DNA of 64,000 bases. Origin: Olsenella profusa DSM 13989. Its GTDB lineage: Bacteria > Actinomycetota > Coriobacteriia > Coriobacteriales > Atopobiaceae. The stretch covers positions 1,736,001 to 1,800,000 of the forward strand of contig NZ_JAUSQK010000001.1 of NCBI RefSeq assembly GCF_030811115.1. Direction: 5' to 3'. This document shows positions 1 through 64,000 of this stretch, piece by piece. The notes under the pieces were generated by a model, which saw nothing but the letters and a program-made list of their open reading frames with translations, had not been told where the DNA came from and did no database searches. The translations under genes were made by a program, and so were the position numbers. How positions within the stretch are numbered: the stretch's first letter is position 1; each line of letters starts with the position of its first letter.

Positions 1-421
1 GCACGGCCCGAGTCACGGCGGGCGTCCACGAGCGGTCGACGACGTCGTCCAGGGTGCCTGGGTCCAGGGTGGCCAGATACCCCTTGGCCGTGTCGGCGGC
101 AGCGGTGAGGTAGCCTACCAGCAGCTCCTTGTCCTTCACGTGCACCTTCGCGGCCTCCTCGGACGTGTGACGCCAGTCCTGCGTGTCATCGGGCAGGTCG
201 AGGGCGAAGCGCTCCTTCCACCCCTGAGAGAACCAGAACTGCTCCCTTCCAGCGAGCGAGGCGGTCTGATAGTCGATCATCCTGGCGGTGTGCCACATCA
301 GCCAGGTCACCGACTTTATGTAGGGGGTCGGCATGGTGTTGCTCTTCTCCAGGGTCCTGCGGAAGCGCCCTACTCCGCGCACCAGGATGTCGATCGCGAA
401 CTGTGTTGACGGTCGCTGCAT
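1..421 (-). CDS. DinB-like protein, partial (3' end outside window)
   Basis: The ATG at 421 is preceded by a good AAGGAG ribosome site (complement of 426-434). The 140 visible codons remain open to the window edge, so the C-terminus is missing. The product is helical, with spaced histidines (WLMWHTARMIDYQ near residue 45, DWRHTSEEA near 80) and a later KELLVGYL helix. This resembles DinB/DUF664-type four-helix proteins, a superfamily of metal-binding thiol transferases and stress proteins. The assignment rests on pattern only; substrate and role are unknown. It is divergent from the ABC-F gene to its right. Confidence 0.6.
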   Translation of the reverse strand, partial: MQRPSTQFAIDILVRGVGRFRRTLEKSNTMPTPYIKSVTWLMWHTARMIDYQTASLAGREQFWFSQGWKERFALDLPDDTQDWRHTSEEAAKVHVKDKELLVGYLTAAADTAKGYLATLDPGTLDDVVDRSWTPAVTRAV

Positions 422-787
422 GGTGGGACTCCTTTTCCATGTCGTGATGGTCCATCATATGCGTACGTGTACCCAGGATGTGCGGGTGGTGGCTCAGTGC
501 TCATGGTGTGGGTTGCTTGATGGGGACATCAGAAGCGTGCACGGCGGGCTATACTGGGCGCAACGAGAACCAGCCGGGGCCTTTGGCAAGCGCCGGCACG
601 AGAAGGGTCCAGGTGTATGAGGAACTAGCGATGCCCACACAACACCCGTAACCAGACCCATGCGCTGGCGGCCATGTCCACGGGTGCAGCATCGTGCGCT
701 CGCATACCTGCTCCGAGCCAGACATTCTGGACCCCATCAAGACGCTCTGTTGCATCCCCATGGCCTCCCGCCGAGACCGGAGGCCCC
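422..787. other. Intergenic region upstream of the ABC-F gene
   Basis: About 366 bases between two divergent genes. Only the ribosome sites of the flanking genes are convincing. A TATACT hexamer near 550 could be a -10 box, but no well-spaced -35 partner is visible. The length would allow a leader-peptide attenuator, as some resistance ABC-F genes have, but no supported leader ORF with stem-loops was identified. Confidence 0.4.
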
Positions 788-2287
788 ATGCAGCTCAACC
801 TGTCGAACGTCACATACACATACCCCGCGTCGCGCGAGCCGGCCCTGCGCGGGGTGACGGCCGCGTTCCCGCGGGGATGGACCGGCATCGTCGGCGACAA
901 CGGGTGCGGCAAGACCACGCTCGCGCTCGTGGCCTGCAACGTCATGCGTCCCGATGCCGGAAGCGTTGCCCCTGCGCTCGTGGCCCGCTACTGCGCCCAG
1001 GACGCCACCCGGCCGCCGGACGACCTTGGGGACTTCGCGCTGGCCTACGACGGGGCCGCCGTGCGGCTCCGGGACGAGCTGCGCATAGACGACGGATGGG
1101 CGTGGCGCTACGCCACGCTCTCCGGCGGCCAGCAGAAGCGCCTGCAGGTGGCCTGCGCCCTGTGGGCGCGACCCGACGTCCTGGCCGTGGACGAGCCGAC
1201 CAACCACGTCGACGCGGCGACCCGCCATGCCATATCCGAGGCCCTCTCGCGCTTCGGGGGGATCGGCCTTCTCGTCTCGCACGATCGCGAGCTGCTGGAC
1301 GCGCTCTGCACGCAGTGCCTGTTCGTCTCGAGGGGGTCGGCCACCATGCGGCCGGGTGGCTACACGCAGGGGTCGGGCCAGGCCGAGCTCGAACGCGAAA
1401 GCGCGCTGCGTATCCGCGACTCCGCGCGCAGGGAGAGGGAGCGTCTCGGGCGCGAGGCCCAGCGCCGGCGCGAGGAGGCGTCGCGGGTCGCGTCGCGCAG
1501 GAGCGGGAAGCATGCTGCCAAGAACGACAGCGACGCGCGCGATAAGCGGCGGCGCTTCGTCGTCTCCGGACAGGACGGGAGGGCCGGAAGGCTCTCGTCG
1601 CGCATGGAGGCCCGGCTCTCCGACGCGGCGGACAGGCTCGATGCCGTGCGGGTCGAGAGGCGCTACGAGTCCGACGTCTGGCTCGACGCCGCCCCGAGCA
1701 GGCGGAAGGTCCTGCTGCGCATGGAGGAGGCTACCATCACCCTCGGCGACGGGGCAGCGCTGGCGGTGCCCGCCCTCCACATCGGCAGCACCGACCACAT
1801 CGGGCTGGTCGGCGACAACGGCAGCGGAAAGACGACGCTCGTCAGGCGCATCGTGGAGAGCCTGCCCGATGCGACGAGGGTCCTCTACGTCCCCCAGGAG
1901 CCCACGCGGCCCCAGCGGCAGTCGGCGATGGACGCCCTGGCCGACCTGGGCAGCACCGACCGTGGTCGCGTGCTCTCCGTTGTGGCGCGGCTCAACTCAG
2001 AGCCGGAGCGCATCCTGGAGGGCGGCGACGTCAGCCCCGGCGAGATGCGCAAGCTCATGCTCGCCCTTGGGATCCTGGGTGCACCGGAGCTCGTCGTGAT
2101 GGACGAGCCTACGAACCACCTCGACCTCGGGTCCATCGAGGCCCTGGAGCGCCTGCTCGCGACCTTCCCCGGGGCGCTGCTGCTCGTCTCCCACGACGCC
2201 GCGCTCATCCGGGCCGCGACGCATGTCGAGTGGACGATAGGGGAGGATCCCGTGGGTTACAGGCTCGCATTGGGGTTTCCTGCGTGA
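788..2287 (+). CDS. ABC-F family ATPase (translation factor / possible ribosomal protection)
   Basis: A 499-residue soluble protein with two ABC ATPase domains and no membrane segments, the ABC-F arrangement. Domain 1 has Walker A GDNGCGKTT, signature LSGGQQKR and DEPTNH. Domain 2 has GDNGSGKTT, an atypical signature SPGEMRK and DEPTNHLD. A basic, Arg/Glu-rich linker of roughly 100 residues joins them, where ABC-F proteins reach into the ribosome. The ATG at 788 follows GGAGG with 5-nt spacing; upstream in-frame starts lack this. Length fits the Lsa/Vga-like resistance class (about 500 aa), but resistance cannot be inferred from sequence alone; a housekeeping translation role is the alternative. 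Confidence 0.85.
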   Translation: MQLNLSNVTYTYPASREPALRGVTAAFPRGWTGIVGDNGCGKTTLALVACNVMRPDAGSVAPALVARYCAQDATRPPDDLGDFALAYDGAAVRLRDELRIDDGWAWRYATLSGGQQKRLQVACALWARPDVLAVDEPTNHVDAATRHAISEALSRFGGIGLLVSHDRELLDALCTQCLFVSRGSATMRPGGYTQGSGQAELERESALRIRDSARRERERLGREAQRRREEASRVASRRSGKHAAKNDSDARDKRRRFVVSGQDGRAGRLSSRMEARLSDAADRLDAVRVERRYESDVWLDAAPSRRKVLLRMEEATITLGDGAALAVPALHIGSTDHIGLVGDNGSGKTTLVRRIVESLPDATRVLYVPQEPTRPQRQSAMDALADLGSTDRGRVLSVVARLNSEPERILEGGDVSPGEMRKLMLALGILGAPELVVMDEPTNHLDLGSIEALERLLATFPGALLLVSHDAALIRAATHVEWTIGEDPVGYRLALGFPA

Positions 2288-2417
2288 GACGTCTACAGCT
2301 GGGGACAGGCCATGTCACCTCATGTGTTAAGGGCTGATCATGTCGCTTTTGTGAGCCATCTACAATGATGGTGCTCCACGCAAGCGCTGTCGGATTCGCA
2401 CAAGAGGGGAGAGTCGC

Positions 2418-2718
2418 ATGGCAAGGAGTGAAGGTTACCTGGAATATGTCCTCGACCTGCTCGGGGACGTCCGGGGTGTCGCCTACAAAAGGATGATGGG
2501 CGAGTGCCTGCTGTACGGCGAGGACGTTCTCTTCGGGGCGTCTACGATGACAGGCTCCTGCTGAAGAATGTGCCGGCCGCGCGCGATGCGTTTCCGGAGG
2601 TGCAGCTCCCCTACGAGGGGCGAGACCCATGATGCTCGTGGACAGCGAGGACCCGGCCCGCATCGCCGAGGTGGTCTCCACCGTGGTCCCGCAGCTGCTA
2701 AGGGCAAAGAAGCGCTGA
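2418..2718 (+). pseudogene. TfoX N-terminal-domain protein, double frameshift
   Basis: Read in three frames, this encodes a TfoX/Sxy N-terminal-like protein of about 100 residues: MARSEGYLEYVLDLLGDV at the start, then a YKRMMGE segment, VYDDRLLLK in the middle, and RIAEVVSTVVPQLL at the end. The frame breaks near 2537 (TTCGGGGCG) and near 2622 (GAGGGGCGA). Restoring one G in each GGGG run gives one continuous 101-codon frame from ATG 2418 to TGA 2716-2718. It is therefore either a recent pseudogene or two homopolymer sequencing errors. Confidence 0.75.
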
Positions 2719-2751
2719 CCGGCTGTTCAATTCGCCTTGCGAGGTTCTCGG

Positions 2752-3255
2752 ATGGCAAGCACCGAATACGCGATCAGGCATATCGAGCAGGACGAATGGC
2801 CTCTGCTTGAGGACTTCCTCCACGAGGCCGTCTTTGTCCCCGAGGGCCTCGTGGAGGGGGTTCCGCGAAGCACCATGCGCGCCGACCCAAAATGCCGTAC
2901 CGCGTACGAGGGGTTCGGCACGCTTCCTGATGACCGCGCCCTGGTGGTCGAGGCCGGCGGGAGGATCGTCGGGGCCTGCTGGGTGCGCACCACAGACGTG
3001 TAAGGGCACATCGACTCCGAGACCCCGTCGTTCTCCATCGCCCTGTGCAAGCCGTTTCGCGGGAAGGGGATTGGTACGGCGATGATGGGCCGCCTGCTCG
3101 ACGAGCTTCGCGACACCGGCTATGCCCGCGCGTCCCTCTCTGTGCAGAAGGCGAATCCCCTGCTGCACCTCTACGAGCGCCTGGGCTTCCGCATCGTCGG
3201 TGACGGTGAGGATGGGATCGAGTGGCTCATGGTGCACGACCTCCACCGCCGCTGA
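2752..3255 (+). pseudogene. GNAT acetyltransferase with in-frame TAA
   Basis: One frame of 168 codons is interrupted only by TAA at 3001-3003, after ...WVRTTDV. The downstream part carries the acetyl-CoA-binding signature RGKGIGTAMMGRLLDEL and the typical C-terminal pattern ASLSVQKANPLLHLYERLGF. Both sides belong to one GNAT-fold N-acetyltransferase of normal length, so this looks like a single recent nonsense mutation. The substrate is unknown. It lies 34 bp downstream of the broken TfoX gene. Confidence 0.8.
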
Positions 3256-3632
3256 CGGAACGTCGCCGGCGGCGGGGCCAGGCACCCCATGGCCTGGTCG
3301 TGCGGGGCTCGGCCCGCGCCCAGTCGAGGGTCCTCCCAGGGGCCCACCGCATGATGAACGGGCTTGCTCCCGAGGCAGGCTGCGTTCGTTTGGACAATGT
3401 GGACATGTTCTGCGGTGATGTCCCGGCCCACGTGGGACGCCCCGCAGCCCATGTCCCTAAGGCAATGGCTCATCTTCGGCTGGCTGAGCACGACGGCCAT
3501 GCACCCGTCGTGCTGGCGGGCAACACGTTTGTCTCACTTGACCTGTAGGTGAGTGCTCCTGCATCGCGGCAAGTGTCCTTGTCTATCGACTGGTGCCCCG
3601 CAGCACGTCAGGTAGCGGAACGAGGCCCGCCA
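3256..3632. other. Non-coding or degenerate stretch
   Basis: 377 bases between two convergent genes. Several short frames are open here, as expected at this GC content, but none has a good ribosome site or a recognisable motif. No clear terminator hairpin with a T-run was found. Confidence 0.4.
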
Positions 3633-5390
3633 TCATACGTCTCGATTCGTGACCAGCCAATTCGCTGCCTCCTTCTTGCCGAGGACGAAACCCCTGTAAA
3701 TCGCGGACTTCCGGAGGAGCTCTTCGTGGCTGCCGATGCTGTCGACGCCGTCCTTTCCGAGGACCACGATCTGATCGGCGTTCCGTATGGTGTTCAGCTT
3801 GTGAGCGATCACTATGGTCGTCTTGCCCTGGAGGAGGTTGTCCAGGGCCGCAAGGAGCTGAGACTCGTTTTCCGGGTCGATGCTGGAGGTGGCCTCGTCA
3901 AGGATGACGATCTTGCTCGGCTTCAGCATGGCGCGTGCGATTGATATGCGCTGCCGCTCTCCGCCCGAGAGGTTGCTCCCGCCTTCCTGCAGGACCGTGT
4001 CGTATCCGTCCGGCAGCCCCATGATGAAGTCATGACACCGTGCCCTCTTCGAGACGGCCATCATCTCCTCGTCCGATGCCTCCGGGTTTCCGAACTTGAT
4101 GTTGTTGCGGATCGTGTCGTCGAACAGGTACACGTCTTGGAAGACGAACGAGAAGTTGGCGAGGAGCGCATCATAGTCGTAGCCCTTGACATTCTGGCCG
4201 TCTACCAGCACCTCCCCGCTCTGCACGTCCCAAAAGCGGGCGGCTAGGTTGCAAAGCGTCGTCTTCCCGCTACCAGAGGGTCCAACGACGGCCGTCGTCT
4301 TGTCCTCCGGGATGCTCAGGCTCAGCCCCTCGAACACGTTGTTCCCGTCGTATGAGAACGACACGTCCCTGAACTCTATCCGGGCAGTGTCCACGTCCGT
4401 CCTCTCACCCTGCTCGATGGTGGGGAGCGACCTCATCTCCAGCACGGTATTCAGGTTCTGAACGGCAACCCCCTTGATATTCTGCATGCTGCCCGCAAGC
4501 TCAAAGCCGGAGAACACGATGAAGCTCGCAATGATCAGCATCATCGCCTTGGAGATGTCGATGTCGCCGCCCAGAAACCTTGCCAGCGTGACCAGAACGA
4601 TGACGCTGCTTCCGATCTTGAATGAGACCTGGTACAGAAACTGCACGGGCACCAGCTTCGTCTCCACGTCAAGGTAGCCTTTCCGGGTGGCCGATATGCT
4701 GTCCTCCAAATCGGACGCACCTTGGCGGTTCTTGCCGAAGGCCTTCAGGACGCTTATGCCCTTCACGTATTCCAACGTGTTGGCGTTCAGTCTCATCTTG
4801 AGTCCCAGGAGTGCCGAGCTGAGGCTGTCGGCCCTCTTCTGCGCGAGCCCGTTGACAGCAAGGCCGCAGACCAATGTCACGACGATGATGAGGCCGGTCA
4901 CGACGTCGTACGGCAGCACGAACAGGGCCATGATCGCGGTCTGGATCATGCCGACGATGAGCGCCTCTATGATGGAGAATCCCGCCGTCTCCAAGTCCGA
5001 AACCGCGGTCGACATCCCGCCGGATATCTCTCCCAGCCTGTTTCCGCTGAAGTACCCCATGCTTGCGTTCTTCAGCCGGTCCCCTATGAGGATGCGATTC
5101 TCCGCGCCCAGGCTGTATGCCGCGATGTTCTTATGCCGATCGGCCAGGTAGCCGAAGACGATCTTCCCCACCACGCTCAGGAGGATTATGGCGGTCATGA
5201 TGTGGATGTCGCCCATGACGATCGCGGTGCCGCTGAAGATGTGGTCGCATACCTTCACCAGTAGGAACAGAATCGCTCCGAGCGACCAGCTGTCGGATAT
5301 CCCCTTCAGGCACTCGAAGACGAGCATGTTCGAGACGTGGCGCGCGTTTTTTCCAGCCAAGAGATACAGCTTGTCAAGTAGGTCCTTCAT
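3633..5390 (-). CDS. ABC exporter half-transporter (membrane + ATPase), second of a pair
   Basis: 585 residues with an N-terminal six-helix transmembrane domain (about 20-300) fused to an ABC ATPase domain. The ATPase has Walker A GPSGSGKTT, signature LSGGERQR, Walker B/D-loop VILDEATSSID and an IVIAHKL H-loop. It starts 4 bp inside the preceding gene (ATGA overlap at 5387-5390), so the two are translationally coupled and probably form a heterodimer. It is the last gene of the operon running from the TetR gene at 10.8 kb. Such pairs downstream of MptD-type ECF genes are a recurring set in streptococci and Actinobacteria; the cargo is not deducible. Confidence 0.9.
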   Translation of the reverse strand: MKDLLDKLYLLAGKNARHVSNMLVFECLKGISDSWSLGAILFLLVKVCDHIFSGTAIVMGDIHIMTAIILLSVVGKIVFGYLADRHKNIAAYSLGAENRILIGDRLKNASMGYFSGNRLGEISGGMSTAVSDLETAGFSIIEALIVGMIQTAIMALFVLPYDVVTGLIIVVTLVCGLAVNGLAQKRADSLSSALLGLKMRLNANTLEYVKGISVLKAFGKNRQGASDLEDSISATRKGYLDVETKLVPVQFLYQVSFKIGSSVIVLVTLARFLGGDIDISKAMMLIIASFIVFSGFELAGSMQNIKGVAVQNLNTVLEMRSLPTIEQGERTDVDTARIEFRDVSFSYDGNNVFEGLSLSIPEDKTTAVVGPSGSGKTTLCNLAARFWDVQSGEVLVDGQNVKGYDYDALLANFSFVFQDVYLFDDTIRNNIKFGNPEASDEEMMAVSKRARCHDFIMGLPDGYDTVLQEGGSNLSGGERQRISIARAMLKPSKIVILDEATSSIDPENESQLLAALDNLLQGKTTIVIAHKLNTIRNADQIVVLGKDGVDSIGSHEELLRKSAIYRGFVLGKKEAANWLVTNRDV

Positions 5391-7111
5391 TGCGACAAAA
5401 CCACCTTTTCACTAGGCTCTTCAGTGTGGGCACCCCAAAGCTCGCGGTAGGTGGGGCTATGCTCAAGCAGCTCATCATGCGTGCCGCACGCTTCGATTCG
5501 GCCATGGTTCATCACGACGATCTTGTCCGCATGGACGATGGTGGAGAGCCGGTGGGCTATCATGATGACGGTCTTCGACTTGACCAGGGCGTTTATCGAC
5601 TTCTGAATCTCGGCCTCGTTGTCTGGGTCGGAATAGGCCGTGGCCTCGTCCAGAAGGACGATGGGACTGTCCTTTAAGAGCGCACGGGCGATGGTGACGC
5701 GTTGCCGCTCGCCTCCTGACAGGGTGCCGCCGGCGTCGCCCAGAACCGTCCTGTACCCGTTGGGAAGGCTTTCTATGAAGTCATGGCAGCTGGCCCTTCG
5801 ACAGGCGTCCTGAATCTCCTCGATGCTCGCGTCTTCCCTCGCCATCCTCATGTTCTCCAAGATGCTCCTTCTGAACAGGAAGTTCTCTTGGGACACGTAG
5901 GTGACGAGGTCCATGTTCTGCGAAAGCGGCATGTCCGACAGCTTGGCGCCACCGATGGCGACCTGGCCCGAGTCCACGTTCCAGAAGCCCGCTATCAGCT
6001 TCGCGACGGTGGACTTTCCGCTGCCGGAATACCCGACGATTGCTGTCAGCTGGCCTTCCCTTGCCATGAACGTGAGGTCCTGGAGTACGTCCTTGCCCTT
6101 CTCGTAGCCAAACCCAACGTGCGAGAAGACTATGTCGTGCGAGGAGACGGGCAAGGCGACGGGTTCCCTCTCCAGCTCGGGCATGCCCATGACGGTCCTG
6201 ATCTCGCTCGCTATGACGCCGATGTTGGCCATGATGTCCGTATGGCTCATGACCTTGATCAGTGGCTTGTAGGACGCGTACGAAAGGAGGATGCCCATGA
6301 CCACCATGTAGACGGATATGCTGCCCTGCATGTAGAGGAACATGACGGTGGGGAGCACGAACAGGAGCGTGGACGGCAGCGTCTCCATGGCGGCCGTCAT
6401 GGCGAAGCACACGCTCAGATACCAGTCCAGCATGGCGTTCTTGTTGTCGTTCACGGCATCCCTGAACTTCCCGTAGGAAGACGCCGACTTGTTGAAGGCC
6501 TTGATGACGTTGATGCCCCGCACGTATTCGACGATGCTGGTGTTCATCTCCTTGGCCGCCCTCTGGTATCTGAGCGACTTCTCTTGGTACCCCGACATCA
6601 TCAGGAGGGTGAAGAGCAGCCCCACGGGAAGGGAGATCAGATTGGCGACACCTATGCGCCAATCCAGCGTGAAGATGATGACGACGAGCACGATCGGGAC
6701 GATGGCGTTTGCCAGCACCTCGGGAATCACGTGTGCGATGGGCCGCTCCAGCTTGTCAAGCGTCTCGACCATGAACTGCGCCCACTGGCCGCTGCTCTTG
6801 CCCTCGACTGCCCCCATGGAAAGGCGGCTTAGCTTGTCGGCCAGTCGCTTCCGCTCGTCCTCGATCACGCGGAACGCGAGGTTGTGGGACATCACCGTGG
6901 ACGCCTCGTGGAAGGCGACGCTTCCGACAAAGCCGCACACAACCAATGCGATCTGCGGCACATAGCCCTGGATCTCACTCTGGCCCTCCACCATCATGAC
7001 GATGATGGACCCGACGCCGTAGTAGGGGAGCACGCCGAGCCCCACTCCCACGACGGCCATGAGGACGGACAGGAGTATCCGCCCGAAGTGACTCTTCAAA
7101 ACGCTGCCCAT
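5387..7111 (-). CDS. ABC exporter half-transporter (membrane + ATPase), first of a pair
   Basis: 574 residues, membrane domain followed by ATPase. Motifs are GYSGSGKST (Walker A), LSGGERQRVTIARALL (signature), IVLLDEATAYSD (Walker B/D-loop) and IMIAHRLS (H-loop). The D-loop YSD departs from the usual SVD/SID. The ATG at 7111 follows AAGGAGAG at good spacing. It lies 31 bp after the ECF ATPase gene and overlaps the next half-transporter by 4 bp. Membrane helices start near residue 12 and end near 300. The gene set suggests that one compound is imported by the ECF module while these proteins handle the same or a related compound. Confidence 0.9.
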   Translation of the reverse strand: MGSVLKSHFGRILLSVLMAVVGVGLGVLPYYGVGSIIVMMVEGQSEIQGYVPQIALVVCGFVGSVAFHEASTVMSHNLAFRVIEDERKRLADKLSRLSMGAVEGKSSGQWAQFMVETLDKLERPIAHVIPEVLANAIVPIVLVVIIFTLDWRIGVANLISLPVGLLFTLLMMSGYQEKSLRYQRAAKEMNTSIVEYVRGINVIKAFNKSASSYGKFRDAVNDNKNAMLDWYLSVCFAMTAAMETLPSTLLFVLPTVMFLYMQGSISVYMVVMGILLSYASYKPLIKVMSHTDIMANIGVIASEIRTVMGMPELEREPVALPVSSHDIVFSHVGFGYEKGKDVLQDLTFMAREGQLTAIVGYSGSGKSTVAKLIAGFWNVDSGQVAIGGAKLSDMPLSQNMDLVTYVSQENFLFRRSILENMRMAREDASIEEIQDACRRASCHDFIESLPNGYRTVLGDAGGTLSGGERQRVTIARALLKDSPIVLLDEATAYSDPDNEAEIQKSINALVKSKTVIMIAHRLSTIVHADKIVVMNHGRIEACGTHDELLEHSPTYRELWGAHTEEPSEKVVLSQ

Positions 7112-7142
7112 AGACTCTCCTTATCGTTGTCGCCATCCACCA

Positions 7143-8654
7143 TCAGCAACCGGCCTCCTTTGGGTAGAGGCGGCTGTAACCCATGGCGCCCAGCACCTTG
7201 CTTGTCGACTTAAGCTTGAAGTCATCGACGACGCGGCCGTCCTCTATCTGAATCGCCCTGCTGCAGCAGCTCAGGATGCACTCCGCATCATGAGATATGA
7301 CCAGCGTGGCGATTCCCGATTCCGAGAGCGAGCGTATGACGCCGCTGACCATGCGCATGCTTCTCCCGTCAAGCCCGCTTGTCGGCTCGTCTAGGATGAT
7401 GGTTGACGCGTGGTGCGCGAGCGCCACGCCGAGCGCGAGCCTCTGCTTCTGCCCGCCCGACAGCGTCGCGGGATGCTGGTCCTTTACGTCACGAAGCCCC
7501 AGCCTTCCTAGGATCTCCTCTGCCTCACGCCTCTTGTCGGCAGTTGCCTTGCCGCCCGTCAGCAGCTCGTCCATCAGATCCTCTCCGAAAAGCCAGCTGT
7601 CCAGGTCCTGCGGTATGTACCAGACTCTTCCCCTGTGCCCCTTCCCCTTCAAGGCGACGCACTCGAGCGATACCGTGCCGCCATCCTCCTTGATCAGGCC
7701 GGACGCTATCTTGCCGATCGTGCTCTTGCCCGCCCCGTTTGGGCCGATGATGGCCACGCTCTCGCCCTTCCCGACCGAAAAGCTCACGTCTTGCAGGACG
7801 GGGACCGAATCGAAGGCCTTCCTGATTCCGGCAAGGCGCAGCATCTCGTCTCCAGGTTTGGCTGCCTTCACGAGGGCTGGCTCGCAGTCGTATAGGTTGG
7901 CGGTTCGAAGCCCCAGCTCCCTGAGCTTCGCCGCGGGAAGCCCTCGAAGCTCGCGCGGTGTGAACTCCCTGGTCAAGCGTCCGTTCTCCAGATGCACAAA
8001 GCGGTCTGCGAGGTCCATCAGGTAGTAGAGGCGATGCTCGGTGATGACGATCGTCTTCCCTTGGTCCTTGAGCTTCCCTATGATGGTCGAAAGCTGGTAC
8101 GTTGCCTCGACGTCCAGGTTCGCGGAAGGCTCGTCCATCACGTAGATCTCGGGTTCCATGGCCTCGGCTGACGCTATGGCGACCTTCTGCCTCATGCCGT
8201 ATGAAAGCGTTCGTACCCGCTCGTTCAGGAGGGGCGCGATGCCGATCTCCTCCGCAGCGAGTCTCACGCGCTCGACTATCTCCTCATGGGGCCGTCCGTA
8301 GTTCTCGCACCCAAAGGCAATCTCACCTGCGACCTCGTTGGAGAAGAACTGGCTGCGGGGGTCTTGGAACACGTTGCCTATGCACTTGGTCCTCTCGAGG
8401 AAGGACGAGGGGCCCTCCGCGATGCCTTCGATCGCCAGGCTCCCGTGCAGTTCGCCCCCGAAGAACCGAGGAGCCAGCCCGTTGATCAGACGGGTGACGG
8501 TGCTCTTTCCGCTTCCCGAGACCCCCGTGATCACGAGCAGCTCGCCGGGGTGGATCTCAAGGCTGAGGTGCGCTATCCTCTCGGCCCCACTCGCGTACGA
8601 GAAGGAGACGTCGCTCATGTGAATTGCCCTGCCCAAACGACGGCCTCCTCTCAT
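7143..8654 (-). CDS. ECF transporter double ATPase (EcfA1-EcfA2 fusion)
   Basis: 503 residues with two ABC ATPase halves and no membrane part. The first half has GVSGSGKST, signature LSYGMRQK and YVMDEPSANLD; the second has GPNGAGKST, LSGGQKQR and IILDEPTSGLD. This is the fused A-subunit of an energy-coupling-factor importer. It powers vitamin, metal or haem-type uptake with the neighbouring T and S subunits. I chose the ATG at 8654, which overlaps the EcfT stop as ATGA; a GTG three codons upstream is possible. Confidence 0.9.
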   Translation of the reverse strand: MRGGRRLGRAIHMSDVSFSYASGAERIAHLSLEIHPGELLVITGVSGSGKSTVTRLINGLAPRFFGGELHGSLAIEGIAEGPSSFLERTKCIGNVFQDPRSQFFSNEVAGEIAFGCENYGRPHEEIVERVRLAAEEIGIAPLLNERVRTLSYGMRQKVAIASAEAMEPEIYVMDEPSANLDVEATYQLSTIIGKLKDQGKTIVITEHRLYYLMDLADRFVHLENGRLTREFTPRELRGLPAAKLRELGLRTANLYDCEPALVKAAKPGDEMLRLAGIRKAFDSVPVLQDVSFSVGKGESVAIIGPNGAGKSTIGKIASGLIKEDGGTVSLECVALKGKGHRGRVWYIPQDLDSWLFGEDLMDELLTGGKATADKRREAEEILGRLGLRDVKDQHPATLSGGQKQRLALGVALAHHASTIILDEPTSGLDGRSMRMVSGVIRSLSESGIATLVISHDAECILSCCSRAIQIEDGRVVDDFKLKSTSKVLGAMGYSRLYPKEAGC

Positions 8655-9355
8655 AGGCAGCACACGATGCAGGCGGCCAGGGCCACCCCCGAACAGGTGA
8701 TGTCGAGGCCGCGGAGCTTGCTGACGTAGTAGCTTTCCTTGTGGCCTGGATACTCGATTCCTCTCACTACCGCCGAAGCGGAAAGCTCGTCAGAGACCTT
8801 CAGCGAGCGGAAGATGAGGGGGACGAGCGCGTACTCCAGGGTGTCCATGGGGTTTAGCAGCATCTTGCGAAGGGAACCCAGGAATCCCCTGACGCGCATG
8901 GCATTCCTGACTTCCAGGAACTCGAGGAGCGCCGTGGGCGCGAAGCGCAGCATGACCACTAGGATCAGTCTCATCTGAGCCGGCATCGGCAGCTTCCTCA
9001 ATCCTGCGGTCAGCTTTCCCGAGGGAATCAGGATCAGCAGGTACAGGCTCATCATGATGGGAATCATCCTGTATATCGTGCTCAGCAGAAGCGGGGACGG
9101 GAACGCTAGGATTCCGTGGTGCACCTCCAGCCACAGGCCGCCCATGGCCAGGCCGTAGACGAGCACGCATGCAAGTCCCTGCCTCCCCTTGCCGAACAGG
9201 ACCAGGAAGGCGGTCATCACGCATAGGTAGGCAAGGTGCGTCGCCATGCTTCGCGCGAACATGCTCGCAATGCCCGAGCAGAGCACGATGACGAGCACCG
9301 TCCGCGCATCGATGAGCCTTATCAGGTCCGTTTCGTTTGCTTTGCCCATTCCCAT
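8651..9355 (-). CDS. ECF transporter T component (EcfT-like)
   Basis: 234 residues, strongly hydrophobic with five or six predicted helices. It has cytoplasmic coupling segments with Arg-Gly motifs (RNAMRVRGF near 150, SASAVVRGIEYPG near 205), the positions where EcfT proteins contact the two ATPases. The gene starts one base before the end-boundary of the S-component gene and overlaps the ATPase start by 4 bp, so the three subunits are encoded as a tight unit. The family is clear from motif and context; the substrate is set by the S component. Confidence 0.85.
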   Translation of the reverse strand: MGMGKANETDLIRLIDARTVLVIVLCSGIASMFARSMATHLAYLCVMTAFLVLFGKGRQGLACVLVYGLAMGGLWLEVHHGILAFPSPLLLSTIYRMIPIMMSLYLLILIPSGKLTAGLRKLPMPAQMRLILVVMLRFAPTALLEFLEVRNAMRVRGFLGSLRKMLLNPMDTLEYALVPLIFRSLKVSDELSASAVVRGIEYPGHKESYYVSKLRGLDITCSGVALAACIVCCL

Positions 9356-9952
9356 CTATTTGATGACGCCGGCCTTCTCAAAATGCCTCTGCAGGAGGCG
9401 TTGCCCGAAGGCGACTCCCGCAACCGTCAGGACGGCCGTTATGAGCACGCCGATCAGCATGAGATGAGGCGTCATGACCATGTTGTACTCCATGTCCAGC
9501 GTCGCGTTCGAGAACCCGCTCTGCATCGCCATGACGCGGAAGGATTCCCAGGACCACCAGAGGGGAACGGCGTTGCCCACGAAGTTCCCGATGCAGTTGA
9601 TCGTCCAGCCGATTCGATTGCGGATGGGGTTGCGATAGCTGTCCCTGCCAAGCATGGACAGCTCGGCGATGGCGCCTACCGCGAGGAAGTACGGGAACAG
9701 GAAGCTGTAGCCCAAAAGCCCCTCGATGGCTCCGTAGACGGCCGCCCATACGAACAGCAGCCCATGTTTGTTCAAGCGGTTGGCCGCAACCAGGTAGAAG
9801 GTTGCCCCCAGGAAGCCGTCGATGCCGGCTGACATATACAGGTACACGAAGGGGATGGCCAATGCCACCGACCCGATGACAAGGGTAATGCCGAAGAACA
9901 GGACCATCATCGCGGCGACGGTCACCAGGTCTCGAGTGCCTATCTTCCTCAT
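9356..9952 (-). CDS. ECF transporter S component, MptD/Trep_Strep-like membrane protein
   Basis: About 198 residues with five or six helices. The ATG at 9952 (MRKIGTRDLVTVAAMMV) is preferred to a longer N-terminus because it puts a soluble start right before the first helix. The sequence pattern (AGIDGFLGATFYLVAANR, then VYGAIEGLLGYSFLFPY) fits the MptD/Trep_Strep S-components that sit next to EcfT and a double ATPase. S components bind the transported compound. Related loci have been linked to haem or metallophore uptake, but that is an analogy, not evidence for this protein. Confidence 0.75.
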   Translation of the reverse strand: MRKIGTRDLVTVAAMMVLFFGITLVIGSVALAIPFVYLYMSAGIDGFLGATFYLVAANRLNKHGLLFVWAAVYGAIEGLLGYSFLFPYFLAVGAIAELSMLGRDSYRNPIRNRIGWTINCIGNFVGNAVPLWWSWESFRVMAMQSGFSNATLDMEYNMVMTPHLMLIGVLITAVLTVAGVAFGQRLLQRHFEKAGVIK

Positions 9953-9979
9953 GCTGTCTGCCTCGCTTTCGAACTTCAG

Positions 9980-9999
9980 GGTTTGTCCGAGGACAAACC
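9980..9999. promoter_or_regulatory. 20-bp palindrome, candidate TetR operator
   Basis: GGTTTGTCC-GA-GGACAAACC is a perfect inverted repeat with 9-bp arms and a 2-bp centre. It lies 27 bp upstream of the S-component start, in the leader between the TetR gene and the operon it precedes. No T-run follows on the minus strand, so it is not a terminator. Size and position suit a TetR-family operator. Confidence 0.6.
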
Positions 10000-10078
10000 G
10001 GGTGATTGTTTTCGTACGCCAGAAAAACACGAAGTCGGGTACGACGACCAATCCGCCTTTAGTAAACCTCGTTTTCTA

Positions 10079-10106
10079 AAAATACCATGTTAGAGTTAGA
10101 AGTCAA
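10079..10106 (-). promoter_or_regulatory. Putative promoter of the ECF/ABC operon
   Basis: On the minus strand TTGACT (10101-10106) and TATTTT (10079-10084) are spaced by 16 bp, in an AT-rich patch between the TetR gene and the S-component gene. Transcription would run through the 20-bp palindrome at 9980-9999. Confidence 0.45.
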
Positions 10107-10158
10107 TAACTTTTTTTGGCTTGGGACAGCAGGTGACTCGATATGGCGTCGCCTTTGG

Positions 10159-10839
10159 CTAGGAGCTGCCGTTGGACTCTTTGCTGAGCGCCAGCATGCG
10201 GGACCAAGCGTAGTTTTGGGCCTCCGATATCACCGCCACGATTCTCTTCGCCTCGTCGTAGCGATATCGATGCTCGATTATCTCGAACAAAGGCACGAGC
10301 GACATGGTGAAGAAGATGTGCTTGAGGTCTTCGGAGAATCCAGGGTCATCCGTGGGGTCGTCTTTGACAACTCTCTCTTGCCCTTGGGACGATTCCATCT
10401 CCATCTGTACCATCCGCTCCCGTATGTCGGCATACTTGGTGCCTTGCGGAGCGTGGAACATCAGTTGGAATTCGTCGAAGTGGGAGTACACAAACTTGAG
10501 GAGAAGCTGCGAGCTTGCAGCCGATGCCTGTTCGAACGCATCGACCCCCTCCGCCAGAAGCACGTGCCTCGACCGATTCGTCTGCTTGCGGTAGAAGCGG
10601 ACCATCTCTTCGAAGACGGGGTCAATCAGAGCCGAGAACATCTCCTCCTTGCTAGCGAAATGCTTGTACAGCGCGCCCCCCGTCAGGCCTGCCTTCTCTG
10701 CTATGGAGCGCATGGATGCCTTTTCGTAGCCGAGTTCCAGGAACTCCTCCTTCGCGGCCCTCATGACCAGCTCGTGTGATTGCGTCTTGTCCTTCGGCAT
10801 CTTCCTGGCTCTTCTGCTCGACTCTCTCTGTCCACTCAT
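10159..10839 (-). CDS. TetR/AcrR family transcriptional regulator
   Basis: 226 residues. The N-terminal DNA-binding domain is clear: AAKEEFLELGYEKASMRSIAEKAG, then the recognition helix and LYKHFASKEEMF. The remainder is a helical ligand-binding domain. The ATG at 10839 (MSGQRESS) follows AGGAAG; an internal ATG at MPKDK is also possible. It lies directly upstream of, and codirectional with, the ECF importer and ABC exporter genes, so it is the likely ligand-responsive repressor of that operon, acting at the palindrome 160 bp downstream of its stop. Confidence 0.9.
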   Translation of the reverse strand: MSGQRESSRRARKMPKDKTQSHELVMRAAKEEFLELGYEKASMRSIAEKAGLTGGALYKHFASKEEMFSALIDPVFEEMVRFYRKQTNRSRHVLLAEGVDAFEQASAASSQLLLKFVYSHFDEFQLMFHAPQGTKYADIRERMVQMEMESSQGQERVVKDDPTDDPGFSEDLKHIFFTMSLVPLFEIIEHRYRYDEAKRIVAVISEAQNYAWSRMLALSKESNGSS

Positions 10840-11411
10840 GGAAGGCTTCCTCGACGGCTTTGTTGGCAAGATGAACGTCGAAGCCATTGCCATCGTCGCA
10901 GACGACGAAAGGGCAGTTCCTAGAATTCTCCCTTTGCACAGACTAGCATCATCGCAGAGACGTGGCGGCGGATACGTTCATGGAGAACCATGCTGGCGGT
11001 AACAAAGGGGCATTCCTTTTATGGATGTCAATACCTACCAAAACCGCGTGGAACAGACGTCTTGCAATTCCCTCTCCGTCTGAAGGGTGGGGAATACAGC
11101 AGAGACGGCATGTGACATGCTGTGAGCCGCGACGAGCATGTAATTGTGACCATGGGTTTATTCGATTCTCCGCTCGATCATGATAGCCTTGGGCGATAGA
11201 AGGTGACATGAATGCCGCAGAAGATGGCTTCGCAGAGTGGCTTGCGGCAAAGCTCAAGACTCCCTTGGAGTGTTCAATGCACTGGCACATCGCGGTATGG
11301 CACGTTGCGGGCAACTCGTTCAGGGCCGGGTTCGAGTTGATGGCGAGCGCAAGACTCGGGACGATGAGACCGGTGCCATTCAGCGTGGTAGGTGAATCTG
11401 GCGACTGTGCG
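10840..11411. other. Long intergenic region without a supported gene
   Basis: About 570 bases between the TetR gene and the EcsC-like fragment. Frames are open on both strands, but their translations lack domains, good ribosome sites and the third-position GC bias of neighbouring genes. Small dyads occur near 11110 (CATGTGACATG), none strong. Confidence 0.35.
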
Positions 11412-11753
11412 TCAGAATCTCTCAAGCTCCGCAATCTCGGTATCGATCTCCGTCTCAAGGCCAGAGAAGTCATCGATGCCATAGTCTCCCATGCCGATGA
11501 CTGCAGCGTTCGAAGGTTTGGCAGGTGGTGTCTCGATCAGGTATTTCTTGAGGTTGTGGGCCATGGGCGAGAATGTGGCATACGTCATGACACCCGATAT
11601 CGCACCCCCGAGAATCGGGATAGTGCGTCCTACGGCCCGACCGAAGACCTGCCTGTTCATCTGAAGGCCTAAGTAGTAGGCAATCTTCTGCACGATGGGG
11701 TATGCCGTGCCCTTCGTGAGTGCCTGTCGAGCGATGCGCTTCCCGGTTACCAC
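11412..11753 (-). pseudogene. EcsC-like protein, C-terminal fragment
   Basis: 113 codons from a GTG at 11753. The segment GRAVGRTIPILGGAISGVMTYATF resembles the C-terminal membrane-associated end of EcsC-family proteins, which are normally over 200 residues long. The frame is open a further 20 codons upstream of the GTG with sensible residues, then meets a stop near 11812. The N-terminal half is therefore missing. A short intact membrane protein is the alternative; function unknown. Confidence 0.5.
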
Positions 11754-11997
11754 CCCGGCGCTCTTTGCTACCGTCTTGACTGAGAGGCGGTTGCCTCTGT
11801 GCCGCAGCGGTCAGATTTGTATGTGCCGAAGCTTTCAGGAGTCCATCGCAACGACGTCAAGCTTGCCCTATGCTTTTTGCCAGAAACTTGAGTTGCGCCA
11901 CGGCGAGAGAAAGACTTCCGTGAGTGGTGACAATGTATGCTCGATTGTGCTGCTAGCATACAAAGGCATCGTTCGGGTCTACGTGCGGGGGTGTGGC

Positions 11998-12561
11998 ATG
12001 GTGCTTGAGACAGAGCGGCTGATACTCCGTCCCTGGGAGGAGGGTGACGCCGAGAGCCTCTATGAATACGCGAGGAGTCCGGACGTCGGACCCATCGCGG
12101 GATGGCCCCCGCACACGTCGGTGGAGAACAGCTTACAGATCATCCGTGAGGTGCTGTCCGCGGAGGAGACCTACGCGGTATGCCTCAGGGAGGACGACAG
12201 GGCGATAGGAAGCATAGGCCTGCGTGCGCCCATGCAGGCGCTCGCGAAGAACCGGGAGGACGAGACTGAGGTCGGGTTCTGGATAGGCGTCCCATTCTGG
12301 GGCCGGGGGCTGATCCCGGAGGCGGTCGGACGGCTGGTCGCCCACGCGTTCGAGGACCTCGGCTACCGTGCGGTCTGGTGCGGATACTTCGAGGGGAACG
12401 ACAAGTCCAAGCGCTGTCAGGAGAAGTGCGGGTTCCGCTTCCATCACGTGGAGGAGAACGTGCCCTGCAGGCAGATGGGCGACGTGAGGACGGAGTACTT
12501 CTCACGACTGACGAGGGAGGACTGGGCCCGCCGCACGCGGGCCACGAGGGTCAAGGCATGA
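11998..12561 (+). CDS. GNAT acetyltransferase, RimJ/RimL type
   Basis: 187 residues beginning LETERLILRPWEEGDAESLY, the standard RimJ/RimL opening. The acetyl-CoA-binding region is EVGFWIGVPFWGRGLIPEA, and the end is NDKSKRCQEKCGFRFHHVEE. It would transfer acetyl groups to a protein N-terminus or small amine; the substrate cannot be read from the sequence. The ATG at 11998 is the last start before the conserved opening. It stands alone, convergent with the YxeA gene. Confidence 0.85.
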   Translation: MVLETERLILRPWEEGDAESLYEYARSPDVGPIAGWPPHTSVENSLQIIREVLSAEETYAVCLREDDRAIGSIGLRAPMQALAKNREDETEVGFWIGVPFWGRGLIPEAVGRLVAHAFEDLGYRAVWCGYFEGNDKSKRCQEKCGFRFHHVEENVPCRQMGDVRTEYFSRLTREDWARRTRATRVKA

Positions 12562-12658
12562 TCCTTGCCGGAAGTCTAGGCGGCTCTGTCGAAGGCCTGG
12601 GATGCGACTGGTCAGTCCTGCGCGGGCACTGGATGGGACTTCCTTGTCGGTCGATCAC

Positions 12659-13000
12659 CTAGGCCAGCTGCTCGCGTGCGGCATCCGGCATCTGCTCGGG
12701 CTGGACTTCCTCCCACGAGACCACCTCACGCACGGGCAGGTACCCAAGCCTGAGGTATGCGCCGTCCCTGAGTCGCTTGCCGGCGGTGAAGGTGAGCTGA
12801 CGATGCTCGCCGCGCTCGTTGTACGCGTCGAGGGTGTACTCCCAGACCTCCTCGTCGCCATCAGCCTTCTGCTTTGCGACCGCATCGTCTACCCGGACGT
12901 ACCATGTGGAGGCGTTGTTGGTGTTCGTAAGGTAGAAGACGCCTGCCACGGCCCCCATCATGACGATGCCTAGGACGATTGCAGCGATTCTCCTTGCCAT
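12659..13000 (-). CDS. YxeA family (DUF1093-type) secreted or anchored protein
   Basis: 113 residues with an N-terminal hydrophobic helix (AAIVLGIVMMGAVAGVFYL) acting as signal or anchor, followed by a small extracellular domain. The pattern WYVRVDDAV...EYTLDAYNERGE...LTFTAGKRLRDGAYLRL is typical of YxeA. In Firmicutes such genes often sit next to bacitracin/lantibiotic-type ABC genes, and here the next genes upstream are a MutEFG-like set, 51 bp away, in the same direction. Molecular role not established. Confidence 0.8.
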   Translation of the reverse strand: MARRIAAIVLGIVMMGAVAGVFYLTNTNNASTWYVRVDDAVAKQKADGDEEVWEYTLDAYNERGEHRQLTFTAGKRLRDGAYLRLGYLPVREVVSWEEVQPEQMPDAAREQLA

Positions 13001-13051
13001 TGTTTGATCCTCTCTTTCCGTTTGATGAATCCGATCTGATGCTCGAGGGGC

Positions 13052-13786
13052 TCACGCCGACGGTGACCCAGCACGTGTGACGGCCCAGCTGCAGGCACAG
13101 AGGGCCGCAGCGGTGAAGACGGCAGCAATGGCGAAGAAGGCGGGGAGCTCCGAGGGGGCGAGCGTGCCTCCCCCGTTGCCGTTCGATGCCAGCTGCATGA
13201 GCGCCCAGGGCCACCACAGTCCCCACCCCTTGGTCGTGAGCATGAGGCCCGCGACGCCGCCTGCGAGCGCCACCCCCACCGGTGCGGCGAAGTTGCGCAC
13301 AAGGGCCGAGACGAGCAGCTGCACCGCCACGACGGAGATGCCGCCGACCCAAGAGAGCAGCAGGTAGACGGCATAGTCGGCAGACGGGAGGCCCGAGAGG
13401 CCCACCAGCTTGCCCGAGGCCACGAACAGCGCCCCCGTCGCGGCGAACGCGACGGCCAGCATGAGCGCGCCCACGACGAGCTTCGCGGCGACGACGCGCC
13501 GCGGGGCGACGGGACTCGCGAGCACCTGGTTCCAGTTGGTGCCCGCATGCTCGAGCCCCATGAGCCAGGAGCATCCCGCGCCGACGAGCGCCGGCAGGAA
13601 GAAGTAGAGCTCGAACAGGGTGTGCTGCGTCCAGAGGTTCTCCCAGCCTGGCGTCAGCAGGCCCAGGTTCTGCTGGTAGTTGAAGGTGCCGATGACGGCT
13701 GCGATGAGGGGCAGTGCCACATAGGCGACCCAGATGGGCGCGCGGCGCAGCTTGATGGCCTCCGCGCGCAGGGCTTGCGCTCTCAT
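13052..13786 (-). CDS. Lantibiotic-immunity-type ABC permease (MutG/EpiG-like)
   Basis: 244 residues with six hydrophobic segments and an N-terminal amphipathic stretch (RAEAIKLRRAPIWVAYVALP) typical of MutG/EpiG/SpaG permeases. It follows the sister permease with a 1-bp gap. With the ATPase it would form an ABC complex removing membrane-active peptides from the cell surface. The order ATPase, MutE-like, MutG-like is the standard immunity order. Confidence 0.85.
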   Translation of the reverse strand: MRAQALRAEAIKLRRAPIWVAYVALPLIAAVIGTFNYQQNLGLLTPGWENLWTQHTLFELYFFLPALVGAGCSWLMGLEHAGTNWNQVLASPVAPRRVVAAKLVVGALMLAVAFAATGALFVASGKLVGLSGLPSADYAVYLLLSWVGGISVVAVQLLVSALVRNFAAPVGVALAGGVAGLMLTTKGWGLWWPWALMQLASNGNGGGTLAPSELPAFFAIAAVFTAAALCACSWAVTRAGSPSA

Positions 13787-13787
13787 G

Positions 13788-14537
13788 CTAGAGCTCCTTT
13801 CTCGAGAACCACCACGCTGAGGCGGCGATGAGCACGGCGCACATCGCGGCTAGCAGGGCCGCGTCCCCCCAGGGGAAGGGAACGGTGTGGAAGGACGTCA
13901 CCTGCGTGGCACGGTCCCAGTCCATGCGTACGCACGAGAGCAGGCCAAAGTACCCGCTTGGCACGAGGCGCTGGACGATGGGCGGGAAGAAGAGGCTGAA
14001 CAGACCCGCGAGCGAGAGACCGAGGCCCAGCGCCAACGAGGCGAACTGGTTCTCCCAGCGCAGGGCGACGGCCTGCACGAGCACGGCCACCACGAAGGCG
14101 GGCCCTATCTGGCAGGCGGCGAAGGTCGCGAGCTCGGCGACCCCCAGCTGGTCCGCGAAGCCCTTGTACGACGCCAGCGCGGAAAGCCCGACGGTCTCCA
14201 GCACGACCGCGACCGCGATGAGGACGAGGCTGCAGAGGAGCTTGGCAGCGAACACCGTGCCCGCCCGCTGCAGGCACAGGAGCTCCTTCAGCGCCTGCGC
14301 CTCGTGGTCGACCTCGCACACGCGCGATGCGATGACGGCGGCGAAGAGCGTCATGACGATGGCGTTGACGAGCGGGGCCATGTAGAGCAGGGAGGTTGTC
14401 CCATCCGACGCACCCTGGGCGGCGCGTGCGGCGTCGGACGCCATCCACATGAGACAGAGCGTGGCGCTGCCGAGGCAGACGAGCCACACGTTCTTGCGTC
14501 TGAGCTTCGCGAACTCGAGCATGAGCGCGCGCATCAC
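13788..14537 (-). CDS. Lantibiotic-immunity-type ABC permease (MutE/EpiE-like)
   Basis: 249 residues, six hydrophobic segments. The opening MMRALMLEFAKLRRKNVWL, the central EAQALKELLCL amphipathic segment and the overall layout match MutE/EpiE-type permeases. The start overlaps the ATPase stop (ATGA, 14534-14537) and the stop is one base from the next permease, so the three genes are one translationally coupled unit. No lantibiotic precursor or synthetase is nearby, which suggests stand-alone defence against peptides from other bacteria. Confidence 0.85.
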   Translation of the reverse strand: MMRALMLEFAKLRRKNVWLVCLGSATLCLMWMASDAARAAQGASDGTTSLLYMAPLVNAIVMTLFAAVIASRVCEVDHEAQALKELLCLQRAGTVFAAKLLCSLVLIAVAVVLETVGLSALASYKGFADQLGVAELATFAACQIGPAFVVAVLVQAVALRWENQFASLALGLGLSLAGLFSLFFPPIVQRLVPSGYFGLLSCVRMDWDRATQVTSFHTVPFPWGDAALLAAMCAVLIAASAWWFSRKEL

Positions 14538-15433
14538 AGCCCCCTTCCCTCGGTGAGCGCGAGGAAGATGTCCTCGATGCTCTCGCTGCGCTCCTCGATT
14601 CGCATGACGCCGATGCCTGCCCGTGCGAGCGCGAGGGAGGAGCGCGCCACCGTCGCGTCATCAGCGAAGGGCGCGACCAGCCAGCCGTCCTGCTCGGAGG
14701 CTCCCAACAGCGCGGCCGCACGGGCATCGTCGGTCGTGCGAAACGCCAGCCGGCGTCGTGCGCGGGCCCGCAGGTCCTCGAGCGCTCCCTGCCACACCAT
14801 CTGGCCCTGGCTGATGATGCCTACGTGGTCGGCCATCTGCTCGACCTCCGAGAGCAGATGGCTCGAGACCAACACGGTGGTGTCGCGTGCCTGGGGCAGC
14901 GAGCGGATGAGCACGCGCATCTCGTGGATACCCTCGGGGTCGAGGCCGTTGGTGGGCTCGTCGAGCAGCACGAGCCGGGGATTGCCGAGCAGCGCGGCGG
15001 CAAGTCCCAGGCGCTGCTTCATGCCCAGCGAGAACTGCCCTGCGAGCTTCTTGCCCGTGTCGGCCAGGCCCACCGTCTCGAGGGCCTCGTCGATCGAGCT
15101 GGGAGGAAGTCCCTTGAGTCTGCGGACGATGTCGAGGTTCTCACGGGCCGTGAGGTGCTTGTAGCAGCTCGGACTCTCGATGAGCGAGCCCACGTGCGCA
15201 AGGACCTGGAGCCGGTTCTGCCGTCCCATCCGCTCTCCCAGCACGTCCACCTCTCCGGAGGTAGGTCGCACGAGGCCCAGGAGCATCTTCATGGTGGTGG
15301 ACTTCCCAGCCCCGTTGGGGCCGAGGAAGCCGTACACTGCGCCCTCGGGCACCCGGAGCCCCATGTCGTCCACCACGCGCACCCCACCGTACGACTTGGT
15401 GAGCGCGCTTGTGGCGATAGCCAGAGCAGCCAT
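14534..15433 (-). CDS. Lantibiotic-immunity-type ABC ATPase (MutF/BcrA-like)
   Basis: 299 residues. Walker A GPNGAGKST, Q-loop, LSGxQ variant FSLGMKQRLGLAAALL, Walker B LVLLDEPTNGLDP and a long C-terminal tail as in BcrA/MutF proteins. The ATG at 15433 sits 5 bp after AGGAGAGGG. Q in the signature replaced by M-K-Q (SLGMKQR) is normal in this subfamily. The gene heads the leftward operon and is divergent from the response regulator, with 176 bp between them. Confidence 0.9.
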   Translation of the reverse strand: MAALAIATSALTKSYGGVRVVDDMGLRVPEGAVYGFLGPNGAGKSTTMKMLLGLVRPTSGEVDVLGERMGRQNRLQVLAHVGSLIESPSCYKHLTARENLDIVRRLKGLPPSSIDEALETVGLADTGKKLAGQFSLGMKQRLGLAAALLGNPRLVLLDEPTNGLDPEGIHEMRVLIRSLPQARDTTVLVSSHLLSEVEQMADHVGIISQGQMVWQGALEDLRARARRRLAFRTTDDARAAALLGASEQDGWLVAPFADDATVARSSLALARAGIGVMRIEERSESIEDIFLALTEGRGL

Positions 15434-15609
15434 GCCCTCTCCTCTCATCCAGACCTTTTTGCGATGACAGGACAAAGGCTAGGAGGCGCGTCTTTCATGC
15501 GCCTGTCCCCAAGCTTTCGTGAACCTTTCGTTTTGGGGGGGCGCACGCACCGGGGGGCCGCCCTCCCAGTGCAGGGATAGAATGTGGACGAAGGAGGGAG
15601 GGGAGCGGC
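15434..15609. promoter_or_regulatory. Divergent control region between immunity ABC operon and its two-component genes
   Basis: 176 bp separate the two outward-facing start codons. Both ribosome sites are strong (GGGAGGGGAG before 15610 and AGGAGAGGG before 15433). A small hairpin AGGCGCG...GCGCCT (15483-15503) and the G-rich tract 15533-15540 are visible. I could not assign -35/-10 boxes confidently. Confidence 0.4.
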
Positions 15610-16317
15610 ATGAGGGACCTGCACGAGGCGCGGGTGCTGGTGGTGGAGGATGACCACATCCTCCGCGAGCAGCTGCTCGAGCTGCTGGAGCGCGATGGCT
15701 ATCGCTCTGTGCAGGGCGTGGGCACCGTGGCCGACGCCCTGCTCTCAACCGCAACCTGGCAGCCCCAGCTACTCCTGCTCGACGTGATGCTGCCCGATGG
15801 CAATGGCTTCGACCTGCTGCGTCGGGTGCGTGAGACGAGCGATGTGCCGGCACTGTTCCTCTCTGCGCGCGACGAGGACGCGAGCCGCCTGCGGGGCCTG
15901 GGACTGGGGGCCGATGACTACGTGGCCAAACCCTTTCTGCCCGCCGAGCTGCTGCTGCGTCTGGCAGCCGTGCTGCGCCGCAGCTATAGCCTGCCAGACG
16001 CGCCAGCTGCCGTCGTGCTCGGGGACGTGGAGGTGGACCTGGCCACGGGCGAGGTGAGGCGCCGCGGCGCCGTGGAGGCGACCCTCACGGCCAAGGAGTA
16101 CGCGCTCGTCAAGCGCCTGAGTGAGAGCCGGGGCTCCATTGTGACGACGGATGAGCTCTGCCGCAGCGTCTATGGGGACGAGTTCGGCTATGCCAACGCG
16201 CTCGCTATTCTCGTTCGCCGCCTGCGCGAGAAGGTCGAAGGTGACCCCTCCCACCCACACTGGGTCGTCACGGTGCGGGGACTGGGCTACCGGCTCCTGC
16301 ACGAGGAGGCGCAATGA
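15610..16317 (+). CDS. OmpR-family response regulator
   Basis: 235 residues. The receiver domain (1-120) has the acidic pocket EDD at 13-15, phospho-acceptor D58 in LLLLDVMLPDG, and conserved K in DDYVAKPF. The C-terminal winged helix (about 135-232) ends GYANALAILVRRLREKVE...VTVRGLGYRL. The gene overlaps the kinase gene by 4 bp. Being divergent from a MutEFG-like operon, it most likely activates that operon when its kinase senses antimicrobial peptides, as in CprRK or NisRK systems; this is inference. Confidence 0.92.
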   Translation: MRDLHEARVLVVEDDHILREQLLELLERDGYRSVQGVGTVADALLSTATWQPQLLLLDVMLPDGNGFDLLRRVRETSDVPALFLSARDEDASRLRGLGLGADDYVAKPFLPAELLLRLAAVLRRSYSLPDAPAAVVLGDVEVDLATGEVRRRGAVEATLTAKEYALVKRLSESRGSIVTTDELCRSVYGDEFGYANALAILVRRLREKVEGDPSHPHWVVTVRGLGYRLLHEEAQ

Positions 16318-17579
16318 GGGAGCTTGCGCGCGTGCGCCTGCGGGGTGGCTTGGGCGTCGTCGCATCCTGCATCCTCGGCGCCGCGGCCATCCTCGTGGTC
16401 AACATCGTCATTGTGGGCGTCGTCGTGTTCGCGACTGGCCTCCGGGGCGGCAGCGACACCGCCCCGGAGGCCTCGAAGGTGTCCGAGTCGCTCACCGAGC
16501 GGGACGGGACGTACGCGCTTTCGACGGACGTGGAGCGGGCGCTGCGCGACCATGGCAGCTGGGCCCTGCTCATCGACGAGGACGGCAACGTGGTCTGGGA
16601 CTTTGATGTGCCCGATGACGTGCCCCCACGCTACACCCCTGCTGACGTCGCGTCCTTCTCGCGCTGGTACCTGGGTGACTATCCCGTGTCCTGCTGGCGA
16701 CACGGCGGGAGGCTCGTGGTGGTGGGCTCTCCCAAGGGCTCCGTCTGGAAGTATGCCGTGACGCTGGGCTCCCACAAGCTCGGCGGCATTGTCGTGCTCT
16801 TGGGAGCGGTCTTCTGCGCTGACCTCATCGTGCTCGTCGCCCTTGCGCGCATGCTTTCCCGAAGCTCGTGGAAGCAGCGTGACGATGCCCGCAACGAGTG
16901 GGTCGCCGCCGTGTCACACGACGTGCGGACGCCGCTCGCGGCGGTCGTCACGGACGCCGCGAGCCTGATGGAAAGTCCCCGGCTTGGCGCGGGCGAGCGG
17001 GAGCGGGCCGCGCGCATCGTGACGAAGTCCCAGGAGACGGCCGCGCTGCTCGCCGACCTCAACACGGCGAACCGTCTGCGCTTTGCCATGGAGCCGGTGG
17101 ATGCGACGGACGTGCACTTGGCGGCGGTGCTACGCTCGGTGGTGGCAGACTTTGTAGATGAGGGAACGGGTGCCTGCGAGCTGGGGCTTGACGTGGCACC
17201 CGCCGCCGAGGGTCTCTGCATGCGCGGGAGCGAGGCACTGCTGCGGCGCATGGTGGTGAACCTCGTGGGCAACAGCATTCGTCACAACCCGCAGGGCTGC
17301 CACGTGACGGTGTCGCTCGCTGCGCGCGCGGGGCTGCTGGGCAGCTCGTTCGGGCGGCGGCTCGTGCTCGTCGTGAGCGATGACGGACGCGGCCTGGGGG
17401 CGGGGACGCTCGCGGCGCTCAAGAGGAGGCCGGGCGCCGAGTTTCCCGAGCACGGCCTGGGCCTCGTGATCGTGCGGCGCATTGCGGCGGCGCACGGGGG
17501 AAGGGCGTGCTTCTCTGAAAACGAGGGAGGCGGATGTACCTGCACCGTGGAGCTGCCAACTAGGGCGACCACCGCGTGA
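16314..17579 (+). CDS. Sensor histidine kinase
   Basis: 421 residues. Transmembrane helix 1 (about 12-45) and helix 2 (about 150-180) flank an extracellular domain of roughly 100 residues. The HisKA motif VSHDVRTPLA puts the phospho-accepting His at about 202. The ATPase domain has N-box VVNLVGNSIRHNP, G1 VVSDDGRGLG and G2 EHGLGLVIVRRIAAAHGG. The larger extracellular loop differs from the intramembrane-sensing BceS type. It is cotranscribed with the response regulator (ATGA overlap). A fossil copy of its last 100 bp occurs at 19282-19381. Confidence 0.92.
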   Translation: MRELARVRLRGGLGVVASCILGAAAILVVNIVIVGVVVFATGLRGGSDTAPEASKVSESLTERDGTYALSTDVERALRDHGSWALLIDEDGNVVWDFDVPDDVPPRYTPADVASFSRWYLGDYPVSCWRHGGRLVVVGSPKGSVWKYAVTLGSHKLGGIVVLLGAVFCADLIVLVALARMLSRSSWKQRDDARNEWVAAVSHDVRTPLAAVVTDAASLMESPRLGAGERERAARIVTKSQETAALLADLNTANRLRFAMEPVDATDVHLAAVLRSVVADFVDEGTGACELGLDVAPAAEGLCMRGSEALLRRMVVNLVGNSIRHNPQGCHVTVSLAARAGLLGSSFGRRLVLVVSDDGRGLGAGTLAALKRRPGAEFPEHGLGLVIVRRIAAAHGGRACFSENEGGGCTCTVELPTRATTA

Positions 17580-17700
17580 TATGGTGCCCGTGCCCTGGCT
17601 GACGCGTTCCGCGCAGCCTTCGATGGTCTGTACCCCGAGGCGGTGGTCACGTACGATTCCGAGAGGATGGGGGCTCTTTGTCCTGTCACGTTAGGAATCA

Positions 17701-17738
17701 ATTACGGAAATATGTGTTATAACACAATATTTCGTAAT
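17701..17738. promoter_or_regulatory. Imperfect palindrome upstream of the first DUF4143 ATPase
   Basis: The arms ATTACGGAAATATGTGTT (17701-17718) and AACACAATATTTCGTAAT (17721-17738) match at 14 of 18 positions around a TA... centre. The site is AT-rich in a GC-rich background and ends 42 bp before the ATPase start, with a TTGACG hexamer just after it. Confidence 0.5.
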
Positions 17739-17780
17739 AGTATTGACGTGATGATGGCATGACGGTGCAGGGGGGCGTGA

Positions 17781-19037
17781 ATGGAAGTCAAGCGAGACAG
17801 GTATCTTGACAGGCTCATTGAGCGGAAAGGCAACGGCCTCATCAAGGCCGTCACGGGAATTCGACGCTGCGGGAAGTCATTCCTCCTGCTCGAGCTGTTC
17901 CATCGCCATCTTGTCGAGTCGGGCGTTCCCGAGTCCCGCATCGTGGAAGTTGCGCTCGACGATCGGGCTAACAAGCCCCTGCGCAATCCTGACACCCTGT
18001 TCGCCTATCTTCGCGGGCGTGTTCCCGGAGACGGCGTCCCCACCTATGTCGTCCTCGATGAAATCCAGCTCGTACCCGAGTTCGAGGACGTCTTGAACAG
18101 CCTTCTTCACATGAGAGGAGCAGACGTTTACGTGTCGGGATCGAACTCCCAGTTCCTCTCCACAGACATTGTCTCAAGGTTCCGAGGGCGCAGCGACGAG
18201 ATCAGGGTGCGACCGCTTTCGTTTTCGGAATTCATGAGCATTTTCGACGGGCCTGCGGACGAAGGGTGGGACGAATACGTTGTCCATGGCGGCATGCCGC
18301 TGGCACTGTCGTATTCGCGCGCCTCCGACAAAGAGGCATACCTGCGCTCGCTGTTCGAGAAGGTGTACATCGCTGACGTCGTCGAGCGCAACAAGGTGCG
18401 ACATCCTGAGGAGCTCGACGAGCTTGTGGACGTACTTGCGTCGGCGACCGGGTCGCTTACCAACCCGACGCGCCTCATGAACGTCTTCAGGAGCGTCAAG
18501 AAAAAGGACATCAGCGATAAGACCATCACCAGCTACATCTCGCACTTGGAAAACGCCTATCTCGTGAGCGAGGCCCAGCGCTTCGACATAAAGGGCAACG
18601 CCTATATTGGATCGCCCAAGAAGTACTACTTCGAGGACGTGGGACTGCGTAATGCGCGCATGGGGTTCAGGCAGGCAGAGGAGAACCACCTCATGGAAAA
18701 CATCGTGTTCAACGAGCTGCTCTCCAGGGGGTTTAACGTTGATGTGGGCGTTGTCGACGCCTTTGGCAGAGACAAAAGCGGCAAGACCATACGCCAACGT
18801 CTGGAGGTCGACTTCGTTGCCACACTTGGTTCGTCGCGCTACTACGTGCAGTCTGCGTTGGCTATCGATGATCCGGAGAAACGCGAGCAGGAGACGAGGC
18901 CGCTCGCGAAAATCGACGACTCGTTCCGCAAGATCGTCGTTGTCCGCGGTGCGATGAAGCCTCGCCGTGATGAGAAGGGCCTGGTCTATATGGGGATACG
19001 GAATTTCCTGCTTGACCCCGACAGTCTTGATGTCTAG
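17781..19037 (+). CDS. AAA_14/DUF4143 ATPase, copy 1
   Basis: 418 residues. Walker A is TGIRRCGKSFLLLEL (about 28-42), Walker B YVVLDEIQLVPEF, sensor VSGSNSQFLS, then a C-terminal DUF4143 domain with the family ending VDFVATLGSSRYYVQSALAI. These are widespread bacterial and archaeal ATPases of unsettled function; the DUF4143 part resembles a nuclease-like fold. A second 418-residue paralogue lies at 33404-34660. The gene separates the intact histidine kinase from a fossil kinase tail, suggesting it entered by insertion or duplication. Confidence 0.9.
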   Translation: MEVKRDRYLDRLIERKGNGLIKAVTGIRRCGKSFLLLELFHRHLVESGVPESRIVEVALDDRANKPLRNPDTLFAYLRGRVPGDGVPTYVVLDEIQLVPEFEDVLNSLLHMRGADVYVSGSNSQFLSTDIVSRFRGRSDEIRVRPLSFSEFMSIFDGPADEGWDEYVVHGGMPLALSYSRASDKEAYLRSLFEKVYIADVVERNKVRHPEELDELVDVLASATGSLTNPTRLMNVFRSVKKKDISDKTITSYISHLENAYLVSEAQRFDIKGNAYIGSPKKYYFEDVGLRNARMGFRQAEENHLMENIVFNELLSRGFNVDVGVVDAFGRDKSGKTIRQRLEVDFVATLGSSRYYVQSALAIDDPEKREQETRPLAKIDDSFRKIVVVRGAMKPRRDEKGLVYMGIRNFLLDPDSLDV

Positions 19038-19281
19038 ACGGATGACAGGGAGAGGTTCAGTGAATATGCATCCTCTCATTACAGTTGATGACATCAGGCC
19101 CCTCGGTGCGAAGGGTGTACATCGAGGGGCTGGTGGCCCGGCTTCCGTTGCCGGATCTGGGTCCCTTGGATCTAATATGACGGCATTCTTGGTAGGAGGC
19201 GCTATAAGCGGGAGAGGGACAGCCCCCTCCGTTCGGGGAACCGGCGACTCGATTCTTCCAGAATTCTTCCCTGCGGACTCG

Positions 19282-19381
19282 GCGGCGTATTGCGGCAGCG
19301 CACGGCGGGCCGTCGCGCTTCTCTGACAACGAGGGCGGTGGGTGCACCTGCACCGTTGAACTGCCGGTTGCGGCATGGTGA
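19282..19381 (+). pseudogene. Fossil 3' end of a histidine kinase gene
   Basis: This 100-bp stretch reads RRIAAAHGG, FSDNEGGGCTCTVELP, then a TGA stop. It matches codon for codon the end of the kinase at 16314-17579 (RRIAAAHGG, FSENEGGGCTCTVELP). No upstream kinase sequence is left. The divergence (for example PSR versus RAC, and silent changes) shows it is an old paralogous copy, not a recent duplication. Confidence 0.75.
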
Positions 19382-19516
19382 GCGCGTAGGAGCTTCCTGA
19401 CCTCTCCGCGCTGTCCCTCTGGAGATTGTGGACGATACTGGCAATGGAGATGTCACCTTTGGCAAGATGGGTGCAGGCTCGCGTGTCTGTCGGATGGCGT
19501 CCATGGGAGGTTGGTC

Positions 19517-20458
19517 ATGAAGAAGCTGAACATTCTCGAAGGGCCCTCGGGCATTCCCGCCATCGCCCTCGGTCTGATGCACATGCCGGCGCTGGCGAAG
19601 GATGAGGCCGCGCGGGTCCTGGCCAATGCCGTCGACCTCGGCGTGAACTTCTTTGATGAGGCTACCTGCTACGCGCAGGGGGAGGCGGAGCGCAGGTTTG
19701 GCGAGGCCTTCCCGCTGTCTGGTCTCTCTCGCGACCAGATTGTCATGCAGACCAAGTGTGGCCTGGAGTTCGCGCGCGGCGTCTTCGACCACTCCAAGGC
19801 CAACATCCTGAAGAGCGTGGACGAGAGCCTGGAGCGCATGGGCCTCGACTACGTGGACGTGCTGCTGCTGCACCGCCCGGACCTCCTCATGGACCCGGAG
19901 GAGGTCGCCGACGCGTTCGATGAGCTGCACGCCAGCGGCAAGGTGCTCCACTTTGGCGTGAGCAACTTCTCCCCGATGATGATAGATCTGCTCAAGAAGC
20001 ACGTGCGCGTTCCCTTGGTCTTTGATCAGATGAGCCTCTCACTGGAGCAGTCGCAGCTCATCGATCAGGGGCTTTATGTGAACAACCTCACGACCGAGCG
20101 CTCCGTGGACCGTGACAACGAGACCTTCAACTACTGCCGCGTGAACGACATCACGATACAGACCTGGTCCTCGCTGTCCTATGGCTTCCCGGCGGGCGGC
20201 AAGCCGGGCGGCTGCTTCGTCGACTCCCCAAAGTTCCCGGAGCTGAACGCCGCCCTGCAGGAGCTTGCGGACAGGCACGGGACGACGAAGGCTGCCATCG
20301 CCATCGCGTGGATCACCTCGCACCCGGCGCACATGCAGGCAATCGTCGGCACGATGAGCCCCGATCACCTGGCAGACATCGTGAGCGGCGCGGACGTCAC
20401 GCTGACCCGCGAGGAGTGGTACGGACTCTACCTCGCGAGCGGAAAGTACCTGCCGTAG
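19517..20458 (+). CDS. Aldo/keto reductase
   Basis: 313 residues, TIM-barrel NADPH-dependent reductase. Visible signatures: GVNFFDEATCY (catalytic Asp then Tyr), SVDESLERMGLDYVDVLLLHRPD (signature 2 with catalytic-site His), VLHFGVSNFSPMMIDLL, and a cofactor-site end AIVGTMSPDHLADI. The active-site Lys corresponds to the K of MQTKCGLEF. It resembles YdhF/YcsN-type reductases of unknown physiological substrate. The ATG at 19517 gives the expected N-terminus. It is alone in orientation before the IS remnants. Confidence 0.9.
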   Translation: MKKLNILEGPSGIPAIALGLMHMPALAKDEAARVLANAVDLGVNFFDEATCYAQGEAERRFGEAFPLSGLSRDQIVMQTKCGLEFARGVFDHSKANILKSVDESLERMGLDYVDVLLLHRPDLLMDPEEVADAFDELHASGKVLHFGVSNFSPMMIDLLKKHVRVPLVFDQMSLSLEQSQLIDQGLYVNNLTTERSVDRDNETFNYCRVNDITIQTWSSLSYGFPAGGKPGGCFVDSPKFPELNAALQELADRHGTTKAAIAIAWITSHPAHMQAIVGTMSPDHLADIVSGADVTLTREEWYGLYLASGKYLP

Positions 20459-20513
20459 GCATCAGTGGTTCCTGACGCTAGCAATTGGGCTGTCTTATAT
20501 TCCTTGTTTTACT

Positions 20514-21126
20514 ACCGGACTTTGGTTTTCTGATTCCCGTTATGGTGCCATGAGGCCCTTCAGCTGCGCCTGCGGCCGATCGAGGGTCGCTCCCCCTCGC
20601 CGCGGAGCATCCCGAGGGAGCAGGACGGGATCGCCTTCACGTCACCCTCGGTGAGATTGAAGTGCAGTAGGGGCAGGCCCGTCCTGGCTGCAAGCTCCTC
20701 TATCAGGGGGGTGTGCCTGGACACGTTGACATACCTCCTCTCGGAGGCGTGGCATACGTCGAAACCCCGGCAGAGGCCCATGATGTCCTCCGACGAGAAC
20801 CTGCCTCCCAGCACCTTGACCTGCAGGAGCCGCACGAGCAGGACCGCGATGTAGCAGACGAGGAAGTGGCCGGCGATCGTGCTCTGCCTCTGCAGATAGA
20901 CCGGCCTTGCGTCGAGCTCGGACTTCATGACCCTGAAGCTCTCCTCGATCCTCCGGAGCCGGTGGTAGGTGTCGTATATCTCGCGGGGCCCCATACCGGT
21001 CTCGGAGGTCACGATCATGTTGTGTCCCGCGAGCATCCTCGCCTTCCGGATCGCCTCGTGGTCGAAGGTGGCCGCGACCCTCATGTCCTCCCTGACCTCG
21101 CCTTCCCCGTCCACGGGCGCGAAGAT
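20514..21126 (-). mobile_element. IS1634-like element, 3' half only
   Basis: The outer end begins ACCGGACTTTGGTTTTCTG at 20514 and is nearly identical to the end at 22241. The fragment contains the C-terminal third of a transposase and stops abruptly at about 21126 against a fragment of an aldo/keto reductase gene. The 5' half and other end are missing. Confidence 0.7.
20560..21126 (-). pseudogene. IS1634-like transposase, C-terminal fragment
   Basis: About 189 codons read leftwards with no start of their own. The conserved DDE-transposase end is visible: RLRRIEESFRVMKSELDARPVY (the YREx-type catalytic Glu region), then LVCYIAVLLVRLLQ and HFNLTEGDVKAI. These are typical of IS1634-like transposases of the IS4 superfamily, normally 500 or more residues. 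The N-terminal two-thirds are absent, so it cannot be active. Confidence 0.7.
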
Positions 21127-21128
21127 GA

Positions 21129-21353
21129 CTACAACTTCTGGTACTTGGCATAGGTGTCGACGTTCTGCGCATGCACGAGCAGCATGTCGAAGTGGTCGGT
21201 GCCGCAGCGTTTGAGGAGCGAGTTGATTGCGCCGTCGAATTCCTCACCGCCCGTCTTGGGCAGGTGCATCATACTGAACTCGAAGTGGCCATTCTTTGCG
21301 TCAACCCATCCCATAGCTGTCTTTCGGGCACAGCAGCTTTGGCAGCCTCTCAT
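21129..21353 (-). pseudogene. Aldo/keto reductase fragment next to IS remnant
   Basis: The short frame contains EEFDGAINSLLKRCGTDHFDMLLVHAQNVD, the region around signature 2 of aldo/keto reductases with a CGTDHFD variant common in the Fe-S-binding subgroup. It breaks off at the IS fragment (last residues YAKYQKL). Only about 45 residues have homology. Probably a gene destroyed by IS insertion and later deletion; the fragment differs from the intact reductase at 19517. Confidence 0.55.
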
Positions 21354-22186
21354 GCGGCTGCCGCGTCCGTCTCTTGGCCTGACGCTGTGCCAGCCCCGTT
21401 TCCCCTCGATACATAGGGTCCGAGCGTAGGATCGGATTTGAAGTACTGGTACAGCTCCTCCGAGACCTGTTCGGAGGAGGCGATCTCTATGAGAATGCCT
21501 GTCCTGCTCGTGTAGTAGCCATAGTATTCTTTGCCCACCACGAGCGGACCGACGCCATTGGCATCGAGCATCGAGTCAAGCTCTGGCGCATACACTTTGA
21601 ACGAGATACCTGCCGGGTCATCGGCGGGCACCCACCTTTCCACTCCAGCGACCTTCTTGTATGTCATCGGCTTGAGGCAGATGCGCTCCTGCAGCGGCAT
21701 TGGGATGCCTGTCTGAGAGGCACGTGCGTTGAAGTAGCTCGAATCGTCGGTCACGGCGGGATCCATGTACACATCATAGATTGAAACGAGGCTTCCAAGG
21801 CCGTGCTGCAGGTCTTTTGCAGCTCCCATGGCCTTGCTGCCCGCATACCAGATTCCGATGCCGAAGACAACGAGCAGCGCAAAGCTCAAAGCTTTGACAT
21901 GGAGCGCGCGGTTTTCGAGATGGGACGCATTGGCAAAGCCCAAGCCCGCCTGCATGAACCCCCGGAGGCAGAAGCCAAGAATGGCCGTAAAGTAGATCAG
22001 GTACTTCCAGACCGCCTCCCAGCCAATCGTGGGCGGGATGCTGTCCTGTGGCAGAAGGTACAACATGACACTGAGCCCCACGAGGACAATCCAGGCCTGG
22101 CGCAGGTGCTCTCTGGCATCGGGACAGACTCTCTCACGCGTGCCCTCAGTGCGTGCCTTGGCAGTCTCGTCTCGTACATCGTCCAT
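21350..22186 (-). CDS. Hypothetical membrane protein
   Basis: 278 residues. I do not recognise a family. After a charged N-terminus there are hydrophobic segments at about 30-47 (AWIVLVGLSVMLYLL), 58-75, and 98-116 (ALSFALLVVFGIGIWYAGS). A long extracellular or soluble domain of about 150 residues follows, rich in Tyr and Pro. The ATG at 22186 starts MDDVRDETAK. It lies between two IS1634-like remnants and may be part of a transferred segment. Four bases of its 3' end overlap the reductase fragment. Confidence 0.6.
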   Translation of the reverse strand: MDDVRDETAKARTEGTRERVCPDAREHLRQAWIVLVGLSVMLYLLPQDSIPPTIGWEAVWKYLIYFTAILGFCLRGFMQAGLGFANASHLENRALHVKALSFALLVVFGIGIWYAGSKAMGAAKDLQHGLGSLVSIYDVYMDPAVTDDSSYFNARASQTGIPMPLQERICLKPMTYKKVAGVERWVPADDPAGISFKVYAPELDSMLDANGVGPLVVGKEYYGYYTSRTGILIEIASSEQVSEELYQYFKSDPTLGPYVSRGNGAGTASGQETDAAAA

Positions 22187-22240
22187 GGCAGGAGCCTTTC
22201 TCTGTCAGTCTGCGCACATCTGCCCTAATGGTATTATCGC

Positions 22241-22932
22241 ACCGGACTTTGGTTTTCTGATTCCCGTTATGGTGCCATGAGGCCCTTCAGCTGCGCCTGC
22301 GGCCGGCCGAGGGTCGCTCGTCACCCAGGCAGGCGAGGCCGTCATAGAGCTGGTTCAGCGTGAAGGCTGCATCCACGCCTTCCATCTGCGGCAGCACGTC
22401 GGTGAAGGTCCTGAGCTTCGAGCAGGGCGCCACGGCGTGGGCGTAGACGAGCGAGGAGAGGAGCTCCGCAATCTGGAACCGAAAGCCGCTGTGGAGCTGC
22501 AGGTACGCGAGGTCGCCCGCCACGCCGAGCGCGTCATCCACCGCCTTGACCGCGAAGTGGCCCAGGTGCCTCTCGACGAGATCGGGCCCGAACTCGCGGA
22601 CCTTCTTCCGTTCCCTGGCCGTCTTCCTCTCGGCGTTCATCATGTCCACCTCGGCCTTGAAGTGCGCGATGGGGTTTACGATGCCGGACTCCCTGAGCTC
22701 GTGCTCGTAGCCCAGTGCCTTCATGGACCTGTTCGCGGTGTGCCCCCGCTCGGGGTCCCAGTGGCTCTCGTAGATCTGGAGATAGAGCCCCTTTTTGTTG
22801 TGCGTTCTCTTGAGGAAGTAGGCCACCGCCGCCCCCTGTTAAACGAAAGCACCATAGCACTATATAGAGATGGTACCAGGAAATGTCCTCCTTGCTATCA
22901 GACCGCATGTGGAATCCTAAAGATCTGTGGTG
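22241..22932 (-). mobile_element. IS1634-like element with internal deletion
   Basis: The right end (ACCGGACTTTGGTTTTCTG, from 22241) is the same as at 20514. The transposase N-terminus is intact up to about residue 167 and then joins directly to the last ten codons (ERPSAGRRRS), so about two-thirds of the gene was deleted with both element ends kept. The far boundary near 22932 is a guess based on a weak GGAATC...GGTG match to the other end. Confidence 0.6.
22287..22826 (-). pseudogene. IS1634-like transposase, internally deleted
   Basis: 179 codons from an ATG at 22826 that starts MAYFLKRTHNKKGLYLQIY, the usual opening of IS1634-like transposases, followed by GHTANRSMKALGYEHEL and a helical region ending LNQLYDGLACLGDERPS. 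It then jumps in frame to the terminal GRRRS. The catalytic Asp/Asp/Glu segments are lost. It could be mobilised only by a full-length relative elsewhere. Confidence 0.7.
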
Positions 22933-22958
22933 ATAAGATCTAAATACGGGTGTTTTGC

Positions 22959-22998
22959 TACTATCTTAGCCAAATAATTTATAATGGCTAAGATAGTA
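22959..22998. promoter_or_regulatory. Perfect palindrome over the -10 box of Fic gene 1
   Basis: TACTATCTTAGCCA (22959-22972) and TGGCTAAGATAGTA (22985-22998) are perfect 14-bp inverted arms with a 12-bp AT spacer. A consensus TATAAT (22980-22985) lies in the centre. The Fic start codon is 17 bp further on. This is a strong operator candidate, probably for autoregulation by the Fic protein's C-terminal winged helix. Confidence 0.7.
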
Positions 22999-23014
22999 GA
23001 GAGGTGGCGAGGAT

Positions 23015-24064
23015 ATGGCGGAGCAGTTCGACTATGACAGGATGCTTGCGAGCCTCCTAGTGCCAGAGGTGTTCTCTGCACTTGCGGATGTGCACGAACA
23101 TAGGGGCAGGGAGCAACTCTATGTCACCATGGCACCCGACGTTCTGGACAGCCTCGTCGAGTCGGCGCGCATTCAGAGTACGGGCGCCTCGAACAGAATC
23201 GAGAACATATCCACCTCGGACAAACGCCTACGCGAGCTTGTGACGGCAGGCGCGAAGCCCCATACCCGTGACGAACGCGAGATCGTGGGCTATCGCTACG
23301 TACTTGATGAGATACATGTGTTGCATGATGACATTCCCGTTATGCCCAACGTCATCCTGCAGCTCCACCGCGCCCTATACCGATTCACCGAGGCCGGTTT
23401 TGCCGGGCGGTGGAAGGACTCGGACAACGTCATTGCCGAGCAAGGCGAATCCGGTGAGATGGTCGTCCGGTTCAGGCCCACAAGTGCCGTCGCGACTCCC
23501 CATGCGATGGAGCGAATCTGCGACGAGTATGCAAGGCAGATTGGCACCGGCAGGCATGACCCACTGCTCGTCTCGCTGGTCTTTGCCTTCGACTTCGTGT
23601 CCATCCACCCGTTCAACGACGGCAACGGACGCATGAGTCGCCTGCTCATCCTGCTTCTCCTGTACCGCAGCGGCTACCTCGTGGGGAAGTACGTATCCAT
23701 CGAGCGCGAGATGGAGCGCACGAGGCAGACCTACTACGAGGCGCTTGCGGCAAGCTCTGTGGGCTGGAAGGATGCCACGAGTGACTATGCGCCATTCGTG
23801 ACCTACATGCTGGGTGTCCTCATCGCCTGCTATGGGGAGCTGGACGAGCGCGTCGCGCGCCTGTCGTCTGGTAAGAGCAATGAGGATATACTGCGCGCGT
23901 ATTTCGATGGTCTTATGGGCGCCGCCACCAAGTACGAGATCATGGACGCTAACCCCTCGATGAGCCAGCGCACTATCGAGCGCATCCTCCAGAGGCTGCA
24001 GGCGGAGGGTGCCATCGAGAAGGTCGGTGCCGCCCGCGCCACGATGTATAGGGTGAGGCGCTAG
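23015..24064 (+). CDS. Fic-domain adenylyltransferase-like protein 1
   Basis: 349 residues. The active-site motif HPFNDGNGRMSR begins at about residue 198 and contains all catalytic residues for AMP transfer. An N-terminal inhibitory helix of the class II type is present (SNRIEN, residues 59-64: S-x-x-x-E-N). The C-terminus is a winged helix-turn-helix (NPSMSQRTIERILQRLQAEGAIEKV). Class II Fic proteins are self-inhibited in cis and modify a protein hydroxyl group. The target is unknown. It is followed 140 bp later by a second, different Fic gene. Confidence 0.92.
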   Translation: MAEQFDYDRMLASLLVPEVFSALADVHEHRGREQLYVTMAPDVLDSLVESARIQSTGASNRIENISTSDKRLRELVTAGAKPHTRDEREIVGYRYVLDEIHVLHDDIPVMPNVILQLHRALYRFTEAGFAGRWKDSDNVIAEQGESGEMVVRFRPTSAVATPHAMERICDEYARQIGTGRHDPLLVSLVFAFDFVSIHPFNDGNGRMSRLLILLLLYRSGYLVGKYVSIEREMERTRQTYYEALAASSVGWKDATSDYAPFVTYMLGVLIACYGELDERVARLSSGKSNEDILRAYFDGLMGAATKYEIMDANPSMSQRTIERILQRLQAEGAIEKVGAARATMYRVRR

Positions 24065-24153
24065 GTGGGTGCACGTGTGCCGCGGATGTGGGCTCGCTGC
24101 CGCTGGCACGCCTGGGAGGGGCGTCTGGCAGGCCTTGTAGGGGGGGTGGCCAT

Positions 24154-24190
24154 GTATACCGCCAATGGCGGTATACTTATGGCGATATAC
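24154..24190. promoter_or_regulatory. Palindrome plus half-site upstream of Fic gene 2
   Basis: GTATACCGCC-AAT-GGCGGTATAC (24154-24176) is a perfect 23-bp inverted repeat. A degenerate third half-site, GGCGATATAC, follows at 24181-24190. The block ends 14 bp before the Fic 2 ATG and covers its likely leader, so binding would block transcription or ribosome access. Confidence 0.65.
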
Positions 24191-24204
24191 ATGAGAGGAT
24201 GCCC

Positions 24205-25161
24205 ATGGCCTACGTCCCACCATTCGAGCGAAACGACCGGATCGATTCGCTCTGCATGGAGATTGCCGAGCTCGTCGGCAAGATATCTCCCCAGTCGAAT
24301 TTTGCCGCGAGTCCTACGCTCCACCGCGAGCTGCGCATCAAGACGATACACTCTTCGCTTCTCATTGAGGGGAACGAGCTTGACGAGAAGGCCGTGACGG
24401 CGATCCTCGATGGCAAGCACGTATTGGGTGACGCTCATGACATTCTTGAGGTGAAGAACGCCCAGCGTGCCTATGAGTTGCTTCCACGCCTCAATCCGTA
24501 CTCAATCGATGACCTTCTCAGAGCGTATGGAGTGATGATGAGAGGGCTTGTCCCCGAGGCCGGCCGCTTTCGCTCGGGAAATGTTGGTGTGTTTGATGGT
24601 GGTACCCTCATCCATGCCGGGACGCCTGCCAAGTACGTGCCTGAGGTCATGTCCGACATGTTTGCATGGCTTAAGAGCACCATCATGCATCCGCTGCTCG
24701 CCTCGTGCATCTTCCATTTTGAGTTTGAGTTCACCCACCCGTTCGCTGACGGCAATGGCAGGATGGGCAGGCTCTGGCACACGCTGCTGCTCTCAAGATG
24801 GAGGCCGATCCTCGCATGGCTGCCCGTCGAGAGCACCATCCGCAGTCGGCAGGCGGGGTACTACGCGGCTCTTGCCGAATCGGACGCACGAGGATCGAGC
24901 GAGGCATTCGTCGAGTTCATACTTGAGGTCATACGCGACGCCATCATTCCCTTTGCCCTGCCGCAGAGCGCGCACGAGCTTGAGCTGTCGGATGCCCTGT
25001 CATTCTTCGAGGAGAACCCCAGGGGCACGATCTCTGCCCTCGCCGAACGCCTCGGTAGCTCGAAGCGCACCGCCGAGCGTGTGGTTGCGGAGCTCAAGGC
25101 GGCCGGCAAGCTGGAGAGAGAGGGGAGCGCAAGAGCTGGCGTGTGGATCGTGCGCAGGTAG
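24205..25161 (+). CDS. Fic-domain adenylyltransferase-like protein 2
   Basis: 318 residues. The catalytic motif is HPFADGNGRMGR at about 178. The inhibitory helix SLLIEG (51-56) follows the class II rule. The C-terminal winged helix is GTISALAERLGSSKRTAERVVAEL. I chose the ATG at 24205 because GAGAGG lies 6 bp upstream; the ATG at 24199 would sit on the ribosome site. It is only distantly similar to Fic 1, so the two are neighbours of separate origin rather than a tandem duplication. Confidence 0.9.
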   Translation: MAYVPPFERNDRIDSLCMEIAELVGKISPQSNFAASPTLHRELRIKTIHSSLLIEGNELDEKAVTAILDGKHVLGDAHDILEVKNAQRAYELLPRLNPYSIDDLLRAYGVMMRGLVPEAGRFRSGNVGVFDGGTLIHAGTPAKYVPEVMSDMFAWLKSTIMHPLLASCIFHFEFEFTHPFADGNGRMGRLWHTLLLSRWRPILAWLPVESTIRSRQAGYYAALAESDARGSSEAFVEFILEVIRDAIIPFALPQSAHELELSDALSFFEENPRGTISALAERLGSSKRTAERVVAELKAAGKLEREGSARAGVWIVRR

Positions 25162-25279
25162 GGCGTTGGCCCCCAGATCATTTCCCGCCCCCAGGGTCCC
25201 AAGCCGTCCCATTTGTGTCGCGTACACCTACTACCATCATCAGAAGAGTAGCTGGTGTCTACAAAGGGGGCAGGATCAC

Positions 25280-26407
25280 ATGGACGAGATAGATTGTGGG
25301 ACGAATCGAGAAACGATTGCGAACATGTGCCGACGCTTTCGCAGAAGTATGTACGACACTTCCAACCTTGTTGACTGGCAGCAGTGGCATCGTGAGAGGA
25401 ACTGGATCCTGACGGGGAGCAAGGATCGGAGTTTTTCTTGGCCCATCTTCGGAAGTCTGGTTGTGCAGGAACCCGGGTATCTCGCGCTTGTCCTGACGGC
25501 AGTTGGCATCCTAGGGGTCTTCCTCCGCTTCGCAGCACAGTTATGCAAGGACATACCCTCCTTGCGTTTTCTCTGGGAGTTCTTTCGACCGGCGCTTGAG
25601 TTTGACGCTTCGGGTGGGGAAGCGATAGCGACTATACTGACCGCTCTGCTTATGGGCGCTCTTGTCATCTTGCTGCTGTCTCTTCCGGTCATGCATACGG
25701 GAAGAGAGTTGTGCAGGCGCCATTGCAAGTTGTCCGGTCCTAGCCGATTCTGTAAGTGGGAGGATCTTGAGCACTATAACAAGATCTGGCTACAGGTAAG
25801 CGGAGCATGTTCGGGCTTCCTGCTCGGCTATGCCCTCATGGCCATCGTTGGCGTTTTGCGCACAAATGTCTTTGGTGCTGCGTCGATGACCTTCTTGGGC
25901 GCCTTTCATTTCTGGCTCCTGCTCCCGACCGGAACACTCAAGCGACTGCTTGAACTTAAGTTTGTTCCTCTTAGGGGGCTTCTGGCTGGATTATTGTCAG
26001 TCCTGCTGGTTGCACTACTGGGAAGTCTAGGAAATTACCAGGTCATTCCAGAGGTTGTTACAGCTGATCTCTTGAGCAAGGCCCTAAGCCTATACAAAGA
26101 CCTTTTTTTGTTGCTCCCTCTTACCCTTATATACGATGTCCTAGGGTGTGTGCAACAGTTCAGGACTAACCGTGAGATGGCCCAGAGGATTCCGTTGATA
26201 AGGCGCATAGATACGTTCTCTGACAAACACCCCTCAGCATTAGGAGAAGATTCTTCCCAAGCAGGAGGAAAGATACTACCACGTCGTACATACTCCGATT
26301 GGTTCAAGGGTGATATGCGATGGGCGATCATCGAGATTTGCATTCCGTTAGTGGCCATTTTTATATTTTATTGTGTTGGTAGCGTCATCCCGTATCCTGC
26401 TGTCTGA
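25280..26407 (+). CDS. Hypothetical polytopic membrane protein
   Basis: 375 residues, family not recognised. There are seven or eight hydrophobic segments, for example LALVLTAVGILGVFLRFA, ATILTALLMGALVILLLSL, GACSGFLLGYALMAIVGVL, GLLAGLLSVLLVALLGSL, and the C-terminal IEICIPLVAIFIFYCVG. A soluble loop of about 60 residues lies between the last two. Base composition falls noticeably below that of neighbours (many AT-ending codons near 26040-26400), a sign of transfer. The ATG at 25280 follows GGGGGCAGGA. It lies 118 bp after Fic 2 and might belong to the same acquired segment. Confidence 0.65.
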   Translation: MDEIDCGTNRETIANMCRRFRRSMYDTSNLVDWQQWHRERNWILTGSKDRSFSWPIFGSLVVQEPGYLALVLTAVGILGVFLRFAAQLCKDIPSLRFLWEFFRPALEFDASGGEAIATILTALLMGALVILLLSLPVMHTGRELCRRHCKLSGPSRFCKWEDLEHYNKIWLQVSGACSGFLLGYALMAIVGVLRTNVFGAASMTFLGAFHFWLLLPTGTLKRLLELKFVPLRGLLAGLLSVLLVALLGSLGNYQVIPEVVTADLLSKALSLYKDLFLLLPLTLIYDVLGCVQQFRTNREMAQRIPLIRRIDTFSDKHPSALGEDSSQAGGKILPRRTYSDWFKGDMRWAIIEICIPLVAIFIFYCVGSVIPYPAV

Positions 26408-26792
26408 CAACGTAGGGTGGCATGACGGTTGGCACCTTGGCCGTCTCCAATCATGCGGTACGTCACATCGATGAAATCCTTTGCGAAGGTGTGTGGGTGG
26501 CGATTTGCATATTGTGGACACGAATTATGCCCATAATTCAAGAGGTGAATGATACAAGCCTAGGGCGTCAATGAGGAAATACCGACCATGGAAAAATTTC
26601 CATCCTCATTGTACGAGCATCGAGTGGCAGGCGACGCCCGTTACTACACTGTTCATGACAGCCGGCTTCCTTTGTTGGGCCTGCCTCATAGTGGCAGAAG
26701 GTTCCAAATGATGGCCGCGCCCGTGTGCCGCAGGACCAGGGGCTCGGCGCAGGGGAGATGTGACTGAGCCAAGGATGAAGGAGGGCCATCTC
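26408..26792. other. Intergenic region with two dyads
   Basis: 385 bases without a supported gene. GAATTAT-GCCC-ATAATTC (26522-26539) is a perfect inverted repeat, and a second dyad centres on ATGGAAA-AA-TTTCCAT (26587-26602) flanked by AATGAGG/CCTCATT. Both may be operators or RNA hairpins; no T-run marks a terminator. Confidence 0.45.
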
Positions 26793-27827
26793 ATGCAGGG
26801 TCGAGCACTCAACGTCGCATACATCGGCAATGGCAAGAGCGCCAACCGCTATCACATACCCTACGTGCTCGCACGTCAGGAGAAGTTTCGCATCAAGGCC
26901 ATCGAGGCTCGCCACATAGATCACACGGCATGGTCCGAGGTGCCTGGCGTGGCATACACCACGGACCTTGAGGGCATGCTGGACGACCCCGAGGTGGACA
27001 TCATCGAGGTGACGACGCCCTCCGACCTTCACTTCGAGATGGCCAAGAAGGCCCTTGAGGCCGGTAAGCACGTGACGGTCGACAAGCCCTTCGCGGCGAC
27101 CGCTGCGCAGGCGCAGGAGCTCTTCGACCTTGCCAGTGCCAAGGGCGTCACGGTCCAGTGCTACCAGAACCGCCGCTTTGACTCTGACTTCCTTACGGCA
27201 CGGCAGGTGCTTGCATCTGGCAGGCTGGGGCATGTCTTCGAGGTGGTGACGAGCTACGACTATTGGCGCCCTCGGATGCTTGCCGGCAAGCCGCTCGACG
27301 TTGTCAACCAAGCCGCCTACGGACACGCCTCGCACTGCCTCGACCAGCTCATCAGCTGGTTTGGCATGCCTGACCATTGGCGCGGCGAGCTCAGGCAGCT
27401 GCAGGGCGAGGGAATGGCCAACGACTACTTCGACTATGACCTCTACTACGACGACCTTGGACTCAAGGCAACGGCGCAGGCCAACTACTCGACAGCTTTT
27501 CCGCGCCCGAGCTTCGCGCTCTATGGTGACAGGGGCGCCTATATCAAGGGGGACAAGGACCAGCAGGAACGTGACCTCAAGCATTTCTACCTGCCCGTCG
27601 GGCACGATGACTTTGGCCTGGATGCGCCGGGGCAGTGGGGGACCCTGCGCTACGAGGACGCTGAGGGCCTGCACGAGGAGCGCGTTCCCTCGGTACGCAG
27701 CAGCTATTCCCAGTGGTATGACGCGCTGTACGAGACCGTCGCGCACGGTGTGCCCCAACTCGTTACGTCCGAGGAGACCATGATGCAGATGCGCATCCTC
27801 GAGGAGAGCGCGCGACAGCTGCGGTAG
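26793..27827 (+). CDS. Gfo/Idh/MocA-family oxidoreductase
   Basis: 344 residues. The N-terminal Rossmann fold (NVAYIGNGKSANRYHIPYVL) binds NAD(P); EVTTPSDLHFEMAKKALEAGKHVTVDKPFA carries the family's (E/D)KP motif with the catalytic Lys. The C-terminal half is the alpha/beta substrate domain, including YGHASHCLDQLISWFG with the conserved His. The start at 26793 follows GGAGG at 9-bp spacing. Substrates in this family are sugars, inositols or similar; no neighbour narrows the choice. Confidence 0.9.
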   Translation: MQGRALNVAYIGNGKSANRYHIPYVLARQEKFRIKAIEARHIDHTAWSEVPGVAYTTDLEGMLDDPEVDIIEVTTPSDLHFEMAKKALEAGKHVTVDKPFAATAAQAQELFDLASAKGVTVQCYQNRRFDSDFLTARQVLASGRLGHVFEVVTSYDYWRPRMLAGKPLDVVNQAAYGHASHCLDQLISWFGMPDHWRGELRQLQGEGMANDYFDYDLYYDDLGLKATAQANYSTAFPRPSFALYGDRGAYIKGDKDQQERDLKHFYLPVGHDDFGLDAPGQWGTLRYEDAEGLHEERVPSVRSSYSQWYDALYETVAHGVPQLVTSEETMMQMRILEESARQLR

Positions 27828-27906
27828 GGCGGCAACCAGATCCGGCAGAGGGTGAGCCATCAATGATGTCGGCTGTCATGAGGGCCGGGATGGGCCGACA
27901 GCTCGC

Positions 27907-28530
27907 TCACGCCTGCGCCACCACCACGATCCATGGCCTTGACTCGTGGTGGTGGCAGGTTATGGTCGTGAATCCCGCACCCCGCAGCGCGTCGCCGATC
28001 TGCTCTGTGGTGTAGCAGCGCATGCCATCGATGATCCGCTGGAACCTGAGCGACGCCGCATCCGTCCCATCCGACTCGTTGACTATGCAGAAGTGCCCAC
28101 CGGGGTGCAGGATTCGATGTACGTTTGCAAAGCACTCCTCGAGGCCGGGCCAAAAGTAGATGGTCTCGAACGCCGTGGCCAGGTTGAATGAGTCATCGGG
28201 AAGGTCGAGTCTCGAGACGTCCCCCTGCAGTACCCTGCATCTTCCCTCGTCTACCTGGGCCCTGTTGTATGACGTGGTCTTCCTGACGGAGAGGGGAGCG
28301 TAGTCGAGGGCGCACATGCGCGCATGCGGGTAGCGCCTCATGAGCGTTGCCGCGTTCCTGCCGCCGCCGCAGCCCAGGTCGATGATGTCTGCAGGAGTCA
28401 TTGGCGGAAACTTGTCCATGCCCCAATCAGCTAGAGCCGCGTGCCCAGAGTTCATCCCGCTGACCATGAGCGAGCCCAGGATCCCCTCGGGCTTGCGGGT
28501 GTTGTTGACGAAGCGCGTGAATAGTCCCAT
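27907..28530 (-). CDS. SAM-dependent methyltransferase (class I)
   Basis: 207 residues. Motif I is IIDLGCGGGRNAATL (about 48-62), motif II acidic residue in MCALDYAPLSV, then DLPDDSFNLATAFETIYFWP and VHRILHPGGHFCIVNE as post-motifs of small-molecule methyltransferases. The ATG at 28530 gives MGLFTRFVNNTRKPEG, common among this subgroup. The acceptor is unknown. It is divergent from the hydrolase at 28743. Confidence 0.88.
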   Translation of the reverse strand: MGLFTRFVNNTRKPEGILGSLMVSGMNSGHAALADWGMDKFPPMTPADIIDLGCGGGRNAATLMRRYPHARMCALDYAPLSVRKTTSYNRAQVDEGRCRVLQGDVSRLDLPDDSFNLATAFETIYFWPGLEECFANVHRILHPGGHFCIVNESDGTDAASLRFQRIIDGMRCYTTEQIGDALRGAGFTTITCHHHESRPWIVVVAQA

Positions 28531-28742
28531 GCGGGTCCCTTCGATATGTTGCCTGCGCGTCCGTCCCATGGCGACGCTCCGCCAGGGCGGTCCCAAAGAC
28601 CGTCTCTGCCTCTCGGAGAGTATATCGCAACAGTTAGTTTTGGCTAATTTGCAGTATGATATTTTACGGAATGTCGAATCGTGCGGCCACCTTGCTCGGA
28701 ATCATGTGGGCACATGTCGGATATGCGAGAGGGTAGGCACAC

Positions 28743-29540
28743 ATGAGGTTTGACGTGGTGGGAGAGCTGGGGAACCCCATGGTGCTGATGCTGCCGGGCT
28801 CGTTCTGCACGGGCGACACGCTGCGCCCCATAGCCGACAGGTTGAGCGGGAGCTACTGCGTCGTGCTCGTCACGTTGGACGGCCACGTTCGTGGCGGGGG
28901 CGACTACCTCTCCAAGGAGGATGCTACGGACAAGGTCGTCGGTTGGCTGCGTGACCGGGGCGTCGGACACCTTGCGATGGCGCATGGCACCTCGATGGGT
29001 GCCATCAATGCGCTCGACATCGCACGGGAGGGTTCCATCACCTCCGACGTCTGGTTCTTCGATGGTGGCCCGTTCTTCGACTTCCCCAAGCCGGTCGAGC
29101 TCGCCGTGCGAGCCGCCTTCCGCCACATGGTCCGTGTTGCCAGGCGCGATGGTGCTGCTGGCGTAACCGATGATGAGCTTGATGCCGTGCTCGAAAAAGG
29201 CATGCTCGGGCGCCTTCTCGGTGGCGGGGCTCCCGTCTACAGGGAGATGGTGCGCGACTGCATGGAGGTGTGCTCGTTCGTCTCCGACGCGTCGGTGGCC
29301 CATGAGTCCGCGACCTTCTGCGAGTGCAGGCTGCCGGACCTGCCGCCGGACGTGGTTGGGCGCTGCGTCTTCCTGTGGGGGAGCGAGGAGTCGGCCCGCA
29401 TGTCGCACAGGCGTGTGTTCAGGAGGTACCCGGATGCGGAGTTCATCGATGTGCCTGGTTACAACCACTGCGGCTATCAGTGCGCCCATCCCGACGAGTA
29501 CGCTGCACTGCTGGACGAGAGGATTCGGGGGAGTCGCTGA
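28743..29540 (+). CDS. Alpha/beta hydrolase
   Basis: 265 residues. Opening MRFDVVGELGNPMVLMLPGSF contains the oxyanion-hole region; the nucleophile elbow is GTSMG (Ser at about 83). A late Asp lies in the PDAEFID region and the catalytic His in GYNHCGYQ near the C-terminus. This gives a complete Ser-Asp-His triad of the alpha/beta fold. The cap region is Asp/Arg-rich. The substrate is unknown. The start codon follows GAGAGGGTAGGC. Single gene, convergent with the nitroreductase. Confidence 0.85.
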   Translation: MRFDVVGELGNPMVLMLPGSFCTGDTLRPIADRLSGSYCVVLVTLDGHVRGGGDYLSKEDATDKVVGWLRDRGVGHLAMAHGTSMGAINALDIAREGSITSDVWFFDGGPFFDFPKPVELAVRAAFRHMVRVARRDGAAGVTDDELDAVLEKGMLGRLLGGGAPVYREMVRDCMEVCSFVSDASVAHESATFCECRLPDLPPDVVGRCVFLWGSEESARMSHRRVFRRYPDAEFIDVPGYNHCGYQCAHPDEYAALLDERIRGSR

Positions 29541-29596
29541 CATACGGGGTGAGGCTCGATCCATCGAGGCGCAGGTCCATGCCAGTTGTCTGCGAC

Positions 29597-30109
29597 CTAC
29601 CTGCGGATGACGGTCTCGGAAAGCAACTTCCTGCTGGTGTGGTTGGGCAGGGGCCCTGTCCCTTCGGCGGCATGGCCTAGGTCGAGGGCCATCAGGATGA
29701 CCTCGTTGCTTGGAAGTTCCAACGCCTCGGCCATCTTCTGGGGGTCAAAGAAATTGACCCAGCAGCTGTCTACGCCCAGGCTCTGTGCGGCAAGCAGCAT
29801 GTGCGTGGCCACGATGCTCGCGTCCTCTATGCCAGAGTCCCGTACGCCACCCGGATAGGTGAAGACGTTGGTGCTGTCGAACGCCACGAGCAGGACGGTG
29901 GGGGCGCCGTAGCGACAGGGGCAGATCTCGTCGAACCGCGCCAAGGCCTCGTCGGACTCGAGCACGTAGACCCTTTGCTCCTGGAGGTTCTTGGCGGTTG
30001 GCGCAATGCGCCCGGCCTCCAGGATCGCGTCCAGCTCCTCTTTGCTGATTGCCTTGTCGCCAAACTTCTTGCAGGAATAGCGATCTCTGATGACGTCCGC
30101 AAACTCCAT
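29597..30109 (-). CDS. Nitroreductase-family protein (short type)
   Basis: 170 residues, an FMN-dependent NAD(P)H nitroreductase-like enzyme. The N-terminus has RYSCKKFGDKAISKEELDAILEAGRIAPTA (FMN phosphate-binding Arg and SxR-like motif with Cys). The centre holds DASIVATHMLLAAQSLGVDSCWV and the end VILMALDLGH. It is cotranscribed with the flavin reductase-like gene, 27 bp upstream of its ATG, so the two may form a flavin-based reduction pair. Confidence 0.9.
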   Translation of the reverse strand: MEFADVIRDRYSCKKFGDKAISKEELDAILEAGRIAPTAKNLQEQRVYVLESDEALARFDEICPCRYGAPTVLLVAFDSTNVFTYPGGVRDSGIEDASIVATHMLLAAQSLGVDSCWVNFFDPQKMAEALELPSNEVILMALDLGHAAEGTGPLPNHTSRKLLSETVIRR

Positions 30110-30136
30110 GAGGGTCTCCTTGTCCTGGTGCCTTTC

Positions 30137-30682
30137 CTACCTCACGATGTAGCTGTCCACGATCTCGCCGTAGTAGATGACGTGGTAGTAGCAGTTGCCG
30201 CCCTTATCGATGTCGGTGACGTCGGCGGGGTAGAAGCGCCCCTGTATGTCCTCGGGGACGGAGCCTTTGTCCATCAGCTGCTGGTACATGACCTTGCACT
30301 CCAGTGTCAGCGGCACCTCGGCGATTGCGGGGACGTCCACCGTGCTGCCGTCCACCAGGGTCAGGCCCAGCTCGGCGACCTTGTCCACGCTGCGACCGCT
30401 CTTGGTGCCGGCAACGGCGAAGATGTCCCTGTTCAGACGCTCTCCCTCAAGGGGAACGTTGACGGTGAACTCCGGGTTCTTCTCGAGCAGCGCGTGCGTG
30501 TGGCGGCTCGTGCGAACGAAGGCGGTGAAGGTGGGTTTGCCCCAAAGCGTACCGATGAGCCCCCACCCAATCACCATGGTGTTCACCTCGCCGCCTGCCT
30601 TGGTGGTGAGCAGGATGCCCCCGGGGTTCGCCTGCGTGATCGTGTTCGCATGCTCAAACGGATCGACGTGCTGCCGCTCCAT
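30137..30682 (-). CDS. Flavin reductase-like FMN-binding protein
   Basis: 181 residues starting MERQHVDPFEHANTITQANPGGILLTT. The family core is GEVNTMVIGWGLIGTLWGKP, then FVRTSRHTHALLEKNPEFTVNVP with FMN-contacting residues, as in flavoredoxin and the NADH:FMN oxidoreductase family. The ATG at 30682 follows GGGGG. It precedes the nitroreductase in an apparent two-gene operon. No transmembrane segment is visible, so it is cytoplasmic. Confidence 0.88.
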   Translation of the reverse strand: MERQHVDPFEHANTITQANPGGILLTTKAGGEVNTMVIGWGLIGTLWGKPTFTAFVRTSRHTHALLEKNPEFTVNVPLEGERLNRDIFAVAGTKSGRSVDKVAELGLTLVDGSTVDVPAIAEVPLTLECKVMYQQLMDKGSVPEDIQGRFYPADVTDIDKGGNCYYHVIYYGEIVDSYIVR

Positions 30683-30949
30683 GATGGCCCCCTTCGGTCG
30701 TGACTTCGTATGCAACCAGCCTACCCCGTCGTGTGCTGCGATGGGCGCCTTGACGAAATCCTGACACGCATCGAGCACCCCCTTGTCCAGAGGGGGGCAT
30801 GGCAGACGTCCGATCGGGATCCATCCCGGCGGATCGCGTGATGGTAATGCTGCCGGAACCTTGCGTGCTGTCGAGGTCTGGAGCAAAAAATGCATTGCGC
30901 ATTGCCGTGCATGAAGCTCCGGCACCATCTCTCATGGTGTAATCCTCGT

Positions 30950-31085
30950 CACCCGAACCAACCCTGTGCGGGGTGACGGCCGCGTTTTTGCGTGGATGGC
31001 CCATGCCCCGTGGGTGCGGCCCAACGTTCCGGCCATGGGTGGGCCGATGAGCCATCTCGATCTTGGATCCATCGAGACCTTGGGA
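30950..31085 (+). pseudogene. Fossil of an ABC-F ATPase gene
   Basis: Reads EP(T)L(C)GVTAAF(L)RGW and, about 70 bp later, SHLDLGSIE(T)L. These match two far-apart parts of the ABC-F gene at 788-2287 (EPALRGVTAAFPRGW near its N-terminus and NHLDLGSIEALE near its C-terminus). The intervening 1.2 kb are gone. It looks like the two ends of a deleted paralogue. No usable frame remains. Confidence 0.7.
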
Positions 31086-31146
31086 TACATGAGAGATCGA
31101 TGCTGGCGGCTTTCCAAAATAACTAATACGTCACGCAATGATTTTC

Positions 31147-31174
31147 TTGTTGTATCTATTGCGCTTCATATAAT
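31147..31174 (+). promoter_or_regulatory. Promoter of the hicAB operon
   Basis: TTGTTG (31147-31152) and consensus TATAAT (31169-31174) with 16-bp spacing, in an AT-rich patch 26 bp upstream of the hicA start. A GGGAGGGGG ribosome site follows. Confidence 0.6.
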
Positions 31175-31200
31175 TAAGCCGATGGGAGGGGGAAACGAGG

Positions 31201-31386
31201 ATGTCGCTGAACTACCGGGAAGCCGTCAAGCTGATTAGAAGAAACGGTGGTAGGTTCATATGGCATGGGGCAAGGCATGACATCTTCGAGACCAAGGATG
31301 GGAAGGAGATACAGGTGCCGCGCCACGCGAAAGACCTGAGTTCGGGAGTGGAGAGGGACATCAAAGAGAAGCTGGGAATGAGGTAG
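31201..31386 (+). CDS. hicA: HicA-type toxin (mRNA interferase)
   Basis: 61 residues with the compact dsRBD-like HicA fold: NYREAVKLIRRNGGRFIWHGARHDIFET, IQVPRHAKDLSSGVERDIKEKLG. The conserved catalytic His is in the ARHDIF segment. HicA cleaves mRNA and tmRNA when free of HicB. Gene order toxin then antitoxin, with a 30-bp gap, is the standard HicAB arrangement. Start ATG is preceded by a strong G-rich ribosome site. Confidence 0.92.
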   Translation: MSLNYREAVKLIRRNGGRFIWHGARHDIFETKDGKEIQVPRHAKDLSSGVERDIKEKLGMR

Positions 31387-31416
31387 GTTCCGGCCCCGAT
31401 CTTGGTGGGAGGAAAC

Positions 31417-31869
31417 ATGAAGTATGTATACGAAGCAATCATAGAGCCCGTGGGCAGGTTCCTCGAGGTGAGGTTTCCCGACCTTGGTATCATCACCCAG
31501 GGAGAAGACTTGCAGGATGCTGCCTTCAGGGCACAGGACCTCTTGGAGAACCACATCGTTATGTCGCTCGAGAGGGGCGAGACCCTTCCCGTACCAACCT
31601 TCGGCAACGAGTGCAGCGCCAATGGCTACCGCATGGGCATTGTGGTGGAATGCGACAAGGATACCCCGGAGGATAAGACCATGAGCGTCAACGAGGCCGC
31701 AGACCTCCTGGACGTTACGCCCGCACGTATCCGGGCAATGATTCGCGACGGCATACTCGCCTCGCGCAAGGTCGGCATGGTTCATATGGTCGATGCGGCT
31801 AGCGTGATGCGACGCTTCAACGAACCCATCCATGCGGGCAGGCCGAGGAAGGAATCCGTGACAGCATAA
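31417..31869 (+). CDS. hicB: HicB-type antitoxin with C-terminal DNA-binding domain
   Basis: 150 residues. The N-terminal HicB domain (MKYVYEAIIEPVGRFLEVRFPDLGIITQGEDLQDA) has an RNase H-like fold that binds HicA. The C-terminal part (MSVNEAADLLDVTPARIRAMIRDGILASRKVG) is an excisionase/MerR-like helix-turn-helix that would repress the operon promoter. The ATG at 31417 follows GGGAGG. This HTH type differs from the ribbon-helix-helix or XRE tails of commoner HicB proteins. Confidence 0.9.
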   Translation: MKYVYEAIIEPVGRFLEVRFPDLGIITQGEDLQDAAFRAQDLLENHIVMSLERGETLPVPTFGNECSANGYRMGIVVECDKDTPEDKTMSVNEAADLLDVTPARIRAMIRDGILASRKVGMVHMVDAASVMRRFNEPIHAGRPRKESVTA

Positions 31870-31953
31870 GCGGGGCATGCGTCTTCTCCTGTCCGCAAGG
31901 CCCGGGCTGTCTGGGGTGGGGAGACGGGTTCAGAGAACATCGGAGGCAAACGG

Positions 31954-32688
31954 ATGCTGTTCCTCATGTCTGGCCTGAGTGCATACGTCTACCTGTTCAT
32001 GCTGCTTGCGCTGGGTCCTGCCATTGTGCTGATGGTCTATGTGTATCGGCTTGATACCCTTGACCGGGAGCCGATTGGGCTGCTGTGGTCGCTCGTCATG
32101 AGGGGTGTCGCTGCGGCACTCGCTGCAAGCCTCCTTGAGGCCATCGGCATGCGGGCCTTCGGGCTCCTCTCGGGTCTTGACCCCTCTGGCATGCAGTTTG
32201 AGGTTATGGGCGACCTCATGGTGGTCGGCGTGATCGAGGAGGGCGTCAAGTATGCGCTCATGGCTCGAAGGACCTGGAACAGCCCTGCCTTCAACTGTCG
32301 CTTCGACGGGGTTGTCTACGCCGTGTTCACGTCGCTGGGATTCGCGGGCATGGAGAACATCACGTATGGCCTGGCATATGGGCCAGGCGTGCTGTTCTCG
32401 CGCGCCATCATGGCCATTCCGGCCCACATGGGGTTTGCCGTGCTCTTTGGCCTGTTCTACGGGCAGGCCAAGCTCTGCGGCGTACGCGGGCACAGGCTTG
32501 CGTCTGCCCTCTGCGCCGTGGGCGGCTATGTGCTCTCGGTTGTGGCGCATGGCCTGTACGACTCGGCTGCCGCCATGGCGACAAATGAGTCGGGCGGACT
32601 CTTCCTGCTCGTCATGATGGCCGTATACCTAATCGTCTTCAAGGTCGCACGCTCGGCGGCGCGCCACGACCGCCGCTTTGCCTCATAG
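31954..32688 (+). CDS. PrsW-like intramembrane metalloprotease (CAAX-type fold)
   Basis: 244 residues with about seven helices. Conserved motifs are VIEEGVKYALM (paired Glu), FDGVVYAVFTSLGFAGMENITY, AHMGFAVLFGLFYG (His) and VAHGLYDSAA (His). These match PrsW, a membrane protease that in Bacillus cleaves anti-sigma factor RsiW. No sigma/anti-sigma pair is seen nearby, so the substrate is unknown here. It follows hicAB by 84 bp and may be transcribed with it. Confidence 0.85.
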   Translation: MLFLMSGLSAYVYLFMLLALGPAIVLMVYVYRLDTLDREPIGLLWSLVMRGVAAALAASLLEAIGMRAFGLLSGLDPSGMQFEVMGDLMVVGVIEEGVKYALMARRTWNSPAFNCRFDGVVYAVFTSLGFAGMENITYGLAYGPGVLFSRAIMAIPAHMGFAVLFGLFYGQAKLCGVRGHRLASALCAVGGYVLSVVAHGLYDSAAAMATNESGGLFLLVMMAVYLIVFKVARSAARHDRRFAS

Positions 32689-32767
32689 CCGGCGCCTGGG
32701 GCCCCATGACAACCCCACCTGTGCCATATACTATCGAGGAGTCTTCTTGCGACAGTTTGGGGTGAAG

Positions 32768-33232
32768 ATGCAATTCGGCTTCTCGGTGGTGGGCATGGCG
32801 TTCCTCGCGCTGCTGTTCATTCCCAACGTCCTCTGGGCAAGAAGCCGACCCTCGGGCTACGAAGAGGTGGCAAGGCACGAGAGCCGCGTGTTGCTTGCGT
32901 TTGAGAGGGTCGGCCAGGCCGCCACCACCTGCGCCGCCATCGTGTTCGTCTGTCCGCAGGGTCTCTCCCTGCCTTGGCTGCTCTGGTTCGTTGCCGCTAC
33001 CGTCCTCATGCTCCTGTACGAGCTTGCCTGGGTCCGCTACTTCAGGGGAGGGGAGGAGCTCGCCGGTATGTACGCGTCCCTCGGCCCCATCCCCGTGCCT
33101 CTGGCGTCTCGGCCTGTGGCCGCGTTTGGCCTCCTGGGTGTCTGGTGCCAATCACCGGTGGCGGTCATCTCTGCCGTCATCCTTGGCATCGGCCACATCG
33201 GCATCCACCTCGGACACCTGTCGGCACACTAG
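32768..33232 (+). CDS. Hypothetical small membrane protein (five helices)
   Basis: 154 residues; family not recognised. Hydrophobic segments lie at about 3-18, 50-65, 70-88, 112-130 and 132-150. A cytoplasmic segment WARSRPSGYEEVARHESRVLLAFERVG separates the first two. The ATG at 32768 is preceded by GGGGTGAAG. It is 80 bp after the PrsW-like gene, in the same direction, which may mean a shared transcript. Confidence 0.6.
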   Translation: MQFGFSVVGMAFLALLFIPNVLWARSRPSGYEEVARHESRVLLAFERVGQAATTCAAIVFVCPQGLSLPWLLWFVAATVLMLLYELAWVRYFRGGEELAGMYASLGPIPVPLASRPVAAFGLLGVWCQSPVAVISAVILGIGHIGIHLGHLSAH

Positions 33233-33283
33233 CCCATGCCTACGTGCGCCGTGGACATGCGCAGGGAGTCTTCGTCTTCAATC

Positions 33284-33319
33284 TGAAATTTCCGCAACAA
33301 TGCTCATAAATTTCAGATG
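33284..33319. repeat. 36-bp repeat, copy 1 (dyad) upstream of DUF4143 ATPase 2
   Basis: The repeat is itself a hairpin: ATCTGAAATTT (33281-33291) and AAATTTCAGAT (33308-33318) are perfect 11-bp arms around a 16-nt loop. An identical copy starts 76 bp further on. Probably a tandem operator. Confidence 0.7.
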
Positions 33320-33359
33320 TGTCTTGCGGTCATGTCTCATGCTGTCTAAAATACCTATA

Positions 33360-33395
33360 TGAAATTTCCGCAACAATGCTCATAAATTTCAGATG
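33360..33395. repeat. 36-bp repeat, copy 2 (dyad), ending 8 bp before the ATPase start
   Basis: Identical over 36 bp to 33284-33319, including the loop. The dyad ends just upstream of the GGGG ribosome site and the ATG at 33404, so protein binding or mRNA folding here would directly limit translation or transcription of the ATPase. Confidence 0.7.
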
Positions 33396-33403
33396 GGGTT
33401 GCC

Positions 33404-34660
33404 ATGATTATAAGTCGTCCCAGCTACATGCAGAAGCTCATCTCTGGAATGGGGTCGGATCAGGTCAAGGTCGTCACGGGCATCAGGCGCTGCGGCAAGT
33501 CGTTTCTGGTATTCAACCTGTTCAAGGATTACCTGCTCAAGCGGGGTATCCCCAAGACCAACATCATCGAGATGGCGTTCGATCGGTTCAGCAACAGAAG
33601 ATATCGAGACACCGAGACCTTCTATTCCCATGTGACGGAGGAGCTCGGTAAGACAAGCGGGAAACGTTACGTGCTTCTGGATGAGGTGCAGCTGCTCGAC
33701 AGCTTCCCTGAGGTTCTTATGGACCTCATTGCCATGCCTGACGTTGACGTGTACGTGACGGGTAGCAACGCGCGGCTGCTGTCCAAGGACGTGGTGACCG
33801 AGTTTAGGGGACGCGGCCAGGAGATAGCGATGGCACCATTGAGCTTCTCGGAATTCATGAGTGCATATGGTGGCGACAAACGCGACGGCTACGCCGAATA
33901 CGCCACGTATGGTGGGCTTCCTGCGGTGCTTTCCAAGAAGATGACCCAAGAGAAGGCCGATTATCTGTCCTCTCTCTATGACGTGCTCTACATTCGCGAT
34001 ATTGTCGAGCGCAATGGCATTCGCGACACGGGAAACCTTGAGGAGCTTATAGACGTACTGTCCTCGGCAATCGGGTCGCTCGTGAACCCCTCCAAGATTT
34101 CGGCGACTTTCAGGAGCGAAAAGAACACGACGATTGCCCCCGAGACCGTTGATCGCTACCTATCGCATTTAGAGGACGCGTTTCTTGTGAGCCGTGCGAA
34201 GCGCTACGACCTGAAGGGCCGGAGGTATATCGGCACCCCATTCAAACTCTACTTCTCGGACCTGGGGCTGCGCAACGCGCGCATGAACTTCCGACAGATG
34301 GAGGGCTCCCATATCATGGAGAACGTCATCTACAATGAGTTGAGGGGTCGAGGCTTTGGTGTTGATGTCGGAGTTGTGCCCACGGGCGTCAGGGGCAAGG
34401 ATGGCAAGGTGTGCCGTACCCAGCTTGAGGTTGACTTCGTATGCAACAAGGGGAGCAAGCGCTACTACGTTCAGTCCGCCCTTGCCATGCCCACTCCCGA
34501 GAAGCGCGAGCAGGAGGAGCGGTCTCTCCTCAGGATCGATGATGGGTTCAAAAAGGCCATCATCACCAAGGAGGGGTTTGAGCCTCACTATGACGAGCAT
34601 GGGGTGCTGACGATGAACGTCTACGACTTCCTGCTCGACGCGAATAGCCTTGACTTCTAA
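33404..34660 (+). CDS. AAA_14/DUF4143 ATPase, copy 2
   Basis: 418 residues, the same length as the paralogue at 17781. Walker A is TGIRRCGKSFLVFNL, Walker B YVLLDEVQLLDSF, sensor VTGSNARLLSKD; the C-terminal DUF4143 domain ends VDFVCNKGSKRYYVQSALAM. Long blocks (DLGLRNARMNFRQMEGSHIMEN) are almost the same in both copies, but overall divergence is substantial. Function in the family is unsettled. The two genes have different palindromes upstream, suggesting separate regulation. Confidence 0.9.
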   Translation: MIISRPSYMQKLISGMGSDQVKVVTGIRRCGKSFLVFNLFKDYLLKRGIPKTNIIEMAFDRFSNRRYRDTETFYSHVTEELGKTSGKRYVLLDEVQLLDSFPEVLMDLIAMPDVDVYVTGSNARLLSKDVVTEFRGRGQEIAMAPLSFSEFMSAYGGDKRDGYAEYATYGGLPAVLSKKMTQEKADYLSSLYDVLYIRDIVERNGIRDTGNLEELIDVLSSAIGSLVNPSKISATFRSEKNTTIAPETVDRYLSHLEDAFLVSRAKRYDLKGRRYIGTPFKLYFSDLGLRNARMNFRQMEGSHIMENVIYNELRGRGFGVDVGVVPTGVRGKDGKVCRTQLEVDFVCNKGSKRYYVQSALAMPTPEKREQEERSLLRIDDGFKKAIITKEGFEPHYDEHGVLTMNVYDFLLDANSLDF

Positions 34661-34738
34661 GTTTTTGTTCTATCTGTACTAGTACACATATGATAGAATC
34701 GGGCCGTCCGATAGGACAGGTCCCAAGGAGGCCATGCA

Positions 34739-35494
34739 ATGGGCGCAGACGACATGTGCCAGCCGAGCGGCCCGATTCTCGCCGTCGAGGGTTACTCCAA
34801 GAGCTACGGGAGAAAGAGGGCCGTGGACAACGTCTCGTTCTCGGTCCTTCCGGGCAGCATCTTCGGCTTCGTGGGGCACAACGGCGCGGGCAAGACGACG
34901 CTCATCCGCTCCATCGTGGGCGCCCTTGCCTTCGACGAGGGCGACATCCGGATCTGCGGGAAATCGGTTCGCACGGATCCCGTCGCCTGCAAGCGGGTGT
35001 GCGCCTACGTGCCCGACAACCCGGACGTCTATGGCTTTCTCACAGGCATGCAATACCTCGACTACGTGGCGGACCTGTTCTGCGTTGGTTCCGATGAGCG
35101 GGTACGGCGCATAGACGGCTTCGCCAAGCGCCTGGGGATGGAAGACAGGCTTGGCGAGATGGTCTCCGCGTATTCGCACGGCATGAGGCAGAAGCTCGTT
35201 TTGATCGGAGCCTTCCTTCACGAGCCACGGCTGCTCGTGCTCGACGAGCCCTTCATCGGGCTCGACCCCGAGGCGGCATACGAGCTGCGCACCATGATGC
35301 GCGAGCTCACGTCGCGCGGCAGCGCCATCTTCCTCTCGAGCCACGTGCTCGACGCCGTGGAGAAGCTCTGCGACACGGTCGCGATCATCCGCCAGGGCGG
35401 CATCGTCCGCGTGGGGACGACCGACGAGGTCCGTAGGGACGAGAGCCTCGAGCAGGTGTTCCTCGAGCTCGCGAGGGAGACGCGCAATGGCTAG
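34739..35494 (+). CDS. ABC transporter ATPase (CcmA/YtrB-type)
   Basis: 251 residues. Walker A GHNGAGKTT, signature YSHGMRQK, Walker B LLVLDEPFIGLDP, H-loop LSSHVL. The ATG at 34739 sits 7 bp after AGGAGG. Its end overlaps the permease start by 8 bp. The ATPase + permease + GntR + DUF1648 gene order resembles ytr-like cell-envelope stress operons; cargo unknown. Confidence 0.9.
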   Translation: MGADDMCQPSGPILAVEGYSKSYGRKRAVDNVSFSVLPGSIFGFVGHNGAGKTTLIRSIVGALAFDEGDIRICGKSVRTDPVACKRVCAYVPDNPDVYGFLTGMQYLDYVADLFCVGSDERVRRIDGFAKRLGMEDRLGEMVSAYSHGMRQKLVLIGAFLHEPRLLVLDEPFIGLDPEAAYELRTMMRELTSRGSAIFLSSHVLDAVEKLCDTVAIIRQGGIVRVGTTDEVRRDESLEQVFLELARETRNG

Positions 35495-37103
35495 CCTCGC
35501 GCCCCTGCTCAGGGTCCAGGCGCTCGGCGCGTTCGGCGTGGGCCGCCTGATGAACGAGCGCGACCCCAAGGCGCGAAGGAGGCTCGCGCTCGCCGCCGTG
35601 GGCGTCGCCCTGCTCGCCGTGTATGTCGTGGCGTATATGTGGGCGGTCGGGCAGGCGTTCGTTGCGCTCGGTGCCGCGGGAGCACTGCCCGGCCTCGCCG
35701 TGGCGGCGGTGGGTGTGGGCTGCGTGTTCTCCACGTTCGCCAAGTCGAACGGACTCCTGTTCAGGTTCGGGGACTTCGACCTCGTCGTCTCGATGCCCGC
35801 GCCCCTGTGGGCCGTGGTCGTCTCGCGTGTCGCCCCGCTCTATGGCATGGGGCTTGTGTGCTCCCTGGTCCTCGGTGCACCGCTCATGGCTTCCTACCTG
35901 CTCGCGATCGGTGTTACGCCCGCAGGCGTCATCGTTTCCGTCTTGGCCCTGCTGCTGGCCCCGGCAGCCCCCCTGGCGCTCGCCCTTGCCGTCTCGTTCT
36001 GCGTGGCCTAGGCGGCGTCACGCACGCCCTTCGCCGACCGCGCGCTCGGCATCGTCGGCGTGCTCGTGACGGTCGCCATCGTGGTGGGGGTCACGCTCGC
36101 CACGGGAGGCGCGGGCGCGTCCGGTCAGGAGGGCCTCGATGCCCTTGTCCCCATGGGCGGGCAGCTGAGGGGAGCCGTGTCGGCGCTGTGGCCGCCCGCC
36201 GCATGGGCGGCGGACGCGATGGAGGGGAGCGTGCCCGCGCTTGCGCTGTACGCGGGCGTCTCAATGGCGTCCGGCGTTGCCGCAGTCGCGGTGCTTTCGC
36301 GCTTCCTGGTACCCATGAACTCCTTGCTCTGTGCCGGGGGCCTGCGTAGGGCGGGGAGTGCGCCTACGAGGACGGACGTCCCCCGAAGGCCCCTGGTCGC
36401 ACTGGTCCGCAAGGAGCTCAGGCTGTGGCTCGGGACCCCGATATACCTCATGAACACCGCGCCCGGTCCCATCCTCGCACTCACCGTCGCCATCGCGGCG
36501 ACCGTGGCCAGGCCCGATGTCATTGCGTCTGCGATGAACATCCCGGGGGCGGGCCGAGACGCGATCGCCACCCTGATGGTGGAGGTGCTTCCCTGGGCCC
36601 TGGGGCTCTGCATGGCGATGACATCACCTGCCGCCTCGTCGACCTCGCTTGAGGGGAGCGCGCGTTGGATTGTGCAGACCGCGCCGGTGCCCTCCTCCAC
36701 GATAGTCGGCGCCAAGCTGGCGCTGAGCCTGCTCGTCACGGGACCTGCTTCCGTGATTGCCGGGACGATTGTCGCCGTTGGGGTCGCGAGGACGCCACTC
36801 GACGCCGTCCTGTGCGTCATCGCCCCATTGGCGATGGGTGCCCTGTCCTCGTGCCTGGGCGCCTTCCTGGACGTACGGCATCCCCACTATGGGTGGTCGA
36901 GCGCGTACGAGCCGGTCAAGCGCTCGGTGAGCGTCGGCATCTGCGTCGGCGTGGGCTTCCTTGCGACGTTCGCCGGGTTTGCGGCGACGTCGCTCACAGG
37001 TGGTGTAGGCACTGCGGCGGGCGTGGCCGTCGCACTGGTGGTCCTCACGGCGTCCGCGCTTGTTGCGAGGGCCGCGGTGCACATCCCGCTCCAGGACCGG
37101 TGA
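35487..37103 (+). pseudogene. ABC permease with an in-frame TAG
   Basis: 538 codons in one frame, broken only by TAG at 36009-36011 (FCVA-stop-AASRTPFADRALG). Both sides are hydrophobic permease sequence with 10 to 12 helices in total, of the large ABC-2 exporter type that pairs with the preceding ATPase. Codon use and GC bias continue unchanged across the stop, so it is a very recent nonsense mutation, a read-through codon or a sequence error. The 174-residue upstream fragment alone could not form a full channel. Confidence 0.85.
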
Positions 37104-37172
37104 GGGGCGGGCGCGAGGCCCGATGGTATATTCAGCCTATGGCAGAGAGACATGCGCGGAGAAGGGGATGAC

Positions 37173-37697
37173 ATGATCCTCCATATTGACCAAACGGATC
37201 AGACACCCGTCTACCAGCAGATTCGCGACCAGATCGTGGCGGCCATCGCACGGGAGGAGCTCCTTCCCGCAGACCGGCTCCCCAGCGTGCGCACGCTCGC
37301 GTGCGACCTCGGCGTGAACCTCCATACCGTGAACAAGGCGTACGCCGTGCTGCGGGACGAGGGGTATCTCCTCATGCGCGGCCGCTCGGGGGCGATAGTG
37401 GCAGATTTTGGGCAGGTTGCGACACCCGAGCGCGTGGCGGCAAATGCGGAGCGGCTTGCGACAGGCCTCCGCCAGCTTGCCCTGGAGCACTGCGCCCAGG
37501 GTGGGACCGAGGAGACGTTCCTGGAGGCCGCGCGCACCCAGGCTACGTGCGTGTTCTCTGATTCGGGCGTGGCCGGGGTGCAGCGGGACGTGCGTGTGCT
37601 GGGCTTGGACGAGAGGGGCGATTGCCTGGGGGCCGATGGTTCACATGTCCGGCATGTTGCTCCGAGAGCTTCCGGGACCGCACCTGAAGGAGCATGA
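37173..37697 (+). CDS. GntR-family regulator, YtrA-like
   Basis: 174 residues. The winged helix is complete: PVYQQIRDQIVAAIAREELLPADRLPSVRTLACDLGVNLHTVNKAYAVLRDEGYLLMRGRSG. The remaining C-terminal tail lacks a large ligand domain, as in YtrA regulators. The tail beyond EETFLEAARTQ is longer than usual and low in structure. It starts 70 bp after the permease and overlaps the next gene by 4 bp. It probably represses this operon. Confidence 0.88.
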   Translation: MILHIDQTDQTPVYQQIRDQIVAAIAREELLPADRLPSVRTLACDLGVNLHTVNKAYAVLRDEGYLLMRGRSGAIVADFGQVATPERVAANAERLATGLRQLALEHCAQGGTEETFLEAARTQATCVFSDSGVAGVQRDVRVLGLDERGDCLGADGSHVRHVAPRASGTAPEGA

Positions 37698-38824
37698 TCG
37701 TGATCGCTGTCGCCACTATTGGCATGCTGGCGTTGCTGACGCTCGTCGTCGGCCTCCTGCTCGCCTTCACCCCGTATCTCATGCGCCGCACCGAGTGCTT
37801 CGCCGTGACGGTGCCCGCCTCCGCCCAGAGGGACCCGCGCCTCGTCTTGCTCAAGAGGCGCTACGCCGTGGTGATGCTCGTCCTGACGGCAGCGGCGACC
37901 ATCTCCTCCCTGGCGGCTGGCATGCTGATGGTCTCTGGCCAGGAAGGGATTGGTACGGCGCTTATGTGCGCCGCCCTGCTCGTCCCTGTGGTCATGTCGT
38001 TCGTGCTCATGCTGCGCAACCGCCGCAGGGTGAGCGCGCTCAAGCGCTCCGAGGGTTGGGGGGTGAGGAGCCGTCAGGCGGTCGCCAGCGTCGCCGAGGA
38101 GGGCTTGCCAGGCGCGATTCCCCTAACATGGGACCTCATCTATGTTCCCGTCATCCTAGGGACGGTCTGCCTGGGGCTCGTGCTCTATCCCGGCATGCCC
38201 GATTTGCTTCCGATGCACGCCGACTTTCTGGGAAATGTCAATCGCTATGTGCCGAAGACGCCTGGCAGCGCCATTGGGTTTCCCGTTGCCTTCGAGGCGT
38301 TCCTGGCGGTGTGTTTCGCCTTCTCCCACTGGATGATTCTGCGCTCGAAGCGTCCGGTCGATCCCGGCGCGCCCGCCACGTCTGTCCTGGCGTACGGGCT
38401 CTTCGCTCGCGCCCAGAGCGTGCTCCTGCTTGCCACGGGAGTGCTCATGAGTGCGGGTTCCGGCCTTCTGTTCCTGCTCTCGTCAGCGGGGCTTATCGGG
38501 CTAGGCCAGGCAGGGCTCGGCATCATAATCCTCTGCGCTCCCTTTGCCATGGGCGGCGTGGTCCTCTCGGTCGTCTATGGGCAGATGGGCTCGCGTGTGT
38601 TCAGGAGGATGCAAGGGGGCGGCGAGCTCTTGTCAGACGATGACGAGCACTGGTGGCTCGGCATGTTCTACGTCAACCGGGGGGATGCGAGCATCTTTCT
38701 CCCCAAGCGATTCGGCTTTGGCTGGACTCTGAACTTCGCGCGGCCGGCGGCCTGGGCGCTCGTCGTGGGGATTCCTGCCCTTACCGTTGGGTTTGTCCTG
38801 CTTGTGTCCATCCTGACGGGATAG
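37694..38824 (+). CDS. DUF1648/DUF5808 membrane protein
   Basis: 376 residues, about ten helices. The DUF1648 pattern is PDLLPMHADFLGNVNRYVPKT; the C-terminal DUF5808 segment is HWWLGMFYVNRGDASIFLPKRFGFGWTLNF. These proteins are usually encoded beside YtrA-type GntR regulators, as here (ATGA overlap). The molecular function is not established; association with cell-envelope antibiotic stress is known for relatives such as SdpI-type proteins, which share DUF1648. Confidence 0.85.
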   Translation: MIVIAVATIGMLALLTLVVGLLLAFTPYLMRRTECFAVTVPASAQRDPRLVLLKRRYAVVMLVLTAAATISSLAAGMLMVSGQEGIGTALMCAALLVPVVMSFVLMLRNRRRVSALKRSEGWGVRSRQAVASVAEEGLPGAIPLTWDLIYVPVILGTVCLGLVLYPGMPDLLPMHADFLGNVNRYVPKTPGSAIGFPVAFEAFLAVCFAFSHWMILRSKRPVDPGAPATSVLAYGLFARAQSVLLLATGVLMSAGSGLLFLLSSAGLIGLGQAGLGIIILCAPFAMGGVVLSVVYGQMGSRVFRRMQGGGELLSDDDEHWWLGMFYVNRGDASIFLPKRFGFGWTLNFARPAAWALVVGIPALTVGFVLLVSILTG

Positions 38825-38851
38825 GCAGGGAGGCATGGCCAGCCCTCGGCG

Positions 38852-39139
38852 GTGGTGCCGGGGCTCATCCTTTTTGCGCCCGTCATGGTGCTGCTACTGG
38901 CCGCCGTCGACTACGTGCTGTTGCTGCTCACCTCCTCGTACGGTTTCGCGTCTGTGGTTCGTGCGTGCAGGCAGGACCTCATCACGGGCGCCGCGGCGAC
39001 GGTTCTCCTTGTGTTGCACCTGCTGTTCGTTACCGATGTCGTGGCAGCGATCATCCTGCATTCAAAGGTGTGCAAGGCGGGGTGCGCCCTGGCCTTCAGG
39101 GGGGACCGTCCCGACGGCATGAGCCCTGTCGGGATATGA
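38852..39139 (+). CDS. Small hydrophobic protein, possible last gene of the GntR operon
   Basis: 95 codons from a GTG at 38852. Two or three helices: LILFAPVMVLLLAAVDYVLLLLTSS and ITGAAATVLLVLHLLFVTDVVAAIIL. The ribosome-site-like GGGAGG at 38828-38833 lies nearer to an out-of-frame ATG at 38835, so the N-terminus may be damaged or mis-called. No family recognised. It trails the DUF1648 gene by 27 bp. Confidence 0.45.
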   Translation: MVPGLILFAPVMVLLLAAVDYVLLLLTSSYGFASVVRACRQDLITGAAATVLLVLHLLFVTDVVAAIILHSKVCKAGCALAFRGDRPDGMSPVGI

Positions 39140-39396
39140 TGGCTGATGGCTCGTAGTGGTGGCTGGCCGTGGCATCGCGCTCGCTGGTTCGTGGGGGCCG
39201 GGCGAGATGCGCGAGTCCGCGAGTCATTGTGTGGCACGCCCTCGATACCATGAGGTAGGTGACGTGGTGATCGCACGACCTGCTCTCGTTTGCTTGCATG
39301 CCTACTGTGTGTCCCGCAATGAGAGGGACGACCCGACGGAGATGCTATGCTCTGTCTCAAGGGCACTCATCCCATCTGGCGAGAGGGGAGCAGCAC

Positions 39397-40257
39397 ATGG
39401 CTTTTGGTACGGTCCTCCTACTCAATGGTATCTTCTTTGTCTATCTGATTCTTGCGGTCGTTGCGGTCGTGTTCATAGGGGCGGGACTTGTCGTCACCAT
39501 CGTCTTTGCCGTGGGCTCAAAGAGGCGTGCTGCCCAGGGGAAGAAGCTTGGGCTCAAGAAGGCCATCCCCATCACTTTGTTCGTTGTGGGTCTTGTGCCG
39601 GCGGTAATCGTTGTCGGCACGTATGCCCATCTGTCTGCGGGTGCGGCAAGGAGCCAGGCCAAAGACGAGGCTACCGACAAGGCATTTGCATGCGTGGATT
39701 CGCATGACGTAAAGGGCCTCCTGGCTGTGTTCGACGCCAATCCGGACATTGCCATTGATGACTATGCCTGTCGCGAAAGCCTAGCGTCGGGGGAGTCGCT
39801 TCTGCATCGTGCGGTCAGGAAAGATGACTATGAGATGGTTGACACCCTGCTTGCCAGGGGGGCTCACCCCACTGAGGAACTGCTTCTTTTTGCATGTGAC
39901 TATACGGACTGGGACAGCCGCTATGGAGAAAGCTTCCTTCAGCAGGGCCTGGATGCCTACAACCCCAAGATCGTCAATGTCCTGCTTGATGCGGGGGTCG
40001 ACATGAAGCGGTCACAAGCGAAGTTGCCTCTCAACTACTTTGTTACAGCCATGTGTGGCAATGGCCTAGATGACGGCGACATCGTCATCATCAAGAAGAT
40101 GCTCCAGCAGGGTGCCCGGCCAGATGCGGTCGATGGCAACGGCAAACGGGCCATTGACGTCTTCAACGAGACGCTTCAGGAGCCCTGGGCACAAAAAGCC
40201 GCTGGTCAAACGGATAAGGTGGAGGAGGTCAGAGGTTTGCTCACACCCCAAGGGTAG
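39397..40257 (+). CDS. Membrane-anchored ankyrin-repeat protein
   Basis: 286 residues. Two N-terminal helices (about 5-35 and 52-72) anchor it in the membrane. The rest contains two or three degenerate ankyrin repeats, for example GESLLHRAVRKDDYEMVDTLLARGAHPT, NPKIVNVLLDAGVDMKRS and DIVIIKKMLQQGARPDAVDGNGKRAID. Ankyrin repeats mediate protein-protein contact. The ATG at 39397 follows GAGAGGGGAG. No operon partner is visible. Confidence 0.8.
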   Translation: MAFGTVLLLNGIFFVYLILAVVAVVFIGAGLVVTIVFAVGSKRRAAQGKKLGLKKAIPITLFVVGLVPAVIVVGTYAHLSAGAARSQAKDEATDKAFACVDSHDVKGLLAVFDANPDIAIDDYACRESLASGESLLHRAVRKDDYEMVDTLLARGAHPTEELLLFACDYTDWDSRYGESFLQQGLDAYNPKIVNVLLDAGVDMKRSQAKLPLNYFVTAMCGNGLDDGDIVIIKKMLQQGARPDAVDGNGKRAIDVFNETLQEPWAQKAAGQTDKVEEVRGLLTPQG

Positions 40258-40506
40258 GGCTCATGGATGCAGCGGACATTCTGCGTCGAACCCATGCAGG
40301 ATGGCGCACAGGGCACACGGGCGTCTGGTGGCATGGGTGCCACGACGTTCTCGTATGGCGAGGTTTTCGCTTCTCGGTGTGTGCGGTGATGGCCCCATGC
40401 GCTGTACCAGGTGACAACGTCTAGCCGCCAGTTTTCGGATGGGGCAAAAACCCTTGCTCATGACGTCGCGTAATGAACTGTAATGGGATGGCAGGGAGGC
40501 ATTGGC

Positions 40507-40660
40507 ATGAGCGAGAAGAGATATACGAGCGGTGAGATTGCCGTTGCTGCGGTCTGACGATTCGTACGGTTCGACATTACGACCACATCGGTCTGCTGCC
40601 CTCACGTCATACCCGCCGCAATGGCCCCGATGGCAACCATCGACTTGTGGCCGCCAGTCA
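40507..40660 (+). pseudogene. MerR-family regulator, N-terminal fragment with frameshift
   Basis: ATG at 40507 gives MSEKRYTSGEIAVAA; one frame over, the sequence continues LTIRTVRHYDHIGLLPSRHTR, the conserved MerR helix-turn-helix and wing. The frame breaks near 40545 and the homology ends about 50 codons in, next to the lipoprotein gene. The rest of the regulator is lost. Confidence 0.7.
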
Positions 40661-40675
40661 TGATAGGCCCTACCC

Positions 40676-41716
40676 ATGGAACGTATGAGAGTTGTCCATA
40701 TCAGCCTGCACGTTGCCGTCTGCACCCTTGCCACGCTCCTGCTCTGCGTCTGTCTTGCGGGATGCGAGAGCACGGGCATGGGCGAGTTCGGCTCCTCGCG
40801 CGATACGTCGGCCCTCTGGAACCAGCAGGTCCCAGAGGGAGGTGGCGCCATCCTCATCATGGGTGACGACTCCTCTCGGTTCTGGAAAACCTACCAGTTC
40901 GATGCCGGTGGGACGCTTGTCGCATCGGAGAGTTTCAATTCCGATGGGGGCACGTGGTCGGTCAGCTACTATCACTACGACCAAGGGAGGCTCTCTTCGG
41001 TTACCGGCTCGTGCGAGGGCGGCGGGCCGAACACCGAGAGGTCGTTCGAGACCACCTACAGCTATCACGATGACGGCAGCCTTAACGTCTCCCGTCGAGA
41101 AGATGGCACGTTGACCATGACGAAGAGCTATGACGCCGCCGGGAGAATCGTCGAATCGAACGCTGTCACCTCCAATGACCGCGAGACCTTCGAGTACGAC
41201 GATCAGGGCCGCCAGACGGCGCATTGGCACTACGGATCCCATGGCGACGAGATCGACTGGCCCAGCTCCCAAACATACGAGTATGGCACCGATGACCAGG
41301 GCGACTTCGAGCGTACGTACTATTATGATAGGGACACACAGCAGCCGGACAGTTGCTGCACGAACTGGCTCGATTCCGAAGGGCGCGTGGTCAGATCGGT
41401 TCGCTCGACATTGCGGGACGACGGGACCTGGGCCCTCGATGGTTCGTCCATCGAGACCTGTACGTATGATGAGACGGTCGAGTACTATCCCAACACGAAC
41501 AAGGTATCCTCGAGGACAAAGACGCGGGACTCAAGTGACCCGGCATCAGCGGAATCGTCTACGACCATCTATGATGAGCAGGGGTTTCCGGTCTCCTACG
41601 CCAGGACGGCCTATGGTAAGACCCATACCACGTTGGCAACGTACAGGGGCAATGTGCCCGCGGGGTTCTTGGATGACGGCTTGGACGCCCCCAAGGCTCC
41701 CTCCATCTTGGATTAG
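40676..41716 (+). CDS. Lipoprotein with RHS/YD-like repeats
   Basis: 346 residues. A signal peptide (VCTLATLLLCVCLAGC) ends in a lipobox, so the Cys at about 29 would be lipidated. The mature part has repeating Tyr/Asp-rich units of the YD type: TYQFDAGGTLVASESF, TYSYHDDGSLNVSRRE, SYDAAGRIVESN, EYDDQGRQTAHWHY, YYDRDTQQPD. Such units form beta-structures on cell-surface and toxin-shell proteins. It is short, with no toxin domain. Start at 40676 or 40685 (both ATG). Confidence 0.8.
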   Translation: MERMRVVHISLHVAVCTLATLLLCVCLAGCESTGMGEFGSSRDTSALWNQQVPEGGGAILIMGDDSSRFWKTYQFDAGGTLVASESFNSDGGTWSVSYYHYDQGRLSSVTGSCEGGGPNTERSFETTYSYHDDGSLNVSRREDGTLTMTKSYDAAGRIVESNAVTSNDRETFEYDDQGRQTAHWHYGSHGDEIDWPSSQTYEYGTDDQGDFERTYYYDRDTQQPDSCCTNWLDSEGRVVRSVRSTLRDDGTWALDGSSIETCTYDETVEYYPNTNKVSSRTKTRDSSDPASAESSTTIYDEQGFPVSYARTAYGKTHTTLATYRGNVPAGFLDDGLDAPKAPSILD

Positions 41717-41734
41717 ACTGGTGTGGGTTGCTGT

Positions 41735-41884
41735 GCCAGCTAGCCTGCCCGGACGAGTCACGCGTTCCACGCTGGCGCTGGCGGTGGCGGGGACGAGCAC
41801 GATCTCCCTAGGTTCCGTCTCCGAGAGGAGCGCGTCGGTGAGTCCCCTTGTGCCAGCCAGATAGGACGTCAGGAACAGCTTCAT
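41735..41884 (-). pseudogene. Type 1 glutamine-amidotransferase-like (peptidase E family) N-terminal fragment
   Basis: Starts MKLFLTSYLAGTRGLTDALL and continues REIVLVPATAS, the opening strand-helix-strand of the PepE/Lmo0363-like family, with GGAG ribosome site. After about 50 residues homology ends and the frame runs into the antisense of the lipoprotein gene. The catalytic Ser/Cys elbow is absent, so it is a remnant. Confidence 0.6.
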
Positions 41885-42087
41885 CGGTGTCTCCGCTCGC
41901 TTTCGGTCCGAGAGGGTCCAGGTCCATCATGCAATTCCGCAAGCTGGAGCTCTCCTACCTTCGATACTCCTTCAGCTTCTTCGGCATGGGTGTCCAGCAG
42001 CTCCCCTGAGTAGGCCATGTCTGCGGTAATGCCTCCCCCTTGCGCATCGTCCAACTCTCGGGCAGTTGCACGCGCTCGGCGGGTCAT
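41881..42087 (-). CDS. Short ORF overlapping the amidotransferase fragment
   Basis: 68 codons, beginning MTRRARATARELDDAQGGG and ending at a TGA that overlaps the next ATG (ATGA at 41881-41884). The overlap is typical of coupled genes, but the ribosome site is poor and no domain is recognisable. It may be part of a decayed small operon. Confidence 0.25.
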   Translation of the reverse strand: MTRRARATARELDDAQGGGITADMAYSGELLDTHAEEAEGVSKVGELQLAELHDGPGPSRTESERRHR

Positions 42088-42103
42088 TGTCGCCACAGGG
42101 ACC

Positions 42104-43018
42104 TTAGCCCGGCGAGTGGTTTTCGACCGTGGACTCCAGGAACCGGTCGATGGCGGTGTTGACGAAGGCGGGGTCATCGACGTTGGCGTTGTGTCCCGCG
42201 CCCTCGACCCAGATGACGGGCACGCCGGTCTCCCTCGACCACGCCTTGTCGTAGGCCTTGACGAAGCCCGCCGCATCCTCGGTCCCGCATACGATCATGA
42301 GCGGGCAGTCGATGCGGTACGCGCGGTCTTTCGCCACGGCGTCGGAGATCGCCCTAAAGCCCCCGCCGTACAGCGCACAGAGCTCCCTCTTCGAGTAACG
42401 CTCGATCTGCCGGAGCATGTTCCTTCGCCCGTGCTCGGTGGTCGAGCAGTTCCCCGCGATCTGGCCGCGCAGGAAGCCTTCGGTGCCCCAGAGCCGGCAT
42501 ATCCCCTCCATGTGGCGCAGCACGGCCAGGTGCCATCTTTTGTAGTAGCGTCGCTGCATAGGTGACGAGTCGATGGAGACGAAGGCGGCCGTGCGGGTGG
42601 GGAAGAGGTCGAGGTAGGCCTGCGCGACGTAGCCGCCGAGCGACTGGCCGACGAGGACGGGATGCACCGCCCCACACGCCTCGAGGATTTCGCAAAGCGC
42701 GCCGGCCATGTCGTCGAGGTCGAGCCTCTTGCCCCACGGGCGCGAGAGCCCGTGGCCCGGAGCGTCCCAGACGACGAGGTTCCAGCGCCTCGCGAAGTGG
42801 GCGAACTGGGGGTCGAACAGGGTGTGGTCGGCCGAGAGGCCGGGCAGGAAGGCCACCCACCCGCGCTCCGCGTCCGCCCGCTCGCTCACCCAGTAGCGCA
42901 CCTCTCCGTGCTCGGTGCGCAATGTCCGTTCGACCATCCCTGCAGCGATTGCGGGCTCGACGTCGCCCGGGTACGGTGCATCGCAAGGCGACGGCAGGCC
43001 TTCGAGATCGCCGCTCAT
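42104..43018 (-). CDS. Alpha/beta hydrolase
   Basis: 304 residues. Oxyanion region FLPGLSADHTLFDPQ, DAPGHGLSRP, nucleophile elbow GQSLGGYVAQAYL (Ser at about 137), Asp in CPLMIVCGTEDAAGF and His in VEGAGHNANVDDP complete the catalytic triad. It resembles esterase/lactonase-type hydrolases of detoxification loci. The start overlaps the TetR stop (ATGA 43015-43018), so the two are expressed together and the hydrolase is probably controlled by that regulator. Confidence 0.9.
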   Translation of the reverse strand: MSGDLEGLPSPCDAPYPGDVEPAIAAGMVERTLRTEHGEVRYWVSERADAERGWVAFLPGLSADHTLFDPQFAHFARRWNLVVWDAPGHGLSRPWGKRLDLDDMAGALCEILEACGAVHPVLVGQSLGGYVAQAYLDLFPTRTAAFVSIDSSPMQRRYYKRWHLAVLRHMEGICRLWGTEGFLRGQIAGNCSTTEHGRRNMLRQIERYSKRELCALYGGGFRAISDAVAKDRAYRIDCPLMIVCGTEDAAGFVKAYDKAWSRETGVPVIWVEGAGHNANVDDPAFVNTAIDRFLESTVENHSPG

Positions 43019-43350
43019 GAGGCCACCTCCTCGGAAAGCGCGACGCACCAGCGGTCGATGATCGCCCCCATGTCGCACTCTATCCCGTCGACGTCGATGT
43101 CGTCGGCCTCAAGCACCCCGTGCTTCCGGGTCGAGCGCGCCACCTCACCCAGGGCCGTCTCCCAGAGATGGAGGTAGAGACCGAGCTTGTTGCCGAAATA
43201 GTGGGAGAGCGGGGGCTTGGAGACGCCACCTGCCACGGCGACCTCCGACATGGGAGCCTTGGCGTAGGGGCAGCGCAAGAACATCCCGAACCCCGCGTCG
43301 AGCATCGCGTCGCGCCATGCGGCAGGCAACGCGAGGAAGTGCTCGTTCAT
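43015..43350 (-). CDS. TetR-family regulator, short
   Basis: 111 residues. The DNA-binding part is present (AWRDAMLDAGFGMFLRCPYAKAPMSEVAVAGGVSKPPLSHYFGNKLGLY), but the remainder is only about 55 residues instead of the usual 130. The C-terminal ligand domain is therefore truncated or reduced. The stop codon overlaps the start of the hydrolase. A palindrome lies 18 bp upstream. It could still dimerise poorly and repress, or be a degrading gene. Confidence 0.75.
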   Translation of the reverse strand: MNEHFLALPAAWRDAMLDAGFGMFLRCPYAKAPMSEVAVAGGVSKPPLSHYFGNKLGLYLHLWETALGEVARSTRKHGVLEADDIDVDGIECDMGAIIDRWCVALSEEVAS

Positions 43351-43367
43351 GACCGGATCCCTCCTTC

Positions 43368-43382
43368 TGACCGAATCGGTTA
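43368..43382. promoter_or_regulatory. Candidate operator of the short TetR gene
   Basis: TGACCGAATCGGTTA contains the perfect 11-bp palindrome ACCGA-T-TCGGT (minus strand), the form often bound by TetR-family proteins. It lies 18 bp upstream of the regulator's ATG. Confidence 0.55.
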
Positions 43383-43559
43383 ATGAGAGGGTATCGTATC
43401 CCCGTTGATCGGACGGCCGAAGGGGCGGAGCCAAGTTCAACGTCATCTGCTTGAGCCGTCGCTTTCCCAGCTGCCATGGCCGTCGCAAAGGACGGGACCA
43501 CGGGCGTCGTGCTGGAGGACGAGATGGCTGCCCCGTTCTCCTGGTGTACGTGCCTTCGT

Positions 43560-44650
43560 GCCATCCGGCCCCAGACTTCCCGACGTATACCATCGCCATC
43601 GACCGCTCCCAGTCCGGCATCACCGTCAGTGACACGTTCTCAGCCTCAGATCGGCAGGCCAAGGTCGTGACCAACCACGACGGCTCCGTCGACCTCCACA
43701 TCTTCGTGGATCGCATGAGCGTCGAGGTCTTCACGGCGGATGACACCGTCTCTGGTGCCAACCAGATCTTCCCCACGGGCTATCCCGATGGCCTGGCCGC
43801 ATTCGCCGAGAACGGTGTGGCAACGCTCGATGCCACAGTGCATCAGCTGGCCGGCATCTGGACCGTCAAGGGCGAGCAGTCCTTGACGCCTACCGGCATC
43901 AGCGTTGACGCCACGTCTGTGGTTGCCAACCCTGGCGCCACGAGCGACGTGCGCGTGTGGGTGACGCCGGGTTATACGGACCAGGGTTGGACCGTCTCCT
44001 CGAGCGAACCAGGCGTGGCGTGGGTCGTACGCGCCGATACAGGCCTCAGCATCGTCGCCAGCAGGCCTGGCACCACGACGATCACCATCGCGAGTGCGGC
44101 AGATCCTTCCATCACCAAGACCATCACCGTCACCGTCCATGCCAACGAGTTCAAGACCAACGTCGATGGCCTCACTCCCACGGCAGGCACGTGGCACATC
44201 GATGGCCGAGCCTATCACGTCGATGGCGCCGGGCTCAACGCGTTCCTCATGTCCTCCGAGGAGTACAGCCTGGATGGGAACTTCTCGTATGAGGTGGACG
44301 TGAACTACAGCGACTCCACCACCAACCTGGTGTTTGGCTCTCAGATCACCGATCCGTTTGGCGGCTGCTACGCCATCCGGCTTCGTTCGGATGGCACGCT
44401 GCGGCTGTTCGACTTCAAGGGTGACCATACCTTCACCCAGGTGGCGGCCGACCTCTCCTACGGGCACACGTACCATGTAACCGCCACGGTACGGGATGGT
44501 ACCGTTCGCGTCTCCATCGATGGCACGGGGCTCATCGCCTACCAGCTCACCGACCAGGACAAGGCCGATGCCCGTGCGTATGAGAAGGGCTATGTGGATC
44601 TTGGCGTCTGGGACACCGCTATGACACGGCGCACCCCAAGTCGATCCCCA
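43560..44650 (+). pseudogene. 3' remnant of a secreted GH32 fructanase with Ig-like and LamG-like domains
   Basis: The first 95 codons are the end of a GH32 enzyme's C-terminal sandwich (VDLHIFVDRMSVEVFTADD, IFPTGYPDGLAAFAENG). A BIG2-type Ig domain follows (GISVDATSVVANPGATSDV...TITIASAADPSITKTITVTV). Next comes a LamG/concanavalin-like domain (NVDGLTPTAGTWHIDGRA...YAIRLRSDGTLRLFDFKGDH). The catalytic five-blade propeller and signal peptide are missing. After about 44620 the reading frame degenerates into a Pro/Ser and His-rich stretch. Intact proteins of this type degrade fructans outside the cell. Confidence 0.75.
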
Positions 44651-44959
44651 CTCCTCCTCCGACACCCAGGCAGTGCCACCATCACCATCATGGGCGGTAC
44701 GGGTGTGGGTACCGTTGCTGGTGGGGTTGCGACCATCCCGGTCGTTGTGTGTGGCATTGCAGGGATGGTGCAGCAGCTGGCACCACGGTGGTCATCATCA
44801 TGCTCTCACCAGCATGGATTCCAGAGCGTATGGGGATCCTATCGCCTATGGATCGGCTGCCTCACATATTGTCGGCAGGTTCGTGGCGATGCCCGTCGGC
44901 GCTGATGCGACGATGGGCACCCACGGCGAGTGCCGACACACCCATCCCGGCGGTCGCGG

Positions 44960-45142
44960 GAGCGTTTTGGCCCCAAGTGCGTGATGCTCCTTGCCAATTC
45001 GGGAGAAATCAAGGGCGCAATTGGCCCGTCACGTGCCATCCAATTCCACCTCGAGCGCATCGGGCGAGGAAATTGGCAGCAAACGAGCCTTCCACCGTCG
45101 CAGAAGCGACAAGGGAGCCACGCACTTGGGGCCAAAACGCTC
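44960..45142. repeat. Long inverted repeat with 23-bp perfect arms
   Basis: GAGCGTTTTGGCCCCAAGTG... (44960-44982) is the exact inverse complement of 45120-45142. The 137-bp interior repeats the theme GCCAATT/AATTGGC several times, so the whole could fold into a branched hairpin. It lies downstream of the alpha-amylase stop and of the GH32 remnant. It may be a small non-autonomous element or structured RNA. Confidence 0.65.
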
Positions 45143-45167
45143 CACGGAGGCCATGAGACACCTACGT

Positions 45168-46691
45168 CTACGCTGTGGGCGAGGGATTGGGCGCGCGACG
45201 CTTTGCCCGGCGCAGTGCCTTGAAGTCGCTCTCCAGCATGGCGACGGCACCTTCGGGCAGGTAGACCGCAAGTCTGCCGCCGCCTACGCTAAAGGTGGCC
45301 GATCCGTCATCCGCGATGGTCACATCTGCCTCGTCTCCCAGCACGCAGCGCCACGTTTCGCCGGCGTGGGAGGTGCCCACGCTCATGGTAAGCTGCGTCT
45401 GGTCGCGGTCGGTGAGAAGCACGGCCACGCCGCTGTCCTCATGGTCTCCATCGCCCTCGCGCGTCCAGCCGATGTCATCGGCGTTCGCAAGGAAGTCGTG
45501 CTGGGGACCATAGGCAAAGCGACGGCGGACCTCCATGAGCAGGGGCAGCTCGGCCACGGCGGGGACGTTGCCGTCGTTGGGCATGCCGTAGAGGTCACCG
45601 TAGAAGACACAGGGGTAGCCGGCCTCGCGCAGCAGGATGCAGGCATAGGCGCTGGGCTTGAACCAGGGCTCGATGAAGGACTGCAGGGCCTGGCCAGGTT
45701 GGGTGTCATGGTTCTCCACGAAGGTCACGGCATGAGTGGGATCGGCACCTACGAGCGTGTTGTCGAAGAGGGTGGAGAGGTTCATGTCGCCGTTCGACGT
45801 CGAGGCAGTGTACAGCTTGTAGTGTAGAGGCACGTCGAAGAGGCTCATGGGCGCGTCATCGCCCAGATAGTCCCTGAGCTCCTGGAGGTCGCCCGACCAG
45901 TACTCGCCCACGGTGAAGAGCTCTTTGCCGCTCGTCGTGCGCATCTGCGCCAGCCACCTGCGGTAGAACTCGCGCTCGATGTGCTTGACGGCGTCCAGGC
46001 GATAGCCGTCGAGGTCGCAGGTCTTGGTGTACCACGCGCCCCAGGCCACGAGCTCGTCGAAGACGGGCTGGTACATCACGTCGACGTCGCAGCCCATGAG
46101 GTAGTCGTAGTTGCCGTTCTCGTGGGTGACGTCGGGGTCCCAGTGCTTGCCCGCAAAGCGGAAGATGCCGCTGCGGTTTGTGGCGGCATCGTAGTCGCAG
46201 CCGTGGAAGCAGTGCCAGTTCCAGGTGAACGTCGAGTACGCGCCTGCGCGCCCGGGGAAGGTGTAGCGGGTCCAGGCCGTGATGGTCTGCTCGCCGCCTG
46301 CGGGCTGGTCGCGGTCCTGGGGGTTGACCTCCACGGCTCGCACCTGCTCGGCCTCGTCGGCGCCCATGCGGTGGTTGAGCACCACGTCCGCGAGCACCTG
46401 GATGCCTGCGGCCTTGAGGGCACGGATGGCGGCAAGGTACTCGTCCTTGGTGCCGTACTTGGTGGCGACGCTGCCCTTCTGGTCGAACTCTCCCAGGTCG
46501 TAGGTGTCGTAGACGCCATAGCCCACGTCGTTAGCACCGGCCTGCCCCTTGTAGGCGGGCGGGAGCCAGATGCTGGTGATGCCGCTGGCAGCGAAGGCCT
46601 TGGCGTTTTTGCGCAGGCGCTCCCAGTGTTTGCCGTCGGCTGGCAGGTACCAGGAGAAGCCTTGGAGCATGGTGCCGTTGAAGGTGGTCAT
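45168..46691 (-). CDS. Cytoplasmic alpha-amylase, GH13
   Basis: 507 residues without a signal peptide. GH13 regions: I VLADVVLNHRMG; II LDGYRLDAVKHIERE (nucleophile Asp); III FTVGEYWSG (acid/base Glu); IV VTFVENHDTQPG. The MLQGFSWYLPADGKHW opening is typical of AmyS/liquefying-type enzymes (GH13_5), which hydrolyse internal alpha-1,4 bonds of starch or glycogen. The start at 46691 follows GAGGAGGG. It is intact and probably works on intracellular glucans. Confidence 0.92.
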   Translation of the reverse strand: MTTFNGTMLQGFSWYLPADGKHWERLRKNAKAFAASGITSIWLPPAYKGQAGANDVGYGVYDTYDLGEFDQKGSVATKYGTKDEYLAAIRALKAAGIQVLADVVLNHRMGADEAEQVRAVEVNPQDRDQPAGGEQTITAWTRYTFPGRAGAYSTFTWNWHCFHGCDYDAATNRSGIFRFAGKHWDPDVTHENGNYDYLMGCDVDVMYQPVFDELVAWGAWYTKTCDLDGYRLDAVKHIEREFYRRWLAQMRTTSGKELFTVGEYWSGDLQELRDYLGDDAPMSLFDVPLHYKLYTASTSNGDMNLSTLFDNTLVGADPTHAVTFVENHDTQPGQALQSFIEPWFKPSAYACILLREAGYPCVFYGDLYGMPNDGNVPAVAELPLLMEVRRRFAYGPQHDFLANADDIGWTREGDGDHEDSGVAVLLTDRDQTQLTMSVGTSHAGETWRCVLGDEADVTIADDGSATFSVGGGRLAVYLPEGAVAMLESDFKALRRAKRRAPNPSPTA

Positions 46692-46749
46692 GAGGCCCTC
46701 CTCGGATGTGTGGTCGGGGCACGTCCGGCCCCGCGGGTTGGTTCGATCC

Positions 46750-47436
46750 CTATGCCCAGCGCAGGGGCCTGCCGGCTCCCAGCTCGAAGTGGCGCTTGAC
46801 GATGCCCAGGTCCACGGTGGCATAGGGGCCACCCTTGGACTCCACTCGTACGGTGGGCGCCACCCCGTCGTCATCCCGCCCGTCCACAAGGGTGAGCAGG
46901 AAGCTCTGCTGGTTGATGGAGGTGGGGGCAAGGCGCGCCGCCTCGACGCCTCGCTGGAACCAGTCCGGGGAGCCCGGGAGACCCGTCGCGACCTTGTTCG
47001 CGTCCTTGGAGCGGTGCGGGACGCCCTGCGTGGTGCCGTGCCCCAGGGCCACGACGACCACAAGCCGATCGCCCGGCTCCAGCATGCGCCTCACCTGGCG
47101 CCGCTTGAAGGTGAGTGCCACCCAGCAGCTGTTAAGCCCCATGCGCTGCGCCTCCAGGACGACGCGCTCGCCGTGGTAGCCACAGCGCTCCTCGAGGTCG
47201 TCGGCAGGGACGCCTGCCAGGACGAGGTAGGTGCGCACGTTGCGGAACCTGCCGTAGTGCGCCATGGTGCTCCTGAAGGCCTTGGGCTCGTCGCAGATCA
47301 GGCGCATGTGCAGGTCGCCGGCCGCGTTCTCCTCGGCGATGATGCGCTCGAGCTCCTCGCGCTGCCCGGGGTCGATGGGCTCGTCGGTGAACGCGCGCAC
47401 CGAGTGGCGTGTCTCGATAGCTTCGGTCAGGTCCAT
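46750..47436 (-). CDS. Nitroreductase-family protein (long type)
   Basis: 228 residues. RHSVRAFTDEPIDPGQREELERII is the FMN-binding opening; the middle has AQRMGLNSCWVALTFKRRQVRRML; LAPTSINQQSFLLTLV aligns with the second flavin site. This domain order, with the flavin-contacting APTSINQQ motif near the C-terminus, is that of a nitroreductase subgroup with a TM1586-like layout. It lies 58 bp upstream of the amylase in the same direction. Its natural substrate is unknown. Confidence 0.88.
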   Translation of the reverse strand: MDLTEAIETRHSVRAFTDEPIDPGQREELERIIAEENAAGDLHMRLICDEPKAFRSTMAHYGRFRNVRTYLVLAGVPADDLEERCGYHGERVVLEAQRMGLNSCWVALTFKRRQVRRMLEPGDRLVVVVALGHGTTQGVPHRSKDANKVATGLPGSPDWFQRGVEAARLAPTSINQQSFLLTLVDGRDDDGVAPTVRVESKGGPYATVDLGIVKRHFELGAGRPLRWA

Positions 47437-47851
47437 GGGACATTCCTTCCTTGGGTGGGGTTCGTCCTGTCCGCCTCCACGATAGCGCTCTTGCACGGTC
47501 GGGGTCGGGTACCATGGGGCGCACGAAAATGGGGACGCTGAGGTCGCCGCCCCGGGCGGGGGTGGTCATGCGGCGGCAGGCTGGGCTTCGCTGCCTGCTC
47601 GGACGGGTGTGACGGGGATGACACCCCACATATCGAGACGAGATGCTCGCCTGCGGACTGCGGACATACCCGGTTGCGATCAGGAGGACGAGGAATGACG
47701 AGGCGTGACCTGAGGCCGATGGCTGCCGTTGCTCTGTCTCGGTGGCTCGTGACAACCGGTCCTGCGAACCACGTCCTGAAGTCCTTCAGGGGCGTGTCGT
47801 TCTCACGGACCCTGAACCTTGATCTTGGTGCCATCGAAGGCGGTGAGCGCC
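47437..47851. other. Intergenic region with a possible ABC-F fossil
   Basis: 415 bases with no supported gene. A fine ribosome site (AGGAGGACGAGGA) precedes ATG 47695, but the 88-codon product has no recognisable domain. Within it, NLDLGAIEGGERL (around 47810-47850) resembles the ABC-F segment HLDLGSIEALERL. This may be another eroded ABC-F end, or chance. Confidence 0.35.
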
Positions 47852-48511
47852 TCAGTGCGCCCCTGATGCCGTCAGTGCCTCGCCCGCCTCGTCGGCGACC
47901 GTGCGCAGAAGCGCGGCATCCGCATCGGTTCCGCCGCGGTGTGACCACTCGCGCATGACCTCGACCCAGTACAGTACGACCGTGGCTGCCATGAGGTGGG
48001 TCGCGAAGTCGCGTGGGGGGCGCAGGGAGTCCGGGAGCAGTGTGGCCACGACCTGCTCCCAGCGCGGGACACGCGCGTACAGTGCCCTCAGGAGCGTGGG
48101 GTTCTCGTGCACGATGGCGAGCCTGAGGGCGACGTCCGAGAGCCCCTCCCCGCCAAGCTCGCCCACGACGGCATCGAGGACGGTGTGGGCGACATCGAGC
48201 GGGCGCGCGTCCTCTCCTGCCGTGCCCAGCGTGCGTTCGGCGACCACGATGGCGGCGCTGTCGGGCGGCATCCCCAGGATGACGTCCTCCTTGGAGGGGA
48301 AGTGGCGGAAGAACGTCATGACGGAGACGCCGGCGGCCTGGGCGATGTCGCGTGCCGTCGTCTCGTCGTAGCCGCGCTCGTCGATGAGCCTGAGGCCGCA
48401 GGAGCGCAGGCGGGAGCGCGTCGAGCGCAGGCGCTCTCCCTGCCACGTCTCTCGAGCTCGTACGGCCCGCACCGAGGTGCCGCGTCTGTCAGCCTGCCCA
48501 GTCTCTCGCAT
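47852..48511 (-). CDS. TetR-family transcriptional regulator
   Basis: 219 residues. HTH region: RSRLRSCGLRLIDERGYDETTARDIAQAAGVSVMTFFRHFPSKEDVIL. The rest is a full-length helical ligand-binding domain. The start overlaps the last 23 bp of the MFS gene, so efflux pump and regulator form one operon. A repeated TTACTC motif upstream of the MFS gene is the likely binding site. Confidence 0.9.
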   Translation of the reverse strand: MRETGQADRRGTSVRAVRARETWQGERLRSTRSRLRSCGLRLIDERGYDETTARDIAQAAGVSVMTFFRHFPSKEDVILGMPPDSAAIVVAERTLGTAGEDARPLDVAHTVLDAVVGELGGEGLSDVALRLAIVHENPTLLRALYARVPRWEQVVATLLPDSLRPPRDFATHLMAATVVLYWVEVMREWSHRGGTDADAALLRTVADEAGEALTASGAH

Positions 48512-50039
48512 GGTCTTCCTGCTCCCATTTTGATGTGTATGCGACGTATGCCGCCACTAGGAGGAGCACGACGGCCGTCACGCAGAACGTCACCAGGATA
48601 GCATGGGCATATGCGCCACTCGCGGCGGTACGTATCGCCTGTGCCTGCACGTCACTCTGCGTGCCTGCGGCTTCGAAGGCAAGCGAGATGGACGCGAAGC
48701 CTTCGGCGGCACCTCCCCGGCATGTCGCGGCATAGACCGAACCCACGATCGAGCCGAGAGAGCCAATACCCACAAGGCATCCGAGCTGCTGAAAGGTGGA
48801 GATGAGGGCGGAGCCGCCACCTGCTCGCTGGTTGGGGACGCGCTCCATGCCCCATCCCTGCATGGTGGGCAGTCCCATGCCCATGCCCAGGCCGCAGGCG
48901 CACTGCCCCACGACCATGAAGGGATAGCCCATGAGGGTCGTCGACACGGCCATGACGACCAGGCCGAGGGCGATGAGGGCGAGGCTCCCCATGCATGCCC
49001 GTCGCTTGCCCAGCCCATCCGCGACCTGCTTGGTGATGGCGGATCCCGCCATGGCGGCGATGACCATGGGCATGAGCATGAGGGCGCCTACCAGCGCGCC
49101 GTTCCCGAGCGCCGTCTCGACGTAGGAGGGCAGGACGAACAGTATGCCCGATATGGCGAGGTTGAGTGCGAGCAGGGACATCGAAGCGGCCGCGAACGAG
49201 GGTGTGCGTAGCAGGCCAAGCTCGGCAAGTGGGTTGGAGGACCGCGTGTCGTGGCGGACGAACAGTGCGATTGCCACGGCACCCGCCACCATCAGGCCCC
49301 AGGAGTCCGGGGAGGCGAGGGAGACCTGCGCGTTGATGAGGCCGGCCGAGAGCAGGGAGAGGCCAACGAGTGCGAGCAGCGCCGAGAGGAGGGGCAGCCG
49401 ACCGCCGGACGCACCGTCCCCCTCATGGAGCAGCTCCCCCTCATGGGGCAGGAGGGCCGCATTGAGCAGCATGGTGACGACGAAGGCCACCAGGTCGAAC
49501 ACGAAGATGGAGCGCCAGCCGGCAAAGTGGACGAGCAGGCCCCCGAGCACCAGGCCAAAGGGCGCCCCCAGGGTCATCGCGATGGCGCGCAGCGTGAGGG
49601 CGCGCAGCTGTCCCTCAGGGTCGAACAGGTACTTGATGAGGGCCAGTCCCATGGGGACGTAGAAGCCCGCCCCAAGTCCCATGAGGCCTCGTGCAACGAT
49701 GGTGACCATGGAGTTGGGCGCGAGGACGCCGATGACCGATGCGACGACGAAGGCGCCCGTGCCCAGCAACAGCGTGCGCTTGACGCCCCACCTGTCGCCC
49801 AGGGATCCCGAGAGCAGCATGAACGCCGCAAAGATCAGGTTGTATGCCGAGACCATCCACTGTTGCTCCACCTGGCCGGCCCCCAGCGAGACGGAGATCG
49901 TGGGGAGGGCGACGTTGAAGGCCGTCGTGTTGGCGAAGCACACGAACGTTCCCAGGCAGAGGCCCCCCAAGGCCCTCCACGCCTGCCTCGTCGCACCTGC
50001 ACCCAGTGTCGTCGGGTCGTCTCCCTGTCCTGTGGCCAT
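48489..50039 (-). CDS. MFS drug-efflux transporter, DHA2/EmrB-QacA type
   Basis: 516 residues with 14 hydrophobic segments. Motif A GSLGDRWGVKRTLLLG follows helix 2 and motif C-like segments (APFGLVLGGLLVHFAGWRSIFV) mark an antiporter. It would export hydrophobic drugs with proton exchange. The ATG at 50039 is preferred (GAGGGG 9 bp upstream); an ATG at 50060 is possible. It leads the two-gene operon with the TetR gene. Confidence 0.92.
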   Translation of the reverse strand: MATGQGDDPTTLGAGATRQAWRALGGLCLGTFVCFANTTAFNVALPTISVSLGAGQVEQQWMVSAYNLIFAAFMLLSGSLGDRWGVKRTLLLGTGAFVVASVIGVLAPNSMVTIVARGLMGLGAGFYVPMGLALIKYLFDPEGQLRALTLRAIAMTLGAPFGLVLGGLLVHFAGWRSIFVFDLVAFVVTMLLNAALLPHEGELLHEGDGASGGRLPLLSALLALVGLSLLSAGLINAQVSLASPDSWGLMVAGAVAIALFVRHDTRSSNPLAELGLLRTPSFAAASMSLLALNLAISGILFVLPSYVETALGNGALVGALMLMPMVIAAMAGSAITKQVADGLGKRRACMGSLALIALGLVVMAVSTTLMGYPFMVVGQCACGLGMGMGLPTMQGWGMERVPNQRAGGGSALISTFQQLGCLVGIGSLGSIVGSVYAATCRGGAAEGFASISLAFEAAGTQSDVQAQAIRTAASGAYAHAILVTFCVTAVVLLLVAAYVAYTSKWEQEDHARDWAG

Positions 50040-50069
50040 GCGCACCGCCCCTCTTCGCATATCCGTACG

Positions 50070-50091
50070 TTACTCACTAGCATACGAGTAA
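50070..50091. promoter_or_regulatory. Candidate operator for the MFS/TetR operon
   Basis: TTACTC-N10-GAGTAA, a 22-bp inverted repeat, starts 31 bp upstream of the chosen MFS start. Another GTTACTC copy follows at 50092-50098. Spacing suits a TetR dimer, and the position fits autoregulation of this operon. Confidence 0.5.
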
Positions 50092-50166
50092 GTTACTCAA
50101 TATCATATGAATGTCAAGGGGGAGACGATGGCAGCCTGGTGCGACATCGTCGGGATGGGGCGCGTG

Positions 50167-51822
50167 TCATCCGAGGGGCGATGGTCTCCCTGCCGCCACC
50201 CAGGCGGGGTAGAAGCGCTGGAACCACTTGGTGAAGGCACCCATGAGCAGGGAGAGCGCGCTCACGGTCATGCCCGAGTAGGGATGCAGGGGGGTGGCGG
50301 ACAGGGTCGCGACCAGTACGGCGCTGAGCGCGAACACGACCGCCCACGCCAAGGTAAGGATCCGGTTGCAGTCCATGAAGAGGGGGTTTCCCAGCGCCCT
50401 GTCCCCGCCATAGCGGGCCTTGACGTAGTGGGCGGTGAACGGGACGCCCGTGGCGCACGACGCCGCCCACATGGCCCCGTACAGCACATACGACACCGGC
50501 TGCGCCCACGACCCCCCGACGCCGGTGAGCACCGCCAGCGAGAACAGGGATGCCATGGCAAGGGAGAGGGTGTCATACACCGTCGTCTCGTGCCGGACGA
50601 GCAGCAGGGGCTCTATCGCGCAGGTGACGAGCACGGCCAGGGAGCCCGCCAGGGCATTGATGGGGGTGGCGATCCAGAACGCCATCAGGGGGAGCAGGGA
50701 CGCCATCATCACGGGTGGCCTGCGCGCGGGCTTCGTCGCATCCGATGTGGGGCCAGCCTCGGTTGGCTCCTCGTTGGAGCCGAACACCTTGTTCCACTCC
50801 ATCATGAGCGAGAAGTCGCCCTCCACCGTGTAGAGTCCCTGGCCGAGCGCCTGGGTGCCCTCGAGTTCCCCGCGGGCGATCTGCTGCCACACCGCAAGCG
50901 GCGTCCTGATCACCGTGGTCGCGGTGGCGGGGCGCCCCTCGACGACCTCGGCCGCCTGGTCGGTCAGGTTGATCTGGCACACCTCTTTGATATCGGTGTA
51001 GTCCATCTCGACCACGCGCGTCGTGCCGGCGTACGTCGCCGGGTTGTACAGCAGTGCCATCTGCCTGGTGAACGCAAGGGCCTCGGACGAGGGCGCGGTC
51101 GTGCTCCCATCCCCCTTGATGCCCCAGCTCGCGTTCGCCATGGCCTCGTATGTCTCCTTGGGATAGAGGAGCCTCTCAAGCCGCCCGCGCGTACCGGCGG
51201 CGATTACGTCCGCCTCCGCGAACTCCGCACCGGCCTGGCGCACGACGGAGAGGTACGCGTCGGTCTTTTCGCGCAGCTCCCTCACGTGGAACAGCTCGCC
51301 CTGCCCGCAGAAGATCGTCTCGTAGTCGCCCCGTCCGCAGATGTGGTCGAACATGCCTGTCACGGCGTCGTAGTTGCCCTCCGCTGTGTAGAACCCGCAG
51401 GTGGACACCAACACCGTGCGCTTGCCCGTGCGGTCGACGCGCGAGGGGTGCGCCCCGTTGCCCACGCCGTCGGTGCGGTCGACCATGAAGGGCAGCGAGG
51501 TGGGAAGCTGGCGGTCTATCAGGTTCTTGAGAGGGCCGGGGACGCCAAAGTAGTACAGGGGGAAGCTCCAGACGGTGACATCGGCCCATTGCTGGTCCTC
51601 GAGCGCCTGCGCCATGTCATCGTGCATGCAGCACGCGCCGGGCGTCTTACCCCAGCAGGAGAAGCAGCCCCTGCAGGGGGAGATGTCCAGCGACCTCACG
51701 TCGAGGGTGCGCAGCTCCACGTCCGACCTCGCGTCCCTCATGCCGTCCACGAACGCCGACGCGAGCTTGAGGGAGTTGCTGGCTGACCCTTTGGGGCTGC
51801 CGTTGATGAGCAGGATGTTCAT
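50167..51822 (-). CDS. Three-domain protein: NADPH-dependent FMN reductase + SCP2-like + membrane domain
   Basis: 551 residues. Residues 1-200: flavodoxin-like fold with NGSPKGSASNSLKLA (FMN phosphate loop) and cysteine motif CRGCFSCW. Residues 220-350: SCP2-like domain (EVCQINLTDQAAEVVEGRPATATTVI, VWQQIARGELEGTQAL). Residues 375-535: five or six helices. The start at 51822 overlaps the PadR stop (TAATG), so regulator and enzyme are coupled. The architecture suggests quinone, aromatic or lipid reduction at the membrane, controlled by a PadR sensor. Fusion of all three parts is unusual. Confidence 0.8.
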   Translation of the reverse strand: MNILLINGSPKGSASNSLKLASAFVDGMRDARSDVELRTLDVRSLDISPCRGCFSCWGKTPGACCMHDDMAQALEDQQWADVTVWSFPLYYFGVPGPLKNLIDRQLPTSLPFMVDRTDGVGNGAHPSRVDRTGKRTVLVSTCGFYTAEGNYDAVTGMFDHICGRGDYETIFCGQGELFHVRELREKTDAYLSVVRQAGAEFAEADVIAAGTRGRLERLLYPKETYEAMANASWGIKGDGSTTAPSSEALAFTRQMALLYNPATYAGTTRVVEMDYTDIKEVCQINLTDQAAEVVEGRPATATTVIRTPLAVWQQIARGELEGTQALGQGLYTVEGDFSLMMEWNKVFGSNEEPTEAGPTSDATKPARRPPVMMASLLPLMAFWIATPINALAGSLAVLVTCAIEPLLLVRHETTVYDTLSLAMASLFSLAVLTGVGGSWAQPVSYVLYGAMWAASCATGVPFTAHYVKARYGGDRALGNPLFMDCNRILTLAWAVVFALSAVLVATLSATPLHPYSGMTVSALSLLMGAFTKWFQRFYPAWVAAGRPSPLG

Positions 51823-52385
51823 TACTTCCCCTCCTGTAGCGTATCGAGCTGGTCCCTGCATGCCTGGCTCCACTCGTGCAGCATCCGCGCATAGCGGATG
51901 CCGAAGTCGGCCGTCATCATCCAGAAGACGGACTTCCCGGCATTGCCCTCGTGCGAGCCGTATGCGCCAATGATTTCCGGCACATCCTCCATCGCCGTGA
52001 CGAAGCGCTCGCTGAGCGCGACGAGTACCTGCACGTAGGCTTCCTGCTCGCTGGCCTGTGCCTCTGCCATGAAGAACAGCCTCAGGAGGAAGGGGAAGCG
52101 AATCTGCACGTCGCCACGCACGTCAGCCTCCGTGGGCGAGAGCCAACGGGACAGTTCCTCCCGTCCCGCCTCGGTGAGGGAGTAGACCCGACGGTTGGGT
52201 CGTCCCTCCTGCTCCTCGATACGGCTGCTCGCGAACCCCTTGCGTTCGAGTCCTTGGAGCTCGCGATAGATCTGACTGGTGCTCGCGTTCCAGAAGAACG
52301 CGAGGGAGTCCCTGAACACCTCCATGATCTCGTATCCGGTCATGTCTCCATAGCTCAGCAGCCCGAGTACGCCATGTTTGAGCAT
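51822..52385 (-). CDS. PadR-family transcriptional regulator
   Basis: 187 residues. Winged helix: HGVLGLLSYGDMTGYEIMEVF, TSQIYRELQGLERKGFASSRIE, RPNRRVYSLTEAGREELSRWL. The C-terminal half is the helical dimerisation arm of the PadR-s1/VirR type. These repressors respond to phenolic compounds or antibiotics. The stop shares one base with the flavoprotein start. A perfect 26-bp palindrome lies 18 bp upstream of the ATG. Confidence 0.92.
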   Translation of the reverse strand: MLKHGVLGLLSYGDMTGYEIMEVFRDSLAFFWNASTSQIYRELQGLERKGFASSRIEEQEGRPNRRVYSLTEAGREELSRWLSPTEADVRGDVQIRFPFLLRLFFMAEAQASEQEAYVQVLVALSERFVTAMEDVPEIIGAYGSHEGNAGKSVFWMMTADFGIRYARMLHEWSQACRDQLDTLQEGK

Positions 52386-52403
52386 TCCGTCCCCTCTCGC
52401 TCG

Positions 52404-52429
52404 GTAATATTCTATAAGTAGAATATTAC
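52404..52429. promoter_or_regulatory. Perfect palindromic operator upstream of padR
   Basis: GTAATATTCTA-TAAG-TAGAATATTAC has perfect 11-bp arms and a 4-bp spacer. It contains -10-like TATTCTA and TAGAAT sequences and lies directly in front of the PadR gene's ribosome site, as known PadR operators do (ATGT/ACAT-type dyads are common, this one differs). Confidence 0.7.
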
Positions 52430-52586
52430 ATTTGTGGTATATGTCAAGGGGATGAGAAAAGTGAGACAGGACGTAGCGTCAGCAGCTGCGGGTGCTGGGG
52501 CACTCGTCCGTTGCACGCTGGGGCATGTTCCCGTTGCCCGCCTCATCCCTTGGCATATGCTGCTCGCAGAGGAAGGAAGGCCGACG

Positions 52587-53014
52587 TTAGGGATGCCATC
52601 CTACGGTGTGCCAGTGCGTGCACGGCATCTTCTCGTAGGGTGGGGACTCATGGCAACCAGACGCTGTGACTGGGGTGACGCGTTCGAGAGGATGCGCGCC
52701 TACATCGATGCGACCATGCATGAGCGATGCGTAGACGAGCAATGCAACGCCCGCCGCCACGCAGACGAGAAAGGCGCTTCTAACCCAGGCGACGCCATCG
52801 CCGAGGGTGGCAGAGAGCATGACGCCCACGAAGATGGCCGTGATGCCCCCGACGATGCCGCGGGAGAAGAGCTTGTTGGCAGTCTCCCTCTGGGTCGTGG
52901 TGTAGAAGTCCTCCACGTACGGATGCACCCTGACGAACGCATCGTGCCTGATGCCTGCCGGAATGACGAGGCGGAGCCCAGCGAGGGCGAAGGCGAGGAA
53001 TGCCAGGTTGCGTT
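52587..53014 (-). pseudogene. Membrane-domain remnant of a larger protein
   Basis: From about 53014 leftwards the frame reads LAFLAFALAGLRLVIPAGI, then VHPYVEDFYTTTQRETANKLFSRGIVGGITAIFVGVMLSATLG and AWVRSAFLVCVAAGVALLVYASL. This resembles the C-terminal membrane part (hydrophobic helices plus HPYVEDFYT segment) of HTH-membrane fusion regulators found in related Actinobacteria. A TAA stands directly before it and no HTH is present, so the N-terminal half is missing. Confidence 0.5.
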
Positions 53015-53177
53015 ACCGGCCCATGCTGCCTGTTCGCTGACTTGTTGATTCCTGAAGGTCAGTGGGTGGGTATGATGCAAACAGGTGTGGCGGGAACTTC
53101 AAGAGGGAGCTCTTCGTGCTGCTGACGCGCGAGGACCGTTTGCGTGTTGCAGGGAGCCAAGACCGGGGGAGGCTGCC

Positions 53178-53966
53178 ATGAGAAGCGCGACGTTGGTGGT
53201 CATGAGGCACGGCGAGTCCACGTGGACGGACAAGGCCCAGAACCGCTTTGCCGGCTGGGCGGACATCCCACTCACAGAGCGCGGCCGCGACCAGGCAAGA
53301 CATGCCGGCGAGCTCATCCGTGACGCGAGCATCAGGCCCGATGCGGCGTTCACCTCCCTGCTACGCCGTTCGATAGAGACCTGTGACATCGTGCTCGACG
53401 TGGTCGACCGTCTCTGGGTCCCCGTGATTAGGAGCTGGCGGCTGAACGAACGCCACTACGGTTCCTTCCAGGGGGAGGCGCGTCCCGCCATGCGGGAGCG
53501 CTACGGCGAGGAGCTCTTCACGACCTACCGTCGCAGCTACGACGTGCGCCCGCCCGAGATTGCCACGAGCTCGCCCTGGTGGCAGGGAGATGACCCGCGC
53601 TATGGCGTCATCGCGCAGGATGGGCTCGACAGCCTCGATCCCGCCCAGATTCGCAGCGAGTGCCTGAGGGACGTGGTCGTGCGTCTCGAGCCGTTCTGGC
53701 AGGCCTTCGTCACGCCATGCCTCTCGCTCGGCGAGACGGTCCTCGTCGTCACGCATGGCTCGGTGGTGCGCTCCCTCATCAAGGTCATCGAAGGCCTCTC
53801 CGACGAGGAGATTCGCACCGTCAACGTGCCCACCGGCGTTCCGCGCGCCTACGAGTTTACGAGCGATGCGTTTGGCGGCCTACGGGTGCAGGGGAGCGGC
53901 CGCTACCTTGACCCCGAGGCTGCGGCCGCGGGCATCGCCGAGACGAAGGAGCTGGGCAAGGTGTAG
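53178..53966 (+). CDS. gpmA: 2,3-bisphosphoglycerate-dependent phosphoglycerate mutase
   Basis: 262 residues. The phosphohistidine motif is VMRHGESTWTDKAQNRFAGW (His in RHG). Then LTERGRDQARHAGELI, TSLLRRSIETCDIVLD, RLNERHYGSFQG, and the second His in VTHGSVVRSLIKVIEGL. It interconverts 3- and 2-phosphoglycerate in glycolysis, or is a close paralogue. Length is within the dPGM range (about 250). The ATG at 53178 follows GGGGGAGG. It is followed 73 bp later by the radical SAM gene. Confidence 0.9.
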   Translation: MRSATLVVMRHGESTWTDKAQNRFAGWADIPLTERGRDQARHAGELIRDASIRPDAAFTSLLRRSIETCDIVLDVVDRLWVPVIRSWRLNERHYGSFQGEARPAMRERYGEELFTTYRRSYDVRPPEIATSSPWWQGDDPRYGVIAQDGLDSLDPAQIRSECLRDVVVRLEPFWQAFVTPCLSLGETVLVVTHGSVVRSLIKVIEGLSDEEIRTVNVPTGVPRAYEFTSDAFGGLRVQGSGRYLDPEAAAAGIAETKELGKV

Positions 53967-54039
53967 CCGAGGGACATTGCATCCCAAGCGTTGCGCACCG
54001 TCTCTCCCGTCACGGCATCGGAAACGAAAGGGATGGACC

Positions 54040-55131
54040 ATGGAGAGTTGGAAGACGCTCATCTCGCAAGGGTATAGCGACATCCGTGGCCTTCAAGGCA
54101 CCCTCGGCCTGTCGGACGGGGACGTCGCCGTCGTGCGGGAGCTACAGCGGACGTTTCCCATGTTCGTCAACCCGTACTATCTCTCCCTGATTGACCCGAA
54201 CGACCCAGATGACCCCATCAGGAGGATGAGCATCCCCGACGTGTCGGAGGCGGACCGCAGCGGTAGCCTCGACACCAGCGGCGAGCAGTCCAACACGGTC
54301 ATGGCCGGACTGCAGCACAAGTACCGCGAAACGGCGCTGATCCTCTCCACCAACCAGTGCGCGATGTACTGCCGACACTGCTTCAGAAGGCGCATGGTGG
54401 GCCTCAGCGAGGACGAGACCTCACAGCACCTCGAGGGCATGTTCGCCTATATACGGGAGCACGAGGAGATCTCGAACGTGCTGATCAGCGGCGGGGACGC
54501 GTTCATGAACAGCAACGCCACCATCCGGCGCTACCTTGACGGACTCTGCGACATCGCACACCTCGACCTCATTCGCTTTGGGACCCGGACCCCCGTCACC
54601 CTGCCCCAGAGGATCACGGAGGACGACGAGCTGCTGGGGATCCTCGAGGAATATTCCAAGAGGAAGAGGATATACGTCGTCACGCAGTTCAACCATCCGA
54701 GGGAGATCACCAAGGAGTCGACCGAGGCGATAGACCGCCTTCTCAGGTTGGGGATTCCCGTCCGCAACCAAACGGTTCTGCTGCGAGGGGTGAACGACGA
54801 CGCGCGCACGCTGGGGACGCTGCTGAGGGGGCTCACGACGATCGGGGTCATCCCGTACTACGTCTTCCAATGCCGTCCGGTGGCCGGGGTGGTCAACCGG
54901 TTCCAGGTCCCCCTGCGCGAGGGCTACCGCATCGTGGAGCAGGCGAAGCGCATGCAGAACGGCCAGGGGAAGTGCTTCCGCTTCGTGCTCTCGCACGTCA
55001 CGGGGAAGGTCGAGATCCTCGGGCCCGCCCAAGGCGAGGACATGCTCTTCAAGTACCACCAGGCGAAGGAGGAGTCCGACCAGGGAAGGATCTTCCGCCA
55101 GCCGATCGCCGAGGGCCAGCGCTGGCTCTAG
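54040..55131 (+). CDS. KamA-family radical SAM aminomutase-like protein
   Basis: 363 residues. The [4Fe-4S]/SAM motif is CAMYCRHCF (C-x3-C-x2-C). The sequence around it (STNQCAMYCRHCFRRRMVG) and LISGGDAFMNSN match the lysine 2,3-aminomutase/EpmB family. A GQGK segment near residue 305 aligns with the PLP-binding GGGGK of KamA, with the Lys kept. The protein is shorter than KamA (about 416), so the substrate may differ (peptidyl or free lysine). Start ATG at 54040. Confidence 0.85.
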   Translation: MESWKTLISQGYSDIRGLQGTLGLSDGDVAVVRELQRTFPMFVNPYYLSLIDPNDPDDPIRRMSIPDVSEADRSGSLDTSGEQSNTVMAGLQHKYRETALILSTNQCAMYCRHCFRRRMVGLSEDETSQHLEGMFAYIREHEEISNVLISGGDAFMNSNATIRRYLDGLCDIAHLDLIRFGTRTPVTLPQRITEDDELLGILEEYSKRKRIYVVTQFNHPREITKESTEAIDRLLRLGIPVRNQTVLLRGVNDDARTLGTLLRGLTTIGVIPYYVFQCRPVAGVVNRFQVPLREGYRIVEQAKRMQNGQGKCFRFVLSHVTGKVEILGPAQGEDMLFKYHQAKEESDQGRIFRQPIAEGQRWL

Positions 55132-55306
55132 GGGTACCGAGAAGAGGTGCGTGCATGACGTTCCGGCTGCCTGGGCGGTCGGCTTCTCCGGTAACAGGTA
55201 GAGCTCTCTGCGCTCCCTCTTGACGCCGCATGCCATGGCGCCTGTCCTGTGGCCTGGGTGTGCCGCGGTTGGGGACATGCGCTGATGGGGCGAGTTTCCC
55301 CCGGGA

Positions 55307-55376
55307 AATGTAAAGTACTCTTGACATATAGCCACTGGATGTCGTATCATGCAAAATGTAAATGGTATTTTACATT
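55307..55376. promoter_or_regulatory. Promoter and operator of a small membrane-protein/XRE operon
   Basis: TTGACA (55321-55326) and TATCAT (55345-55350) form a promoter with 18-bp spacing. A half-site AATGTAAA (55307-55314) lies before it, and a full palindrome AATGTAAA-N6-TTTACATT (55355-55376) lies just after it. The same 8-mer occurs three times, so this is probably the autoregulatory site of the downstream XRE protein. Confidence 0.65.
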
Positions 55377-55399
55377 CAAAGGCGGAAGGGGTGGTCTGG

Positions 55400-55729
55400 A
55401 TGAAGAAGACCGACGAGATGGACCAACGCATGTTCCTGAGGTCGGAAGAGTGGGGCTATCGGGTCCTGCTCCTTGCGCTCTCTGCCTGGACCCTCTACAA
55501 CTGCCTTCAGGCGGCTCTGAACGGGAGGGGATATGAGCCTGTCCCGGGCTGGGTCCTGTTGGGAGGGGTGTTGGCACAGGGTCTCTCGAGGCTTGCGATT
55601 CGGCAGCGGATGCTTGCGGGGGACGAGGAGTATCATGAGCCCAACCGACTCCTCCGCGTGCTTCTGGAGGCAGTGGCCGTTGTCGTGGCTCTGATTGCGG
55701 CTGGCATGTACCTCGTCTCCAGGGCATGA
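55400..55729 (+). CDS. Small membrane protein (DUF6773-like), paired with XRE regulator
   Basis: 109 residues: a charged start MKKTDEMDQRMFLRSEEWGYR, then three helices (VLLLALSAWTLYNCLQ, GWVLLGGVLAQGLSRLA, LLEAVAVVVALIAAGMYLV). Its gene overlaps the XRE gene by 4 bp. Such membrane-protein/HTH pairs are common in Firmicutes and Actinobacteria, and the membrane protein may control the regulator's activity. The function is otherwise unknown. Start at 55400 follows GGAAGGGG. Confidence 0.75.
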   Translation: MKKTDEMDQRMFLRSEEWGYRVLLLALSAWTLYNCLQAALNGRGYEPVPGWVLLGGVLAQGLSRLAIRQRMLAGDEEYHEPNRLLRVLLEAVAVVVALIAAGMYLVSRA

Positions 55730-55929
55730 CCGGCATGAGGAACAACGTCAGGGAGCGACGGAAGAGGGCGGGGTACCGTCAGGAGGACATGGCGGCGCTG
55801 CTGGGGGTCAGCCGCCAGACGGTCATAGCGATCGAGAACGACAAATATGACCCCTCCCTTGGGCTTGCGATCAGGATAGCGCGACTGTTCCAGACGCAGG
55901 TGGAGGAGGTCTTCTTCCCCGATCGGTAA
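55726..55929 (+). CDS. Small XRE-family HTH regulator
   Basis: 67 residues, almost entirely one Cro/CI-type HTH: RNNVRERRKRAGYRQEDMAALLGVSRQTVIAIENDKYDPSLGLAIRIARLFQTQVEEVFF. No other domain. The motif QEDMAALLGVSRQTVIAIE is the recognition helix. It overlaps the preceding gene (ATGA). Similar 65-75-residue regulators repress their own operons; the tripled AATGTAAA site upstream is the best target. Confidence 0.92.
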   Translation: MTGMRNNVRERRKRAGYRQEDMAALLGVSRQTVIAIENDKYDPSLGLAIRIARLFQTQVEEVFFPDR

Positions 55930-56087
55930 GTACGGCTGCAGAGAGGATGCGGACGGGCCTTCCCGCCTAACGGTCGTGGACCTTGCGGAGGTGTCCGTGG
56001 TGTGTGCCAGCGTGGCCTAGCGGAGCCAGGCGACCTCGTACAGGAGCATGAGGAGGTACCGTGCAGCTCCTTGCCCACGTTGATAGC

Positions 56088-56598
56088 GGCATAGTGTCCA
56101 GGCGAGGAAGGAGAGCCTGGCCTGTCCCGCCTCAGAGATGTTCTATTGACCACGTACCCCACCTCAGCATGCTCTGCTTACAGGCATATCGTTGAGGTGG
56201 CGATATCATTGAACAAATTCTCATGGTCGATCACGATCACCAGCCTGTCGCGAGAGAGGGTTCTGAGCAGCCCTATGAGACGGGTTCTTGATAGCTCGTC
56301 CAAGCCACTTGCAGGCTCATCAAATATGAGTATTGATGCTCCGCGTAAGACCGCCCGCGCAATTGCCACCTTCTGTCGCTCTCCACCAGAAAGCCTTGAG
56401 GCGGCCGGTCCGACTTCCGTCAGCTCTCCCTCCGGAAGCCTGCTGATGATCTCATCCAGACCCGATAGGTGAAGAGCCCTCTCATAGGCTTCCTCATCCA
56501 TCTTCTCGATCCCGAACGAGACGTTTTCACGTATGCTGGCATTCAAGAGGAAGGGATGCTGCGAGACCGCTGAACAGTACCCTTTCCATGAGTCGGTG
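56088..56598 (-). repeat. 511-bp direct repeat, left copy (truncated ABC exporter 3' end)
   Basis: Identical, as far as compared by eye, to 59316-59826. It contains 90 bp downstream of the exporter stop and the last 140 codons of the exporter. The left copy cannot be expressed as a transporter. Its right edge coincides exactly with the start of the IS element at 56599. Confidence 0.9.
56178..56598 (-). pseudogene. Truncated duplicate of the ABC exporter, C-terminal 140 residues
   Basis: Carries SAVSQHPFLLNASIRENVSFG, signature LSGGERQKVAIARAVL, Walker B ILIFDEPASGLDE and H-loop IVIDHE, all identical to the intact gene. The Walker A motif and the membrane domain are missing, so it is inactive. 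Confidence 0.9.
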
Positions 56599-56704
56599 TG
56601 TGTTTAGTCAAGCCCCAGTTTCGGGAATGTGCACGCATTTCTTTCGGGTCCGTGCACGAAACTTTTGCGGGTTTGCGCACGGACCCGCCGACCCTTGCAA
56701 CCTC

Positions 56705-56899
56705 CTAGAACGGGACCTCGCGGACGCCGGGGTCCGGCGGCGCAGGGGGCCCGGTCGGCCCCAGCTCCTCCGGGTCCGCGACGCACTCGGGGCAGTCGAA
56801 GCCCCTGCAGAGCGTCACGACGTCGTGGTGCTCCAGCACCCAGTCGTCGAGGTCCCAGATGGGGCACGAGGCGCGGCGCGCCCCGGGCTTCTCCCTCAC
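56705..56899 (-). CDS. Small cysteine-containing ORF at the 3' end of the IS21 element
   Basis: 64 codons from a GTG at 56899, two bases from the istB stop. A GGGAGG ribosome site precedes it at 8-9 bp. The product has CPIWDLDDWVLEHHDVVTLC and FDCPECVADPEEL, with four or five Cys and two His, and a Pro-rich tail. It could bind zinc. Canonical IS21 elements have only istA and istB, so this would be a passenger or accessory gene. Confidence 0.5.
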   Translation of the reverse strand: MREKPGARRASCPIWDLDDWVLEHHDVVTLCRGFDCPECVADPEELGPTGPPAPPDPGVREVPF

Positions 56900-59157
56900 G
56901 TCACTCGCCTCCCTTCCCGAGCATCAGCGAGTTCTCCAGCCTGTGGCTGGGCCCGCCGAACTCCACGAGCCTGCCGTGGCGCGCGACCCTGTCGACGATC
57001 GCCGCGGCCAGCTCGTCGCCCGCGAAGACCGTGCCCCACCTGGAGAACTCCACGTTGGTGGTGAACACGATGCTCCGGCACTCGTAGCTGTCGGATATGA
57101 CCTGGCAGGGCGGCCGCGCGCCGTCCACGTCGAAGGGCACGTGGCCGAACTCGCCCAGGATCACCAGCCGGGCCTTCGCGACGTCCGCGAGAACCCTGTC
57201 GAGCGTGCCGTCGCGCTTCGCCTTCCCGAGGGCGAGCACCAGCCGCGCGGTCTGGTAGGACCGCACGGGGGTGCCGGCGGCCACGGCGGCCGTGCCAAGG
57301 CCTATCGAGGCATGCGACTTGCCCCTGCCCGTCTTCCCGAAGAACACGAGGTCCTCCGCTGCGTCCACGAACGAGAGGCTGCGCATCTCGTCGGCGCCCC
57401 AGCCGTCTGGGAGCCTGACGTTGGGCCAGTCGAAGCCCCCGAGCGTCTCGGGGACGGGGAACCCCGCCTGCCTGAGGAGCCGCCCGCGCTTGGCGCGCTC
57501 CCTGTGCGACAGCTCGTCCTCGAGCAGCGACGTGCAGGCGGCGAGCTGGCCCGGGGTGGCCCTGCCGAGGAACGCGTCTATGGAGTCGCAAGATATGAAG
57601 AGCGCACGCGCGCACGCGCGGAGGAGGCCCTCGGCCTCCGACCTCTGCCTGCTGCCAGGCTGCATCGCCGGCGCCCCCCTCCACCAGCCCGAACGCGCGG
57701 TCGTAGGCCCCGAGGTCGACGTCCTCGCCGTACTCGCGGCGCGCCTCCCCCGAGGCGATGCGCGCCGCGGAGAGGCCGACGGTCGCGGCGTCTATGCCGC
57801 CCGTCGCGGACAGGGACTCGGCCATGGCCTCGACGGCGCTGGCGAACCCGTGGGCGCCGGCCTCGTCCCTGAGGATGCGCAGGTCGCGCCCCGGGCCCGG
57901 GGCGTCCTCGCCGTCCAGGTGTGCGACGAGCTCGCCGGGCAGGGACATCCTCACGATGCCGTCGCGCCAGCCGGCGGGCCTCATGCACAGCAGCTTGAGC
58001 TGCAGCATGGGGTCCGACGAGTCGGCTGGCGCGTCGCCCCACTCCCGCTCGTAGGTGGCGACCACCTCGCCGGTCTCCTGGTCGACCACCGTGACGTCGA
58101 AGGCGCCGAGCGCGACGTTGGCCTCCCTGCGGGCGTAGGCGGGGCCCGCGGAGTAGCGGTGGACGCCGCCCATCGTGAACACGCCCTGCCTGCTGCACCT
58201 GCGGACCTCCCACCTCGCGCACGAGAAGGCGGCGGGCGGCAGCTCGCGCAGGGCGGCCCTGTCCTCCTCGAACAGCTCGGGCTCGGGGGTGCCGAGGCGG
58301 TAGTGGGGCTTGTCGCTCATGTCCAGGCAGTCCGCGAGCAGGCGCCGGTCGAAGGCCCTGACGTCGTGGAAGCTCGGGACCGGGACGAAGGCGTCGCGCC
58401 TGTGGCAGCCGACCTCGTTCTCGACGTTGCCCTTCTCGTTGCCCGAGTAGGGGTCGGCGAGGGCGTGGTCGAGCCCGTAGTGGGCGGCGAACAGCCTGAA
58501 GAGCTCGCTGGTGCGCACCTCCCCGCACACCCTCCTGCCGACCTCCGTCGCGTTGTCGAGCACCGCGCGCGCGGGCACGCCGCCCACGAACGCGAGGACG
58601 CCCGCGAGCCCCTCGCGCACGCACTCGGCGGCCTCGCCCCAGAAGACCTGCGTGAGGCCCACGTCGGGGTGCGGGAAGCTCACCGCGAGGCAGTGGCCGC
58701 GCGTGAGCGCGCCCCTCACCCCGGAGTCCGCCTGGCCGAAGTCGACCTGGCACTCGCCGGCGAGCCAGTCCAGCTGCAGGAAGCCCTGGGCGTCCCTCTG
58801 GTCCGCCTCGCGGGCCATCTCCCCGCGGCGCCTCCTCACGTACCTCTGCACAGTCGAGTACGACCCGTCGTAGCCCTCCTCGTCCCTCAGACGCACGTAC
58901 ACGCGCACGGCCGTGTGGCGCTGCCTCCTCCAGTGCCTGGCGTCGTCGGCGAGCCACCTGTCGATGGTGCCGGCATAGGGCGCGAGCAGCTCGCTCTCGC
59001 CCCCCGTCCTTCTGGGCGGCTCCGGCGACAGGTCCTCCATGTCCCTGTGCTTGCGCACCGTGGGCTCGGACACGCCGGCGGCTCGCGCGATGTCAGCCAC
59101 CGAGACGCCTCTCCTCCACATCCTCCTGATGTCCTCGATCTTGTCCACGCCGATCAT
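56896..59157 (-). CDS. istA: IstA-like DDE transposase
   Basis: HTH at the N-terminus (IRRMWRRGVSVADIARAAGVSEPTVRKHRD). The DDE catalytic residues lie in ECQVDFGQAD, ARAVLDNATEV and GNEKGNVENEVG; the beta-barrel region follows. The recognisable IstA ends near GAYDRAFGLVEGG, at about residue 500, where istB starts. The reading frame does not stop there but runs on antiphase through all of istB to 56896, predicting a 753-residue protein with an Arg/Ala-rich tail. A lost stop or a frameshift near the CCCCCC run at 57672 could explain it. Confidence 0.85.
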   Translation of the reverse strand: MIGVDKIEDIRRMWRRGVSVADIARAAGVSEPTVRKHRDMEDLSPEPPRRTGGESELLAPYAGTIDRWLADDARHWRRQRHTAVRVYVRLRDEEGYDGSYSTVQRYVRRRRGEMAREADQRDAQGFLQLDWLAGECQVDFGQADSGVRGALTRGHCLAVSFPHPDVGLTQVFWGEAAECVREGLAGVLAFVGGVPARAVLDNATEVGRRVCGEVRTSELFRLFAAHYGLDHALADPYSGNEKGNVENEVGCHRRDAFVPVPSFHDVRAFDRRLLADCLDMSDKPHYRLGTPEPELFEEDRAALRELPPAAFSCARWEVRRCSRQGVFTMGGVHRYSAGPAYARREANVALGAFDVTVVDQETGEVVATYEREWGDAPADSSDPMLQLKLLCMRPAGWRDGIVRMSLPGELVAHLDGEDAPGPGRDLRILRDEAGAHGFASAVEAMAESLSATGGIDAATVGLSAARIASGEARREYGEDVDLGAYDRAFGLVEGGAGDAAWQQAEVGGRGPPPRVRACALHILRLHRRVPRQGHPGPARRLHVAARGRAVAQGARQARAAPQAGGVPRPRDARGLRLAQRQAPRRLGRRRDAQPLVRGRSGGPRVLREDGQGQVACLDRPWHGRRGRRHPRAVLPDRAAGARPREGEARRHARQGSRGRREGPAGDPGRVRPRALRRGRRAAALPGHIRQLRVPEHRVHHQRGVLQVGHGLRGRRAGRGDRRQGRAPRQARGVRRAQPQAGELADAREGRRVT
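56901..57665 (-). CDS. istB: IstB-like transposition ATPase
   Basis: 254 residues, a DnaA/DnaC-like AAA+ ATPase that activates and positions the IstA transposase. Walker A is FFGKTGRGKSHASIGLG. The Walker B region reads ARLVILGEFGHVPF, where the usual acidic pair (DE or DD) is GE: the codon for Asp is GGC. Sensor I is SIVFTTNVEFSRWG and arginine-finger region DRVARHGRLVEF. The Gly substitution may weaken ATP hydrolysis. The start ATG lies inside the istA frame region. Confidence 0.85.
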   Translation of the reverse strand: MQPGSRQRSEAEGLLRACARALFISCDSIDAFLGRATPGQLAACTSLLEDELSHRERAKRGRLLRQAGFPVPETLGGFDWPNVRLPDGWGADEMRSLSFVDAAEDLVFFGKTGRGKSHASIGLGTAAVAAGTPVRSYQTARLVLALGKAKRDGTLDRVLADVAKARLVILGEFGHVPFDVDGARPPCQVISDSYECRSIVFTTNVEFSRWGTVFAGDELAAAIVDRVARHGRLVEFGGPSHRLENSLMLGKGGE

Positions 59158-59315
59158 CCTCTCTTGGCCTCCTCGTGTCGAAAACGGACGCATCGACAAA
59201 GGTAGGCCACATCAACGGGTGGTCGGCGTGCCCATGCACACATGCGAAAGATTTTCGTGCTCAGACCCGAAAGACTTCGGTGCTCAAACCCGCAACTGAG
59301 AGGCTATCAAACACA

Positions 59316-59826
59316 GGCATAGTGTCCAGGCGAGGAAGGAGAGCCTGGCCTGTCCCGCCTCAGAGATGTTCTATTGACCACGTACCCCACCTCAGCATGC
59401 TCTGCTTACAGGCATATCGTTGAGGTGGCGATATCATTGAACAAATTCTCATGGTCGATCACGATCACCAGCCTGTCGCGAGAGAGGGTTCTGAGCAGCC
59501 CTATGAGACGGGTTCTTGATAGCTCGTCCAAGCCACTTGCAGGCTCATCAAATATGAGTATTGATGCTCCGCGTAAGACCGCCCGCGCAATTGCCACCTT
59601 CTGTCGCTCTCCACCAGAAAGCCTTGAGGCGGCCGGTCCGACTTCCGTCAGCTCTCCCTCCGGAAGCCTGCTGATGATCTCATCCAGACCCGATAGGTGA
59701 AGAGCCCTCTCATAGGCTTCCTCATCCATCTTCTCGATCCCGAACGAGACGTTTTCACGTATGCTGGCATTCAAGAGGAAGGGATGCTGCGAGACCGCTG
59801 AACAGTACCCTTTCCATGAGTCGGTG
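59316..59826 (-). repeat. 511-bp direct repeat, right copy (inside the intact exporter)
   Basis: Its left edge is the exact right end of the IS element, and its right edge is the point in the exporter gene after which the sequence continues uninterrupted (TCGGTG-GCTATT). Content as in the left copy. Confidence 0.9.
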
Positions 59827-61061
59827 GCTATTGACTTGAGGGGAATGCCATCAACAAGGATCGAGCCCGACCAATTCTGAATCGATCCCAGGAGTATCTT
59901 GGCGAGGGTGGTCTTTCCACTTCCATTGGCGCCCTTGATCAGGACAAGCGACGGTCGTACTAGGTTGGCATTGAGTCCCCCAAATAAGATCCTATCCCCA
60001 CCGCCCCACCTAAAGCTCAGATCCCTTATCTCAATCTCCGTGGGTTCTGTCCTCATCATGATGGGGGCGCCATAGGCAGGGGAATCCGCTGGGAATACCC
60101 CGGCTATACGGTCGAGTGCGGCAAGGGCAGGCTGAAGTGATATAGACACTGACACTGCGACAAGAAAGGGGCTGTAGAGGTATGAGGCATACTGCACGGA
60201 TGCAACGATCTGCCCCAGAGACAACCTAGAGTCACCCATGAGCACGCCGCAAACGATATATACCAGGGCGGCAGACGCCGTTGTCAAGACTTTCATGCTC
60301 TCGCCTGTCACGGAGGCAAGAACAGCCTGCCTGATTGACTTGTCCCTGAATAGCCTGTTCGCTCGGTCAACCCTCTTCGTCCCATAGGCGGAGGAGGCAT
60401 TTATCTTCGCTTCCTCCCTGCTCGCAACCGCCTCCGTCGTCCTGCCCGCAAGTCGTGCGCCTGCCTCGAACGCTTCGGCCATGGCAACTCTGTATTTCCG
60501 TACAGAATGAACCGCATAGGCTGCATACACGGGAATCGGCAGCATGGCGAAAAGCAAGATGCGCACATCGGTCGACGCCATGAGTGACACAGCGACCATC
60601 GCCTGAAGGATACTGCTCAAAAAGGTAAAACTCGTCTGTGAGAAAAGCGAGGAGACGTTGTTTGCCTCATTAATCCTCGATGCGATATAGCCGTCATCCT
60701 TGTCCGAAAGCCAATCGGTAGGCATCGATAGCGCTCGAGAGACCAAAGCGCCGCGAAAATCCGAGACGATGCTTTGCCCGACCCTTGCAAGTAGCTTCGC
60801 CGCACTGACCGAGAGCAGGGATTGGGCACCTGCAATGACAACCAGCGAAACCGCGAGTAGTATTATGATGTTCAGTCTTCCAGTACCGAACCCATCATCG
60901 ATGAGTAGCTGCATAACCAATGATGGAAGCACGGTCAAGGCCGAATAGCAGAGGAGGAGCGCGCCTGCGCCGGTCAGTTTGCCCTTGTTGCCCCGAACGT
61001 ATGGAGTCAAGAGGCGCAGGGAGCTGCCTCTGTTACTGACCAAATGCCTGAGAAAATGCAT
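59406..61061 (-). CDS. ABC exporter half-transporter (peptide-export type)
   Basis: 551 residues. Six-helix membrane domain (about 30-300), then ATPase with GANGSGKTT (Walker A), LSGGERQKVAIARAVL, ILIFDEPASGLDE and IVIDHE. The N-terminus lacks a C39 peptidase domain. It overlaps the upstream radical SAM remnant by 29 bp, so it was the exporter in a peptide-modification operon. It is intact despite the neighbouring duplication and IS. Confidence 0.9.
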   Translation of the reverse strand: MHFLRHLVSNRGSSLRLLTPYVRGNKGKLTGAGALLLCYSALTVLPSLVMQLLIDDGFGTGRLNIIILLAVSLVVIAGAQSLLSVSAAKLLARVGQSIVSDFRGALVSRALSMPTDWLSDKDDGYIASRINEANNVSSLFSQTSFTFLSSILQAMVAVSLMASTDVRILLFAMLPIPVYAAYAVHSVRKYRVAMAEAFEAGARLAGRTTEAVASREEAKINASSAYGTKRVDRANRLFRDKSIRQAVLASVTGESMKVLTTASAALVYIVCGVLMGDSRLSLGQIVASVQYASYLYSPFLVAVSVSISLQPALAALDRIAGVFPADSPAYGAPIMMRTEPTEIEIRDLSFRWGGGDRILFGGLNANLVRPSLVLIKGANGSGKTTLAKILLGSIQNWSGSILVDGIPLKSIATDSWKGYCSAVSQHPFLLNASIRENVSFGIEKMDEEAYERALHLSGLDEIISRLPEGELTEVGPAASRLSGGERQKVAIARAVLRGASILIFDEPASGLDELSRTRLIGLLRTLSRDRLVIVIDHENLFNDIATSTICL

Positions 61062-61335
61062 GCGGATTCCTCTTCATAATGGTGGCATAGACAGATAACC
61101 TCTTCTCGATCGTTCTGCGAATGGCCGCACAAAACGAATCGCCGAGATGGTAGTAAGGGTCATCCTCAGTTGTTGCGAAGCACTTTGGGCAGAGGCGAGA
61201 CACATTGCACTTCGAGCAGTGTGACAATACGTGCACGGTATACTGGTCTACTGCCTCTTGGGCCGCCCTAAGTCCTGGTAGTCGCTAAAGTTCCTCACGA
61301 TGTTAATCATACGAAAGAGTCAGGTAGTTTTTCAT
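61033..61335 (-). pseudogene. Collapsed radical SAM/SPASM peptide-maturase gene
   Basis: ATG at 61335, with AGGGAG 8 bp before it, reads MKNYLTLSYD and then a stop. One frame over follow NFSDYQDL and, after another shift near 61262, a SPASM-like Cys-rich C-terminus: HCSKCNVSRLCPKCFATTEDD, SFCAAIRRTIEKRL, MKRNPHAFSQAFGQ. Only about 10 N-terminal and 90 C-terminal residues of an enzyme normally over 400 remain; the CxxxCxxC core is deleted. The spacing C-x2-C-x5-C-x2-C resembles maturases of Cys-rich RiPPs. Confidence 0.65.
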
Positions 61336-61448
61336 CGCTGAGACTCCCTTTTCTGCTCAGAGAGTCTTTTATATTCATTAAAGCGAGCAATCGCACTCTG
61401 TGCCCCGTCCAATGCGCCCTTATATTCCTTCGTCTCTGCCAGGCAGAG

Positions 61449-62549
61449 TCACGTTCTAGATGACATCGCTTCTGCATGGGCGTGCAAGATGCGAAGCGCT
61501 TCCTCAACATATCGGAGTGTGTTTCCTCCCTCGACAAGGTCTTCCAGGGTTTCGTTCCTCCTTGCCTTGGCGAAGGCATGTAAGGGGGCAGTATCGCTCG
61601 GGTCACTCTCCACTGCATCCAGGTCATTCACTGCGACAGCGTAGGCGGCGAAAGCGCGCGTCGCACCGTCCAGGTCCTTCCGCGACAGACTTATGCATGC
61701 AACCGAGAAGAAAATCCCTAGTACGATAAGAGGGTCGATGACGCTTCTCCCGAAGTGATCATAGAGCTGTGTGACGAGCAGTGCGCAATCGGATATCGCT
61801 GCATCGTCTTCGCTCGGGACGAGCCGGAGCATGAAAGGCACGCTTGCGAGGATAAGCTCCACGCCATCCGCAAGCATAAGCTGGAATAGGTGGCGTGCCG
61901 ATTCGAAATCGCCGCTTATGTAGTAGGCCTCGGCGAGCAGAGGGGTGGAAGACGAGTCCGTTTCTGCGTTCGGGCCCAATAGAGCGACGATTTCGTCAAG
62001 ACCTTCCTCGCCATCTCCAAGCGACAGGAGCAAGAACACCACATGCAACTTTCTCGCCTTTCTTACAAGGGCCTCAATCGGACAATCTCGCTCAACTCGT
62101 TCGCAATACTCTACGCCCCTGCCTGTGAACCTCATCGCGTCCTTATGTTTGATCACTCCTGCTGCCCCATTGTTCACTGCAAGCAACAAAGCAGCAGCGG
62201 TGAGCAGCAGAGACCAGCTCGAGTAGTGGAGCCTGACGATGACGTCCAGGTGTTCGTATGCCTCTGCTGAATCAGCCTTGAATTCCTCAAGGAGTTTGTC
62301 GCGTATCTCCTGGACTGTTTTCTCTGGCAGCACTGCTTCGTAGCCCAGCAATTCCTCGATGCTGATGGAGAAAAGCGCGGACAGCTTTGGCAGCAACGTG
62401 ATATCGGGAAGACTGATGCCGAGTTCCCACTTGGAAACGGCGGCCTTCGACACCCCGACAAAGTTCGCGACATCCCCTTGGGTCATGCTGCGTCTTTTTC
62501 TCTCCCGAGCAATAACCGCCCCGATGTTGATGGAATCGAAAGCAGACAT
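61449..62549 (-). CDS. XRE-family regulator with helical C-terminal domain
   Basis: 366 residues. HTH: IGAVIARERKRRSMTQGDVANFVGVSKAAVSKWELGISLPDITLLPKLSALFSISIEELLGYE. The remaining 300 residues are helical, with TPR-like alternation (PLLAEAYYISGDFESARHLFQLML). This Rgg/PlcR-like architecture often senses peptides and regulates RiPP or export operons. It lies directly upstream of the collapsed maturase and the ABC exporter, in the same direction, with a 113-bp gap. Start ATG at 62549. Confidence 0.9.
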   Translation of the reverse strand: MSAFDSINIGAVIARERKRRSMTQGDVANFVGVSKAAVSKWELGISLPDITLLPKLSALFSISIEELLGYEAVLPEKTVQEIRDKLLEEFKADSAEAYEHLDVIVRLHYSSWSLLLTAAALLLAVNNGAAGVIKHKDAMRFTGRGVEYCERVERDCPIEALVRKARKLHVVFLLLSLGDGEEGLDEIVALLGPNAETDSSSTPLLAEAYYISGDFESARHLFQLMLADGVELILASVPFMLRLVPSEDDAAISDCALLVTQLYDHFGRSVIDPLIVLGIFFSVACISLSRKDLDGATRAFAAYAVAVNDLDAVESDPSDTAPLHAFAKARRNETLEDLVEGGNTLRYVEEALRILHAHAEAMSSRT

Positions 62550-62947
62550 ATGCTCCCTCCGGTTTCTATCAGGTGTGGCGAGCGGAGCCTTCGCTGTGAT
62601 TCGACCGTGGGTCCACTCAGAAGGGCTGTGAACTCATTAAGAAATTATGAATCGCCAAGGAGTCAAAGACGATGGAAGCTGTGTCGAATGTCATCCAGAA
62701 AAATCAACCGCGGGGAAGGGATGAAGCTCGGCCTCATCTATGCCACATCGTCAGTGCTCAAGGATCTCACTGTCAACCATTGCGATGAGGCACACGATGC
62801 CTGTGCGCCGCACTTGCCCACGGATATGAAGACGAGCGAACAAGGCCAGTAACTCACATGTAGAGCCCAAAGGGCGGTTGGAGCAATCCTCGGTTTCACC
62901 TGAGGTGTGATAGCTGGTTTACTAGGTGGACCAGCTCGCATGACCAC
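62550..62947. other. Intergenic region with possible short remnant
   Basis: 398 bases. A short + strand frame beginning at ATG 62721, after GGGGAAGGG, reads MKLGLIYATSSVLKDLT, vaguely like the start of aspartate/glutamate racemase-family proteins, then ends at 62852. Too short to call. No terminator seen. Confidence 0.3.
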
Positions 62948-63598
62948 CTAAATGGCCCTGGGCTTGCGCATCACGGCATGAAGATGCCAGAGCCTGTCGT
63001 TTCGGAAGACTTCAAGGGTGAGCCTGGACTCCTGGCACATCCGCTCGATTTCCTTTCTGGAATAGATGCGCACGTCGCCCTTGTGGAGGAGGTTTGCCAG
63101 CGGCAGCTCAACGTTATTGATGAACCAGACCATAAGGGCGTTGCCGGTGCTGTCGTTGAGCACAAGCTTGCCTCCGGGCCTCAGAATGTGAGACGCGCTG
63201 TCAAAAAAGTCCTGGGGATTGGGGTAGTGGTGGAAGCTCATGGAGCAGATTGCGACGTCAAACGATGAGTCCTCGAAGGGGATGTCCTCGCAGTCGCCTA
63301 CCACGAACCTGACGTTGGCGAGCGCCTTTGCCCGGGCGACCTCGATCATCTTGGGCGTGAGGCCGAGGCCGGTGTAGCGGCGATCCGGCCATCTCTTGTG
63401 CAGGAGCGAGATCATGGGACCCGTCCCGCACCCGCAGTCGAGAAGGTCCTCGAAGGGTTCCCGCTCAAGCTCTTTCAGGATGCTGGGGTACTCGGCACGG
63501 CACGGCTCGTAGATGCCGGCATCGTCCGTCTCGTCCGTCTCGGCCGCCTTCGTGAACTCCTCTATGGAGAGGCGCTTGTACTGCTCTGCCGTCCTCAT
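62948..63598 (-). CDS. SAM-dependent methyltransferase (class I)
   Basis: 216 residues. Motif I is LLDCGCGTGPMISLLHKRW; then TGLGLTPKMIEVARAKA, VGDCEDIPFEDSSFDVAICSMSFHHYPNPQDFF and ASHILRPGGKLVLND. This is the UbiE/COQ5-like small-molecule methyltransferase pattern. The C-terminal region has IYSRKEIERMCQESRLTLEVF. The ATG at 63598 begins MRTAEQYKRLSIEEFTK. The acceptor is unknown; it has no close partner gene. Confidence 0.88.
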   Translation of the reverse strand: MRTAEQYKRLSIEEFTKAAETDETDDAGIYEPCRAEYPSILKELEREPFEDLLDCGCGTGPMISLLHKRWPDRRYTGLGLTPKMIEVARAKALANVRFVVGDCEDIPFEDSSFDVAICSMSFHHYPNPQDFFDSASHILRPGGKLVLNDSTGNALMVWFINNVELPLANLLHKGDVRIYSRKEIERMCQESRLTLEVFRNDRLWHLHAVMRKPRAI

Positions 63599-63804
63599 GC
63601 GACACACTCCCATCAAAGTAAGCCTAAACTTGTCTTTATAGGGAAACTATAGACTGATATGCGTGACCTTCTGGAGCCACGTGCCATCCCACTGGCAATG
63701 TACGGCAGAGACACAGAGCCAACAGGTCTTTTGTGCGGGCAAACGAAGCGTCGATTGACCGTTGCGGACTTCTGGGGCATGTTTGTCCCTGAAAGGAGGC
63801 GCAC

Positions 63805-64000
63805 ATGGATGCACACCGGTTTGGCAACTTCATGGCGCGACGGCGCAAGCAGCAGGGGACGACCCAGGCCTTACTTGCAGACAGGATTTGCGTGACCGAC
63901 AAGGCGGTCAGCCGCTGAGAGCAGGGCGTGGGTTTTCCTGATATCGGGACCATCGAACCGCTGGCGGATGCCTTGGACGTGTCCGTCATCGAGCTGATGA
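63805..64000 (+). pseudogene. XRE-family regulator with in-frame TGA, partial (window edge)
   Basis: ATG at 63805 follows GAAAGGAGG. The HTH reads FGNFMARRRKQQGTTQALLADRICVTDKAVSR, then TGA at 63916-63918, then EQGVGFPDIGTIEPLADALDVSVIELM to the edge. Family members have a Trp exactly here (SRWE), so TGG has become TGA. The reading frame is otherwise perfect. The 3' part lies outside the window. Confidence 0.8.

Follow-up and report, generated by a model that had tools for sequence, protein, structure and literature searches.

A 511-bp segment of the chromosome, here called D, stands in two exact direct copies separated by a single IS21-family element; this D-IS-D arrangement is real, and we interpret it as an 'unflanked' IS duplication carried by a natural genome. 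In the terminology of Yelin and Kishony (2026, PMC13423834), an amplification is unflanked when the IS separates the copies but is missing from their outer borders. The window analysed is a 64-kb stretch (C1:1736001-1800000) of a single-contig genome of 2,616,809 bases. Its relevant features are collected in Table 1, where x and y denote the left and right flanks of the arrangement.

Table 1. Coordinates of the D-IS-D arrangement and its surroundings (window positions)
Feature	Position	Strand	Remarks
x, left flank	48190..56087	.	continuous with D in strain F0195
Left copy of D, 511 bp	56088..56598	.	identical to 59316-59826, no extension
Exporter 3' fragment, 421 bp, in left copy of D	56178..56598	-	residues 408-551
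IS21-family element, 2,717 bp	56599..59315	-	genes on minus strand
istB, helper ATPase, 254 aa	56901..57665	-	PF01695, 150.7 bits
istA, transposase, part up to istB	57650..59199	-	NF033546, 209.7 bits; the open frame itself continues to 56896
Right copy of D, 511 bp	59316..59826	.	identical to left copy
Intact ABC exporter gene, 551 aa	59406..61061	-	last 421 bp within right copy of D
y, right flank	59827..64000	.	continuous with D in strain F0195

Direct comparison of the two copies of D gave 0 mismatches, and the match continues for 0 bases further on either side. The IS fills the interval between them exactly, flush with both copies. An exact 511-bp repeat abutting both IS tips is not a product of chance. 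A search of the whole genome found D at these two places only. No short target repeat is present at the studied IS, where the flanks read AGTCGGTG and GGCATAGT. The 64-kb window contains one copy of this IS, and none lies at the outer borders of the D copies. The initial annotation had described the element between identical abutting repeats, the missing 4-8-bp target repeat with these same flanks and the retention of one intact exporter gene. All three descriptions hold, and the alignment of the two copies that it had proposed as a check revealed 0 differences.

The bases immediately beyond D, TTGATAGC on the left and GCTAT on the right, are similar to the inner part of the IS right end. A pseudo-end would require another orientation and offset, and the printed flanks of the three other target-repeat sites of this genome lack these bases; the resemblance is provisionally treated as chance.

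D comprises the terminal 421 bp of an ABC exporter gene and 90 bp past the stop codon. The right copy runs uninterrupted into the intact 551-residue gene, so that the exporter is preserved whole. The left copy retains a 3' fragment of this gene, and an in-frame TAA, its position read from the sequence, lies in the IS bases immediately upstream. We rejected the reading of D as a mobile element in its own right, since all it contains is a gene's 3' end and a further 90 bp, and the IS tips have 0 bases in common with the ends of D, x or y.

The element belongs to the IS21 family, as is evident from IstA, the adjoining IstB gene, the inverted terminal repeats and the short target repeat at another copy. 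IstA passes the NCBIfam cut-off for IS21 transposases (160 bits), and IstB passes that of Pfam IstB_IS21 (24.1), while scoring below the stricter NCBIfam IstB cut-off (183.4 vs 200). The tips are inverted (TGTGTTT...AAACACA), and the terminal arms of 95 nt are 71% complementary.

The ancestral state of the site is illustrated by Olsenella profusa F0195 (NZ_AWEZ01000043.1), labelled as the same species in our search of the genus. Its exporter (contig 166302-167954) is 98% identical over all 551 residues. The F0195 contig matches the window at 48190-56598 and 59316-64000, and on the contig these matches have exactly 511 bp in common (7908-8418). D is therefore single in F0195 and lies between x and y. 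Over the 60 bases compared at each, the x|D and D|y junctions are identical in both strains, and the F0195 locus is scarless. Since F0195 has a single D with intact outer junctions, the x-D-IS-D-y order is derived from x-D-y. The search for the uninterrupted locus in relatives that had been suggested earlier thus succeeded, with both outer junctions ancestral. D differs from its F0195 counterpart at 13 positions, all common to both copies. Because of this sharing, the duplication post-dates the split of the strains, unless later gene conversion equalised the copies. An older, separate duplication of D was rejected, as 0 differences between the copies stand against 13 from F0195.

Further copies of the IS indicate how it behaves in this genome. 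The other full-length copy (2077315-2080031) has 4 differences from the studied one and is flanked by a 5-bp target repeat, CCTGG. From these few differences and this repeat, the IS is recent and has lately been active. Damaged copies with 2 to 3 differences each lie at 1662765, 997979 and 1143702-1147653, and two older relatives carry 6-bp target repeats (GGCTCG and CCCGGG). No target repeat was found for the copy whose outer tips lie at 996292 and 1002364, and one tip is missing at each of two sites. The damaged copy at 1143702-1147653 is a broken head-to-tail pair (bases 44-2668 followed by 1389-2717), which suggests that tandem forms may have existed in this genome; since its halves differ at two bases, it may equally represent two separate insertions. 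Recombination between IS copies or repeats has clearly occurred. Two distant sites have a hybrid junction in common, and around 1138150-1149331 two stretches that adjoin in F0195 are now separated and inverted.

To place the arrangement among IS21-like loci, we chose 48 istA-like stretches at 37 loci (37 + 11 stretches), corresponding to 49 of 62 distinct listed rows, one pair of which made up the halves of a single stretch; the other 13 rows were left out. The rows came from 118 genomes (58 rows) and from 393 genomes (4 further rows). The scan covered exact repeats of at least 25 bp at a spacing of 1.5-5.5 kb, and in several loci the sequence stops close to the end of a contig. Only two such repeats span an istA-like stretch: the 511-bp repeat described here and a 130-bp repeat at 1658500/1662606. 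The latter is not a similar case, being the cut edge of two IS3-family copies. None of the 47 other stretches examined has a long chromosomal repeat abutting the IS. The architecture is therefore rare in what was looked at, which is not a rate, because the sample was chosen, the flanks are incomplete and only exact repeats at a set spacing were scanned. A filter demanding both a repeat and typical tips recognised target repeats of 5-6 bp in 5 of 30 loci. Repeats of at least 40 bp occur in 11 of 114 sequences (883,095 bases, overlaps counted), including L015, L042, L088 and L112.

A simple insertion with a short target repeat does not account for the site, as neither single-insertion string equals the window. 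We give an even chance to a natural unflanked duplication formed by transposition between sister chromosomes. At the outset, only one sister would have carried the IS21 element, at x|D, as a simple insertion, a replicative one or a reactive tandem pair. The other end of the element would then have been joined to the second sister at D|y, 511 bp away. The products would be x-D-IS-D-y, seen here, and x-IS-y, from which D is deleted and which would have been lost. The short target repeats of such reactions would coincide with the first or last bases of D. For this reason, the absence of a short repeat beside the IS is expected, both here and if two separate insertions had been followed by a crossover. 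Starting from the single D of the relative, the ancestral outer junctions, the identical copies and the 5-bp repeat of the same IS elsewhere, all directly observed, we infer both the involvement of a sister and the final joining as one transposition step.

Our preference for transposition between sisters has three grounds. It requires fewer independent events, as no two insertions 511 bp apart are needed. The IS21 transposase, as described in PMC10122671, works on tandem elements and has a cointegrase form. The broken head-to-tail pair at 1143702-1147653 points in the same direction. Sister-chromatid transposition has also been proposed for the unflanked architecture in PMC13423834. Written as strings, this route gives the same joined product as the window; the agreement is not an independent test, because it is the same by construction. 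Considerations against it are the recombination between IS copies evident in this genome and the published E. coli unflanked cases, which PMC13423834 describes as IS1-type, not IS21.

A more specific form of sister transposition, which we put forward only tentatively and regard as somewhat doubtful, is a single IS21 event behind a replication fork in which each end of the element attacks a different sister duplex, with a spacing of 511 bp, and not the same duplex with a spacing of 5 bp. If so, the 511 bp would be a sister-spanning target repeat, and transposases other than those of IS1 would, rarely but as part of their normal activity, produce short unflanked duplications. Insertions of this kind would later be removable without a scar through recombination between the long repeats.

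The principal rival, proposed in the initial annotation, holds that the same IS inserted separately into two sister chromosomes, at sites 511 bp apart, and that a homologous crossover within the element came next. When this route is written as strings, with a 5-bp repeat for each insertion, it yields the exact window sequence and an x-IS-y reciprocal. That part of the proposal stands; it does not single out the route, as one transposition between sisters predicts the same product. Because the product is identical, the finished sequence does not favour sister transposition over two insertions and a crossover. Recombination among repeats is plain in the genome, in the hybrid junction and the rearranged site, and this keeps the two-insertion route a live candidate. 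It would nevertheless require, besides the crossover, that both sisters receive an insertion within 511 bp of each other before separating, and in the one other available genome of the species the IS was not found at a single border. We consider it unlikely on balance.

It is improbable that the IS was captured at a chromosome break, that is, inserted without a staggered cut of its own at the open junction of a 511-bp duplication forming by broken-chromosome repair. Such capture was proposed in PMC11708052 for the IS481 Dup-IS-Dup arrangement of P. fluorescens SBW25, which also lacks a target repeat. At our site, repeats and shared bases are absent from the junctions, the IS is complete at either tip, and the absence of a short repeat is explained without break capture. 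An assembly artefact, in which cells carrying the IS at x|D were mixed in the culture with cells carrying it at D|y and the two states were merged into one path, would contain the same four junctions, but it is very improbable: several IS copies of 2.7 kb that are nearly identical, as well as paired repeats of 1.66 kb, are resolved within one contig, from which we infer that the reads or clones were long enough to cross the 3.7-kb D-IS-D.

Among known systems, the closest are the unflanked amplifications of PMC13423834. In that survey of 10,347 laboratory-evolved isolates, 27 of 106 amplifications in E. coli and 2 of 7 in A. baumannii were unflanked. The E. coli cases are called exclusively IS1-type in its text, and one legend counts 25 as IS1-associated; they have a median size of 26 kb and often many copies. 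The authors state that the formation of these duplications is unresolved, and propose a model of two successive replicative transpositions between sister chromatids for which they ask validation. The site described here has the same features: direct copies flush with one separating IS, outer borders that are free of IS and ancestral, and a single copy of the segment in F0195. Unlike the laboratory cases reported there, it lies in a natural genome, involves IS21 and comprises only two copies of 511 bp.

The Dup-IS-Dup of SBW25 (Ngan et al. 2024, PMC11708052) likewise has a new IS exactly between two direct copies, without a target repeat, and the authors call an IS at the centre of the duplication not readily explained. 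It differs in involving an IS481-family element and a 59,943-bp duplication that ends in a REP cluster, and in being an unstable laboratory product. In unequal exchange between flanking IS copies, as with IS1 at arn (PMC11253626), the IS also stands at both outer borders. We looked for such copies in the window and in the comparison with F0195, and none was present, so that the arrangement is not a canonical IS-flanked duplication.

Two further systems provide more distant parallels. Restriction-modification units, as reported in PMC3874152 and PMC3031569, insert with a long target duplication and so lie between long direct repeats that are single in a relative, in a manner resembling the present site, but they need no IS and their repeats are on the order of 100 bp. 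Reversed-ends transposition of maize Ac into the sister chromatid (PMC3744419) is analogous in that the transposase creates a tandem direct duplication, at whose junction the element lies, together with a reciprocal deletion. It differs in being eukaryotic, in using the ends of two elements and in leaving breakpoint target repeats recoverable from the twin product.

A literature search, with most subscription journals outside its reach, returned no copy-IS-copy case for IS21. The value of the site is that of a compact natural example, and its significance is moderate because the unflanked architecture has already been described. At a size of 511 bp, the arrangement would be simple to reconstruct in laboratory E. 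coli for an assay, which makes the question of formation testable. The site also serves as a warning that, where an IS lacks a short target repeat, a long one may lie hidden around it, and recombination between such long repeats could presumably reverse the insertion precisely. What is new, relative to the published cases examined, is the occurrence of the unflanked architecture in a natural genome, with an IS21-family element and over only 511 bp. Both PMC13423834 and PMC11708052 concern laboratory evolution, whereas here the same architecture stands in a sequenced natural strain and with another transposase family.

The young IS21 element, represented in the window between two 511-bp repeats and by near-identical copies elsewhere in the genome, lacks its first 21 bp at C1:1662765 and C1:1000648 (L024 and L025; C1 is the strain's single contig). 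At both positions, the truncated end adjoins an older IS21-type element whose right tip is complete. Because this identical hybrid junction is found at two distant sites, it points to recombination or conversion between IS21 copies. Elsewhere, two young copies form a broken head-to-tail pair (Table), and the DNA surrounding this pair, located between two IS3-family copies, is inverted relative to the other O. profusa strain, F0195.

An element of approximately 1,658 bp, assigned to the IS3 family by NF033516 (352.1 bits against a cut-off of 160), lies exactly 29 bp inward of an IS21-type tip at four places in the same genome. It is placed as if the IS21 terminal repeats were its target. The four placements may not be independent of one another.

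Coordinates of the IS3-family insertions, the broken pair and a further direct repeat
Feature	Coordinates	Loci	Detail
IS3-family element in IS21-type tip	C1:996321-997978, 1000678-1002335, 1656971-1658629, 1661077-1662735	L025, L024, L040	
Broken head-to-tail pair of young IS21	C1:1143702-1147653	L026, L041	bases 44-2668 joined to 1389-2717
Exact 65-bp direct repeat	window 20514-20578 and 22241-22305		ends of two IS1634-family transposase pieces

The two IS1634-family pieces in the window score 103.8 and 26.2 bits with NF033559 (cut-off 100), and no NCBIfam match was found for the 278-aa ORF between them. In another genome, locus L015 carries an exact 124-bp direct repeat at positions 1 and 2154, the locus start cutting the repeat.

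The transposase frame, istA (767 aa; window 56896-59199, minus strand), remains open throughout istB, the helper ATPase gene, a feature common to the five young IS21 copies. Unlike these copies, the related element in locus L004 has an istA frame that ends just past the istB start.
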